Assembly (NCBI GenBank): GCA_021234155.1
Contig: JAJEKV010000010.1
Location: 10,774,511-10,838,510, forward strand
Reading direction: 5' to 3'
Length of the DNA: 64,000 nt
Source of the DNA: Isoetes taiwanensis
Lineage: Eukaryota; Streptophyta; Lycopodiopsida; Isoetales; Isoetaceae
Position 1 is the stretch's first letter. Each line of letters opens with the position of its first letter. Below the pieces are notes generated by a model. It saw only the letters and a list, made by a program, of their open reading frames with translations. It ran no database searches and had not been told where the DNA came from. The position numbers and the translations under genes are program-made. This document shows positions 1 through 64,000 of this stretch, one piece after another.

Positions 1-98
1 AGAAAAACCTATGGTGGTTTTACTTTTGGGTGCTTTGTGAAATGGATTCCCAAGTTCGAATAATTCTTAGTATGATGAACTTCAAATCACGTGTGTTA

Positions 99-702
99 CA
101 AAATATAACATCAACTCATCCAAGTGTGAAGTCACGTTGTTTGTTCTTAGCCCCGAAGGGGCAAAATTTTTTTTTAACCTATAACAAAAACCATTATATT
201 AAATTAAATTAAACCATTACATTAAACTATTACAATCCCCCTTCAAACCCCCTTTGGTTTGGGTGCATATTCACACGGGGGGTGACTCCGGGCAACGAGA
301 GCTGTTGGATAGGCATATTCACCCCTTATTCCTTAATCTACACCGTACGCAAAGTTCCTCGTTTGTGGGGTATGGAAGTATGGAATTTGCTATACTGTAT
401 AACAAGATTTGCAAAATACTATAAGATTTGAGGTAATATACTATATGGTGTTAATTTTGTACGTGCAAAACATAAATATAGGGGCTCTCGCTGCCCTACG
501 TCACCCCCCGTGTGAATATGCACCCAAACCAAAGGGGGTTTGAAGGGGGATTTAATTTAAATGTAATGTAATAGTTTAATGTAATGGTTTAATTTAATTT
601 AATATAATGGTTTTTGTTATAGGTTAAAAAAAAATTTTGCCCCTTCGGGGCTAAGAACAAACAACGTGACTTCACACTTGGATGAGTTGATGTTATATTT
701 TG
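99..702. mobile_element. Foldback (long terminal inverted repeat) DNA element
   Basis: The left arm (about 99-303) is repeated as a near-perfect inverted copy in the right arm (about 483-702), with a spacer of about 180 bp. Both ends carry CAAAATATAAC (inverted on the right) flanked by TA, which fits a TA target duplication as in Tc1/mariner-type MITEs. Each arm holds a strong hairpin, GCCCCTTCGGGGC in the right arm. The left flank (1-90) matches 22,560-22,640, where no element is present, although sequence diverges about 10 bp before the proposed left end. No coding capacity is seen. The inverted arms are certain; the superfamily is inferred from the TA flank only. Confidence 0.75.
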
Positions 703-1566
703 TAAATAATAATATGTCGGATGTAAAACATGTAGCAAAATCTAATATGTAGCAATATAACAAATAATAATATGAAGCCTAAAAAACTATAATATTATAG
801 CATAATGTTTGTAACATTTGATTCTTGCATAGACATGTCCATAATCCATAATGGTATAATCCATAGGTGGTTTAAACACTAGTATATAGGTGCATTTCTG
901 AAGACATAGGTCGTTAGCAACAGGCTTAACGAACCTATTTCATAGTTAATTTTCTGCAAAAGTACAACTGGACAACTGTATATCTAGCATAAGTGCATGA
1001 AGCAGACATCAAACATGCCAAAGGATAATGCTGCATCAAACATTCTGCAAGACAGGTATGGCTACATTATGGAGCAAGAGCGGCTGCATTCTGGCTGTAA
1101 AGTAAGAGCATTTCAGCTTCAAGCATGAAATTTCTTTACATTGCAACAACACCTTTGATAAAGCAAGAAAATAATTATATATGGCACCGTACCATAGATT
1201 CACAGCAGAGCATCATGGCGGATGGAATGGTATCACATGTTGGATTAAATAAAATCGCGTTGTTCTTGAACACTACATTCAAACACAAAATCATCCAAGC
1301 GACCCCCGCTCCCATCTATCTCCTCCTTGAATTTGTCGGGCTCCACCGCCTCGAAAGGATAAGGTACCGTAGCATGATGATTTACATTCATTCTCGCTTT
1401 TCGCTTCCCGTGAGAATACGTGATATCTACAATCCTCCGCTAAATGCTTGGTTAAAGAGCGACCTCTAGAAGCTAAGAAACCGTGCGGCTCTTTTGCATC
1501 CAAAGACCACGTATCCTTCTTTTTACCTAAGATAAATTTCTCGAAAGCAAACTCAGCCATCTACAC
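703..1566. other. No assignable gene
   Basis: AT-rich sequence between the foldback element and the TEX261-like fragment. Both strands are open at about 1,290-1,560. The minus frame starts at an ATG (1,560) and runs 89 codons, and could be the continuation of the TEX261-like gene after an intron whose donor is at 1,566. I do not recognise it and cannot choose between coding and chance. Confidence 0.3.
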
Positions 1567-2013
1567 CTTTGACTTGCCAAAGGAGCAACCAAGAAGAACA
1601 TCATAAGATCAAAGCATTCTAATTTGGTAATATCGTGCATGGATAAAGTATTCGTAAACATATCTGAAAATATTAAATAAGATAACATTAAAGAGCATAC
1701 CCAAGCCACCAAGGAAATCGTACAAACTAAGGCTGACATATGGAAAGGTCTTCAGAAGTCTGTAATAAATAAGATTTACTGCAATCCACAAGCGATGCAA
1801 AAGAATGGCAATCCATCCACAACAAAGAGCAGCAGATGGATTGCAAACTCAGCCTGATTAAGAATCATGTTAGGAAACCCATGAACATTAAAAGAAAACA
1901 AATATACGGGCAATTGTTAAGTTCTACCAGTACCTTAATTGCAATACGTATCAGTTTCCCTGTGGAAACACAGTGCTCTTCCACAAGTTCTGCTAGGTAA
2001 TATAACCCAGTTG
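1567..2013 (-). pseudogene. TEX261/Erv26-like membrane protein, partial gene
   Basis: Two minus-strand exons resemble TEX261 (yeast Erv26/Svp26), a multi-pass ER-Golgi vesicle protein that helps load membrane cargo into COPII vesicles. Exon 1934-2013 reads GLYYLAELVEEHCVSTGKLI, the family's first signature, and has a clean acceptor (TTGCAG) and donor (AAG/GTACTG). Exon 1567-1853 contains VNLIYYRLLKTFPYVSLS and then FDLMMFFLVAPLA, matching the later membrane segments in the right order. The second exon needs two frame changes to read through, and no family-like N-terminus is visible upstream. It is therefore a broken or captured partial copy. The family assignment rests on recognisable motifs, not on a search. 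Confidence 0.7.
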
Positions 2014-2019
2014 CTGCAA

Positions 2020-3626
2020 CGGGAATAAAAATAACACCCGGCAAAGATTTAAAAATTCCATGTATGTTCAGTTGGACTTCAGTTTCAGGAGGAGTGTTGC
2101 GAGTATCATCTTGTCATTGCTCAATACAAAATCTCACGAGATTTCGTGGTTCTTCAAGAGCCAACAGGCCATTATTGGAGCCCTTATTGTCCCATCCATA
2201 TAGTAGACTAAGAAACAGCATTAGCATGAGCTGACTGTAGACTGCTAATATTCAATCCAGAAAACTTGTGCATTCTTGGAAAGTGGGGCAACCTAAGATG
2301 CTATGCGAACGAGATATTAGCTGCTGGAAGACAAAACAGCAGGGGATATAAAGCAGGAAAGGCAATACACCTAAAAATTACCATTTCTGTGCTACCAAGT
2401 CGTCCTGATCCTGACAGCCTTCCTGCCGCCATAGCTGGAGTTCTTCCATCCTTGCCTTAGCCGATTGGAGCCATTCCATCATTGTCTATTATTTGTCTAT
2501 TATGATAACCCTAGGAAAGAAGAGCTCGACATCTGCATGCCGAGTTTGAAAATTCGTCTAAAAATAGTGCATTGGAAAAGGGCTTCCATTGTAAACCCTT
2601 GGATTAAAAACTCCTAGGGTCAATCTTGGCCATTAAGATGGGTAAGGGGAGCAAAAACCATTAAGAATGTGGAACTAAAACATAAAAATACCACGCGCAC
2701 TCTAGATATACTGATCAGTACATCTCGTGAAATACGCTCTCAAAATCATATGAAAACCATATTAAAAAGTGTACAAAAATACAAAAGAAACCCCCTGTTA
2801 TTATGCTACATATACAAAAGAAACCCCCTGTTATTATGCTACATATTACTCCGGAAAAACCGAGGCGCGTATTTTCCCGTGCATAATACACGTCAACTGG
2901 GATTACATCCAATAGCTGGCCTCCACATCACAGCCACGTCATCCATGTTTATAATGTACTTTATTTTTTATTTTTTTGCGGAGATCCTGGCTATGGCGGA
3001 TGCAGACGTCTTGCTGGAGCTTCGGTGATGGCGCTGTGCTTGAATATCGTGGCGCTTGGTTTGTAGTGGATGATAGAGGTGTTTTAGACTATTATTAGGC
3101 CGATTGATGATGGCTATGGTGATTATTTTGTGTTTTGTGCAGAGATTTCTTGATCTGTTCTTCGGTGATGCTTGCATGTCTTTGGGGCTTCTTTGATAGG
3201 ATCTTGGCGACCTTTATTGCAAGAAATTGTTGGCGGATCTTTACTGTGAGGTTTTGGTGGCTGATTTGTTCTCATTTTGGGGCAGATTTTTTTTAATTAT
3301 CTTTGGTCTTAAGAGATCTTAAGTAATGCCTAGCCCATGCATTAACCAATTTTGACGATCTATTCCACCATTCAATGCCTCAGAAAGCACATCCTCATTA
3401 AGAGGCATCCAGTCATTTTATTCTCTTAAGGAATATGAACCTTCTGCTTAAGGGAGAAAGGACTTTAAGCAGCAGGTTCATATTCCTATAGAGAAGCTGC
3501 CATTAAAGACATTGAAGGAGATGCTGACCAAGTTTCTCATTCAGATAATTTTTTCCATGCAGAATTTTTGATTATGTTTTCTATATTTGCATTAAATTTT
3601 TTACTTCTCTTATGTTGTTAATTTAG
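2020..3626. other. Mixed repeat region upstream of Crypton copy 1
   Basis: The stretch 2,840-3,300 is repeated with few changes at 23,085-23,830. Both copies keep a short frame, MADADVLLELR, beginning at 2,992 in this copy; it could be a first coding exon ending at a GT, but no link to the recombinase exons can be shown. A direct repeat of about 30 bp (AAAGAAACCCCCTGTTATTA) lies at 2,782 and 2,816. A hairpin lies at 3,429-3,487. I see no other gene. Confidence 0.5.
3429..3487. repeat. 23-bp imperfect inverted repeat (hairpin)
   Basis: AGGAATATGAACC at the left and GGTTCATATTCCT at the right form arms of 23 bp with one mismatch around a 13-bp loop. It lies just before the region conserved with 38,590 onward. 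In the other copy only the right arm is present, so the hairpin is specific to this copy. Confidence 0.7.
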
Positions 3627-5366
3627 GCAAAGAAGAAAAATGGGAAGCTGTATCCTCCTGGAACGTAAGTTATTACTTTGATTTTTTGGGGGGATTTAAA
3701 ATAATTTATTTGTTTTATTTTTTCTTTGTTTGCAGACTTAGCTCTTTGTTTAGAGGTGTTGGTAGAATAGTTAGAAGAGCGCAAGAGAAACGAATTGGAG
3801 AGACTGTGTCCGCGAACATCCTTTCAATATTAGAACTGATGCAGTTTTCTGTCGGATCCGTGAGGCTTTTGTTGGTATGGTAAGTCGAGGAAGGAGGAAA
3901 ATTATGAAAATGCAAAGAAGAAGGCTCCTATTATTACGCTCAACCTTGAGAGAGAAATTCTTTCTGACATTGATCATCAGATATCATATCCTTCAGGTTG
4001 TATCAAGCGCCTTGTATATTGCATGTTGATACGTTTTGGGATTAGGGCAACGAAGGAGTTATATCAGGTAAAAGATTGTGATATGTGTTTGGATAGAGAT
4101 GAAATTGAGGGGATAGTGAACTATGGGGAGAGGATCAGTAAGAATTATAATCCTACTATCACTAAGTTTGACAACGAGCACCTTAGAAAACCAGTCTGGA
4201 CACATAAGAAGGATTTTGTGCTTACATTTAAGCAATATATTCGCCACTTACCTGCAAAAGAGAAGGACGATGAAGCACGTCACTTCTTTCTGCAACCGAT
4301 CCCTAATTTTAGAACTATAGTGAGACTTTTTTATATGTTTTTGTATTTTATATTTTGTAGTTAATTTTCTGATATTCTATAACTGTGTATCGCAGACTTG
4401 GTATGCAGTTACACCAGTTGGTATCAGTTCACTTGGCAAGTGGCTTCGTACTATGGGTTCCGTTGTGAGTCCAGAAACGGAGATTTGTAATAAGTCTGGC
4501 AGAGTTTCATTGGTTACTCGTCTTGCTGCTTCCGATGCTCCTGCGATTGCTGGAATGCGAATTACAGGACATAAGAGTGTAGATGGATTTTTATGGTAAG
4601 TTCAATTCTTTTTTCTTTCCTGTTTTTTCCATGATGTATATTTTTCATGATATAATTGCTTATTGAATTGTTTAATTAACATGTTTTAGATACGACAGAA
4701 CTGGAGATTCTAAGATTAATGCATGCATCGAAATAATCGGACAGCCATGTAATGCAGACGGGTCGCCACGCTCTTACAAGGATGTGCTTGCAGGTAACTT
4801 CGGACAATCACCTTGTTTATTTGTTTTGTTCTTATCTTTTTTCAAATCTTATTTACTGGTTTTTTACAGCTGAAGTTCGTAAGCAGACCTCTGCTATAAC
4901 AGATTCTAATGCGGTTCTTGTGGAGGTTGATTGCAACATTGCTTTGGGTGGTCGAAGTTCTTTTCTGCATCGAGCTGATGGTATAACGGATGTTGGGAAG
5001 GAAAATGTCAAGGATTCTCCAGGTTCTATTTTAGAATTAAAAGATTCTTCAGCATCTGTCGTGCAATTGAAGGATTCTGGAGTTGCAGTGATGCCAGTTG
5101 CATCAGATATTCAAATGGTGAAGGCTAACAATTTCGAGGTCGACGATGATCCATACAACGATAATTTCTATGCTAGTTTGAGCAAGCAACATCCTAAGAG
5201 TGCAAAGGCGATGGGGGGGTTCATTGGGCCTGTTATTAATAATCGAGGTACTTTTTCTAATTGCACTTTCAACTTCGGTGGCGTTGAGGTTAAGGATTTA
5301 GCAGCGGTGATATGTGACGTTTTGGATAAAAATCGACATGGTTCTACTTCTGGCAGTGCAGTATAA
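3627..5366 (+). pseudogene. Crypton-type tyrosine recombinase gene, copy 1 (disrupted)
   Basis: Five exons with consensus splice sites can be followed: 3627-3664, 3736-4319, 4396-4595, 4690-4793 and 4870-5366. The first encodes KKKNGKLYPPGT, typical of the DNA-binding part of Crypton/DUF3504 recombinases. The catalytic part shows GIRATKE (first Arg, about 4,044), SGRVSLVTRL (second Arg), GHKSVDG and YDR (presumed nucleophile Tyr). The C-terminus carries NNRGTFSNCTFNFGG, a motif common in such proteins. Lesions: exon 3736-4319 needs two frame shifts to keep homology; the His of the usual HxxR box is Lys; and the codon across the 4595/4690 junction reads TGA just before the Tyr. The donor at 4,596 and acceptor at 4,689 leave no obvious alternative. 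Such recombinases cut and rejoin DNA through a tyrosine; this copy is probably inactive. The true 5' end is not resolved. Confidence 0.75.
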
Positions 5367-5600
5367 TGTTTGTGGCAGTATCAGTATGATGTTTATGGCA
5401 AAATCTGTTCTATATCAGTGGCCGTCTGTTCTGTATCAGAAAAACTTCTGTTGTGACCTTCTGTTGTTGGCACTTCTGTTGTGATCTTCAGTGGCAATCT
5501 TTTTGTAATGATAAACTTTGATGATAAGAAAGTCTTTTTGTAATGAGAAACTTTGATGACATAAACTTTGTAATTTTTGAGCAGATTATAACTGTGTAGT
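5367..5600 (+). other. 3' untranslated region / tail of Crypton copy 1
   Basis: T- and G-rich sequence with repeated TTTGTAATGA(T/G)AAACTTTGATGA motifs (near 5,502 and 5,539). It is conserved downstream of copy 2 (40,474-40,700) and of the third fragment (59,880-60,120), and a detached piece sits at 38,144-38,268. The conserved tail marks it as part of the mobile or duplicated unit. Confidence 0.6.
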
Positions 5601-5701
5601 TTTTGAGCAAGATGAATTATGTTTGTGGTGGAGGTGAAATTACTTGAAATAATTTGAGCCTAAAATAACAGTAATCCCAAGATCCCAAGCTGGCGTGTAT
5701 T

Positions 5702-5796
5702 ATGTGGATGTGATGAATTTTGCCGAATTGTCCAAAGAGCACTACCATTATTGTCGTTATGTGGATGCGATGAATTTCTCGGAATTGTCCAAAGAG
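5702..5796. repeat. 57-bp direct repeat in conserved Crypton 3' flank
   Basis: ATGTGGATGTGATGAATTTT at 5,702 recurs as ATGTGGATGCGATGAATTTC at 5,759, a 57-bp period with about 1.7 copies. The surrounding 270 bp stay open on the minus strand from 5,883 (start MHCRIRKRLDKQITSLEEQL, a coiled-coil-like run). They are preserved at 40,719-40,985 and 60,146-60,343, so this belongs to the conserved block. Coding status is uncertain. Confidence 0.6.
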
Positions 5797-5899
5797 TTGG
5801 ACAGATATTAACACGAGCTTTCTAAGTTGTTCTTCCAAGCTTGTAATCTGCTTGTCCAAACGCTTTCTAATTCTGCAATGCATCTAAAAAGATGGAGCG

Positions 5900-8016
5900 T
5901 CATAAAATTATAACTAGGATATTGCGATGTTAAATTCCAATTTTCACTTGGTCTCAGATATCCTTTTTAACCTTAATAAAATTTTATAAATTTTAGCAAC
6001 TAGTTTCAATCTGTATAGCTGCTATTAATTGTCATGATGTAACGAAGAACAGGGATTACCATTCAAAAGCCTTAAACAGAGAATGCATCAATCATCTGTA
6101 TGTGTGTATTGTTCTTTCTGTAATGCGGGTGAGAGCGAATGATAAATCACAGCTACTGTTTCATGGTTTTGGCATACACGAATATTTAGAAACCTAAAAT
6201 TTAAATCACAATGTACACCAATCAAACTACTTTGAAGAAATAACTTAAAAGCAAGCCCATGATCATTCATCATTCAGGAGTCCGAGTCCTCCTGGTCCAG
6301 ACTCCACTTTTTCCACCAGACTTCAACTCCAATTGAATATTGCATATTTGTACTTTCTTGAATGCAGCTTTACACATATCATAAACAAAGGAGACAAGCA
6401 AGCAAATGTAAACAAAGAACCATTGCTTCCATTCTACAACTGTTGGACCAACTGACATCACCTAAATGTCAATGGATCCAAACCCTATATAATGTTCCTC
6501 GGGGAAACATTTTCCTACGCAAAGGGCAGGAGTGAAGAAGTTCTTCCCCGCGCTTCCACCGCCATAGCTCACTTCCGCCGTCATAGCACACCTGCTAAAG
6601 GCGTTGCCATAATGCCTCCTCTCTCATAGAAGTTGCATAGGTACCCATAATGGTTGGGTTGCAATTTTGCTCTAGACGATTTCACAACCTTTTTTAAAGG
6701 TTTGGGTAATGGTTTGATATATTTAGATTTTAGAAAGTAGGGTTCTTTCTCGTTTTGGTCGCGGCCCTCAGGGTCTCCTGGTCTGCAACCTGGACACAGA
6801 AGGCCTTGTTCAAGAAGACCCTATTCAATAAGCCTGTTGTGGTTTGCCAATGCTTCTCTATTCTGTTGTGCTCCTCCTTGAGTTTATTTTTTGCCGAGCT
6901 TACCTTCAAATTCAGCTTGTTGCTTCATGGTTTGTTGTTGATGCAGTGTGTTTTGTGAAGAATCAAATCAGATATTTCCTGGTTCGATTAGAACCTTAAT
7001 ATAGAATCGAAGCAAGCTTATTAATATAGATCAATGGATTTGCAATTTATCATGTTACTTAATATAGAATTGGAGCAAGGTTATTAATGGTGAAGATCAA
7101 TGGATTTTTAATTTATCATGTTACTGTCCCTTTTTTTCCTTACTTCATGGCATATTTTCTTAATTCCTTGTCCTGTAGTATAAAATGCTTCTGTTGAGGA
7201 CCTGAACAGCCGGTCGAATGGGGTTCTTAAGATAGTATAGGGAAAAACGTCTTGCAAAAAATGAGAAGAGAAGCAAAGTGCTCCATTAAAAGCACTGTAA
7301 AGACAATATGATTAGAACAAAATCGTAGGATAGGGGGTTCTTAGAGCTCCAAGATCTTGCAATGCACTGTCATCTAATTTTTGGAAACTTCAAATGGTTT
7401 ATTTTAAGACGCTAACATGCCCACCAATATTTATGATGTAAGCAAGATATTTGATGATTATAATATGATTAAAGAAACTATAACAAATTGAGATACATTT
7501 GAACCATCTGATGCTCTCAACCAAACATCTTACCATACCGATTTGGTAGCAAAGATTGAGAGGTATTCAAGCAGCACAAATGCACTTATATAGCTATAAA
7601 CAAAAAATGCCTTGTTTGGTTGACTCCCTAATAGGTGCATTTCGCAATAAGGTTGTAGAGCCTCATTATCTCCTCCATCTTATGCATCTTGTGTGTAAAG
7701 GAAATCCCAAAACATCTGAAGCATTTTCTACCTGGAATTTAGTTAGTTGATAAACAACAAAACTTAGCCGAAAAGACAACCAGAAAAGAGATAAATTAGA
7801 AAACATTTATTAATAGGAGCTATAGACTTCCTCTTGAGTGTTTCGCTCCTTATCTTATGCCTCTTAAAAGTCCAACTATCAAAAGCTAACAATAGAGACA
7901 TCATGCATATATAGGAAACAACAACACGTACTTCATCTTTTAAGCTCGTCAAGTTTGCCAACATAATTTTTATCTACAACACTTACTTCATCTTTTAAGC
8001 TCGTCAAGTTTGCCAA
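5900..8016. other. Duplicated sequence without a recognised gene
   Basis: This stretch is colinear with about 41,000-43,070. Part of it (7,225-7,740) is present a third time at 24,146-24,640, next to PLAT copy 3. A minus-strand frame at 6,270-6,461 is kept in copy 2 (41,365-41,553) but differs where CAG sites differ. A 52-bp direct duplication (AACAC(G/T)TACTTCATC) lies at about 7,923-8,020 and is single in copy 2. No product can be named. Confidence 0.5.
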
Positions 8017-8162
8017 CATATGACAGGCTTTGCAGGAGGACAAAGCTCTTGGACTTCAGCAACAGCTTTTGCTGTTGTGATGGGTTTGTAGATGATAGGC
8101 CCTCGGCCTAGCAAAATGTCAAATGGAAGGTTTATACCAGCCAATGGTGTTAGAATATCTGA
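8017..8162 (-). pseudogene. Uroporphyrinogen decarboxylase fragment, copy 1
   Basis: Read on the minus strand from 8,162, the translation SDILTPLAGINLPFDILLG continues through RGPIIYKP and AVAEVQEL. This is the highly conserved N-terminal segment of uroporphyrinogen decarboxylase (HEME), where family members have SDILTPL, a PFDI box and a GP(I/V)I box. The enzyme decarboxylates uroporphyrinogen III to coproporphyrinogen III in plastid tetrapyrrole synthesis. Only about 48 of roughly 350-400 residues are present, apparently one exon with an acceptor-like CAG near 8,160. It is a captured or relict fragment, not a working gene. Neighbours are two unrelated gene fragments on the same strand. Confidence 0.8.
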
Positions 8163-8512
8163 TTGCCAAAAAGATAGGTAAGGCCATAGCCAAGCACTTG
8201 GCTGACCACCACCATTGCCACTACTTGCAAAAATTATGCAGTGTCGTATTATTCTGCAAAATGCTTTATAACAGCTGGTCTAATGGGGGCCATAAGATCT
8301 TTGTGATGTTGTCACCTTGATAGTCCCCTAAGGAGGATGGTGAGATTCATCTGCTTCTACACAACATGCTTCAAGCGGGGCTTCAAGTTCCAATGGATAC
8401 TGAATCAACTTTTAATTCCCTTTTCTTCTCCTTCTGCTCACTTCTGCAGAACTCCAAAGTAGCAAAACTATTACCAAAATATGACTCAGTGGCCTAAATG
8501 TCTTTCTTTTAG

Positions 8513-8734
8513 CTAAGTATTTATATTGGCCACTTCCTCATCCACTTGAATGAAGCTAGCAGTCACATCCTTCAATGAAGGAGAGGCCAGATTCATCTAC
8601 ACGCTATCTGGTAAGCTAATCAATCCCTTCTCTATCCTGTACTTAAGATTTCTATCAAAGTTTTGAACATCTAGTTCAAGTGCACAAGCTTTTTCATATT
8701 CAGTAAGGTCAGTAGAACTGAGATTTAGATTATC
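8513..8734 (-). pseudogene. UPF0496 / BPS1-like (DUF677) fragment, copy 1
   Basis: Minus-strand translation reads LTEYEKACALELDVQNFD, then about 20 residues on ISLPDSV, a TAG stop (8,597-8,599), then SPSLKDVTASFIQVDEEVANI. The order YE.AC, FD..L, I.SL and SLK(D/E)VT matches the N-terminal half of plant UPF0496 proteins, a family of unknown biochemical role related to BPS1. The in-frame TAG and the stop at 8,513 show decay. About 70 of more than 350 residues are represented. Confidence 0.7.
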
Positions 8735-9099
8735 CAAGGGGTGTGAACATTAGCTATGGTCATTTCCCATTGTCAAAGGGACTGCCCATTTTGGACGTTC
8801 CAAGTCAAGCTTAATCTACTACCAGGTTCTGAGAAAATAACTTGATGATGTACAGGACATAGAACAAAAAATGATAAACAGGACATAGAACAAAAATTGA
8901 AGCTAAAACCTTACGACAAAGCCTATAAAAGCCTGTTCTCTCCTCATATCCAAGCCTCCTTCCCTGCCAACTGCAATGCAAAATTAAAATCAAATTGAAG
9001 TTCTAAATGATTTAAGCTATAAATGAAAGTCCGGATTCTAAACAAATTAACGATTCTTTCAAAGCAGCAAAAAAAGATCCATTCTTTCTCTTTTGTTAC

Positions 9100-9250
9100 C
9101 TCTCTCATACATATCGATGAAATAGGTATAGGGATCCATTTCAGGATCTATTGCAGCAGCTTCCTATGTAAGACTGATCCATTCTTCAAGAACAGGAGCA
9201 AGAAGGCCAAATTCATTGTTCTTTCTTGCCATAGCCCAGGCTTCTATGCC
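9100..9250 (-). pseudogene. M32 carboxypeptidase-like exon, copy 1
   Basis: From 9,250 on the minus strand the frame reads GIEAWAMARKNNEFGLLAPV, then LEEWISLT, a TAG (9,164-9,166), then EAAAIDPEMDPYTYFIDMYE. The spacing EAW..AR..N.F....P.L, RE.A..ID and Y...ID.YE.G is that of the Taq-type metallocarboxypeptidase family M32. The exon ends at a good donor (GAGAG/GTAACA). The metal-binding HEXXH part is not in the fragment. A TAG also lies directly upstream (9,251-9,253). Identity is likely but based on pattern only. Confidence 0.6.
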
Positions 9251-9656
9251 CTATGCTTCTAAAACTGCTTTGCAGCCTGAAACTCTTCAAGAGCATTTTC
9301 GCAGAGGCCACTGCAATCCTCCTTGTGTCAGAAACTATGTTTGGTTTGTAACCAGCAAAACACTTCTCATTCCAAACTTATTCTGGCATCCTCATATCTT
9401 AGTCCTTGTACTGCATGTCTTATATCAGGCTGCAAAACATATTGTGCATTTTGTAAGTGCAAAGAAGAAAATCTTTGTATAGTTTTTCTGAACAATAGAC
9501 AAGAAATATGCCTTAAATTTTACAGGAACAACAGGCTGTTTGACATCAAGCGATTCATAAAGCGTGTCTTGGTGATTAAAACTGCACGACTAACTACTAA
9601 AGCATTTCAAGCTAACAGTCATGCATAAGAAACAGATAGAACTAGGGACGGTTGAA

Positions 9657-9963
9657 TTATCCGGCCCCCCCCCCCTTTGGTAGTTTCTGGCCTACTGTAG
9701 CATCCGGCCTGATGACCTACTGTAGCATCCGGCCTGATGACCTACTGTAGCATCCGCCCCTTTGGTAGTTTCTGGCCATAAGGCAGCCTTTGATAGAACC
9801 CCCTTTGGAAGAAACCGGCCCCCTTCCATGTTTTGTTCTGTCGCTCAAAACAGGCAGTTTTGTCCACACCAGAAATCATACCTTCCCGTCCAATTTAAAT
9901 GGTACGGTATTTTTGACCATGCATAAGCATAAGAGGGGGCCGGATTCTTCCGCGGGGATAATA
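9657..9963. mobile_element. MITE-like element with C/G-run terminal inverted repeats, copy 1
   Basis: The left end, ATCCGGCCCCCC with CCTTTGGTAGTTTCTGG, is mirrored at the right end by GGGGGCCGGATTCTTCCGCG. A similar but not identical element is at about 45,058-45,293 at a different point of the PLAT upstream region, so the two are separate insertions or strongly rearranged copies. No coding capacity. Exact ends are blurred by the homopolymer runs. Confidence 0.5.
9691..9756. repeat. 25-bp minisatellite, about 2.6 copies
   Basis: The unit CCTACTGTAGCATCCGGCCT + GATGA starts at 9,691, 9,716 and 9,741 inside the MITE-like element. The second element at 45,053 has a single copy of this unit. 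Confidence 0.8.
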
Positions 9964-10341
9964 CAAACTAGCCCAGGTCATGCATAAGAAACAGATAGAA
10001 CTACAGGTCATGCGTTTTAGACGGAGAGGAGGAGGAATTTGAGAGCCGGACTAAACAAAAAAAGTGTGCAAATTTAAGTGGATCTTGAAAAGGATAAACA
10101 GATGGTACTTACTGTTTGACGAAATGGCTGGCCATTACAGATTTGAATGCTATTGACAGTAAACGTGGCATTCCAGAACTACAAAACTTTAACACGGCTG
10201 TTAGGTTACGATGACAACGCATTGTACCTGCCACCAAAGGAGATGGAGATAGCCTAGACTTCCAAAGGAGATGGAGATAGCCTAGACTTCCTAAGGCCTT
10301 GTACCAAAGGAGATGGCCACAGACCAATAGGCTATGGAAGA

Positions 10342-10920
10342 CTAGTAATAGTGCCCAGCATTGCTGGGCATAAGTTGGGAGCCTAAACATGTTTTGGTCG
10401 CAATGAGAAATACGTGCAGTAATAATTCAACCATTTTAACCTAGCTTTTTATTTGAACAAATTTTTTTCAAAGGTTTAACAATGTTTGAAAGGAACCTAG
10501 CTCCTTGATGTTAGATAGTGTTGCATCAGTATCTCTGAGAGCTTTGAGTAGAACAATCTTGTGCTTGTCTATAACTATTTTTTTCTAAAGGTCGTGTTGG
10601 TTGATGTTCTTAACTGCTACTATGTTCCGAAGTTCCATTGGCATTTACAACAAAAAGGAAAAGATGTGTGTCTTCTCGTGGGTTTCCTTTTTTTTTTTTG
10701 TTGCGCATAGTGTTTACATTTGGAGCGTCAAATATGCAATGCAATATTACTAACATTGTGAAGGTAACATTGCCAAATATGCAATGCACCAAGTGTTTGG
10801 TATCTCTAGCACTAACATTGTAAACGTAACATTGTCAATTTACAAGTTGTCGATGGTATTGTGAGAGCGATGTAGGACACACTAAAATATTATTATATAG
10901 GATAGCACTCATAGACTTCG
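10342..10920 (-). mobile_element. Helitron 3' terminus and interior, hairpin family 1
   Basis: Read on the minus strand, a 17-nt hairpin (10,353-10,369, GCCCAGC arms) is followed by a short spacer and CTAG (10,342-10,345) and then host T. That is the canonical Helitron 3' end. The interior up to about 10,560 matches 46,263-46,480 and 51,308-51,530, so it belongs to the same family as the complete element at 51,308-55,636. Its 5' end was not found; tandem repeats follow. Confidence 0.75.
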
Positions 10921-10924
10921 ATAA

Positions 10925-12245
10925 TCAAAATTTAATTATCCCCTCAGATATTCTTTGATGAGTTTCTTCATGGAAAACGTGCTTATTGATAATGCCCCAT
11001 TCATAACATTGGCTTCTAGGCCTCTATAATTGACAGTAGTAGATCTTCTCGTGACATTCAATTTATTATTGGATTCTTAGATCTCTATAATTGACATAGC
11101 CCCACTACATTGTTGCATGTCTTGTCGTGCAATGTGTTTATTGAGACCACGTGGAATAAGTGTGCAAAATCGATTACTTGGTTTTTATCCATGCCCCAAA
11201 CAGGTATTTACCCAACCTACAATTCCATTACAAGCCACATGGCATATTTCACAATCTGAATTTGGACTTTTATTGGCTCCTATTCTCAATTCCATTTAAT
11301 ACCTGAAACATCCAGATATCTCTACAAAGTCTTGAACGAATTATATCTATATTACAAAGCCTTACTAGCTAAAGAGACAAGCTTGTTATATGTTCTTATT
11401 GAGTTCACATGGAAGCACATATAGGTGGTTGCCCCACCATAGGTTCAAAAGTTTGGACATATGATACAGTATATGCATAGGGCTCTATAACGAAGTCAAA
11501 CTTCTTTGATTCAACTTAGCTTACTTACCCCTTTAGATACTCTTTGATGGATTGTCTTCATGAAGAACATGCTTATTGATGTAGTGTGAATGGCCCATTC
11601 ATAAGGTTGGCTTTTAGGCCTCTATAATTGAAGGGACCCGACTAACACAGTAGTAGGTCTTCTCATGACATTCAAACTAAGATTGGATTCTTAGGGCTCT
11701 ATAATTGAGGTAGACCGACTACGTTGTTGCAGGTCTTGTCCTGCAACTGGGTTATGTTTTTATTGAGACCACGCGGAATAAGTGTATAAAATTGACTCCT
11801 ATTCTCAATTCCATTTAATACCTGAAACATCCAGATATCTCTACAAAGTCTTGAATGAATTATATCTATATTACAAAGCCTTACTAGCTAAAGAGACAAG
11901 CTTGTTATATGTTCTTATTGAGTTCACATGGAAGCACATATAGGTGGTTGCCCCACCATAGGTTCAAAATTTTGGACATATGATATAGTATATGCATAGG
12001 GCTCTATAAGGAAGTCAAATTTCTTTGATGTAACTTAACTTACTTACCCATTTAGATACTCTTTGATGTCTTCATGAAAAACGTGCTTATTGATGTAGTG
12101 TGAATGCCCCATTCATAAGGTTGGCTTTTAGGCCTCTATAATTGAAGGGACCTGACTAACACAGTAGCAGGTCTTCTCATGACATTCAAACTAAGATTGG
12201 ATTCTTAGGGCTCAATAATTGAGGTAGACCGACTACGTTGTTGCA
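10925..12245. repeat. Tandem repeat of about 0.52-0.59 kb units
   Basis: Three successive units share the phrases CTTTGATG...CTTCATG, GTGCTTATTGAT, GGCCTCTATAATTGA and ATTGGATTCTTAG. ACCTGAAACATCCAGATATC occurs at 11,301 and 11,820, a 519-bp period. The array separates two copies of the PLAT upstream sequence (10,066-10,318 and 12,253-12,489), so it was inserted or amplified inside the PLAT promoter region. Confidence 0.75.
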
Positions 12246-12615
12246 GGTCTACGTTGTGCAAATTTAAGTGGATCTTGAAAAGGATAAACAGATGGTACTT
12301 TCATCGCTTGACCTAAATGGTCAGCCATTACAGATTTGAATGCTATTGACAGTAAACGTGGCATTCCAGAACTACAAAACTTTAACACGGCTGTTAGGAT
12401 ACGATGACAACGCATTGTACCTGCCATCAAAGGAGATGGAGATAGCCTAGACTTCCTAAGGCCTTGTACCAAAGGAGATGGCATCCAAATCAAACTTCGA
12501 ATCCAAATCAAACTCATCTCCTTTTCTGTGGTTGTCTGCTGGCCAAGTCACGTCCCAACGTCTGCCTTCCTTAGTATAAAGCATGAGAAATTCATCCCTA
12601 TATCTACAGACAAGT

Positions 12616-13274
12616 ATGGCTCGACTACAAAGCTATGGCATCCTTGTGCTCTTGCTTATGACCACCAAAGTTGCATTTGTAAGAAATTGCATCTTTTAGA
12701 ATTTGTGATTTCTTATGAAGAAAGTGCATGGTGAAATCATTTTCAAAGGGTTGCATATTAAGAAGTGGTGCTTAGATTTTGTATCTTGTAGATCGTTTTC
12801 AAAGTGTTGCATAGAGACACTGGAATGCAAATGCATGTAGGCCTATTGCTAATGATGGGGCTTGTGTTGTTTAGGCCATTTCCTCTTTTCGTGTCTAAGG
12901 TATTTGCTATTGCAGGGTTGCACTTATATAATCGCCGGCCCGCAAACCAGATTGTCGAAAGGTCTTTGGGAACAAAAGCCAACGTAGGTGTACAATTTTA
13001 TAATGCTGTTGGTCAATCTGTGACTTTCAACCTAGAAAATGCTAATCGTTTTAGGAAGTGCAGCAAAGATACCTTCACTAGGCAAGGTGAATGCATTGAC
13101 GAAATTTGTCACATGCGTGTATGGCATGATAATACCAGCGACCATCCTGGGTGGTATTTGAACTTTATAGATGTTTCAAAGGATGGAGCTGCTGCCAAGC
13201 GATTTACTGTCAATCGATGGTTGGCCCTTGGTAGATCCCCTTATTCTACTACTGCCGAAGTTAATATGTGCTAG
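12616..13274 (+). pseudogene. PLAT/LH2-domain secreted protein, copy 1 (frame-broken)
   Basis: Exon 1 (12616-12678) encodes a 21-residue signal peptide, MARLQSYGILVLLLMTTKVA + F, ending at donor GTAAGA. Exon 2 starts at 12,916 after TTGCAG and carries the single PLAT domain ending at stop 13,272-13,274. The domain core (RVWHDNTSDHPGWYLNFIDV) is intact. Exon 2 is 359 nt, not a multiple of three: the first 60 bases differ from copies 3 and 4 exactly at CTG and CAG sites, which breaks the frame. The break may be a sequencing artefact. PLAT domains are lipid- or protein-binding beta-sandwiches; small plant PLAT proteins are secretory-pathway, stress-induced proteins. Confidence 0.8.
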
Positions 13275-13375
13275 ACATCGCATGCCATAAGATATTAGGC
13301 ATATAAAGATATATCATATGCTTAATTGACAAATAAATGCAAACTTGTGCTTATTTAGAACATATGCAAGTACAA

Positions 13376-13660
13376 AATTTGTTATACTGTATAACAAGAT
13401 TTGCAAAATACTATAAGATTTCAAGTAAAATACTATATGGTGTTGATTTTGTACGTGCAAAATATTATTACAAGGGCTCTCGCTGCCCTACGTCACCCCC
13501 CGTGTGAATATGCACCCAAACCAAAAGGGGTCTAAGGGGGATTTTAATTTAAATGTGTGGGACTCAATGGTTGTGTTCATTAATGTTAATGGTAGTTAAT
13601 GTTATGTGTTGGTTGTTATACTAAAAAAAATTTTGGGCCCTTCGGGCCCTAAAAAAAGCA
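13376..13660. mobile_element. Truncated relative of the foldback element
   Basis: It matches 388-660 of the first element: GTTATACTGTATAAC palindrome, GGGCTCTCGCTGCCCTACGT, and a hairpin GGGCCCTTCGGGCCC. The hairpin differs from the first element (GCCCC arms) by paired changes that keep the stem. The left arm is missing. Confidence 0.7.
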
Positions 13661-14654
13661 AACATACTTAAAAACATGTGAAACATGCAAAACTCCTAAC
13701 GATAATCTCACTCTTGCAACAATGCTATATAACCTTCAACCTCTCTCACTCTTGCAACAATGTATAGCAGTCTAACTCCTGCAACTATATGTAGCAATCT
13801 AGAAACATATACGATGGAATTAAAAAGAGGGAATATTTTGTTATGCAAGCCATGAGAACATCTTGGACAACCCAAGCCACTCACATTGCAGAATGTGAGA
13901 TGTGAATCCTGCTGCAGTAACACCATACACAAAGAACTCGAGTAACATCAAGCAATAAACCCATTCGATCATTGGTACATAAATGACTCAATTTATAGTG
14001 CTTCTAAATAAAATGCAAAGAATGGAGCATTAAATCTTATGGAGGCTACATTGTGCAAAGGCCAATATAAAGCCTGCAATTTACAAGCAAAGGAATGATA
14101 GTTCAGTAACAAAAAACAGAAATGCACATTCCTTGCATTTGCTTTCAACAACAAAGCTTCAAATTTTAGAAGCTCAAATGCAATACGGCTGCAATTCTAT
14201 GCCACAACCTATAAAAAGGGGCTGCCGTGTTTATAAATCATGCTCTTGCAAAAGAGTTATCTTGTTGCCAAATTTTGTTCATGCCCAGTCATGAAACTGA
14301 ATATGTGCTCTGGTTTACAGTTCATTGCTAAAATCACCAACTGCAATCAATGCTAACCTAACCTAGTGAATGACGAGCGCAAGGGGCTGCAATTGAGTTC
14401 CCATCAATTGAGTTCCCATCAGTTACTGGTGCAGACTGTTAGTGGGAAACCTGCAAATGAGCTAATGAATTAGGCCAAGTAATTTCTGAATGATGGCATA
14501 TTTCATATTAATCAAATTTCTCCAATGTCCAGCTTTTGATAATGGTCTGCACTATCTGCTGAGAAAGGCTTGATAAATAATAACCACCAAATCAATGCCT
14601 TCTACTGAGATCACGCTGCTTGGAACCATATGACTAGATACTCATTTCCTAATT
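13661..14654. other. No assignable gene
   Basis: AT-rich sequence with two short direct repeats (CTCACTCTTGCAACAATG near 13,708 and 13,747; CAATTGAGTTCCCATCA near 14,391). I see no convincing coding exon on either strand. Confidence 0.4.
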
Positions 14655-15013
14655 TTATGGTTGCATCATATAATTCTTGGGACCACAATCCTTCATATCT
14701 TTCCATCTCCGCGGAGCAATAATAACATAGCCCTGACTCTGGTTACCAAACAAACCGCACCAGCTCTTTATTAACATGTGTTCTAAAAACTTTGCAATGA
14801 GCATCCTAATATGGGTAAAACCGGAATCTATATACAATCCAAGTAATGTGTGGTACCGTCCAGCCTTTGAATTACGTGGAAGAGTATGTTCCAAAGATAC
14901 TCTCATCTTTTTTTACTTTCGAAGATTACCCCTGTTTTTATATTAATGATGAGATTTGAACAGATAAGTTTTTTAACACCGCAAAAGCAGAATTTACTCA
15001 CGAACATGCTAAC

Positions 15014-15127
15014 TTTCTCATGATTATCTTTCACATGTCCAGATGCAAAGGAATTACCACATTTTTCACATGCGTAAGGCTTTAACTCTAAGTGAACCAC
15101 TTTGATGTGTTTCTCTAGATTCGATTT
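15014..15127 (-). pseudogene. TFIIIA-like C2H2 zinc-finger exon
   Basis: A 114-nt, phase-0 exon bounded by CAG/ and /GTTAGC reads KSNLEKHIKVVHLELKPYAC, then EKCGNSFASGHVKDNHEK. The two linked fingers, the VH.E.KP linker and the last finger with unusual C-x2-C-x7-H-x4-H spacing resemble the C-terminal fingers of plant TFIIIA, which binds 5S rDNA and 5S rRNA. Downstream on the same strand, 14,655-14,906 is open but unrecognised. Upstream, 15,196-15,300 and 15,518-15,660 are flanked by splice-like sites but do not join in frame. This is a gene fragment inside the 13.4-16.0 kb insertion. Confidence 0.65.
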
Positions 15128-16271
15128 CTGAGGGGAAAAAAAACCCCACCATCAGCAAAGACAAAGACAAAAACAAAATCATATACCCTAGAAACCCTCT
15201 TCCTTGAATCTGCTACTGTATGCATCGCTATCACTGGCCTCGAATTGGCCCAACACATCAGATTCTTCTTGGCTACTACCCCCCTCGTGTTCTACAAAAC
15301 CTACAAATGACAGAATCAATCCAAGCCGCAGCCTTCGGCCCAAGAGAAGAAAATGGAGCAAAGGGAAGGCGGAAGGGGTTGAAACTGGAGAGGGCAATTG
15401 GAAGGCAAAAGAGGGCATGTGTAGTTAGAAAAAAGGAAATGAAAATCAAACACGTCCAAATAAGAATCCATCAAGCTCCGACAGTTCTCAGAATAAATTG
15501 AGTCGGTAAACTTACACCTCCCCACAAGTTCTTCAAGAGAACCATTGCTTGAAAGCTCGCCCTTATTCTGGAACACAAAGAAACATCCATTTTGGCTTGA
15601 ATGGAAACGTTTCGGGCTAGCAAATACGGATCTTGGCGGCGTTTTGCGTAAACGCCCCAAACTTAGTACGTAATCGACATGGGTATGGCGAGGTCGCCGG
15701 AAAAAGCCTCAATTATAGACCTTAAATAACCATTTCCGGTTTCTAATCTGCGACCATTCTATAGAAATACTAACAGCCGCTTCATTAATCTCGACAACAG
15801 AATCTTATCTTGCTAATCCCTGTTGTTGCAGATTTGCAAGCCCTGTTTCGTGCCCTAAAATGCTATCCACGAGACTTGCATGTTCAGCCCTAAAATAAAA
15901 AGAGGGCTTTTGTTGTGAGCCCTTGGATGTTAGACCATTAAAAAAAAAAAGCTAAATCAACGATTAAGAAATGGTGCACTCTAGATATACGCATTAGTAC
16001 ATCCATTCGAATATGCAAACTTGTGCTTTGTTGCTTGTTATTTAGAACATATGCACTTCATTGCTTTCAAAATCACCTCCCCCTTTTCCCCCCCTTTTTT
16101 TCTTTTTGTTCGTGAATTACCATAAGGTTAAGGCTTCAAACTCAAATGAAGTAATGGATTATTTTACATATGTCATAATTAGAAAATGCTTGTCGTAACC
16201 CGTACATTTCGAAAGGCCAACAAGGGCTAATGGATGGATTTAGTAATAACATGTGATAAAATAAACAGTGA

Positions 16272-17410
16272 CTAGGAACGTGTGCCCGGCGATGCCGGGC
16301 ATTAGTCGTGGGCTTGTGTCATGGGTGGATGTAATGGAGTTTGTAAATAGAACGAAATGTTATAGATTTGCCATGTTTAGAGATGGATCAAAGTGTGAAG
16401 ATGTGAACTTTAGTTTGCATGATTAATGTTGAAATGGGATGATCCGTTCAATTGCATCCACTCCAACCTAGCTTGTAACAACCTCCCTACTCTGTGCAAT
16501 GTTGAATGCCTCGTCGTACACTTGAAAATGGATGCTCAATGCCAAAACATTGTATATCATTGTTGAAAGATGGAGAATATGAAGAGAATTGTTTATTTAG
16601 AATCATATTCAAAATAATGGTGCATCGAGGAAGACTAACTCTAAAGGTATCTATATCTGTTCCTCTGAAGGTATCTATTCTATTGTATTCTATTCTATTC
16701 TATCTTGAAGGTGTCTATGATGAGAACATTAAAGGTTGGTTCCTTTGAAAGAACCTAGGATGACATAAGCTTGCAATATTTGCATTTTGTATTTGTGGAG
16801 GGGTTTTCTACATGGTTTGGCCAAAATTTCGTGGGTGTATTATAGGCATCCATATGTTTTCGCAAGTTTGAGAAGCTTGTTGGCAATTAGTCGTAAAAAA
16901 AAACCTTTTTGGCTTCCGGCAACTTCTATGGTCGATGCCCATGGTATGGAAATAGAAAAGATGCAAAGGCGCATATGGCCGACCGCTGCTATGCGGATAG
17001 GTCTCTTGAGATGCCGCCTAGGGCAGATGTGTGGACTTTGAGCAGATTGAGAGTGTCCATGGGGGGATGGTTTTCCCTCGCCCGAATCCATCTGTGTTTA
17101 TGGTAGGTTAAAAAACACAGGCGACAGGTTTTGGCATGGAAGGTGCAGTTGTTCTCAATGATGAATGAACATGCGTTTCTTGTTCTCCAGAGTTTTGCTA
17201 TCCTGTATTAGTATAAGGGCATAGAAAATGACAAATGAACATCTCATTGTCTAGAGTCTATTGTGATCTTCGTCATCATAGAGAACATATGCTGGCATAT
17301 GTTGGGTGAGGATGACATGTAGCGATCTGTAAGTGGACCTAAAATGGGCAAGTGCAATCAAAGGAACTTTAATATTAAACATATGGGATAGTGAATATGA
17401 CTTTAATCCT
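16272..17410 (-). mobile_element. Helitron with 3' end, truncated, hairpin family 2
   Basis: The minus-strand 3' terminus has a hairpin with GCCCGGC arms (16,284-16,300), a short spacer, then CTAG (16,272-16,275) and host T. The host sequence before it (AAAATAAACAGTGA) continues as TGATATAATTTC in uninterrupted copies at 17,513, 25,477 and 55,853, so insertion was between A and T. About 100 bp of host sequence (16,174-16,271) is repeated at 17,411-17,512, showing a later tandem rearrangement that removed the 5' end. No replicase or helicase frame is seen. Confidence 0.75.
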
Positions 17411-18272
17411 TTAAGTCATAATTAGAAAATGCTTGTCGTAACCCGTACATTTCGAAAGGCCAACAAGGGCTAATGAATGGATTTAGTAATAACATGTGAT
17501 AAAATAAACAGTGATGATATAATTTCTATCTCAAGGAGAATGCATATAGATAATGCAGAAATACGTGCATATACTAACTAAAGCAAGAAATATACACATA
17601 TACTAAAACAAGAAACTTTTCTAATGAACAGCATATATCTAATCCATGGGAGGTCCTTAATGAGAGTGTCATATGACGGCATGGTTTCATAGCCAAGAAG
17701 AGTTCTCGCAAGGCTCATGTGCAGAATATAGAGCTCTGATAATGGCACTTCCATCCGTTCCCAACGAACACTAGATATGGCTACATCAATGACATGAAAG
17801 AAGCCCCTAAGCTGCCCTCCCAGGATCTAAAGTGAGGCTGCTATCCTTTGTGCTTTTATACTAATTTGAATGATGCTCGATACAACATGTATAGAAAAAA
17901 CATCTTTAGGTTTTTCAGGATAGACTCTGGAATCTAGATGGGAGGTATAATCTTATAGCTTACTAGTAATGGTGCCCAGCGTTGCTGGGGCTAGGTTGGA
18001 AACTTGTTATTGACTTTAGAAAATTGAATGCGCATACCTTGCAATTTAACGGCCACTAAGTGTATACAGGATATGAAGCAACTTTGGTATAGCAACTCTA
18101 CGTCTAGATTCTTTTGTGAGGGAGGGAGAGAGGGATGGAGGGAGGGGGAGATGTCCACAAATAGTAGTATTTGGAATTGCCAACCTTTTGCATAACAAAT
18201 CAAGTGTACTAATTGTAATGATCCACCTTTCGATACAAAAATAAATAGCATTGAAGTGCATCCTATATTATA
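17411..18272. repeat. Duplicated PLAT 3'-flank block with Helitron 3' end at 17,963
   Basis: The same block is present at about 25,370-26,225, 55,725-56,590 and 61,100-61,960. It contains a minus-strand Helitron 3' end: CTAG at 17,963-17,966 and a hairpin at 17,974-17,990 whose outermost pair is lost. A purine-rich run (GGGAGGGAGAGAGGGATGG) lies near 18,119. No gene is seen. Confidence 0.65.
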
Positions 18273-18586
18273 AAGGTGCTGGTACAGGTGCCAACATAGG
18301 TGTACAATTTTATAATGTTGTTGGTCAATCTGTGACTTTCAACCTAGAAAATGCTAATCGTTTTAGGAAGTGCAGCAAAGATACCTTCACTAGGCAAGGT
18401 GAATGCATTGACGGAATTTGTCACATGTGTGTATGGCATGATAATACCAGCGACCATCCTGGGTGGTATTTGAACTTTATAGATGTTTCAAAGGATGGAG
18501 CTGCTGCCAAGCGTTTTACTGTCAATCGATGGTTGGCCCTTGCCAGATCCCCTTATTCTACTACTGCCGAAGTTAATATGTGCTAG
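18273..18586 (+). pseudogene. PLAT-domain gene fragment, copy 2 (5'-truncated)
   Basis: Homology to the PLAT exon starts abruptly at about 18,273, inside exon 2, and runs to the normal stop at 18,584-18,586. The signal-peptide exon, intron and first residues of the domain are missing, replaced by the Helitron-containing flank block. The remaining frame is undamaged and nearly identical to copy 3, so truncation was recent. A chance upstream ATG at 18,251 is in frame, but a product would lack a signal peptide. Confidence 0.8.
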
Positions 18587-18639
18587 ACATCGCATGCCAT
18601 AAGATATTAGGCATATAAAGACATATCATCTACACATAT

Positions 18640-21600
18640 ATAATCGAGACACACCAAGATTCGATTCCCAGATTCCTGGGTGGGGGAAAAAATAGGGAGG
18701 ATTTTTTTTAAAAAATAGGGAGGAATTTTTTTTGGAGAAAAATAGCAGAGGAAGCCACGTTTTTATCCTTATCCGCTTCTCTGCTTCAACATGCGTTCAA
18801 GCGTGGTCGGATCTGCGGTTTCAAGCCCCAGGTGGCAAAATCGATGAACAAAGATTCACCGACATAGCGGTCCGGTAATCTGCTTGCTGCCTATATAAGC
18901 CAAATGTTGCCGGAAGATGTTTTCCAAAGCCGAGTATTCCAGATAGTAGCAGGTAACATTTAGTCAGTTGATCTTTTTCACCCATTTTATTCCGCCCTTG
19001 CGAGCCCCGCTCATACCAAATCGTCCCCTGTAGGGCTTAGTTACGGCAAGAAAAAGAAAGGGCAGCCATTGGTGTTAATTTGTCGCTTTGCACGCACACA
19101 AAAGAAGTACTTAAAAAGATATTTCATGCAATTGCACAAGGCAAAGATGTCTTCTTTATGGTCACCAATATTTTCTGCTTTTAATAGGTAAGATCTTGCC
19201 TTGGCCATGAACAAGCACTTGCAATCGCCTCATCAAAATTCCTTGGTTGATGAAGTTCAAATGTGTGCACTTTTGAACTTGTGGTATGCCACAAATTTAA
19301 TTTCCCTTATTGTGAATTCTTCAGATGGGACATGGGAGTATTGATTCTTAGATCAAACCCGTTCTGTGGTTTTTCACATTTATATAAGATTTATAATGCT
19401 GGACTATTTTGATTCTTAGGTCAAACCCGTCCTGTCATATTTTCTAACAGAAAAACTAAGTGGTCCTTGATAATAGTATGAAGTTTCTAGCTGAAGTTTC
19501 TAGCTGGTATTAACAATGGTTATAGATTTGCGCAGTTGCAGTATGAAAATACATAGTTAAGGAACATATAGTCTAATATATAAAATAACAGTTGTTTATT
19601 GGAAATGCATGTTGGTTTTAGGGGACTCTTTTCTTCCGAAACCAACAATTCGTGTCCCTGCCCAAAGACATTTCTTAATTCAAAGTCTCAGAGAGCGACC
19701 ATGTCTTTCTCTCATGTGGTTCATCCACATGCTCTTGAGCTATCCATAAAATTATCGGTTCATTAATTTTCATTGCAATGCCTAGAGAATTATGCTAAAA
19801 ATACAAAGAAGCCAAAATTGAAGAATTCATTATTAAGTCCGCGGGGCGGACTTATGTGCAAAGGTTGTGGTAAGTGGAGGTGTGTTTGGGAACCGGCTCA
19901 ACACTTTTGTGATCGTTACAAGTAAGATTACATGCGCGAAGATAAAAAATCACTCCCAAAACTTATTTTATTGGCTCTTTCATATACTATGTCATTTTTC
20001 TTTTTAGTTCCGTGCATTTGCCTATTGAGATCATTTTCTCCTGGCATTTTCGAACGGGCTTATGGTCTAGCTTCATCCCCATGACTTATTTTTTTATCGA
20101 TTACAAAAACATACAAAGATTTATGTTGAGCATGTAAGGTATTAAGTATACTAGATGTTAAGTATATTAGATCATTTTTCTCCTAGTCCGCAACCTTTTT
20201 GCAAAGCAATACGAAGTTTTGTTGAAGCTTGGGTTCATGAAAATGTTACTCATGTTGTAGACGACTAAATATCAAGTAATAATGTCGCTTGATATTTCCC
20301 TTTATCTTCTTTAGAATGCTTAAAACCAACAACGAAAGCTAGAATGCTTAAGTTCTTCTAAAATGCCATAAAGTTGCTTACTATTTTATGATAGTAAAAT
20401 ATGGATGTTTCTCTGCTTGCTTGAAGGCGGCTCTTGCCACGAAGAAGCCCCTCCCTACATGAAATATATTGCCAATATACATTTAAAGAACCTGCTTTGT
20501 ACATGAAATTGATTATTGATGCATCCATTTAAGATGGAACATTGTATTTCCGTGATAATTTCATCCTGATCTATATTTTTAGGGTGCAAATGACAAGCAA
20601 GAGCATCTAGCATTGTGATTAGAGTTTCAAGATTTCTCGTGTCATTATAGAACATATAGTCTAATTTAGGCCAAAAAAAAAGGGTATGTTATTTAGTTTT
20701 GCGTGTTTTTTTAAAGCTTTTCGACAAAAACAAATCTTAGTCTTGGTTTTTGCATTTTGTGCGTAATTCGGGTTTCTCCTTACCATGTCTTCCCCTTTCA
20801 TTCATCCAGTATTTCTAGTCTTCTTAGTGCATTCCGATCTAGCACATTTTCAAGTTGCAATGCATTTGGTTGAACATGCACTCTAATTATGCTTTCAAGA
20901 AATCATATGTAGGGCTGGTCCTATACAATAAAATGCAACTTATTTGTGTGGTGACAATATTATATGTTGCTAGTTGCCTTATATAATTTATTGACCTGCA
21001 ATAATTAGTTAAGATTGAGGAACAAATTCTACAACCTTTATCATCTTTTGCCATACTTTGACACTTTTTCAATTTCTGTTTTTTGCCTATTGTCTCGAGC
21101 ATACTATCTTGTGTGTTATTGAAGAGGAGAAGAAAAGATTTGGGGCATCCCTTGTGTGTTATTGAAGAGGAGAAGAAAAGATCCGACGGACTTATGTTGG
21201 ATGTAATTATATTGAACTATACTAGACTTGGTTAATAATAATATTGGCTGATTTTTTTGCAGCGACGTTTTGTTGAAATTAATCGATAATAGTTTCTTCT
21301 AGGATTTTCAAATATCAAGTAATAAGGGTCCTTTACCCCATTGGTCCAAAAATAAGATTTTCTTTAAACTACATGAACAAAATCATTTTATTCATTTTTC
21401 AATTTCCAATTGATGGTTGGTTTGTAATATTTTGTATGTTGTAAAAATAAGCATTTTCCTTAAACTGCATGAGCAAAGTCATTTTATTCATTTTTGAATT
21501 TCCAATTGATGGATATACATTTGTAATATTTTGTATGGTTGGGAATATTGATGCATCTTCAAAATGGAACATTTTGAAAGTTTATTAGAGCTCTTTTTTT

Positions 21601-24130
21601 TCTCCCAATTGCATTTCCGGGAGGGGAATTTAGCGTGATTAAAGTTTTTTTTCCCTCTCGCGCAAATATTGGAGCAGCCGAGTAGCGAATCTAAGTGCAA
21701 AAAAAAGGAGCTAAAGAATGTTTATGCGTGTTTTTTGCAAAAGTGGCAAAAATAAAATCTTAGTCTTGTATGCTTAATTGACAAATAAATGCAAACTTGT
21801 GCTTTGTTGCTTGTTATTTAGAAACATATGCACTTCATTGCTTTCAAAATCATTCCCTTTTTAGCCCTTTTTTTTTTTTTGTTCGTGAATTATCATAAGG
21901 TTAAGGCTTCAAACTCAAATGAAGTAATGGATTATTTTACATATGTCATAATTAGAAAATGCTTGGAATTTTTGGTTGGCGCAATGGAAACTGGAATGAT
22001 ACTAATATCTAATTTTGTTGACTAATAATCGTGGAGATTCATTGATGTATGGCTTCGTTGGTCTAAAATCTTTTGCATGTACGGTATCTCTAAGGAAGTA
22101 TTCAATGTGAGGTATACATCGAATTTTTGGTATGTTGGAAGCCCGCTTTGGGGCATTCCATACAAATTAGTCCAAGGCACGTTGGGATAAATGGACACTT
22201 CCTTTTCTATTCAATATACCACTATAAAAACCAAGTCTCATTATTGACGTGCTATACCACATCCGTAAACCACATATATGAAGCATTGTAGTCAATTACA
22301 ACTACTAAACATGTTAGACAAGCATTTTATTGAGACCATGTATGAACTATTGACAATTAATCTATCAAAATTAAACTACCTTTAAGAAATCAATTTTTAT
22401 CCATATAATATTTTTAATAAAATTAATCCACAAAAATACATCTGTTTTATTCGACGATTTTTTTGGGTTTGGAGGAGGAGGAGGACGAGATAATATACTC
22501 TCTTGGAATCTTCATATGGAAGAAGAAGAAAATATTCTCTTTTTTTTAATTTAACTCAAGGAAAAACCTGGTTTTACTTTTGGGTGCTTTGTGAAATGGA
22601 TTCCCAAGTTTGGATAATTCTTATTATGATGAGCTTCAAATCTTTAGAAAAACTTCCTGAACTAAAGAGAGAGCATTTCATGTAAGAAACCTACCTTTTG
22701 GGGACAACGTGGTCATTTTGCCAAGTTACAAACATTTAATGCCCTGCCAGAAATTGGAGAAGGGGCTCTCTCGCAGATAAAAAGAGTATTAATAGTTGAT
22801 GATATGTACAAGCTGCAATGCCAGTTAGAGTCATGGGTGGCAAGATTGATTTGGGACTGATAATGAAGATAGATACAAACAAAGGGAAGAGTATTCAAGT
22901 TCCACGATTATGATGTCACATGGGTATCTCGATACTTTATTTAGATACCTTTATATATTAGCATTGAAAAGTTGCCCGAAGTTAGTGCAGGGCCTTACAA
23001 ATCTTCACATTTAGGCATTATGTATAAGGGAAAATATGCAACAAGGTTTTTCTGGAGTAAATCCGCGAGGCCGCGCCGCTAGCGATTTATACTCTAGAAA
23101 AACCAAGGCGCATATTTTCCCATGCATAATACACATCAGCTGGGATTACATCCAATAGGCGGCCTCCACGTCACAACCACGCCATCCATATTTGTAAGGT
23201 TATAATGAAGAAGGTTAACCCTCATTAATATCAGTTATTTTATGCAATTTTTTAAATTTATTATTTTTGAAGATCATATATGGGCTAATCTATTTTTAAA
23301 ATACCCATAAAAGAATCATGACATGGGCGATTTTCTCTTCTGGCAAGATAAAAAAGAATTACACATGGGCGATTGCACATCCCAAAAATGCAAAACTCAT
23401 CCTACTAATCTCTCAAATCTTAATTCAAGAATTAGAAATAAAATAGCCCATTTGCGATTAATCGTCCTTAATTTTTACCCTGGTAATGTACCCTTTTTTG
23501 TTATTTTTTTTGTGGAGCTCCTGGCTATGGCGGATGCAGACGTCTTGCTGGAGCTCCGGTGACGGCGCTGTGCTTGAATATCGAGGCACTTGGTTTGTGG
23601 AGGATCTCAGAGGTGTTTTAGACTATTATTAGGCCGATCGATGATGGCTATGGTGATTATTTTGTGTTTTGTGCAGAGATTTCTTGATCTGTTCTTCGGT
23701 GATGCTTGCATGTCTTTGGGGCTTCTTTGATAGGATCTTGGCGACCTTTGTTGCAAGAAACTGTTGGCGGATCTTTATTGTGAGGTTTTGTTGGCCGATT
23801 GTTGTCATTTGAAGCAGATTTTTAATTATCTTTGGTCTTAAGGGATCTGTGGCCGATGGCCGATCTTGGCGACTTTTGGTGCAGAGTTTAGTTCTTTGGC
23901 CGAGTTTAGCCAATTTTTGGCGATCTTTTGCCTGATCCTTGTGATCTTTATCTGATTTGGTGACTTTTCTTTACTGAACGAATTCAGAGTATGGATTCCC
24001 TTGTACCTTACTTGAAGATGATCTTTATTTGCTGCTCCTAATCCGTAAAGAAGAAACCCTAATCTAATCTGGGCCATCGAACTAACTTGAAATTCAAATC
24101 TGGACCGTTCATATTTTAGGGCGCGATGCA
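18640..24130. other. About 5.5 kb without a recognised gene
   Basis: TATA-like CTATATAAGC at 18,891 precedes a possible leader ending at donor CAG/GTAACA (18,953). A frame at about 19,090-19,180 reads KEVLKKIFHAIAQGKDVFFM, which looks coding but is unidentified. About 21,770-21,960 repeats the PLAT 3' flank, 22,560-22,640 matches 5-85, and 23,085-23,830 matches 2,840-3,300. The rest shows only short AT-rich frames. Confidence 0.4.
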
Positions 24131-24145
24131 CTACTTACACCAAAA

Positions 24146-24640
24146 CATTATAATATAGGATAGGGAGAGACGTCTTGCAAAAAATGAGAAGAGAAGCGAA
24201 GTGTTCCATTAAAAGCACTATAAAGACAATATTGATCAGGACGAAATCGTAGGATCTCCAAGATCTTGCAATGCATTGTCATCTAATTTTTGGAAACTTC
24301 AAATGGTTTATTTTAAGGAAGCTAACATGCCCAACAATATTTGAGATGTAAGCAAGATATTTGATGATTATAAAATGATTATGTAACAAATTGAGATACA
24401 TTTGAACCATCTGATGCTCTCAACCAAACATCTTACCATACCGATTTGGTAGCAAAGATTGAGAGGTATTCAAGCAGCACAAATGCACTTATATAGCTAT
24501 AAACAAAAAATGCCTTGTTTGGTTGACTCCCTAATAGGTGCATTTCGCAATAAGGTTGTAGAGCCTCATTATCTCCTCCATCTTATGCATCTTGTGTAAA
24601 GGAAATCCCAAAACATCTGAAGCATTTCCTACCTGGAATT
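24146..24640. repeat. Third copy of the 7,225-7,740 segment
   Basis: It starts at GGGAGAGACGTCTTGCAAAA and runs to GCATTTCCTACCTGGAATTT, nearly identical to 42,330-42,830 and 7,225-7,740. It is fused directly to the PLAT intron sequence at about 24,640, replacing the PLAT promoter and signal-peptide exon. Confidence 0.8.
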
Positions 24641-24807
24641 TTCAAAGGGTTGCATATTAAGAAGTGGTGCTTGTATCTTGTAGATCGTTTTCAAAGTGTT
24701 GCATAGAGACACTGGAATGCAAATGCATGTAGGCCTATTGCTAATGATGGGGCTTGTGTTGTTTAGGCCATTTCCTCTTTTTGTGTCTAAGGTATTTGCT
24801 ATTGCAG

Positions 24808-25161
24808 GGTTGCACTTATACAATCGCTGTCAAGACCGATTGTCGAGAAGGTGCTGATACAGGTGCCAACGTAGGTGTACAATTTTATAATGCTGTTGGT
24901 CAATCTGTGACTTTCAACCTAGAAAATGCTAATCGTTTTAGGAAGTGCAGCAAAGATACCTTCACTAGGCAAGGTGAATGCATTGACGGAATTTGTCACA
25001 TGCGTGTATGGCATGATAATACCAGCGACCATCCTGGGTGGTATTTGAACTTTATAGATGTTTCAAAGGATGGAGCTGCTGCCAAGCGTTTTACTGTCAA
25101 TCGATGGTTAGCCCTTGCCAGATCCCCTTATTCTACTACTGCCGAAGTTAATATGTGCTAG
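24808..25161 (+). pseudogene. PLAT-domain gene, copy 3 (exon 2 intact, exon 1 lost)
   Basis: Exon 2 (354 nt, 117 residues) is open from GCTYTIAVKTDC through RVWHDNTSDHPGWYLNFIDV to stop 25,159-25,161, with its acceptor TTGCAG at 24,802-24,807. The intron is preserved back to about 24,640, where sequence switches to another duplicated block, so the ATG and signal peptide are gone. The domain itself shows no damage, which suggests the loss is recent or the piece serves as donor in gene conversion. Confidence 0.8.
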
Positions 25162-25932
25162 ACATCGCATGCCATAAGATATTAGGCATATAAAGACATA
25201 TCATATGCTTAATTGACAAATAAATGCAAACTTGTGCTTTGTTCCTTGTTATTTAGAACATATGCACTTCATTGCTTTCAAAATCACCCCCCCCCCTTTC
25301 CCCCCTTTTTTTCTTTTTGTTCGTGAATTATCATAAGGTTAAGGCTTCAAACTCAAATGAAGTAATGGATTATTTTACATATGTCATAATTAGAAAATGC
25401 TTGTCGTAAACCGTACATTTCGAAAGGCCAACAAGGGCTAATGAATGGATTTAGTAATAACATGTGATAAAATAAACAGTGATGATATAATTTCTATCTC
25501 AAGGAGAATGCATATAGATAATGCAGAAATACGTGCATATACTAACTAAAGCAAGAAATATACACATATACTAAAACAAGAAACTTTTCTAATGAACGAA
25601 AGATATATCTAATCCATGGGAGGTCCTTAATGAGAGTGTCATATGACGGCATGGTTTCATAGCCAAGAAGAGTTCTCGCAAGGCTCATGTGCAGAATATA
25701 GAGCTCTGATAATGGCACTTCCATCCGTTCCCAACGAACACTAGATATGGCTACATCAATGACATGAAAAAAGCCCCTAAGCTGCCCTCCCAGGATCCAA
25801 AGTGAGGCTGCTATCCTTTGTGCTTTTATACTAATTTGAATGATGCTCGATACAACATGTATAGAAAAAACATCTTTAGGTTTTTCAGGATAGACTCTGG
25901 AATCTAGATGGGAGGTATAATCTTATAGCTTA

Positions 25933-26224
25933 CTAGTAATGGTGCCCAGCGTTGCTGGGGCTAGGTTGGAAACTTGTTATTGACTTTAGAAAATTGAATG
26001 CGCATACCTTGCAATTTAACGGCCACTAAGTGTATACAGGATATGAAGCAACTTTGGTATAGCAACTCTACGTCTAGATTCTTTTGTGAGGGAGGGAGAG
26101 AGGGATGGAGGGAGGGGGAGATGTCCACAAATAGTAGTATTTGGAATTGCCAACCCTTTGCATAACAAATCAAGTGTACTAATTGTAATGATCCACCTTT
26201 CGATACAAAAATAAATAGCATTGA
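25933..26224 (-). mobile_element. Helitron 3' terminus in duplicated block
   Basis: CTAG (25,933-25,936) and the GCCCAGC/GCTGGGG hairpin (25,944-25,960) are identical to 17,963 and flanked by the same host TTATAGCTTA. It is the same insertion event carried by segmental duplication, not a new one. Confidence 0.65.
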
Positions 26225-27939
26225 AGTTCGACCCAGCCCTAAATCCAAAGGCTGAGATTTGATCATTTCATTTAACGGTTGAGATTTGATGTAGTTCAGC
26301 GGCTATCTAGATTAGGTTCGACGCACAGGGAGTTCGTCGTGAGAAAGTAGAAGCCACGGTTCAGATACACACGATTTTTTCTACCTTCTCTTGCGAATTG
26401 CAATTTAAGGCTATTGGAGCAGAGGTTCTCGGATTCCTGGCCATGGCAGGGGCCATGGCAATTTTTGGTGTTTGTTTGCTCATCGATTCTCTGTGTGCTT
26501 CAATGCTAGAGAGCTTTCAAATTCTTTTTGCTATATAGTTTTTTAGCACGGCCATGGCTGCATGAATAGAGCTCAGTTTTGAGTAGGCTTCTTGTGAAAT
26601 TTGCCTATATTCTTATGGCTTCCTGCAAAATCTGTCTGTTCTTATGGGAATCGAGGCCACTATGGCCGATTATATCATGGTGCCAGTTTTGGGGGGAAGA
26701 TAAAGCTGGACAGAGCTGACTGAATGCTTCGGATCAATCTCTGCTGCATCTCTTGTAATTTCACATTCTGCACATACTTGAAGCAAATCTTCATCTTCCA
26801 TGTTTTTGCATTGAATTGGCAGACCTAGCACTTTCCTTTCTACTTGCACCTATCTGATCATTCTATAACCATTTATACATGAATTTTATTACTTCTTTTT
26901 GCAGGAGACTCCTGTGAAGACGGCTTCTTCTAAATTCACACCATGGCATCTAACGCTTTAAACGAAGGCCCTATAAAACTGATTTGGGATTTAAGCAGAA
27001 ATTACCCCGTGGAAGGAAGCATTGGCAATAAATACAGCTTACTCGGGAAGTGTAGAGCCTTTCCTTGATGATTTCCACTGTGATATTGTCTCTGATGATT
27101 TTCATTGAGGCAACTATTCTTTAAACTTATGTCCGGAGTTTGTCTTTTTCATTGCAGGTCTGCTTTCCCTTTCTGATCAAACTTTGTATTTTGTAATGCT
27201 TGCAATGTAATATTAAGACTACAAGTTTGCAACATTTCTTCATGGAAGACTTCCAAATTCTGCAACGTCCAAGTAACTACATATGACATTAACTATATAT
27301 CTTTACATTCTCTCATGTCTGCACACATCTTCCTGTGAAATCTTCCTGTTCTTGTGGGAATCGAGGCCACTATGGCCGCTTATCTCATGGTATCAGTTGC
27401 AGGGGGGAAGAAAAAGCTGGATAGAACTGACTGAACACTCCGGATCAATATCTGCTGCATCTCTGGTAATCTCATATTCTGCACAAAATTGATGCAAATC
27501 TTCATTTTCCATGTTTTTGTATTGAATTGGCAGACCTAGCACTTTCTTTTCTACTTGCAACAGATGAAAGTTACCTATCTGATCATTCTTTTCATTACTT
27601 CTTTTTGCAGGAGACTCCTTTGAAGACGGCTTCTTTTAAATCCACACCGTGGCATCTAACGCTTCCAAATTCTACCGCAGCATTTCTTCATGGAAGGCCT
27701 CCAAATTCTGTCACGTCCAAGCAAGTATGACATTAACTATGTACCTTTACATTCTCTCATGTCTGCACACATCTTCCTTTTGAAACAGAGCCTCCATTTG
27801 TTAGATTGAAAGTTAAAGGAAAGGAAAGGGCAATGCTGGTTATGGGGCCGTCATTTTTGATACCAGCTTCCAGCGAGTGCCCTGAGACATTTTCTGCTGC
27901 ACCACAAGAATAGACTCTATGGTACTGTAATAATAGTGA
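26225..27939 (+). repeat. Unit B, copy 1 (anonymous 1.7-kb unit with internal duplication)
   Basis: Four copies exist: here, 36,061-37,736, 56,622-58,018 and 62,002-63,402. Each has two internal subunits (about 26,595-26,990 and 27,305-27,735) that share GGGAATCGAGGCCACTATGG and a splice-like TTTTTGCAGGAGACTCCT. A frame after ACACCATGG at 26,940 reads MASNALNEGPIKLIWDLSRN and continues to a stop after about 41 codons. A smaller frame, MAGAMAIFGVCLLIDS, starts at 26,442. Both look like pieces of a spliced transcript, but I do not recognise a family. Confidence 0.6.
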
Positions 27940-28444
27940 CTAGAAATGTGTGCCCGGCGATGCCGGGCATTAATCGGTATATGTGTGGAATGCATTTATG
28001 GCTACATATGCAATAAACACATATAGATAGGAAAAAGACATTACCTTTCAAAGTATAAACAGATAATGAAGTAACTTAATTTTTAAACAAATATATTAGG
28101 TTTACACACAAATACTAAATATTTTTAGTGCAATATTAAATTATAGAGTTTATGGTCATTAACCTCAATGGATCCACATCATAAAGAACCTATTCCACAT
28201 AACTCTAGGAACATTTCTGTAGTGCATATGGTGACGAACATGAATGTAGAAACGGGCACCCTACAATGCCAGTCATATATTGCGAAATGATAACTTAAAT
28301 CTTAACATAGATCTACACAAATACATGGATCCACATCCTCAAGGACCTATTCTAGAGAACTTAAGAACATCTGTCGCTTGATGTAAAGCTCATTTGCAAG
28401 GTAACAGATACAGAAGCTCCTCCTATAGTGCATATGTTGACGAA

Positions 28445-28475
28445 ACGTGCGCCCGGCAATGTCAGGCATTAGTCA
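28445..28475 (-). mobile_element. Degenerate Helitron 3' hairpin
   Basis: GTGCGCCCGGCAATGTCAGG followed by CATTAGTC resembles the family-2 terminus but has lost one stem pair and the CTAG. It may be the 3' remnant of the nested element whose 5' end is at 32,710. Confidence 0.4.
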
Positions 28476-29167
28476 TATATTGCAAAATGGGTAGATCTTA
28501 ACATGAAGGTTAATAGATGGAACAGTTGAGGACATGTCAAATGGGTAGATGTAGGACATGTGAGAGGCAAGTAGGACATGGAATGGATAATGTGGGGTGA
28601 TAGAACACATAGACGGATTGGAACTGATAGATTTAATGGCATGCAAAAATAACTAATTGCCATGAAGTGATGGGTAATTGCCTTGTAGATGAAGTCATTT
28701 AAGAGGAGTCAATGTGTCATGACCATGTAATCACTATATATGTTAGGAAAATAAGAGCGAATGTGTAGTGGATTTTTAAGTTTCAACTCAATGCCTTATA
28801 GACTGAAATACTGGTATGATATGGCAACTCTAGATGTGTAAGCTGGGTTTTGATGAAGGCATATGCTGTAGCAGTTGTTCGAGGATGGTTAGATGTGAAT
28901 ATATTGAATTATGCTACTCCATTTTATTGTTGTTGTCAACTTTACCAATAAAACGTTTTCGAGTTGAAATTGTATTTAAGAAACTATGTAATTTAGAGCC
29001 AATGGAGATCGCTTGTGGGCTTTTTGTTAGTTCCAAAGCAACATGCATAAGTTCAAATACTATGCCAAAAGTTAAAATCATTTCCAAGCAAGCCCACGTG
29101 TTATTTTGCAATCTTGATGTCAATAATTGGTCTAAACTATCAGAGGTTTAATTTCCACAAAGTATGG

Positions 29168-29435
29168 GTCCAGCTAGACTAGTCTTGACGAGAATATCAT
29201 CTTGTACAGACTAGCTAGAAATATCCTACTGCCGGTCAAGGCAACCAAAGTGGAGGACACGTATAGGCACAAGTTCTACCACGTCGGGGATCATGGCCGT
29301 ATAACCCCAGTAACCAACTCCCAAATATAAACATACACGGGTTTGAACCCCCGACCAAGTGCACATTTATTTTGGTATTACTAGGCCTATACCAACTCAC
29401 CACACATCCGTTGGGCAAAACTTTAGCCATACATG
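29168..29435 (-). mobile_element. tRNA-derived SINE-like element, copy 1
   Basis: On the minus strand, GGTTCAAACCC (near 29,339-29,352) fits an RNA polymerase III B box. TTGGTATAGGCC about 45 nt upstream is a weak A box. The downstream 150 bp (29,168-29,317) is repeated at 29,503-29,652. A poly-A or simple tail is not clear. Confidence 0.5.
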
Positions 29436-29502
29436 CACACTTTGTAGGCAGGATATCTCCCGCCTTAGGAAGTCACGGAAATTTTTGTATTTTTTATTTT
29501 TG

Positions 29503-29685
29503 GTCCAGCTAGACTAGTCTTGACGAGAATATCATCTTGTACAGACTAGCTAGAAATATCCTACTGCCGGTCAAGGCAACCAAAGTGGAGGACACGTATA
29601 GGCACAAGTTCTACCACGTCGGGGATCATGGCCGTATAACCCCAGTAACCAATGGTACACTGGTCGGGTTTGAACCCCAGTTTAA
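29503..29685 (-). mobile_element. SINE-like element, copy 2 (5'-truncated)
   Basis: The 150-bp body is almost identical to 29,168-29,317, and the B-box-like GGTTCAAACCC lies at about 29,668-29,680. The A-box region differs or is absent. The spacing of 335 bp between copies could reflect duplication rather than two insertions. Confidence 0.5.
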
Positions 29686-30751
29686 TCAGAGGCATGGTAA
29701 CAAAGTATACTAAGCTAAACTCTAATAGAATGCTAAGTTAACCAAACTGCACCTTCCATGAGACCAGAATGATGATAAAATCTTCATTATAATGTACACC
29801 TTGAAGATTGTCTCATGGATGGACAAAGAGAAAAGGAATAAAAAGCTTATGCAATTAGGCATAGGAAAGCAAATTTAGTTCAACATATATTTAGTTCAAA
29901 TCTATATACATTGTGAAAGATGCATATGGTATCTAAGCTCTATAATTCTATACTGTTCAAATCTACATACCTTGTGAAAGATGCACATGGTATCTAAGTT
30001 CTCTACAATTCTATAATGCGCCAGGTAAGGTTCAAGATGCATAGATCCGATGCATGACATAAACTTGCTCAACTTGTAGCAAAAAAAGTCATCAAATAGC
30101 CTTGCTCCCACCAATAATTTTCTCTAAAAATTGAAGATTCAAAAGTGCACAAATCTGTAAGATTCAAAAGTTTAAATCCATAATCTCTACAAAGTAGAGG
30201 TTTGCACTTGTTCAACGTACCGCACAAAAAAAGAAAACTTTTAGTCCGGTACAATCACTTTGCCGCAAAAGAACCACCAAGGGCAGCCAAAGCCTGGATT
30301 GAGAAAGAAACAGAAATAGCCAAAGAAAATGAGCAAAATGAGGAGAAAAATGAAGAAACAATAGTGCATTTTCAAGTGCATTCTTCACGATATATATAAC
30401 TGAAAGATAATCAACAAAAGTTATGCACCTAGAAAAAATGAAGTAAATGGCATATTGAAGCAAAACATAAACATTCCTGCAGCAACAACTGTCCACATAA
30501 AAAGTAAAAATACTTGGCAAAATCATAAGCCTCAAACTAACAAATATGAAGCCTAAAGATCCACAACACTTGCCAAGTAAGCATGATGTGAGCACCAAAT
30601 ATTTTTCTCAACGTGAACCAAAAATCCGAAAGTTGGTCCTGCTTTACACAACACACAAATACTTTAGCATTTTGATGCATTTCTAGAGGATAACGAAGCA
30701 TGAGTTGAAGGGGAGAAAAACTCCCAAAGAGATTGTTTTATCCATGCTTAC

Positions 30752-30859
30752 CATGTTGGTAGCTTGTAGATCAGCAATCTCTGGCCCTTGCAATTCAAGC
30801 AATAAATAACGTCAACCTGATTGCTGGCCACGGCCTCGATGCAAGGGGGTTTGAGCCAT
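30752..30859 (-). pseudogene. Unidentified exon with a CxxC motif in the Helitron
   Basis: A 108-nt minus-strand exon with acceptor TATGCAG and donor CATG/GTAAGC reads WLKPPCIEAVASNQVDVIYC, then LNCKGQRLLIYKLPT. A CxxC pair followed by Lys-Gly suggests a small zinc-binding protein. An upstream ATG frame, MAAMALAHASSRNIS (30,994), could be a plastid-targeting first exon of the same captured gene. The orientation matches the Helitron. I cannot name the protein. Confidence 0.4.
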
Positions 30860-32634
30860 CTGCATAAATTGGTTCAAATCTGATTGAATGGATAAAAAAG
30901 ATATCAAGATTGCAAAAACATTTTTCCGAAGTAGACTTTAAACAGAGAAACTTATATTTCTGCTAGAGGCATGCGCCAGGGCCATCGCTGCCATAATCGG
31001 CCCTATGTTCCACTCGAAATTTGAACTATGGTAGGGCGAATTCTGAATTTTGAATATTGTAGGATAGAAAGACCAGACGCATGCAGTCTTACAGGCAGCA
31101 TTCCAGGCTCAGAAACCAAAGCCTTCCCATTTTAAATAAGAAGATAAAGTTGCAAATGCAGTTTGAGGTGCACTGCATCAAACATTATCAGGGTGCAAAA
31201 AACAAAAGGAAACATTGTTATACTAACTATAGACCTCATTTTCCTTCCTAGTATAGAGTAGCCACATCCTGCATTTCAGAAAGACCATATAGTGCAAGCC
31301 CTTCCAGGCTCCAAGCCCAAAAGGCTTGCAAACAGTATCAAATTTGGCCAAAAATATACTAAGTCCCAGCCCTTAAAATAAATTCATGATCTAGCAATGT
31401 GCATGATATATTGCTGTAGATTAACATGCTTAGGCATTGCCTTATCAAAGGAAAAACAAAGAAAACGGAATCAACATCCCAGCTCTCACCAAGAGCAAAT
31501 CTGGTATGAGAAGGTTCTCATAATCAAAGAAAATCAGAGAGAAAAGCAATGAACTGGAAGTCAAATTTGTGGAAAAAAAACCACATACACGATCTGCTAT
31601 AGCTTTTTCTGTATCCAAGTTGTGGATATTGTACGCATGGCTGCCATGCTTGCAAACAAAGCCTGATAAGGATTAGACCATGTTATGTACTTGTAAGGAT
31701 AGTAGATGAAGCGTTAGATTCCTATTTTTCTATTCATGAATGGCTTTCCTTTATGGCCTTGGCTACAAAAAAGGCGTGACCATGTTCATAACTGAGGACA
31801 CATTTGCCATTAAATCAACTGTCCCAGCTTTTACATCAAGAAAGACAAAAGAAAATTTGGACAAATATATCAGATTGCTCTTGCTCTATTAAAAAAAATG
31901 TCTTACTTGCTCTTTCACTTAGTATCTGGACTGGTTGAGCTCCAGTTGGCTCTCTTCCGATGGTCTGGTCTGTTGGGCAATAGATTAGATAAAAAGTTAG
32001 TTTTGGAATACAATGGCATGGAAAACAAATGCGCTTACTGGAACAAAACATCTAAAAAACTTGAGTATAAATACCCGTGGCAAATGACCTTGGTAGTCAA
32101 CTTCTCTTTCAGATCGATTTCAACACCTGTAGAAGCTCCTCAAATGAGTAAGGCGTGGCTATGGGGGAATGGATAAAGGGCTATGGCAAGTCTGTTGCGG
32201 CATGCCATATGGTGGGTGCGTCCCTCCAATTTGAAGGGCATCACATGAAGTTCCGGCAAATCGAAAGTTTAAAGAAGTAGCAGTAGATTGGTTAAGACAT
32301 GATGGCTTCTGGCTTTACCGACCTAAGAGTCGTTCTCCTATCCTTAATGCAAAAGCTTGCTCTGGAAAAATTTTTGCTTCAATGATAAAGAATGCAGACT
32401 TCCTTAACGCAAAAGCTTGCTCTGGAGAATTTTTTGCTTCAATGATGAAGCACACAATGCAGACTTCCCTCCTGCAATCTCAAGCCGCTTTCTCCTCCCC
32501 TTGTCAAAGATCCGCTTTCTCCTCCCCCTGTCAAAGAGTGGTATCGGCATCGAACGAAAGAGGGAAACAAAGAAACGGAGGAAAACAAAAAGAAAAGATT
32601 GAAATTCAAACTTCAATCGTCCCGCAAGGGGAGA

Positions 32635-32710
32635 GGGAACGCCGCATGCGGCGTAACATGCGGCGTTCCCTGGCACGCAACCCAACGCTATCACAAAATA
32701 AAAAAGAAGA
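32635..32710 (-). mobile_element. Helitron 5' terminus with perfect subterminal palindrome
   Basis: A perfect 14-bp inverted repeat (GGGAACGCCGCATG, 8-nt loop, CATGCGGCGTTCCC; 32,635-32,670) is followed by a tail ending AAAATAAAAAAGAAGA at 32,710. The same tail, preceded by GGCGGCGTTCC, forms the 5' end of the complete element at 35,393. A related degraded block is at 35,101-35,200. So the larger Helitron contains an older or nested family member. Confidence 0.65.
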
Positions 32711-35340
32711 TGGATGGATGTACCTTACAACAATCACAATGGGTTGTTGCAGTAGGCCATAGCCAGCACACGAAGATCTTTAGAAAACGTGCTTTAAAAT
32801 TGAAGAGTGTCAATCCACAACATGTTTCTATGCCTGCAACATATAAGGAATCAGTATATTTCCAAGAACCAGCATATTGCCCAGCAACCTATCCATTTTC
32901 TCTCCACCATTCAGTAGTTGAAAAACCATGAGCTCAAACAGTCTACCCCTAGTCTAACTTGAAAGGCATGCTTAGTCTATGATCTGGTTACATGCTTACC
33001 ACATGGTGCTTCATTTTATTAAAGTTTTACTATACGCCCTAATAGCATAACAGGAAAAAACCATGGGGTTACAATGAACAAAAATGCCAGTTTATGTCTA
33101 TCTAAGTTTTAACCAGGTCTTTCCAAGTTACATGTCTAAGATGTGATTTCAAACCTTAAAGGCATGCGGAAGATAAGGTGATAGTTTATGATATGGTTCC
33201 ATTTAGCTAAATTTCCTAGGAGCTGTAAATTGGTGGCAATCTAAGCATTTAGCTTTATCCTTCCTAAGTCGAAAGGCTTGGACACAATCAAACTTAAAAA
33301 GGCCATATCAGAGTGTAGATCCGAGACATGTAAATGAACCAAACAATGTTAATTGTTGAACCTAAAAATGTTGAATATAATTACCACTTTAGCAAATGTT
33401 TTTGTAGCATGAATATCACTTGGCTCTCAGCCTCAAAATCGAAATGGGACAATTCTTAGCTCTAATTTTGCAAAATGCTGTAGAAATGCAGGTCTGCAAA
33501 AGAGAGCTCGAATTTTCATTACAAAAAACAAAGATAATTTGCAATGCATAATGCTACTTCATATATCAAAGCATAGAACCGTACAAAGATGATTACAATT
33601 GCATAACCAAAACAATTTCAAATATAATCTGACATACCACTTGACCTTTTTCCTCAAACTGAAAATGGCAATAAGAAATATCTTCCCTATAATTTTGCAA
33701 AGCTCTAGGCTGTAGAAATGCAAGTTTCTAATTAACTGTGCACCAGTTAGCTAGCTGCTAGGTTCGGATAAGTATTTGTCTACAAAATATAGCTCTATCT
33801 ATACACACAACATAACCCAAACAAATTTTAAGCATAACCTGGCATATCACTAGACTCTCAGCCTTTAAGTCAAAATGGGAATAAAAAATAAACAATTCTT
33901 ACCTCTAATTGTGCAAAAGCACCAAGCTATAAAAATGCAGGTCTGCGAAATCGAGCTCGCAGGCGAAGGACCAACGCCAAGCTGCTAATGTGGTAACAGT
34001 TAGTTAGCTGCTAGATTTGGCTAAAGATTCGTGCAGACAACATATACCTAAACCACAGCAAGTCAATTCTTTCAGAAATAATGGAAGGACAACCGTAAGC
34101 ATAGAAGAAATGGAAGAAAAGGAAATCAAATGCCTTCAAATGGAAGAAAAGGAAACCAAATGCCTTTTGGAGCAGTAAGCTCGAAACGTAAGATTCAGAA
34201 CAAAACCGCCCCGCGTGTATTGAATAGCCTCAAAATAAAAATATCCGGCTGAGGGGAGAGGGAACGCCGCCAGCTCAAATTGGCATTAAAGGCAGTTGAT
34301 ACAATAATATCTTGAGCTTCCTTTATCTCATCTATTGATTCAAGAGTTGATCTCTACCTTTGTAAACATTTTCTTAATGGTATTCCAAGCCTCTTGAAAC
34401 TGCCTCTGATTTAAAACTGCCTCTTGAAACTGCCTCTGATTTAACAGATGAAGATCAAACTGCAAATGACTACGGAACTCTCTGCCTCTCTTGCCTTACA
34501 GATTCAGTAAAGCAGCAAAGACACTAACCTAGAATGGATTGGGAAGATGGGTTGCTGAATAAGTTGCCTCTTCTCCCTGTTCCTGCATCAAATTTAAAGA
34601 GGAAGAAACGATTAGCAGTTTCGAAATGATATTAGGAGGATCACGTGATGCAAATAATATGAGGAACATACACTACGAAAGCTTGGATGATGGGCTGCAC
34701 AGCAAGCTACCGGATCTCCTTGTTCCTTTGCAAGGAATTTACAAAGCAAGACAATAAACCGTGGACAGATTCGAACATGAATTAGAAACTAATCCTGAAG
34801 CTGCAATCCTGCAAAAGAAAACAATCCTTAGAATATATCTTGCATCTGTATTATCCAAAGTATAAGTATTTCAAGATTTCGAACCCTGTTGATCATGAAC
34901 TCTTGACTGAAAAAAATCGTGACTGTGAGGAGTGAGGAGGGAGAATGAGGCGCCAAGAATCGTAAAAGGTAAGTGGGGAGGAGTGAGGCGCCAAAGGGGA
35001 AAACCGGTGTGATGGAGGGAAGAATTCGTAGAAACGCCGGCCCATGCAAGTGATCGAGGTCATAATTTCCATTCAAATTTTGCATTCAAAGCCGGCAACT
35101 TAGCGTCCCGCAAGAGGAGCCGGAAACTGAAAGGGAACGCCGCATGCGTCGCAAGATCAAGGCGTTCATGAACTCCAACACCTTACCAAAATAAACAAGG
35201 TGCTGCGCACGAGGGGTTGCCCTCCAGTGCCGCAAAAGTGTGTTCATGGTTTCTGTTTCATCATTTTGTGTCGAGTTCTTTTCGTTTGTCATAGGGTGTC
35301 ATTTTCTTAGGGCAGAAGTTTTGTTTATGAAGTTTTGTTT
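32711..35340. other. Helitron interior, no recognised gene
   Basis: AT-rich sequence with repeated phrases such as GCAAAATGCTGTAGAAATGCAGG and CTAGCTGCTAG, suggesting diverged internal repeats. A 31-bp direct duplication (CTTGAAACTGCCTCTGATTT) lies at about 34,396-34,441; the plus frame across it is open but unidentified. No replicase or helicase is seen. Confidence 0.45.
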
Positions 35341-35393
35341 AGGGCGGCGTTCCAGGCACGAACTCCAACACCTTACCAAAATAAAAAAGAAGA

Positions 35394-36060
35394 TGATTAT
35401 TAAATCTATACTAGAGGAATTTGTACTTTGAAATGCTTTAATATGAATAAAAAACTGAAATTGCAGTGGGCATGCAATTGTACCTTAATAGTGAGCCTCT
35501 ACTTCCCTATTGATGTCAATTAATAAAATGTAGAAAAATGATTGTACATAAAAGCCTACATGTGCCATAAATTTGGATTTAAATGTTAGTTTCTTACAAC
35601 TCCAAACTTCTTCCAGACAGGCAATGTGAACTCATGCTACTTCTTATTGTCAGATTGAGACGTTTATTTCTTTGACGAATTTTCAAGTTTCATAGGCAAA
35701 ATAATATTCACAAGATTGCATGGAATCCTTATTGAATCTAAAAAATATTGCCCATCATTCCTATCAAGACTCATGGATATTTTCCCAACATTCTTTTTAG
35801 AAATAGAAAATTATGTCGTGTAGTGGTGATTGGCAGTCATAACTTAGGATAAGTCAAATGTGCCAAAAAAATTAATGGTAACAATTTATATTGTGGAGAT
35901 GTAAAAACGATGTGAGCCATATTTGAGAATAACAACCATGTGGTTGTGGGGGTTGTATAAATACCATCCTCAATTCTACTATCTTCATTTTTTGTGATTT
36001 TGCAGTGTCTAAAGCTTTTGTTTTTGTTGTGTTTTGGCCTGTCAACATTCCCGAGCATCG
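35394..36060. repeat. Host flank repeated at 37,737-38,145
   Basis: The first 400 bp (TGATTATTAAATCTATACTA onward) are repeated almost exactly at 37,737-38,145, and the two copies bracket unit B copy 2. The remaining 35,796-36,060 shows nothing assignable. Confidence 0.75.
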
Positions 36061-37736
36061 CTGAGATTTGATCATTTCATTTAATGGTTGAGATTTGATG
36101 TAGTTCAGCGGCTATCTCGATTAGGTTCGACGCATAGGGAGTTCGTCGTGAGAAAGTAGAAGCCACGGTCCAGATACGCACGATTTTTTCTACCTTCTCT
36201 TTGTGAATCGCAATTTAGGGCTATTGGAGCAGAGGTTGTCGGATTCCTGGCCATGGCAGGGGCCATGGCAATTTTTGGTGTTTGTTTGCTCATCGATTCT
36301 CTGTGTGCTCCAATGCTAGAGAGCTTTCAAATTCTTTTTGCTATATAGCTTTTTAGCACGGCCATGGCTGCATGAATAGAGCTCAGTTTTGAGTAGGCTT
36401 CTTGTGAAATTTGCCTATATTCTTATGGCTTCCTGCGAAATCTGTCTGTTCTTATGGGAATCGAGGCCACTATGGCCGGTTATATCATGGTGCCAGTTTT
36501 GGGGGGAAGACAAAGCTGGACGAGTCCGACCAACGCTTAGGATCAATCATTTCAGCATCTCTGGTAATTTCACATTCTGCACATACTTGAAGCAAATCTT
36601 TATCTTCCATGTTTTTACATTGAATTGGCAGACCTAGCACTTTTCTTTCTACTTGCACCTATCTGATCATTCTATAACCATTTATACATGAATTTTATTA
36701 TTTCTTTTTGCAGGAGACTCCTGTGAAGACGGCTTCTTCTAAATTCACACCATGGCATCTAATGCTTTAAACGAAGGCCCTATAAAACTGATTTGGGATT
36801 TAAGCGTAAAATTACCCCGGAAGGAAGCTTTGGCAATAAATACAGCTTACTCAGGAAGTGTAGAGCCTTTCCTTGATGATTTCCACTGTGATATTGCCTC
36901 TGATGATTTTCACTGAAGCAACTATTCTTTAAACTCATGTCCGGAGTTTGTCTTTTTCATTGCAGGTCTGCTTTCCCTTTCTGATCAAACTTTGTATTTT
37001 GTAATGCTGGCAATGTAATACTAAGACTACAAGTTTGCAACATTTCTTCATGGAAGACTTCCAAATTCTGCAACGTCCAAGTAACTATGACATTAACTAT
37101 ATATCTTTACATTCTCTCATGTCTGCACACATCTTCCTGTGAAATCTTCCTGTTCTTGTGGGAATCGAGGCCACTATGGCCGCTTATCTCATGGTACCAG
37201 TTGCAGGGGGGAAGAAAAAGCTGGATAGAGCTGACTGAACACTCCGGATCAATATCTGCTGCATCTCTGGTAATCTCATATTCTGCACAAAATTGATGCA
37301 AATCTTCATTTTCCATGTTTTTGTATTGAATTGGCAGACCTAGCACTTTCTTTTCTACTTGCAACAGATGAAAGTTACCTATCTGATCATTCTTTTCATT
37401 ACTTCTTTTTGCAGGAGACTCCTTTGAAGACGGCTTCTTTTAAATCCACACCGTGGCATCTAACGCTTCCAAATTCTACCGCAGCATTTCTTCATGGAAG
37501 GCCTCCAAATTCTGTCACGTCCAAGCAAGTATGACATTAACTATGTACCTTTACATTCTCTCATGTCTGCACACATCTTCCTTTTGAAACAGAGCCTCCA
37601 TTTGTTAGATTGAAAGTTAAAGGAAAGGAAAGGGCAATGCTGGCTATGGGGCCGTCATTTTTTATACCAGCTTCCAGCGACACCCTGAGACATTTTCTGC
37701 TACACCACAAGAATAGACTCTATGGTACTGTAATAA
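36061..37736 (+). repeat. Unit B, copy 2
   Basis: About 97% or better by eye to 26,250-27,939, ending at the unoccupied Helitron site AATAGTGA/TGATTATT. The frame corresponding to MASNALNEGPIKLIWDL starts at about 36,752 and differs downstream by small indels, arguing against strong coding constraint. Confidence 0.6.
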
Positions 37737-38143
37737 TAGTGATGATTATTAAATCTATACTAGAGGAATTTGTACTTTGAAATGCTTTAATATGAATAAA
37801 AAAATGAAATTGCACTGGGCATGCAATTGTACCTTAATAGTGAGCCTCTACTTCCCTATTGATGTCAATTAATAAAATGTAGAAAAATGATTGTACATAA
37901 AAGCCTACATGTGCCATAAATTTGGATTTAAATGTTAGTTTCTTACAACTCCAAACTTCTTCCAGACAGGCAATGTGAACTCATGCTACTTCTTATTGTC
38001 AGATTGAGACGTTTATTTCTTTGACGAATTTTCAAGTTTCATAGGCAAAATAATATTCACAAGATTGCATGGAATCCTTATTGAATCTAAAAAATATTGC
38101 CCATCATTCCTATCAAGACTCATGGATATTTTCCCAACATTCT

Positions 38144-38268
38144 ATATCAGTGGCCGTCTGTTCTGTATCAGAAAAACTTCTGTTGTGACCTTTTGTTGTT
38201 GGCACTTCTGTTGTGATCTTCAGTGGCAATCTTTTTGTAATGATAAACTTTGATGATAAGAAAGTCAC
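38144..38268 (+). repeat. Detached piece of Crypton 3' tail
   Basis: Matches 5,409-5,533, the tail of Crypton copy 1, but lies about 470 bp upstream of Crypton copy 2. It shows that an earlier Crypton unit stood here, head-to-tail with the present copy. Confidence 0.75.
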
Positions 38269-38565
38269 CACAATGCACAGAAGGCACCACAATGCACAGA
38301 AGGCACCACATCCGACAGGCATCCACCACCCCATATGTGGCAGATAGCGTGGTGCAATATTTAGCGCAGCAGTTGGCACCATATATGGCAGACAATCCAC
38401 CATTCACAAGTATCACCATATCTAACATCACATATGACACTAAGTATAGAAACATATGGAAGCCAATTCACTATTCAGATAAGGTATATGTGACACTACA
38501 TATGCTACAAACTACATTATTAACATATAATTGGCACCATATGACTGTCCTGTAACACATTTGAA
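38269..38565. repeat. Degenerate repeats based on GGCACCA(C/T)AT
   Basis: ACCACAATGCACAGAAGGC occurs twice in a row (38,267-38,305), followed by looser GGCACCATATATGGCAGA and CACCATATGAC motifs. A similar motif field (GGCACCATATGCA, GGCATCATATGCACC) is at 59,240-59,380, also just upstream of a Crypton fragment. Function unknown. Confidence 0.5.
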
Positions 38566-38739
38566 CGAGACAGGTTCAAAAGCAGCAGGTTCATATTCCT
38601 ATAGAGAACCTGCCATTAAAGACATTGAACGAGATGCTGACCAAAGTTCTCATTCAGATAATTTTTTCCATGCAGAATTTTTGATTATGTTTTCTATATT
38701 TGCATTAAATTTTTTACTTCTCTTATGTTGTTAATTTAG

Positions 38740-40473
38740 GCAAAGAAGAAAAATGGGAAACTGTATCCTCCTGGAACGTAAGTTATTACTTTGATTTTTT
38801 GGGGGGATTTAAAATAATTTATTTGTTTTATTTTTTCTTTGTTTGCAGACTTAGCTCTTTGTTTAGAGGTGTTGGTAGAATAGTTAGAAGAGCGCAAGAG
38901 AAACGAATTGGAGAGACTGTGTCCGCGAACATCCTTTCAATATCAGAACTGATGCAGTTTTCTGTCGGATCCGTGAGGCTTTTGTTGGTATGGTAAGTCG
39001 AGGAAGGAGGGAAATTATGAAAATGCAAAGAAGAAGGCTCCTATTATTACGCTCAACCTTGAGAGAGAAATTCTTTCTGACATTGATCATCAGATATCAT
39101 ATCCTTCAGGTTGTATCAAGCGCCTTGTGTATTGCATGTTGATACGTTTTGGGATTACGGCAACGAAGGAGTTATATCAGGTAAAAGACTGTGATATGTG
39201 TTTGGATAGAGATGAAATTGAGGGGATAGTGAACTATGGGGAGAGGATCAGTAAGAATTATAATCCTACTATCACTAAGTTTGACAACGAGCACCTTAGA
39301 AAACCAGTCTGGACATATAAGAAGGATTTTGTGCTTACATTTAAGCAATATATTCGCCACTTACCTGCAAAAGAGAAGGACGATGAAGCACGTCACTTCT
39401 TTCTGCAACCGATCCCTAATTTTAGAACTATAGTGAGACTTTTTTATATGTTTTTGTATTTTATATTTTGTAGTTAATTTTTCGATATTCTATAACCGTA
39501 TCGCAGACTTGGTATGCGCTTACACCCGCTTGGTATCGATTCACTTGGCAAGTGGCCGTTACTATGGGTTCCGTTGTGAGTCCAGAAACGGAGATTTGTA
39601 ATAAGTCTGGCAGAGTTTCATTGGTTACTCATCTTGCTGCTTCCGATGCTCCTGCGATTGCTGGAATGCGAATTACAGGACATAAGAGTGTAGATGGATT
39701 TTTATGGTAAGTTCAATTCTTTTTTCTTTCCTGTTTTTTCCATGATGTATATTTTTCATGATATAATTGCTTATTGAATTGTTTAATTAACATGTTTTAG
39801 ATACGACAGAACTGGAGATTCTAAGATTAATGCATGCATCGAAATAATCGGACAGCCATGTAATGCAGACGGGTCGCCACGCTCTTACAAGGATGTGCTT
39901 GCAGGTAACTTCGGACAATCACCTTGTTTATTTGTTTTGTTCTTATCTTTTTTCAAATCTTATTTACTGGTTTTTTACAAATGAAGTTAAATGCGCACCT
40001 CCTGCTATAAATGATTCTAATGCGGTTCTTGTGGAGGTTGATTGCAACATTGCTTTGGGTGGTCGTTCTTTTACGCCCGAAATGATGGTATAACGGATGT
40101 TGGGAAGGAAAATGTCAAGGATTCTCCAGGTTCTATTTTAGAATTAAAAGATTCTTCAGCATCTGTCGTGCAATTGAAGGATTCTGGAGTTGCAGTGATG
40201 CCAGTTGCATCAGATATTCAAATGGTGAAGGCTAACAATTTCGAGGTCGACGATGATCCATACAACGATAATTTCTATGCTAGTTTGAGCAAGCAACATC
40301 CTAAGAGTGCAAAGGCGATGGGGGGGTTCATTGGGCCTGTTATTAATAATCGAGGTACTTTTTCTAATTGCACTTTCAACTTCGGTGGCGTTGAGGTTAA
40401 GGATTTAGCAGCGGTGATATGTGACGTTTTGGATAAAAATCGACATGGTTCTACTTCGGCCGTCACAGTATAA
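38740..40473 (+). pseudogene. Crypton-type tyrosine recombinase gene, copy 2 (disrupted)
   Basis: Exons correspond to copy 1: 38740-38777, 38849-39432, 39507-39706, 39801-39904 and about 39,980-40,473. It shares the two frame shifts in the second exon and the TGA at the 39,706/39,801 junction. In addition the first catalytic Arg (GIRATKE in copy 1) is Thr (GITATKE, 39,157-39,159). The acceptor of the last exon reads ACAAATG instead of ACAGCTG, and 39,507-39,570 is altered to ALTPAWYRF. Those last two changes sit on CAG/CTG sites and may be sequence errors; the shared lesions are not. Confidence 0.75.
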
Positions 40474-43071
40474 TGTTTGTGGCAGTATCAGTATGATGTT
40501 TATGGCAAAATCTGTTCTATATCGGTGGGTCGTCTGATTACGTATCGAAAAAACTTCATTTGTGACCTTACATTGTTGGCACTTCATTTGTGATCTTCGG
40601 CAATCTTTTGTAATGATAAACTTTGATGATAAGAAAGTCTTTTGTAATGAGAAACTTTGATGACATAAACTTTGTAATTTTGAAGCAGATTATAACCGTA
40701 GTTTTTGAGCAAGATGAATTATGTTTGTGGTGGAGGTGAAATTACTTGAAATAATTTGAGCCTAAAATAACAGTAATCCCAAGATCCCAAGCTGGCGTGT
40801 ATTATGTGGATGTGATGAATTTTGCCGAATTGTCCAAAGAGCACTACCATTATTGTCGTTATGTGGATGCGATGAATTTCTCGGAATTGTCCAAAGAGTT
40901 GGACAGATATTAACACGAGCTTTCTAAGTTGTTCTTCCAAGCTTGTAATCTGCTTGTCCAAACGCTTTCTAATTCTGCAATGCATCTAAAAAGATGGAGC
41001 ATCATAAAATTATAACTAGGATATTGCTATGTTAAATTCCAATTTTCACTTGGTCTCAGATATCCTTTTTAACCTTAATAAAATTTTATAAATTTTAGCA
41101 ACTAGTTTCAATCTGTATAGCTGCTACTAATTGTCATGATGTAACGAAGAACAGGGATTACCATTCAAAAGCCTTAAACAGAGAATGCATCAATCATCTG
41201 TATGTGTGTATTGTTCTTTCTGTAATGCGGGTGAGAGCGAATGATAAATCACAGCTACTGTTTCATGGTTTTGGCATACACGAATATTTAGAAACCCAAA
41301 ATTTAAATCACAATGTACACCAATCAAACTACTTTGAAGAAATAACTTAAAAGCAAGCCCATGATCATTCAGGAGTCCAAGTCCTCCTGGTCCAGACTCC
41401 ACTTTTTCCACCAGACTTCAACTCCAATTGAATATTGCATATTTGTACTTTCTTGAATGCAGCTTTAAACATATCATAAACAGTGAGACAAGCAAGCAAC
41501 AGAAACAACAACCATTGCTTCCATTCTACAACTGTTGGACCAACTGACATCACCTAAATGTCAATGGATCCAAACCCTATATAATGTTCCTCGGGGAAAC
41601 ATTTTCCTACGCAAAGGGCAGGAGTGAAGAAGTTCTTCCTGCGGCTTCCACCGCCATAGCTCCGACTTCCGCCGTCATAGCACACCTGCTAAAGGCGTTG
41701 CCATAATGCCTCCTCTCTCATAGAAGTTGCATAGGTACCCATAATGGTTGGGTTGCGATTTCGCTCCAGACGATTTCACAACCTTTTTTAAAGGTTTGGG
41801 TAATGGTTTGATATATTTAGATTTTAGAAAGTAGGGTTCTTTCTCGTTTTGGTCGCGGCCCTCAGGGTCTCCTGGTCTGCAACCTGGACACAGAAGACCT
41901 TGTTCAAGAAGACCCTATTCAATAAGCCTGTTGTGGTTTGCCAAGACTTCTCTATTCTGTTGTGCTCCTCCTTGGAGTTTATTTTTGCCGAGCTTACCTT
42001 CAAATTCAGTTGTTGCTTCATGGTTTGCTGTTGACAGTGTGCTTTGTGAAGAATCAAACTGTATATTTCCGGTTCTGATTAGAACCTTAATATAGAATCG
42101 GAGCAAGCTTATTAATGTAGATCAATGGATTTGCAATTTATCATGTTACTTAATATAGAATTGGAGCAAGGTTATTACTGATGAAGATCAATGGATTTTT
42201 AATTTATCGTGTTACTATCTTTTTTTTCCTTACTTCATGGCATATTTTCTTAATTTCTTATCCTGTAGTATAAAACGCTTCTGTTGAGGACCTGAACAGC
42301 TGGTCGAATGGGCTTCTTAAGATAGTATAGGGAGAGACGTCTTGCAAAAAATGAGAAGAGAAGCAAAGTGCTGCATTAAAAGCACTATAAAGACAATATT
42401 GATCAGGACGAAATCGTAGGATAGGGGGTTCTTAGAGCTCCAAGATCTTGCAATGCATTGTCATCTAATTTTTGGAAACTTCAAATGGTTTATTTTAAGG
42501 AAGCTAACATGCCCAACAATATTTGAGATGTAAGCAAGATATTTGATGATTATAAAATGATTAAAGAAACTCTGTAACAAATTGAGATACATTTGAACCA
42601 TCTGATGCTCTCAACCAAACATCTTACCATACCGATTTGGTAGCAAAGATTGAGAGGTATTCAAGCAGCACAAATGCACTTATATAGCTATAAACAAAAA
42701 ATGCCTTGTTTGGTTGACTCCCTAATAGGTGCATTTCGCAATAAGGTTGTAGAGCCTCATTATCTCCTCCATCTTATGCATCTTGTGTGTAAAGGAAATC
42801 CCAAAACATCTGAAGCATTTCCTACCTGGAATTTAGTTAGTTGATAAACAACAAAACTTAGCCGAACAGACAACCAGAAAAGAGATAAATTAGAAAACAT
42901 TTATTAATAGGAGCTATAGACTTCCTCTTGAGTGTTTCGCTCCTTATCTTATGCCTCTTAAAAGTCCAACTATCAAAAGCTAACAATAGATAGAGACATC
43001 ATGCATATATAGGAAACAACATTTTTATCTACAACACGTACTTCATCTTTTAAGCTCGTCAAGTTTGCCAA
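40474..43071. other. Second copy of Crypton tail and flank
   Basis: Colinear with 5,367-8,016. The conserved 57-bp direct repeat is at about 40,804-40,898, and the 7,225-7,740 equivalent is at 42,330-42,830. The tail 40,500-40,640 differs from copy 1 almost only at CAG/CTG sites. No gene is recognised. Confidence 0.6.
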
Positions 43072-43217
43072 CATATGACAGGCTTTGCAGGAGGACAAAG
43101 CTCTTGGACTTCAGCAACAGCTTTTGCTGTTGTGATGGGTTTGTAGATGACAGGCCCTCGGCCTAGCAAAATGTCAAATGGAAGGTTTATACCAGCCAAT
43201 GGTGTTAGACTATCTGA
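43072..43217 (-). pseudogene. Uroporphyrinogen decarboxylase fragment, copy 2
   Basis: The same single-exon fragment as 8017-8162, with one clear change (SDIL to SDSL at 43,209-43,211). The box PFDILLGRGPIIYKP is preserved. It is carried by the segmental duplication, so it is not an independent capture. Confidence 0.8.
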
Positions 43218-43567
43218 TTGCCAAAAAGATAGGTAAGGCCATAGCCAAGCACTTGGCTGACCACCACCATTGCCACTACTTGCAAAAATTATGCAGTGTC
43301 GTATTATTCTGCAAAATGCTTTATAACAGCTGGTCTAATGGGGGCCATAAGATCTTTGTGATGTTGTCACCTTGATAGTCCCCTAAGGAGGATGGTGAGA
43401 TTCATCTGCTTCTACACAACATGCTTCAAGCGGGGCTTCAAGTTCCAATGGATACTGAATCAACTTTTAATTCCCTTTTCTTCTCCTTCTGCTCACTTCT
43501 GCAGAACTCCAAAGTAGCCAAACTATTACCAAAATATGACTCAGTGGCCTAAATGTCTTTCTTTTAG

Positions 43568-43789
43568 CTAGGTATTTATATTGGCCACTTCCTCATCCAC
43601 TTCAATGAAGCTAGCAGTCACATCCTTCAATGAAGGAGAGGCCAGATTCATCTACACGCTATCTGGTAAGCTAATCAATGCCTTCTCTATCCCGTACTTA
43701 AGATCTCTATCAAAGTTTTGAACATCTAGTTCAAGTGCACAAGCTTTTTCATATTCAGTAAGGTCAGTAGAACTGAGATTTAGATTATC
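43568..43789 (-). pseudogene. UPF0496 / BPS1-like fragment, copy 2
   Basis: Corresponds to 8513-8734 and keeps EYEKACALELDVQNFD and SLKDVTASFI, with several substitutions (for example RDLKYGIEKA). The in-frame TAG after PDSV is retained, so the stop predates the duplication. Confidence 0.7.
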
Positions 43790-44154
43790 CAAGGGGTGTG
43801 AACATTAGCTATGGTCATTTCCCATTGTCAAAGGGACTGCCCATTTTGGACGTTCCAAGTCAAGCTTAATCTACTACCAGGTTCTGAGAAAATAACTTGA
43901 TGATGTACAGGACATAGAACAAAAAATGATAAACAGGACATAGAACAAAAATTGAAGCTAAAACCTTACGACAAAGCCTATAAAAGCCTGTTCTCTCCTC
44001 ATATCCAAGCCTCCTTCCCTGCCAACTGCAATGCAAAATTAAAATCAAATTGAAGTTCTAAATGATTTAAGCTATAAATGAAAGTCCGGATTCTAAACAA
44101 ATTAACGATTCTTTCAAAGCAGCAAAAAAAGATCCATTCTTTCTCTTTTGTTAC

Positions 44155-44305
44155 CTCTCTCATACATATCGATGAAATAGGTATAGGGATCCATTTCAGG
44201 ATCTATTGCAGCAGCTTCCTATGTAAGACTGATCCATTCTTCAAGAACAGGAGCAAGAAGGCCAAATTCATTGTTCTTTCTTGCCATAGCCCAGGCTTCT
44301 ATGCC
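44155..44305 (-). pseudogene. M32 carboxypeptidase-like exon, copy 2
   Basis: Identical in layout to 9100-9250, including both TAG codons and the GAGAG/GTAACA donor. It confirms that the fragment and its lesions were duplicated together. Confidence 0.6.
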
Positions 44306-45057
44306 CTATGCTTCTAAAACTGCTTTGCAGCCTGAAACTCTTCAAGAGCATTTTCGCAGAGGCCACTGCAATCCTCCTTGTGTCAGAAACTATGTTTGGT
44401 TTGTAACCAGCAAAACACTTCTCATTCCAAACTTATTCTGGCTGGCATCCTCATATCTTAGTATGTCTTATATCAGGCTGCAAAACATATTGTGCATTTT
44501 GTAAGTGCAAAGAAGAAAATCTTTGTATAGTTTTTCTGAACAATAGACAAGAAATATGCCTTAAATTTTACAGGAACAACACAGACACCCAGGCTGTTTG
44601 ACATCAAGCGATTCATAAAGCGTGTCTTGGTGATGCGCATTCTCGCACTGCGAGAAATTAAAACTGCACGACTAACTACTAAAGCATTTCAAGCTAACAG
44701 TTAAGCTTGTTAACAGGTCATGCATAAGAAACAGATAGAACTACAGGTCATGTATAAGAAACAGATAGAACTACAGGTCATGCGTTTTAGACGGAGAGAA
44801 GGAGGAATTTGAGAGCCGGACTAAAGAAAAAAGTGTGCAAATTTAAGTGGATCTTGAAAAGGATAAACAGATGGTACTTACTGTTTGACGAAATGGCTGG
44901 CCATTGCAGATTTGAATGCTATTGACAGTAAACGTGGCATTCCAGAACTACAAAACTTTAACACGGCTGTTAGATTACGATGACAACGCATTGTACCTGC
45001 CATCAAAGGAGATGGAGATAGCCTAGACTTCCTGGGTCCTGAGATAGCCTGACGACC

Positions 45058-45293
45058 TACTGTAGCATCCGGCCCCCCCCTTTGGTAGTTTCTGCCCCCC
45101 CTTCTTCCATGCATCCGCACCTGTTTCGATCTGCTCTGCCGCTCCAAACAGGCAGTTTTGTCCACAACATACCTAATCGACCTACTATCCAATTTTATTC
45201 TAATTAAACAGTTTTGACAAAAAAATTTTGACGATGTAGAAGAGGGGAGCCGGATTCTTCCAAAGGGGGGGGCCAGAAAGTACCCGGGGGGGG
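45058..45293. mobile_element. MITE-like element with C/G-run ends, copy 2
   Basis: Starts near CATCCGGCCCCCCCC and ends near GTACCCGGGGGGGG, with inner inverted motifs CCTTTGGTAGTTTCTG and GGATTCTTCCAAAGG. It interrupts PLAT upstream sequence at a point different from copy 1, with CATCAAAGGAGATGGAGATA present on both sides (about 44,999 and 45,319). Confidence 0.5.
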
Positions 45294-45440
45294 GATATAC
45301 TACTATAGGTGTCTAGGCCATCAAAGGAGATGGAGATAGCCTAGACTTCCTAAGGCCTTGTACCAAAGGAGATGGCATCCAAATCAAACTTCGAATCCAA
45401 ATCAAACTCATCTCCGTTTCTGTGGTTGTCTGCTAGCCAA

Positions 45441-45475
45441 GTCACGTCCCAACGTCTGCCTTCCTTAGTATAAAG
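45441..45475 (+). promoter_or_regulatory. Candidate PLAT core promoter elements
   Basis: TCACGTCC (ACGT core, G-box/ABRE-like) at about 45,442-45,449 and TATAAAG at 45,469-45,475 lie upstream of the PLAT4 ATG at 45,510. The same two motifs precede copies 1, 5 and 6. The TATA-to-ATG distance leaves only a very short leader, so transcription may instead start further upstream. Confidence 0.35.
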
Positions 45476-45509
45476 CATGAGAAATTCATCCCTATATCTA
45501 CAGACAAGT

Positions 45510-46163
45510 ATGGCTCGACTACAAAGCTATGGCATCCTTGTGCTCTTGCTTATGACCACCAAAGTTGCATTTGTAAGAAATTGCATCTTTTAGAATTTGT
45601 GATTTCTTATCAAGAAAGTGCATGGTGAAATCATTTTCAAAGGGTTGCATATTAAGAAGTGGTGCTTAGATTTTGTATCTTGTAGATCGTTTTCAAAGTG
45701 TTGCATAGAGACGCTGGAATGCAAATGCATGTAGGCCTATTGCTAATGATGGGGCTTGTGTTGTTTAGGCCATTTCCTCTTTTCGTGTCTAAGGTATTTG
45801 CTATTGCAGGGTTGCACTTATACAATCGCTGTCCAGACCGATTGTCGAGAAGGTGCTGGTACAGGTGCCAACGTAGGTGTACAATTTTATAATGCTGTTG
45901 GTGAATCTGTGACTTTCAACCTAGAAAATGCTCATCGTTTTAGGAAGTGCATCAAAGATACCTTCACTAGGCAAGGTGAATGCATTGACGAAATTTGTCA
46001 CATGCGTGTATGGCATGATAATACCAGCGCCCATCCTGCGTGGTATTTGAACTTTATAGATGTTTCAAAGGATGGAGATGCTGCCAAGCGATTTATTGTC
46101 AATCGATGGTTGGCCCTTGGTAGATCCCCTTATTCTACTACTGCCGAAGTTAATATGTGCTAG
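45510..46163 (+). CDS. PLAT/LH2-domain secreted stress-type protein, copy 4 (complete)
   Basis: The only intact gene seen. Exon 1 (45510-45572) encodes a 21-residue signal peptide, MARLQSYGILVLLLMTTKVA + F. A 237-nt phase-0 intron (GTAAGA...TTGCAG) follows, then exon 2 (45810-46163), giving 138 residues in all. The mature protein is one PLAT domain beginning GCTYTIAVQTDC. Its core includes FYNAVGESVTF, Cys-containing GECIDEICHM, RVWHDNTSAHPAWYLNFIDV and RWLALGRS, and it ends AEVNMC. Small plant PLAT proteins enter the secretory pathway and are induced by abiotic and biotic stress; the domain is a beta-sandwich binding lipid or protein partners. Asp-to-Ala and Gly-to-Trp-region changes (DHPGW to AHPAW) at a normally conserved turn are unusual and may lower function. 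Confidence 0.85.
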
Positions 46164-46262
46164 ACATCGCATGCCATAAGGTATTAGGCATATAAAGACA
46201 TATCATATGCTTAATTGACAAATAAATGCAAACTTGTGCTTTGTTGCTTGTTATTTAGAACA

Positions 46263-47757
46263 CTAGTAATGGTGCCCAAATACGTTCTTTGCATAAGTTG
46301 GGAGCCCAGAAATGTTTTGTCCGCAAAGAAAAAAGCGTGCAGTAATAATGTAACTCTTTTAACTTTACATTATAACAAAAACTTTTCGAAGATTTAAAAA
46401 TGTTTATAAGACATCTAGCTCTTTCATGTTAGGTAGTGTTGCATCGGTATCTCTGAGAGTTTTGAGTAGAACAGGATGGTGCTTGTTCATAGCAATTGCC
46501 ACATGCTAAGAGTAGCACATATCATACCGTAATGGCTTTCCTTCTCACCGGGTAGTGGGATTGAAGAGATGCTTAAAATATTGTCCCTAGATTTGGGCCC
46601 ATCGAATCTAAAATCACTACAATACAAACTGCTAATAAATCATCTTAATATATTAACCTCTTACATTGTAGTTGCTCTTCCTAAGGAATTCCTTTTATTT
46701 TTTGATGTAGGCCGGAAAGGAATAGGAATTTGCCATAATGTTTGGGTGAAGGCCATTGGATGGCAAATACCAGATTCCACCTATGTCTATAAATATTAAT
46801 GACCAAATATTTAAAGCCACCCAAAATACCTCTTAAATTTCTTGCACACTTATGCTCCCTTGTAAACTTTATGCACCTGTGCATAATAGGACGTTAATTT
46901 TTAGTTATGTTTTTTATTCTAAGATATCCATGTCCATGACTACCTTCTTTAAACAAATCATAAGGGTAATGTTATTGGCAAAATCTTGTTGGTAAATCTC
47001 TAAAAACTATGTCAAATTTAGCTAAGTGAAATTGGCGTGCATTGCAGTTGTGCCAAGCAAAATATAAATTTGGTAGTTTATATGCCTTTGTGATAGAATT
47101 CAATTTTCCAAATGTATATCACCTTATATATAAGTAGTTTGTCATCATAAGGAAATTGTTATGTGGCACAATTAGTGAGTCCCTAATAAAAAGTTGTAAG
47201 ACCAGATTAGTCTGACTTTGTAAATTTAGTCTGACTTTGTGATAGGATTCGTTCTGCCAAATGTGTCACACCTTATTGCATGTAAGTAGTTTAGTTTGTC
47301 CTCGTCATAAACAAATAAAAACACAAATCTCCGTAGGCCCAAGACACATATAATAAGCTTCCTTTAGAACCTACAGAAACATAGATCAAACATAGAGGTA
47401 AGATGAATTTGTCATCCTAGAAACTAAGATTACATAACCTCCCTCACATCTACATGCGTTTGGAGATTTAGTGGATGAAGAATAACGTCCAAATATCCAT
47501 ACGTTGCCCACAATAACCCACAATAACGCCATAGCAAAGTAGCAATCTAAAGCAATTTTAAACTTTTTCAATGCATCTAAAATGATAATATAAAATAATG
47601 GTAGTGTAGCTAGACATCCAACTACATATCCACCAACCCGCACAATCAAGGGTGCATGAGGCTTTTTATCTCGAGATAGAGATAACACAATAATAGATGC
47701 AAAATTTGGCTTACAGTAATTGTAAATTCTATGGAGATTCATAGCCCAAACAAGCAC
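46263..47757 (-). mobile_element. Truncated copy of the 51,308 Helitron (3' part)
   Basis: CTAG at 46,263 follows host TTATTTAGAACA exactly as at 51,308, and the next 1.49 kb match 51,308-52,800. The terminal hairpin is scrambled (GCCCAAATACGTTCTTTGC) at its CAG and CTG. The host flank and PLAT end are duplicated too, so this is a segmental duplicate, not a second insertion. Confidence 0.75.
47386..47757 (-). pseudogene. RING-ligase-like membrane segment, copy 1 (captured fragment)
   Basis: A 123-codon minus-strand frame contains LSLSRDKKPHAPLIVRVGGY, then hydrophobic VVGCLATLPLFYIIILDAL, a short linker, and a second hydrophobic YYFAMALLWVIVGNVWIFG (Cys for the first Tyr in this copy). This resembles the N-terminal membrane part of plant RING E3 ligases of the At1g12760/At1g63170 type (S.DE.P..PLR.W..GY, then WW..G..W). 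No RING finger follows. The frame is preserved in both copies with two or so changes. The family call is tentative. Confidence 0.4.
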
Positions 47758-48724
47758 GATTTAATTAATTAGAGAATTTCTGAATTCTCGCTTAGCATGA
47801 AATAGGTTCTTGATTGTCTATAAAACACCGTGAATGGTTGCGCAGAGTAAAAGTTGACGTTTTTTCCATTGCTTATTGGTCACAACCAAATGATGTATCC
47901 GACTTTGACATATATAAGGCTATCCCAAGCTCCTTTGTGAGTAAGAGCGTCCACAAGAAAGAGTGAAAATACTCCGCCAGATCGCCACAAATAATATTTG
48001 AAGTCGCCTAAATACCTATGGATGTAATATCACAAGTCCCTTAAGCTCTACACATGTATAAAAAGGAATGAAATTGATAATGAGGATCGCACAAGCATGA
48101 CATTTTGAGTCATTAAGGTACCCACATTCCGCCAATAATTATAAGAAAGTGCTAGCAAATTTCGTGTCAAGGAAAGTTTAGACAAGAAACAAAACTTAAA
48201 TAGTAAGAAAACTCAAAGATATGGAGACTTCAAAGCATTGTAATTTATATTCCTCAAACATTTCAATGTACATTACTTTGCCATAGGGGCAGAAATTAGT
48301 CCATCCGGGCTTCCGATCTTGACTTCGGTACAACACCTATCTCGTGACTATCCTATCTATATGTTCCCGGCCCCTTTGTAGAAGATCCGGCCAGGTCCAT
48401 CTCGGTGTAGCCTATTACATCCGGGATTTCTCTGACATGGCTCGTGCAAGGACTTGGACATGTGGATCCGGTCCTTCACCCAAGTATCGATGTCGTGCCC
48501 TTCGACAGATCGCCACTACTACTCAGCCTACAGCGATATCGGTGCATGGAAGAGTTTGGTTTTTTCGTCGGTGGAACCTCATGCTCTTGTGTACCGATGG
48601 CTCACCCTCTTGAACCACGAAGTCGACGACCATGCCTACGTATTCGAACTTCGACCGCTTGTCAAGAAAGGCATGTAGGCATCAAATTTTTTGTTTAAAG
48701 CCCCCAATTTTTGAAACACCTGCT
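47758..48724. other. No assignable gene
   Basis: Sequence between the truncated Helitron and the methyltransferase-like gene. Several overlapping plus-strand frames at 48,344-48,698 are open, probably because the segment is locally GC-richer. I cannot match them to a family. Confidence 0.35.
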
Positions 48725-51150
48725 CTAGCGCCAATAATACCTTTTCAAGCCTCCTCCGTAAGTCTTTTCGTTTCCTCGCATTCTTTCCTCATAGCTTTTC
48801 TCATCCATTTGATCCAAGATTGTATCAATGTTAGATATATCTTCTTCTCGGGTAATGTTCAAATTGATCGCGTTAGGATCATTCACAGGCTCTGCCTTAT
48901 CCTCTTCAACTGTCTCCCCAGCGCCCTGGCCCACAAGTTTTTCGAGCTTATCCAGGAAAGCCCTCAGAAATCGGCATACTTTACCCCGGCTTTCAAAAGC
49001 AATACTTTTCTTTCCCACGCATTAAATGACACGGGAGCGCGACTACTGCGAGAAGAAATCAAGAACACAACCATCCTTGGGCACAAGCTTGTCAACTAGG
49101 TAGTAAGCATATGATGTTTTCAACCGCACTTCAAAGACGTGGTCACCTTCCATTCCGACAAACTTGTACCGGGTTTACCCGTGAAATAAGTCCGCCATTT
49201 TTCTTCATTTTCTCATCAAGATCTTCGTCACCACCGGCGGGCATTGGTGGCAAGGGTTGTTTGGTGCGGTGCTCACCTGTGTCAAACGAAGCTCCAGCTC
49301 TGGCATTATCGCGTTGACCCTGGAGTCGCTTCTGTTAATGCACATATGGGTGATGTAATACTGATATTCCTTCACCCTTTTCTTGTTCACCCATCCTGGC
49401 TCGTCATATGTGCCTACAGAGATATGGGACCCGCCTTGAATCTGTTTCTGGCTGTACAAGCAATCTGGCAAGTTCACAGACCGCATCAGAATCACAAGGT
49501 GATAAATGTTAGCAGTTGTCATGCTGGATATTCGTGTGAAGAGTTCCATGTATTTTTTGCACGTCCATAATGCAGAGAATCCTCTAATGTCTATGAACAC
49601 CATAGTTGCGTTCTCAGATACTGGAGTGGAGGTAGGAATCCCTTCCTTTGTTACAGCATGTACAACATTTTTCTTCTCCTTGATCTTGATAGCCTCTTCA
49701 GGTTTCAAAATCGATCTAATGGGTTCTAGAAATGCAACGGGCAAATTACCCACAACATGTTCCTTATTATAATTGGCTTTCACGTACTCTGTATCCGAAT
49801 CAGATATATCCAGAATCCGTTGTTCCGTGAAAGCCGGAAATTCAGAAACCAACTCTTCCCAAAAAGTGTATTCCTTCTGAAGCAGCGTGGACGCGTATGA
49901 CAAAATCTCTTTCCGCATGAAGCTCAGGCTTCTAATATCAATGGCGCCTACCGGCAATTAAACCTCGCCATGATATCCGCTTTAACCTTAATGTATGTCT
50001 TTCCTTCCAAAATCTCATCGAGAAGTCGAGAAACCTCTCAGATTAGACATGCCTCAAGGTATCTTAACCAGTTTTGTTGAAGAAGTCCTTCGAGGGCTTA
50101 TCGGGAAAAATCTCCATGCTCGTCCACGATCTTTTGTTGACCCATCCGTTGGCCACTTCCATTAACTTTCTCAACACCCGCCTCCTCCATAAAAATAAAT
50201 TGCTTCTCGTCCTTTAGCTCCTTCACCTTCAACGTTGTGGTAGCTATCTCGTGGAAGTCCTACAAAACAAATGGTCAGGGAAATCGCGGTCGCGATGTCT
50301 TTGAGCTAAGATAATAAAAATACCTTCCATGCCGAGGTGGTGGCGTTACCAATGGGACCTTGAGGAGGACAACCATACACTTTATGTTGATGCCGTAGGT
50401 CATTGAAGCTTCTCTAACAATGGCTCTCTATATACAAATGTTAGCGATGACTTCATTGCAATCAATGCTCAACTCAATATATTCTCTATCCGTCAAGTTT
50501 CCATTGAGCACTCTTGTTCTTCTCCTCGCAGTAGGCTTTAGCAAACTCCATCCGCCGCTCCCCGTTCTCCAACAAGACAAAGATAGCGGTTGAGCCGCAC
50601 ATATACCGTGGTTACCGATATTATCCAAAATTTCTTGCCCTTCAAGTCACCTCAGATCCATGTGATCTTTTTCCCGAAATAATGTGCACTTGTAAGTTAG
50701 GCAGCCACAAACCGTAAATCATGAACAATAACAATCACCGGTAATGGGGTCGAAGGGGACAACATCGGCGGTGTGAGCACCTCCGTAGGATACGCCTTGA
50801 AACTCTTCAATGAGTCCGCGACGTGGTCGCTTTGAACGCATTCGATGCGTGAGGTTAGCAGAGCTGGTTTCGCAATCGAATATTGAAACCTTCATAAACC
50901 GGTTCACACCAAGCGGGTAGAACCGCTTTGAATTGTTCAAGCTTCGTGCGGTTTGTTCTCGCCAATTTATGCGCTTCTTCTTCGTGATTGAATTTGAGGT
51001 CCGCCGGCGCTCGTAAGCAATAGGAAATGCTAGCCTCTTGGACGATGCAGCACCTGAGACGGAAGGGGGGGGTGTTGGAAGAAGAAGGTTCTGCGCTATC
51101 TGAAGTATTGAGTTTGCGGGTGGAGATGCTGCCAAACGATTTATTGTCAA
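48725..51150 (-). pseudogene. Type-II DNA (N4/N6) methyltransferase-like gene, decayed
   Basis: A minus-strand multi-exon gene can be followed through frame changes. At the 5' side, 50,719-51,150 contains LIEEFQGVSYGGAHTADVVP. An acceptor TTTTGTAG at 50,260 opens DFHEIATTTLKVKELKDEK. The longest frame, 49,205-49,957 (250 codons), holds ATMVFIDIRGFSALW at the position where a D(P/I)PW catalytic box would be expected, then MELFTRISSMTTANIYHLVI. The 3' side (48,725-49,110) reads DKLVPKDGCVLDFFS, stops, then KKSIAFESRGKVCRFLRAFL, resembling the AdoMet-binding FxGxG region placed after the catalytic box as in beta-class amino-methyltransferases. Stops and shifts, several at CAG/CTG sites, prevent a full product. 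Family assignment is inference. Confidence 0.4.
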
Positions 51151-51209
51151 TCGATGGTTGGCCCTTGGTAGATCCCCTTATTCTACTATCTTGGGTTAAT
51201 ATGTGCTAG
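51121..51209 (+). pseudogene. PLAT 3' stub fused to methyltransferase-like block
   Basis: The last 30 codons of PLAT4 (from GGAGATGCTGCCAA to stop 51,207-51,209) recur here, and the 46,164-47,757 flank follows. Everything upstream is replaced by the methyltransferase-like gene. The codons before the end differ at a CTG (ACTACTGCC to ACTATCTTGG). Confidence 0.8.
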
Positions 51210-52434
51210 ACATCGCATGCCATAAGGTATTAGGCATATAAAGACATATCATATGCTTAATTGACAAATAAATGCAAACTTGTGCTTTGTTGCTTGTTAT
51301 TAGAACACTAGTAATGGTGCCCAGCGTTGCTGGGCATAAGTTGGGAGCCTCAGAAATGTTTTGTCCGCAAAGAAAAAAGCGTGCAATATAATGTAACTCT
51401 TTTTAACTTTACATTATAACAAAAACTTTTCGAAGATTTAAAAATGTTTATAAGACATCTAGCTCTTTCATGTTAGGTAGTGTTGCATCGGTATCTCTGA
51501 GAGTTTTGAGTAGAACAGGATGGTGCTTGTTCATAGCAATTGCCACATGCTAAGAGTAGCACATATCATACCGTAATGGCTTTCCTTCTCACCGGGTAGT
51601 GGGATTGAAGAGATGCTTAAAATATTGTCCCTAGATCCCATCCCATCGAATCTAAAATCACTACAATACAAACCGCTAATAAATCATCTTAATATATTAA
51701 CCTCTTACATTGTAGTTGCTCTTCCTAAGGAATTCCTTTTATTTTTTTGATGTAGGTGTAGGAAAGGAATAGGAATTTGCCATAATGTTTGGGTGAAGGC
51801 CATTGGATGGCAAATACCAGATTCCACCTATGTCTATAAATATTAATAACCAAATATTTAAAGCCACCCAAAATACCTCTTAAATTTCTTGCACACTTAT
51901 GCTCCCTTTGTAAACTTTATGCACCCAGGCATAATAGGACGTTAATTTTTAGTTATGTTTTTTTCTAAGATATCCATGTCCATGACTATCTTCTTTAAAC
52001 AAATAAAAAAGGTAACATTTTTGGCAAAATCTTGTTGGTGAGTCTCTAAAAACTATGTCAAATTGACCTAAGTAAAATTGGCGCGCATTGCAGTTGTGCC
52101 AAGCAAAATATAAATTTGGTAGTTTATATGCCTTTGTGATAGAATTCAATTTTCCAAATGTATATCACCTTATATATAAGTAGTTTGTCATCATAAGGAA
52201 ATTTGTTATGTGGCACAATTAGTGAGTCCCTAATAAAAAGTTGTAAGACCAGATTAGTCTGACTTTGTAAATTTAGTCTGACTTTGTGATAGGATTCGTT
52301 CTGCCAAATGTGTCACACCTTATTGCATGTAAGTAGTTTAGTTTGTCCTCGCCATAAACAAATAAAAACACAAATCTCCTCAGAGGCCCAAGACACATAT
52401 AATAAGCTTCCTTTAGAACCTACAGAAACATAGA

Positions 52435-52791
52435 TCAAACATAGAGGTAAGATGAATTTGTCATCCTAGAAACTAAGATTACATAACCTCCCTCACATCT
52501 ACATGCGTTTGGAGATTTAGTGGATGAAGAATAACGTCCAAATATCCATACGTTGCCCACAATAACCCACAATAACGCCATAGCAAAGTAGTAATCTAAA
52601 GCAATTTTAAACTTTTTCAATGCATCTAAAATGATAATATAAAATAATGGTAGTGTAGCTAGACATCCAACTACATATCCACCAACCCGCACAATCAAGG
52701 GTGCATGAGGCTTTTTATCTCGAGATAGAGATAACACAATAATAGATGCAAAATTTGGCTTACAGTAATTGTAAATTCTATGGAGATTCAT
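52435..52791 (-). pseudogene. RING-ligase-like membrane segment, copy 2
   Basis: Same frame as 47,386-47,757 (118 codons here), with Tyr in place of Cys in ALDYYFAM. Its two hydrophobic segments are intact. Because 46,263-47,757 is a duplicate of this Helitron, this is the original location. Confidence 0.4.
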
Positions 52792-52830
52792 AGCCCAAAC
52801 TTTAAAAAACTAAGCCCTTGGCATTAAAGA

Positions 52831-53289
52831 TTATAAGAAATGCCTGACTGTACTGAACCTTGAAGAAGATGGAAGTATTGGCATTAGAAACCCCATTTTG
52901 GCTTCTCCCAAAAGGCCCCATATCATGATCTTGTATGGACATTTGGCATTGATAATATGATCCAAGTTGCTATGTTCTGAAACTCCTATACCAGTTGCAG
53001 CTGCAGGGAATGCTGGCCTGACATCCACAACGTGTTCATTGTTTAAACTGTGATCCATCAATAAAGGATAAGTGTCCACATCTCCAACTGCTAGATCCAA
53101 GTTCTCATCTCCATCACCCAAGGAATTTGATTTTCTGATTAAGCTTGGCACAACTTCCTTATGCACAACCTCCTTATGCACAACCTCCTTATGCAGTGGC
53201 ACATAAAAATGTTCCCAACCAGCATAAAGAATGTTCCTAACCAGCAAATATATTTTCATATGGGAAAACACCTGCAACGAAGTGTCCAT
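52831..53289 (-). pseudogene. Unidentified 152-codon frame with HKEVV repeats
   Basis: The frame contains three HKEVV repeats (a 15-bp tandem repeat at about 53,156-53,198), then acidic GDGDENLDLAVGDVDTYPLL and ending SSSRFSTVRHFL. It lies in the Helitron in the element's orientation and may be a captured exon. No family recognised. Confidence 0.35.
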
Positions 53290-53394
53290 CTACATCATTC
53301 CAAGATTTTAGCATTGTCCAAGTATATATTGCATGAGCTCAAAAGAAACCTACTCATGCTTTAACTGCTGGCAAGCTCTTGCTTCTTTTCTAGA

Positions 53395-54604
53395 AATAAA
53401 CTAACAATCTATACAATTTTGAAGATCATAAACTAACAATCTATACAATTTTGAAGATCATAGTCCATGAGCAAACGTGGTTACAAATGATGTCCTCTTA
53501 GAACATAATATTGTAGTTGAATCACAGCAAGCATTCTCCCTAAATCACATAACCATGCTTTTTGAGTAGCTGATAGCATGGGTGTTACAATATGCAAGAA
53601 AGATGTGAAGAAGCCATGTGGGAAATGCCATCACCATGGCCAGTCTACATAGACCAAAATTGGACCAATAAAATTCCTAACAAAATGTTCAAGGTAATGG
53701 GAAACAAAGGCAAAGGCCAATTAACTATTCCTTAGAATGCACTGACTCAAAATGAATTTGCTAAAATGTAATGGGAAACAAAAGCAAAGGCCAGTTAACT
53801 ATTCCTTAGAATGCACTGACTCAAAATGAATTTGCTAAAATTCTTTCTGCCAAGCACAATTCAACTTTCGGCATGTGCAGCAGAATTTGAGCTTGTGCTT
53901 TAGCAGACTGCTTTTATTTCGCCTTTTGAATCTTCAATACCTTTTTCACGATTTTTTGTTCTTCGACCAAGAATGCTCTAATGATATTGCAGAAGCAAGC
54001 AGGTCTAAATACGAAAAAAGCAAAGTCCCCACGAAGCAACACAAAGATCACTCACCCTTTTCTCACTGCACCACCAGACATCGATCCCCATGTGCATTAT
54101 TGACAGTTTTCTCATGCCTTTGAAGATGGGTCTTTCTGTATTGTGCCGATCTCAAATGAGGAATCTGAAACACCCATTCAACAGCTTAGAAAAGTTTTGA
54201 ATAGCAATTATTCTGGAACGCATTCAAGCAGCAGCGTCGTGAAGATAATTTCAACCAGCATCATGATGAATGAAATGAAAACTAAAATTTTTGACTGGCT
54301 GTGCTACAAAAAAATTACAAGGAATCCAAGTTCTTACCTTGCTCTAATACTCTCAATCTAAAATGCAGCTACGACCGTCCTAGCGCATCTAATTGTTGCC
54401 AAAGGGGGCAACATGTAGCAGGTTCTATAATATGTAGTTGTCCTAGCATGGCAACTCAGCATCCCGAAGGATCAAAAACCCTGCCCAAATACGAATGAGA
54501 AAATAAGGAACTATTCTACTGAGTGAATTGAGTTACTAAGAACTGAAATATAAGTAAGAAGAAGAGATGAAATTGATCCGAAGAAACGAAAGCATAGAAA
54601 TAAC
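53395..54604. other. Helitron interior with short direct repeats
   Basis: ACTAACAATCTATACAATTT repeats at 53,400 and 53,430, and AATGGGAAACAAA(G/A)GCAAAG with about 70 bp following repeats at about 53,696 and 53,769. On the minus strand, VEEQKIVKKVLKIQKAK near 53,940 looks like a basic coding segment, but I cannot assign it. Confidence 0.5.
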
Positions 54605-55275
54605 CTGGGCCGGTAGCTTTGTCGAAACTGGTCCTTGCACTTATGCAGATCTAAGAATCTTGCTTCCACCAGCTGAAAATACAGATATGCCATTTCTAAT
54701 GAGGCAGCCATGGAAACGTTTCCTTTGATGGTTGATTCCACGGTAGACCTGTTAGCTCAGCAGGAACACATATTGTTGATCCGAAGAACATGGTAAGATA
54801 AACCCAAACCCACGGATAAACACGTTCCTTTCCTTCCAATGCTAAGAAAAGTATTAAGAAGCTGGGAGAGTATTTGCTGCCACGAAATTCCACTTGAATT
54901 AAAGAGCATTATGCAAAGCCACGCTAGCTTCTAGATGATTAATGAAGCCAACAAAGGGAATCTGTATATTGACAGAAAGAACATTTCTGCTTGGCCATTT
55001 CATCTCTGTGAATAACATCTGTGCAGTCTTTTATCTCCCCAATTGCAAAGCCCAACTATTCCTTGAAAATTTCGTCTTTGTGTATACCTTGAAGCTTCCG
55101 TCTTCACCTCCATAGTGCTTGTGGAAAGAAAGAAGGGCAAATCTATGAAGAAGCAACTCAAGCCGGGCTTTGTTTTCTTTGCTGCACATGACGGTGTTGT
55201 TGAGGTCCAAATGTGCCCATCGAACCATGAAACAGGCTGCTAAGAATCGGCTGCTTGTTCCTCGTTTATGGGCCA
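54605..55275 (-). pseudogene. Two exons of an unidentified captured gene
   Basis: Exon 55,088-55,275 (acceptor TTTGCAG, donor TTCAAG/GTATAC) reads AHKRGTSSRFLAACFMVRWA, then LDLNNTVMCSKENKARLELL. Exon 54,605-54,748 (acceptor AACAG, donor CCCAG/GTTATT) reads SMAASLEMAYLYFQLVEARF, then LDLHKCKDQFRQSYRP. Good splice sites and even composition indicate real former exons. The phases do not match directly, so an exon between them is missing or they come from different genes. The first exon recurs in part at 60,494-60,650. Confidence 0.5.
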
Positions 55276-55636
55276 CTGCAAAAAACGGATTTTGCTAGAT
55301 GAGGCGAAAACCTAAGCTAAACGGATTTTTGCTAGATGCTGGCCGTTCTTGATAAACCTATAGCATAATGCTATCGGTTTCTATCATGCCTTGGTCTTTT
55401 GATCCTGCCGGAGTAAGAAGGAATAGCGCTAAAACTCTTAGTAAACCTATAGCATAATGCTGTCGGTTTCTATCATGCCTTGGTCTTTGATCCTGCCGGA
55501 GTAGAAAGGAATAGCGCTAAAACTGTGTTGTGTTAAAAGTTCGAAAGATTGGCAAATCGTAACCATAGGATAAAGTGATTAAACCTCAGCCGTCGGATCT
55601 AGGGCGTGGTCCATTACACAAAAATTACACAAAAGA

Positions 55637-56621
55637 TATGCACTTCATTGCTTTCAAAATCACCTCCCCTTTTCCCCCCTTTTTTTCTTTTTGTTCGTGA
55701 ATTATCATAAGGTTAAGGCTTCAAACTCAAATGAAGTAATGGATTGTTTTACATATGTCATAATCAGAAAATGCTTGTCGTAACCCGTACATTTCGAAAG
55801 GCCAACAAGGGCTAATGAATGGATTTAGTAATAACATGTGATAAAATAAATAGTGATGATATAATTTCTATCTCAAGGAGAATGCATATAGATAATGCAG
55901 AAATGTGTGCATATACTAAAGCAAGAAATATACACATATACTAAAACAAGAAACTTTTCTAATGAACAACATATATCTAATCCATGGGAGGTCCTTAATG
56001 AGAGTATCATACGGCATGGTTTCATAGCCAAGAAGAGTTCTCGATGTGCAGAATATAGAGCTCTGATAATGGCACTTCCATCCGTTCCCAACGAACACTA
56101 GATATGGCTACATCAATGACATGAAAGAAGCCCCTAAGCTGCCCTCTCAGGATCCAAAGTGAGGCTGCTATCCTTTGTGCTTTTATACTAGTTTGAATGA
56201 TGCTCGATACAACATGTATAGAAAAAACCTCTTTAGGTTTTTCAGGATAGACTCTGGAATCTAGATGGGAGGCATAATCTTATAGCTTACTATTAATGGT
56301 GCCCAAATAAGTTGGGGCTAGGTTGGAAACTTGTTATTGACTTTAGAAAATTGAATGCGCATACCTTGCAATTTAACAGCCACTAAGTGTATACAGGATA
56401 TGAAGCAACTTTGGTATAGCAACTCTACGTCTAGATTCTTTTGTGAGGGAGGGAGAGAGGGATGGAGGGAGGAGGAGATGTGCACGAATAGTAGTATTTG
56501 GAATTGCCAACCTTTTGCATAACAAATCAAGTGTACTAATTGTAATGATCCACCTTTTGATACAAAAATAAATAGCATTGAAGTGCATTGAAGTATATTA
56601 TAAAGTTATAGTGTAAGTGTT
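55637..56621. repeat. PLAT 3'-flank block, with degenerate Helitron 3' end
   Basis: Equivalent to 25,261-26,224. The Helitron terminus at 56,290 is altered (CTAT instead of CTAG, hairpin lost where CAG and CTG stood). A near-identical copy follows at 61,011-61,980. Confidence 0.65.
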
Positions 56622-58018
56622 GGACCCAGCACTAAATCCAAAGGCTGAGATTTGATCATTTCATTTAACGGTTGAGATTTGATGTAGTTCAGCGGCTATC
56701 TCGATTAGGTTCGACGCACAGGGAGTTCGTCGTGAGAAAGTAGAAGCCACAGTCCAGATACGCACGATTTTTTCTACCTTCTCTTGTGAATCGCAATTTA
56801 GGGCTATTGAAGCTGTAGGTTGTCTGGATTCCCCGCCCATGGCGATGCTCTAATGGGGCCATGGCAATTTTGGTGTTTGTTTGCTTTATCGATTCTCTGT
56901 GGTGCTCCAATGCTAGAGAGCTTTCAAATTCTTTTTGCCATATAGCTTTTTAGCACGGCCATGGCTGCATGAATAGAGCTCAGTTTTGAGTAGGCTTCTT
57001 GTGAAATTTGCCTATATTCTTATGGCTTCCTGCGAAATCTGTCTATTCTTATGGGAATCGAGGCCACTATGGCCGGTTATATCATGGTGCCAGTTTTGGG
57101 AGGAAGACAAAGCTGGACAGAGTGACCGAACAACGCTTGATCAATCTCTGCAGATCTCCTCGGTAATTTCACATTCTCGCACATACTTGAAGCAAATCTT
57201 CATCTTCCATGTTTTTGCATTGAATTGGCGACCTAGAACTTTCCTTTCTACTTGCACCTATCTGATCATTCTATAACCATTTATACATGAATTTTATTAC
57301 TTTTTTTGCAGAGACTCCCGTGAAGATGGCTTCTTCTAAATTCACACCATGGCATCTAACGCTTTAAAACGAAGGCCCTATAAAACTAATTTGGGATTTA
57401 AAGCGTAAATTACCCCTGCGGAAGGAAGCATTGGCAATAAATACACTTTTACTCAAGAAGTGTAGAGCCTTTCCTTGATGATTTCCACCGTGATATTGCC
57501 TCTCGATGATTTTCACCAAGCAACTATTCTTTAAACTTATGTCCTGAGTTTGTCTTTTTCATTGCAAGTCCGCTTTCCCTTTCTCGATCAAACTTTGTAT
57601 TTTGTAATGCTTGCAATGTAATACTAAGACTACAAGTTTGCGCGATTTTTCTTCATGGAAGGCTTCCAAATTCTCGCAACGCCCAAGTAAGTATGACATT
57701 AACTATATATCTTTACATTCTCTCATGTCCGCACACATCTTCCCCGTGGAAATCACCCTTGTTCTTGTGGGAATCGAGGCCACTTGTGGCCGCTTATCTC
57801 ATGGTACCGCCAGTGTGGAGGAAGAAAAAGCTAGATAGAGCTGACCGAACACCGGATCAATATCTGCCGCATCTCCTCGTAATCTCATATTCTCGCACAA
57901 AATTGATGCAAATCTTCATTTTCCATGTTTTTATATTGAATTAGCAGACCTAGCACTTTCTTTTCTACTTGCAACAGATGAAAGTTACCTATCTGATCAT
58001 TCTTTTCATTACTTCTTT
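56622..58018 (+). repeat. Unit B, copy 3
   Basis: Shorter than copies 1 and 2 because it ends at CATTACTTCTTT and passes straight into PLAT upstream sequence with a triplicated AACACGGCTT. Many small differences from copies 1 and 2 fall on CTG/CAG sites (for example TCTCGCAC for TCTGCAC near 57,174). Confidence 0.6.
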
Positions 58019-58212
58019 AACACGGCTTAACACGGCTTTAACACGGCTGTTAGGTTACGATGACAATGCATTGATAATGCAAATGCCTTATCTTCGCATC
58101 CAAATCAAACTCATCTCCTTTTCTGTGGTTGTCTACTGGCCAAGTCACGTCCCAACGTCTGCCTTCCTTAGTATAAAGCATGAGAAATTCATCCCTATAT
58201 CTAAAGACAAGT

Positions 58213-58861
58213 ATGGCTCCACTACGAAGCTATGGTGCGTATGACCACCAAAGTTGCATTTGTAAGAAATTGCATCTTTTAGAATTTGTGATTTCTTATC
58301 AAGAAAGTGCATGGTGAAATCATTTTCAAAGGGTTGCATATTAAGAAGTGGTGCTTAGATTTTGTATCTTGCAGATCGTTTTCAAAGTGTTGCATAGAGA
58401 TTCTGGAATGCAAATGCATGTAGGCCTATTGCTAATGATGGGGCTTGTGTTGTTTAGGCCATTTCCTCTTTTCGTGTCTAAGGTATTTGCTATTGCAGGG
58501 TTGCACTTATTCAATCGCTGTCAAGACCGATTGTCGACGAAATGCTGGTACAGATGCCAACGTAAGTGTACAATTTTATAATGCTACTGGTCAATCTGTG
58601 ACTTTCAACAACCTAGATGATCCTAATCATAATGACTTTGAGAAGTGCAACTATGATACCTTCACTAGGCAAGGTGCATGCATTGACGGAATTTGTCACA
58701 TGCGTGTATGGCATGATAATACCGGCGACAAACCTGGGTGGTATTTGAACTTTATAGATGTTTCAAAAGATGGAGCTGCTGCCAAGAGATTTAATGTCAA
58801 CCGATGGTTGGCCCTTGATGAATCCTCTTATTCTACTACTGCAGAAGTTAATATGTGCTAG
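58213..58861 (+). pseudogene. PLAT-domain gene, copy 5 (divergent; signal exon damaged)
   Basis: Exon 2 (58499-58861, 363 nt, 120 residues) is open and more divergent than the other copies, with NNLDDPNHNDFEKCNYDTF in place of the shorter NLENANRFRKC form, and VWHDNTGDKPGWYLNFIDVS, closest to the general plant PLAT consensus. Exon 1 (ATG at 58,213) has lost 14 bp inside the signal peptide (after AGCTATGG), so the normal splice gives a frame shift. The same deletion is in copy 6, so it is not a random error. It may be rescued by another start, but none is obvious. Confidence 0.75.
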
Positions 58862-59640
58862 ACATTGCATGCCATAAGAAATTAGGCATATAAAGATATA
58901 TCATATGCTTAATTGACAAATAAATGCAAACGTGTGCTTTGCTGCTTGTTATTTAAAATATATGCACTTCATTGCTTTCAAAATCCCCACCCCCAATCTC
59001 TTTTTGTTCTTGGATTATCATAAAGGTTAAGGCTTCCAACCCAAATGAAGTAATGGATTATTTTACATTTGTCATAATCAGAAAATGCTTGTCGTACGTC
59101 GTACATTTCAAAAGGCCAACAAGGGCTAATGAATGGATTTAGTAATAACATGTGATAAAATAAATTAATGAACTCAAGATAGAGATCAAGAAAGTTCTGG
59201 ACTTCTTAAAATCAGCAAGGAGGAAAATACATTTGACCATTTGACCGTGTTTACCATCACATGTATCATATTGGCATCATATGCACCATGTTGGCACCAT
59301 ATGCAATACAAAAGGCAACACAGTTTGCATCACAAGATACACCATGTTCCCATCACATACACCATGTTAATACCACACTCAGAATGAAGTTAGAGAAATA
59401 TACTTAGAAAAGTTGGTATCCTTAGAAAGAATGGAATTACAATTATTCATCATTAGACAAGACAAACATCTGGTAAGTTATCAAGTATTTTCGTCTCATC
59501 AGCAAGATCTAATATGAAGGTGGTTTCAAGGTTCCCTTAGCGCGTTTTCTTTGATCTAATGGAACTCTGATGGCACAGATTCATGTGGAGAATACTAAAC
59601 CCTTTGGATCATTTCTGCACACTCATATCCTACAGCGATT
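58862..59640. other. PLAT 3' flank, then GGCACCATATG-type repeats
   Basis: 58,862-59,165 is the usual PLAT 3' flank with no Helitron in it (a further unoccupied site, at AAAATATATGCACTTC near 58,966). 59,240-59,380 holds degenerate CACCATGTTGGCACCATATG-like repeats. 59,380-59,640 shows nothing assignable. Confidence 0.55.
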
Positions 59641-59900
59641 TTGGGCCCACCAATCGCACCTATTCAAGGTGCTAGTAGTAGTAGAACCTGTGCTAGTTTG
59701 AGCAATCAACATCCCGAGAGTGCAAAGGCGATTGGGAGGTTCATTGGGCCCCTTATTAATAATCGAGGTACTTTTTCTGATTGCACTTTCAACTTCGGTG
59801 GCGTTGATGTCAAGGATTTAGCAGCGGTCACATATGATATGTGACGTTTTGGATAAAAATCGACATGGTTCTACTTCCGGCGGTCAGCAAAGATAATGTT
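59641..59900 (+). pseudogene. Crypton recombinase C-terminal fragment, copy 3
   Basis: From about 59,690 it encodes ASLSNQHPESAKAIGRFIGP, then NNRGTFSDCTFNFGGVDVKD, clearly homologous to the last exon of copies 1 and 2 but with several amino-acid changes. The catalytic domain is absent. The tail (59,880-60,480) matches the Crypton 3' flank, including the 57-bp repeat near 60,235. It is older or from a different subfamily than copies 1 and 2. Confidence 0.75.
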
Positions 59901-60493
59901 TGTGGCGATCGATTGATGTTTATGGCAAAATCTGTTTCTATATCGGTGGGTCTACGTTGCGTTCATCGTAAAAACTTCATTGTGACCTTCTGTTGTTGGC
60001 ACTTCTGTTGTGATCTTCAGTGGCAATCTTTTTGTAATGATAAACTTTGATGATAAGAAAGTCTTTTTGTAATGAGAAACTTTGATGACATAAACTTTGT
60101 AATTTTTGAGCAAATTATAACTGTGTAGTTTTTGAGCAAGATGAATTATGTTTGTGGTGGAGGTGAAATTACTTGAAATAATTTGAACCTAAAATAACAG
60201 TAATCCCAAGATCCCAAGCTGGCATGTATTATGTGAATGTGATGAATTTTGCCGAATTGTCCAAAGAGCACTACCATTATTGTCGTTATGTGGATGCGAT
60301 GAATTTCTCGGAATTGTCCAAAGAGTTGGATAGATATTAACACCAGCTTTCTAAGTTGTTATTCCAAGCTTGTAATCTGCTTGTCCAAACACTTTCTAAT
60401 TCTGCAATGCATCTAAAAAGATGGAGCGTCATAAAATTATAACTAGGATATTGCTATGTTAAATTACAATTTTCACGTGGTCTCCTTTTTAAC

Positions 60494-61010
60494 CTTAATA
60501 AAAAAAGGGCAAATCTATGAAGAAGCAACTCAAGCCGGGCTTTGTTTTCTTTGCTGCACATGACGGTGTTGTTGAGGTCCAAATGTGCCCATCGAACCAT
60601 GAAACAGGCTGCTAAGAATCGGCTGCTTGTTCCTCGTTTATGGGCCATTGCAAAAAATGGATTTTGCTAGATGAGGCGAAAACCTAAGCTAAACGGATTT
60701 TTGCTAGATGCTGGCCGTTCTTGATAAACCTATAGCATAATGCTATCGGTTTCTATCATGCCTTGGTCTTTTGATCCCCGCCGGAGTAAGAAGGAATAGC
60801 GCGCTAAAACTCTTAGTAAACCTATAGCATAATGTTTGTCGGTTTCTATCATGCCTTGGTCTTTGATCGTGATGGAGTAGAAAGGAATAGCGCTAAAACG
60901 TGTTGTGTTAAAAGTTCGAAAGATTGGCAAATCGTAACCATAGGATAAAGTGATTAAACCTCACCGCCGGATCTAGGGCGGGTCCATTACACAAAAAATT
61001 ACACAAAAGA
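60494..61010 (-). mobile_element. Helitron 5'-end fragment
   Basis: Matches 55,129-55,636, ending at the same GA/TATGCACTTC junction. Sequence before 60,494 is Crypton flank, so the fragment starts at a rearrangement point. It marks the left edge of the tandem duplication that includes PLAT6. Confidence 0.75.
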
Positions 61011-63599
61011 TATGCACTTCATTGCTTTCAAAATCACCTCCCCTTTTCCCCCCTTTTTTTCTTTTTGTTCGTGAATTATCATAAGGTTAAGGCTTCAAAC
61101 TTAAATGAAGTAATGGATTGTTTTACATATGTCATAATCGAGAAAATGCTTGTCGTAACCCTGTATACATTTCAAAGGCCAACAAGGGCTAATGAATGGA
61201 TTTAGTAATAACATGTGATAAAATAAATAGTGATGATATAATTTCTATCTCAAGGAGAATGCATATAGATAATGCAGAAATGTGTGCATATACTAAAGCA
61301 AGAAATATACACATATACTAAAACAAGAAACTTTTCTAATGAACAACATATATCTAATCCATGGGAGGTCCTTAATGAGAGTATCATACGGCATGGTTTC
61401 ATAGCCAAGAAGAGTTCTCGATGTGCAGAATATAGAGCTCTGATAATGGCACTTCCATCCGTTCCCAACGAACACTAGATATGGCTACATCAATGACATG
61501 AAAGAAGCCCCTAAGCTGCCCTCTCAGGATCCAAAGTGAGGCTGCTATCCTTTGTGCTTTTATACTAGTTTGAATGATGCTCGATACAACATGTATAGAA
61601 AAAACCTCTTTAGGTTTTTCAGGATAGACTCTGGAATCTAGATGGGAGGCATAATCTTATAGCTTACTATTAATGGTGCCCAGCGTTGTTGGGGCTAGGT
61701 TGGAAACTTGTTATTGACTTTAGAAAATTGAATGCGCATACCTTGCAATTTAACAGCCACTAAGTGTATACAGGATATGAAGCAACTTTGGTATAGCAAC
61801 TCTACGTCTAGATTCTTTTGTGAGGGAGGGAGAGAGGGATGGAGGGAGGAGGAGATGTGCACGAATAGTAGTATTTGGAATTGCCAACCTTTTGCATAAC
61901 AAATCAAGTGTACTAATTGTAATGATCCACCTTTTGATACAAAAAATAAATAGCATTGAAGTGCATTGAAGTATATTATAAAAAGTTATAGTGTAAGTGT
62001 TGGACCCAAAGACTAAATCCAAAGGTCGAGATTTGATCATTTCATTTAATCGGTTGAGATTTGATGTAGTTCAAATTAGCTATCTCGATTAGGTTCGGCG
62101 CAAAATCGCGGGAGTTCGGTCGTGAGAAAGTAGAAGCCACAAAATTCGTGATCACGCCTGATTTTTCTACCTTCTCTTGTGAATCGCAATTTAGGGCTAT
62201 TGAAGCGAGGGTGTCAGATTCTGTCCATGGCGGATGCTCTAATGGGGCCATGGCAATTTTTGGTGTTTGTTTGCTTATCGATTCTCCGATGGCTCCAATG
62301 CTAGAGAGCTTTCAAATTCTTTTGCCATATAGCTTTTTAGCACGACCATGGTCGCATGAATAGAGCTCGGTTTTGAGTAGGCTTCTTGTGAAATTTGCCT
62401 ATATTCTTATGGCTTCTGCGAAATCTGTCTATTCTTATAAATCGAGGCCACTATGGCGGTTATATCATGGTGCCAGGTTTGGGAGGAAGACAAAGGGCGA
62501 CAGAGTCGACCCAAACGCTTCGGATCAATCTCTGCTTTGATCTCTGGTAATTTCACATTACGCACATACTTGAAGCAAATCTTCATCTTCCATGTTTTTG
62601 CATTGAATTGGCGGACCTAGAACTTTCCTTTCTACTTGCACCTATCGATCATTCTATAACCATTTATACATGAATTTTATTACTTCTTTTTGCGGGGAGA
62701 CTCCTGTGAAGACGGCTTCTTCTAAATTCACACCATGGCATCTAACGGCTTTAAACGAAGGCCCTATAAACCGATTTGGGATTTAAGCGAAATTACCGTT
62801 TGGAAGGAAGCATTGGCAATAAATACGACTTTACTCAAGAAGTGTAGAGCCTTTCCTTTGATGATTTCCATGCGTGATATTGCCTCGATGATTTTCATAT
62901 GAAAAAACTATTCTTTAAACTTATGTCCGGAGTTTGTCTTTTTTTTCATTGCAAAACAACGCTTTCCCTTCGATCAAACTTTGTATTTTGTAATGCTTGC
63001 AATGTAATACTAAGACTACAAGTTTGCAGCATTTCTTCATGGAAGGCTTCCAAATTCTGCAGCGTCAAGTAAGTATGACATTAACTATATATCTTTACAT
63101 TCTCTCATGTGCACACATCTTCACGATGAAATCTGCACTGGTGGGAATCGAGGCCCTTTGTGGCAGCGCTTATCTCATGGTACCCGGCCTTGGGGAGGAA
63201 GAAAAAGCTAGATAGAGTGGCCCGAACACTCGGATCAATATCTGCTTGCATCTCCGGTAATCTCATATTCTCGCACAAAATTGATGCAAATCTTCATGTT
63301 TCCATGTTTTTATATTGAATTAAGCGGACCTAGCACTTTCTTTTCTACTTGCAGCAAATGATGAAAGTTACCTATCCGATCATTCTTTTCATTACTTCTT
63401 TAACACGGCTTAACACGGCTTTAACACGGTACAGTTGGGTTCACGATGACAATGCATTGATAATGCAAATGCCTTATCTTCGCATCCAAATCAAACTCAT
63501 CTCCTTTTACTTGGTTGTCTGGGGCCAAGTCACGTCCCCAACGTCTGCCTTCCTTAGTATAAAGCATGAGAAATTCATTCCCTATATCTAAAGACAAGT
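61011..63599. repeat. Tandem duplicate of 55,637-58,212, including unit B copy 4
   Basis: Colinear with the preceding copy at an offset of about 5.37-5.39 kb: PLAT 3' flank (61,011-61,990), then unit B (62,002-63,402), then PLAT upstream. The first kilobase is nearly identical; from about 62,025 differences become frequent and nearly all sit on CAG or CTG. The degenerate Helitron end is at 61,667. Confidence 0.75.
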
Positions 63600-64000
63600 A
63601 TGGCTCCACTCACACGAAGCTATGGTGCGTATGACCACCAAAGTTGCATTTGTAAGAAATTGCATCTTTTAGAATTTGTGATTTCTTATCAAGAAAGTGC
63701 ATGGTGAAATCATTTTCAAAGGGGTTGCATATTAAGAAGTGGTGCTTAGATTTTGTATCTTGCGGATCGTTTTCAAAGTGTTGCATAGAGATTCGGAATG
63801 AAAATGCATGTAGGCCTATTGCTAATGATGGGGCTTGTGTTGTTTAGGCCATTTCCTCTTTTCGTGTCTAAGGTATTTGCTATTGCAGGGTTGCACTTAT
63901 TCAATCGCTGTCAAGACCGATTGTCGACGAAATGCTGGTACAGATGCCAACGTAAGTGTACAATTTTATAATGCTACTTGGTCAATCTCATGACTTTCAA
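63600..64000 (+). pseudogene. PLAT-domain gene, copy 6 (cut by window end)
   Basis: ATG at 63,600 and an exon-1 lesion identical to copy 5 (14-bp loss) plus CACA inserted after CCACT. Exon 2 begins at 63,889 after TTGCAG and continues past the window edge. It matches copy 5 (TDCRRNAGTDANVSVQFYNA) until frame errors near ACTTGGTCAATCTCATG, which replace ACTGG and TCTGTG and again involve CTG. Confidence 0.7.

What the first reader, a model, noticed from the sequence alone, without database searches (positions are those of the whole stretch)
39480..40640. Differences between duplicated copies sit almost only on CAG/CTG sites: a CHG-methylation signature in the raw data
Comparing 39,480-40,640 with 4,368-5,540: TTCTGATATT becomes TTTCGATATT, TATGCAGTT becomes TATGCGCTT, ACCAGTTGG becomes ACCCGCTTGG, ATATCAGTGG becomes ATATCGGTGG, ACTTCTGTTG becomes ACTTCATTTG. 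Non-CAG/CTG stretches between them are identical. CAG/CTG is the symmetric CHG site methylated in plant transposons. The changes are not C-to-T but CTG to CG, TCG, CCG, ACG or CAT, which deamination cannot make. The simplest reading is base-calling failure at methylated CHG cytosines, so the errors act as an unintended methylation map.
Basis: partly seen in the sequence, partly recalled or inferred. Interest (0 to 1): 0.85.

Follow-up and report, generated by a model that had tools for sequence, protein, structure and literature searches.

The report
Methylated-DNA misreads baked into an assembly
Many of the differences between repeated copies here are probably not mutations but systematic long-read misreadings at CAG/CTG sites, most likely where the plant's DNA is methylated, so the assembled sequence is wrong in patches, even in ribosomal RNA genes.

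Summary
In the 6.15 kb duplicated block, 29 of 177 CAG/CTG sites of copy 1 are altered in copy 2, against 13.3 for shifted controls. They sit in three patches, with 21 of 29 sites broken inside and 7 of 148 outside. At 19 of the 21 patch sites at least one other genome copy not seen as corrupted keeps the motif, at 14 a majority. The same k-mer becomes the same wrong string at unrelated places: in other copies of the repeat, in 5S rDNA arrays (CATCAG>CATCG) and in 5.8S genes. The replacements are not deamination; they often create CpG, and CAG and CTG are hit equally. Sixteen of 16 full-length histone H4 genes are intact. The best explanation is nanopore base-calling failure at cytosines methylated outside CpG, mainly CHG. 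The "methylation map" claim is weaker: clean and corrupted patches alternate over about 100-400 bp, follow CAG/CTG density, and look like what polishing left behind. Some CCG/CGG and CpG sites in 5S are also hit, and one duplicated pair shows no enrichment. The kind of error is known.

The parts
39478..39562 (+). Corrupted patch 1 of copy 2 (counterpart 4365-4450): CAG/CTG 6 -> 1, CpG 2 -> 7
39972..40091 (+). Corrupted patch 2 of copy 2 (counterpart 4861-4985): CAG/CTG 7 -> 1, CpG 4 -> 5
40453..40708 (+). Corrupted patch 3 of copy 2 (counterpart 5346-5605): CAG/CTG 16 -> 6, CpG 1 -> 8
39563..39971 (+). Clean interval between patches 1 and 2: CAG/CTG 14 in both copies
40092..40452 (+). Clean interval between patches 2 and 3: CAG/CTG 9 in both copies
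4365..5605 (+). Copy 1, the intact counterpart; at 19 of 21 patch sites at least one other, not visibly corrupted genome copy shares its CAG/CTG
59871..59990 (+). Third window copy, corrupted at several of the same sites; 10 of 17 CAG/CTG sites broken relative to copy L048
61981..64000 (+). Further corrupted stretch relative to 56601-58600 (CAG/CTG 40 -> 25, CpG 61 -> 71); the first copy is probably corrupted in places too (16 of 42 sites touched in the reverse direction)

Best explanation
The CAG/CTG differences in the patches are consensus sequencing errors. Native plant DNA was read by nanopore with a base-caller trained on DNA whose 5-methylcytosine lies mainly in CpG. At CAG/CTG, which is symmetric, both strands carry 5mC, so reads of both strands are misread in a k-mer-specific way, and voting between strands cannot fix it. 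The caller often writes the nearest CpG-containing string (ATCAG>ATCG, GCAG>GCGC/GCGT, TTCTG>TTACG), which removes CAG/CTG and adds false CpG. Later polishing repaired most sites and left error islands where errors are dense or copies are too alike (tandem 5S arrays). Shown: site specificity, polarity at 19 of 21 patch sites, recurrence of the same wrong string, non-deamination spectrum, CpG gain, equal CAG and CTG hits, intact histone genes. Inferred: the nanopore platform, 5mC as the modification, CpG-only training as the reason for CpG output, and polishing as the reason for patchiness.
For: Polarity: at the 21 patch sites, copies not seen as corrupted keep the motif in 93 of 139 covered cells (42 other letters, 4 gaps); at least one keeps it at 19 of 21 sites, a majority at 14. 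Recurrence of the same string in different copies: TTTCTGC>TTTACGC in copy 2 and L041; GAGCTGATG>GAAATGATG in copy 2, L040, L041; TATCAGAAA>TATCGAAAA in copy 2, L041, L047; TATCAGTGG>TATCGGTGG in copy 2, copy 3, L047; ATGCAG>ATGCGC at two different sites (copy 2, L040). Of the 26 sites broken in L041 relative to L039, its relative L040 keeps 19, has the same string at 2 and another at 5; L050 keeps all 13 that it covers. One-way: L039 -> L041 loses 26 of 48 CAG/CTG while CpG rises 27 -> 38; L041 -> L040 loses 2 of 24. Copies chosen as corrupted (copy 2, copy 3, L041, L047): 63 of 131 sites broken (31 CAG, 32 CTG), 39 of 63 gaining CpG, 2 of 63 a single C>T/G>A; six comparison copies (L003, L004, L038, L040, L042, L050): 49 of 218 broken, 11 of 49 and 16 of 49. 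5S arrays: of 71 usable units, position 40 of the CAG at 39-41 is altered in 61% and position 78 of the CTG at 78-80 in 72%, while positions 84-93 show 0%. Exact-pattern search of the genome: CATCAG 16, CATCG 22, CATCGG 1 of 39 in array C13; 30 of 30 elsewhere intact. Second pattern (100 of 102 matches listed): 43 of 56 altered in C13, 9 of 14 in the C907 array, 1 of 30 elsewhere with the array-type string. 5.8S: GCAG>GCGT in 5 and GCAGCG>GCAAAT in 6 of the 15 sequences aligned, one of which (L015) was in the wrong orientation. H4: 16 of 43 matches are full length, all 16 at 99-100% identity without stops; the 12 fetched hold 109 CAG/CTG sites.
Against: No reads, raw signal or bisulfite data were available, so platform and methylation are inferred. 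At 2 of 21 patch sites (4383, 4425) no other copy keeps the motif, so polarity there is open, and at 7 of 21 no majority does. In 5S, non-CHG sites are hit too: the CpG in AGCGCG in 0.57 and in TACGTG in 0.71 of 56 units, and one CAG/CTG site (TTCCTGCTC) in only 0.09; one perfect unit served as reference, so real spacer variation is counted as error. Not all replacements gain CpG (39 of 63). One duplicated pair (26251 vs 36060) shows no enrichment. Of the 50 sites in the named interval 29 are untouched. The 5S patterns need exact neighbours: the altered units of C907 seen escape the first pattern, so 30 of 30 intact elsewhere (8 of them in C907) overstates cleanness. In principle an array variant could spread by unequal crossing over, though not to unrelated repeats.
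Confidence: 0.9

Rival explanations
1. The errors form a faithful CHG methylation map: corrupted patches are methylated, clean patches are not.
For: Errors were found in repeats and rDNA arrays while 16 of 16 full-length H4 genes are intact.
Against: Methylation would have to switch on and off over about 100-400 bp inside one repeat copy (14 and 9 intact sites between patches). Sites clean in copy 2 are corrupted in L041. Broken sites have more CAG/CTG neighbours within 150 bp (mean 11.3 vs 8.2, p = 3e-5; the sites are clustered, so the p-value is optimistic). 5S units range from perfect to heavily corrupted next to each other.
Confidence: 0.25
2. True mutations: an unusual mutational process at CAG/CTG, or recombination/gene conversion with an unseen variant repeat.
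For: The strings are stably present in an assembled consensus; arrays can spread variants by unequal exchange (general knowledge). At 2 of 21 patch sites no other copy shares copy 1's motif.
Against: The same k-mer gives the same string in unrelated loci and in copies whose close relatives mostly lack it. Degenerate 5S arrays in the same genome show the ordinary spectrum: 39 of 54 counted changes C>T or G>A, 1 indel, 7 units, one of them perfect.
Confidence: 0.05
3. Deamination of methylated CHG cytosines (C>T), as is usual for old plant repeats.
For: Present elsewhere: the degenerate 5S arrays and the comparison repeat copies.
Against: In the four corrupted copies only 2 of 63 broken sites are a single C>T/G>A.
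Confidence: 0.02
4. Generic long-read noise (homopolymer or low-coverage errors) unrelated to methylation.
For: Some single-base run-length differences occur in 55129-58608 vs 60501-64000.
Against: Site specificity, recurrence, and 5S positions 84-93 without error in 71 units while position 78 is altered in 72%.
Confidence: 0.03

Closest known systems
Dcm (CCWGG) methylation errors in nanopore consensus, Wick et al. 2019 (PMC6591954; passages read)
   Same: 5mC in a symmetric CWG-centred motif absent from the training data gives systematic consensus errors: about 70% of errors with then-current default ONT models, about 0.002% error after training on such data
   Different: Bacterial, one motif; here a plant-type nuclear genome, many CAG/CTG contexts, patchy, with frequent false CpG
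Modification-mediated errors in Listeria at GCAGC/GCTGG, Chiou et al. 2023 (PMC10687267; passages read)
   Same: Errors centred on CAG/CTG-containing motifs; whole-genome amplification improved the genomes
   Different: Strain-specific bacterial systems; no CpG-emission pattern seen in the passages read
Lower nanopore accuracy on native plant DNA (PMC7501810, passages; PMC9749173, abstract and passages)
   Different: The word CHG does not occur in PMC9749173; its single use in PMC7501810 concerns methylation itself; neither, in the passages read, gives k-mer rules or traces in assemblies
Residual errors in a polished plant nanopore assembly, maize A188 (PMC8188678; passages read)
   Same: After Nanopolish and Pilon, about 96.4% of potential errors lay in transposons or other repeats; genic accuracy above 99.97%
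   Different: The passages read do not tie these errors to CHG sites

Membership tests
Modification-mediated nanopore base-calling errors | Errors tied to a sequence motif | tested here: met
   21 of 29 CAG/CTG in patches broken; trinucleotide table and shift controls
Modification-mediated nanopore base-calling errors | Systematic: same k-mer gives same wrong string at independent loci | tested here: met
Modification-mediated nanopore base-calling errors | Absent from unmodified DNA | tested here: inconclusive
   16 of 16 full-length H4 genes intact, but their methylation state was not measured; the psbA contig found no useful nuclear copies
Modification-mediated nanopore base-calling errors | Vanish in amplified DNA or with a retrained model; low base quality at sites | not testable with these tools
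   no reads or signal held
Plant CHG (CWG) methylation as the cause | Symmetric CAG and CTG equally affected | tested here: met
   31 CAG and 32 CTG broken
Plant CHG (CWG) methylation as the cause | Only CHG contexts affected | tested here: not met
   some CpG and GCGC sites in 5S units also altered
Plant CHG (CWG) methylation as the cause | 5mC present at the sites (bisulfite/signal) | not testable with these tools
   none held
5mC deamination / RIP-like mutation | C>T / G>A changes | tested here: not met
   2 of 63 broken sites; seen in degenerate 5S arrays (39 of 54)

The most novel reading that the evidence does not exclude
A fixed k-mer code links 5mC in CHG to false CpG-bearing strings in plant nanopore assemblies ('methyl-C is written as CpG'). 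Archived FASTA files without raw data would then hold a partial, one-sided CHG methylome: a corrupted site means methylated, an intact site means nothing. It could be read wherever repeat copies or rDNA give the expected sequence.
Probability: 0.35. Interest if true: 0.6.

Novelty: new member of a known kind. Interest (0 to 1): 0.42.

Why it matters
If true, part of the divergence between repeat copies in such assemblies is not evolution. Repeat ages, CpG content, rDNA variant counts and gene models in repeats are distorted, and false CpG sites mislead methylation callers that use the assembly as reference. It also gives a cheap test for a plant assembly: look for CATCG in place of CATCAG in the 5S array. 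And it may give a one-sided way to recover CHG methylation from archived assemblies.

Tried and rejected
Plastid insertions as a known-sequence ruler: the PF00124 search and a DNA search with the psbA contig gave no long, near-identical nuclear copies, so the test could not be made. 18S rRNA: the tool gave no usable answer and was not tried again; 5.8S was used instead. The 45S comparison against L016 is hard to read because the reference copy may itself be altered; only the 5.8S part is used, where L015 was aligned in the wrong orientation and is of no use. CpG and CAG/CTG observed/expected per 500 bp was considered as a detector without duplicates and dropped: CpG deamination alone also lowers CpG and raises CAG/CTG. 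Homogenisation of copy 2 by short reads of copy 1 was considered because the two clean intervals are nearly identical (1 difference in about 770 bp). It was left open because an equally identical stretch (8650-9383) exists outside. Of 86 5S hits (79 array, 7 degenerate), one search kept 78 (71 array, 7 degenerate): 7 array hits with fewer than 85 aligned bases were dropped and 1 more by the length rule. One search kept 56 full units 300-400 bases long. In one search L043, L044, L045, L046 and L049 were not counted, L048 and L039 served as references, and the groups were chosen. L040, counted there among the comparison copies, has a small corrupted patch of its own; leaving it there works against my claim. 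The organism was not identified; the 5S and 5.8S look land-plant-like by recall only.

Full report
The window is G000:C908:10774511-10838510 of a 1.66 Gb assembly in 1110 contigs. Two long copies of one block, 3467-9619 and 38580-44701, are about 96-98% identical over their main aligned pieces. The differences between them were listed.

The enrichment is real and patchy. In three patches of copy 2 (39478-39562, 39972-40091, 40453-40708; borders drawn after seeing the differences), 21 of 29 CAG/CTG sites of copy 1 are broken; in the rest of the block 7 of 148 are. CAG/CTG falls 29 -> 8 and CpG rises 7 -> 20 in the patches. With no choice of patch, 29 of 177 sites are touched, against 13.3 in circular shifts, 0 of 5000 reaching 29. 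The pair 55129-58608 / 60501-64000 shows the same in both directions (36 of 62; 16 of 42). The pair 26251-27939 / 36060-37742 does not (8 of 61; 5 of 58). Two further pairs with 16-17 sites show 4 to 5 touched sites against 1.2 to 1.4 expected. These are five of the 18 pairs aligned; the other 13 were not tested this way.

Copy 2 is the deviant at nearly all patch sites. At the 21 sites, genome copies of the repeat not seen as corrupted keep CAG/CTG in 93 of 139 covered cells (42 other letters, 4 gaps); at least one keeps it at 19 of 21 sites, a majority at 14; at 4383 and 4425 none does, so polarity is open there. Four further copies are corrupted: copy 3 of the window, L041, L047 and a small patch of L040. 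They share k-mer-specific wrong strings with copy 2. Of 26 sites broken in L041 relative to L039, L040 keeps 19, shares the string at 2 and has another at 5; L050 keeps 13 of the 13 it covers. L041 is corrupted at sites where copy 2 is clean, so those sites are not immune.

The process is one-way and not deamination. Across the four copies chosen as corrupted (copy 2, copy 3, L041, L047) 63 of 131 sites are broken, 31 CAG and 32 CTG; 39 gain CpG and 2 are a single C>T/G>A. In six comparison copies 49 of 218 are broken, 11 gain CpG and 16 are a single C>T/G>A. Fisher p for the last two contrasts is 5e-5 and 3e-5; sites of related copies are not independent, and the groups were chosen after seeing the alignment.

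An independent ruler is 5S rDNA, whose sequence is under strong constraint (general knowledge). In two arrays (C13, C907), 71 of 79 hits were usable; the units range from perfect (9 of 71) to more than 40 altered positions. Position 40 of the CAG at 39-41 is altered in 61%, position 78 of the CTG at 78-80 in 72%, and positions 84-93 in none. Over 56 full repeat units the mean broken rate is 0.59 for 8 CAG/CTG sites, against 0.17 for trinucleotides away from CAG/CTG, CCG/CGG and CpG. Some CpG sites are also high (0.57, 0.71) and one CAG/CTG site is low (0.09), so the rule is k-mer-specific and not purely CHG. Seven units of degenerate arrays show the ordinary spectrum, 39 of 54 changes C>T or G>A. 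Exact-pattern searches of the genome: CATCG or CATCGG at 23 of 39 matches in C13 and 0 of 30 elsewhere, of which 8 lie in the C907 array and 22 outside both arrays. The altered C907 units seen have a second change inside the pattern and so escape it. With the second pattern 43 of 56 are altered in C13, 9 of 14 in the C907 array, and 1 of 30 elsewhere carries an array-type string (21 intact, 8 other variants), among the 100 of 102 matches listed. 5.8S genes show GCAG>GCGT (5) and GCAGCG>GCAAAT (6) among 15 aligned sequences, one of them mis-oriented. Sixteen of 16 full-length histone H4 genes are intact.

Mechanism. Misreading of modified cytosine by a nanopore base-caller explains the site choice, the recurrence and the spectrum. 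Such errors are documented for bacterial 5mC at CCWGG (PMC6591954, passages) and for GCAGC/GCTGG motifs in Listeria (PMC10687267, passages). [quoted passage not shown] PMC9749173 suspects plant methylation (abstract and passages). In the maize A188 assembly, polished with Nanopolish and Pilon, about 96.4% of potential errors lay in repeats (PMC8188678, passages). That the wrong string often contains CpG fits a model which met 5mC mainly in CpG; this is my inference. That CAG/CTG stands out from CCG fits strand voting: CAG/CTG carries 5mC in a CHG context on both strands. This too is inference.

The methylation-map claim. Errors left after polishing explain this at least as well as methylation boundaries. 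Corrupted sites may mark methylation; clean sites say nothing.

Literature limits. Ten full-text searches were run, four of them returning nothing. No listed title or abstract start describes CHG-to-CpG miscalls in plant assemblies; five papers were opened, in passages only, and subscription journals and preprint servers are largely not held.

Noticed in passing
L009-L012 (G000:C13:282001-306000 and C907:40703001-40710000): 5S rDNA arrays heavily corrupted in the assembly, 9 perfect genes of 71 interspersed among altered ones.
   Followed up: yes
L013, L014 (G000:C1041:12717301-12719000, C1103:277301-279500): Small degenerate 5S arrays with a C>T/G>A spectrum (39 of 54 changes, 7 units), an internal example of true decay.
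   Followed up: partly
window 12792-13274: PLAT/LH2 (ATS3-like) domain frame (PF01477, 6.8e-9) inside a segment repeated several times in the window.
   Followed up: no
window 3864-4364 and 4737-5366: Open frames of the duplicated repeat with no Pfam match at E <= 0.1; nature of the repeat unknown.
   Followed up: no
G000:C840 (34,556 bp), L017: Small contig with an open psbA-like frame and no long near-identical nuclear copies found: plastid fragment or contaminant.
   Followed up: partly
window 8001-9500: CpG observed/expected about 0.2 with high CAG/CTG: looks long-term deaminated, yet only 2 CAG/CTG sites there differ between the copies (8637, 9411).
   Followed up: no
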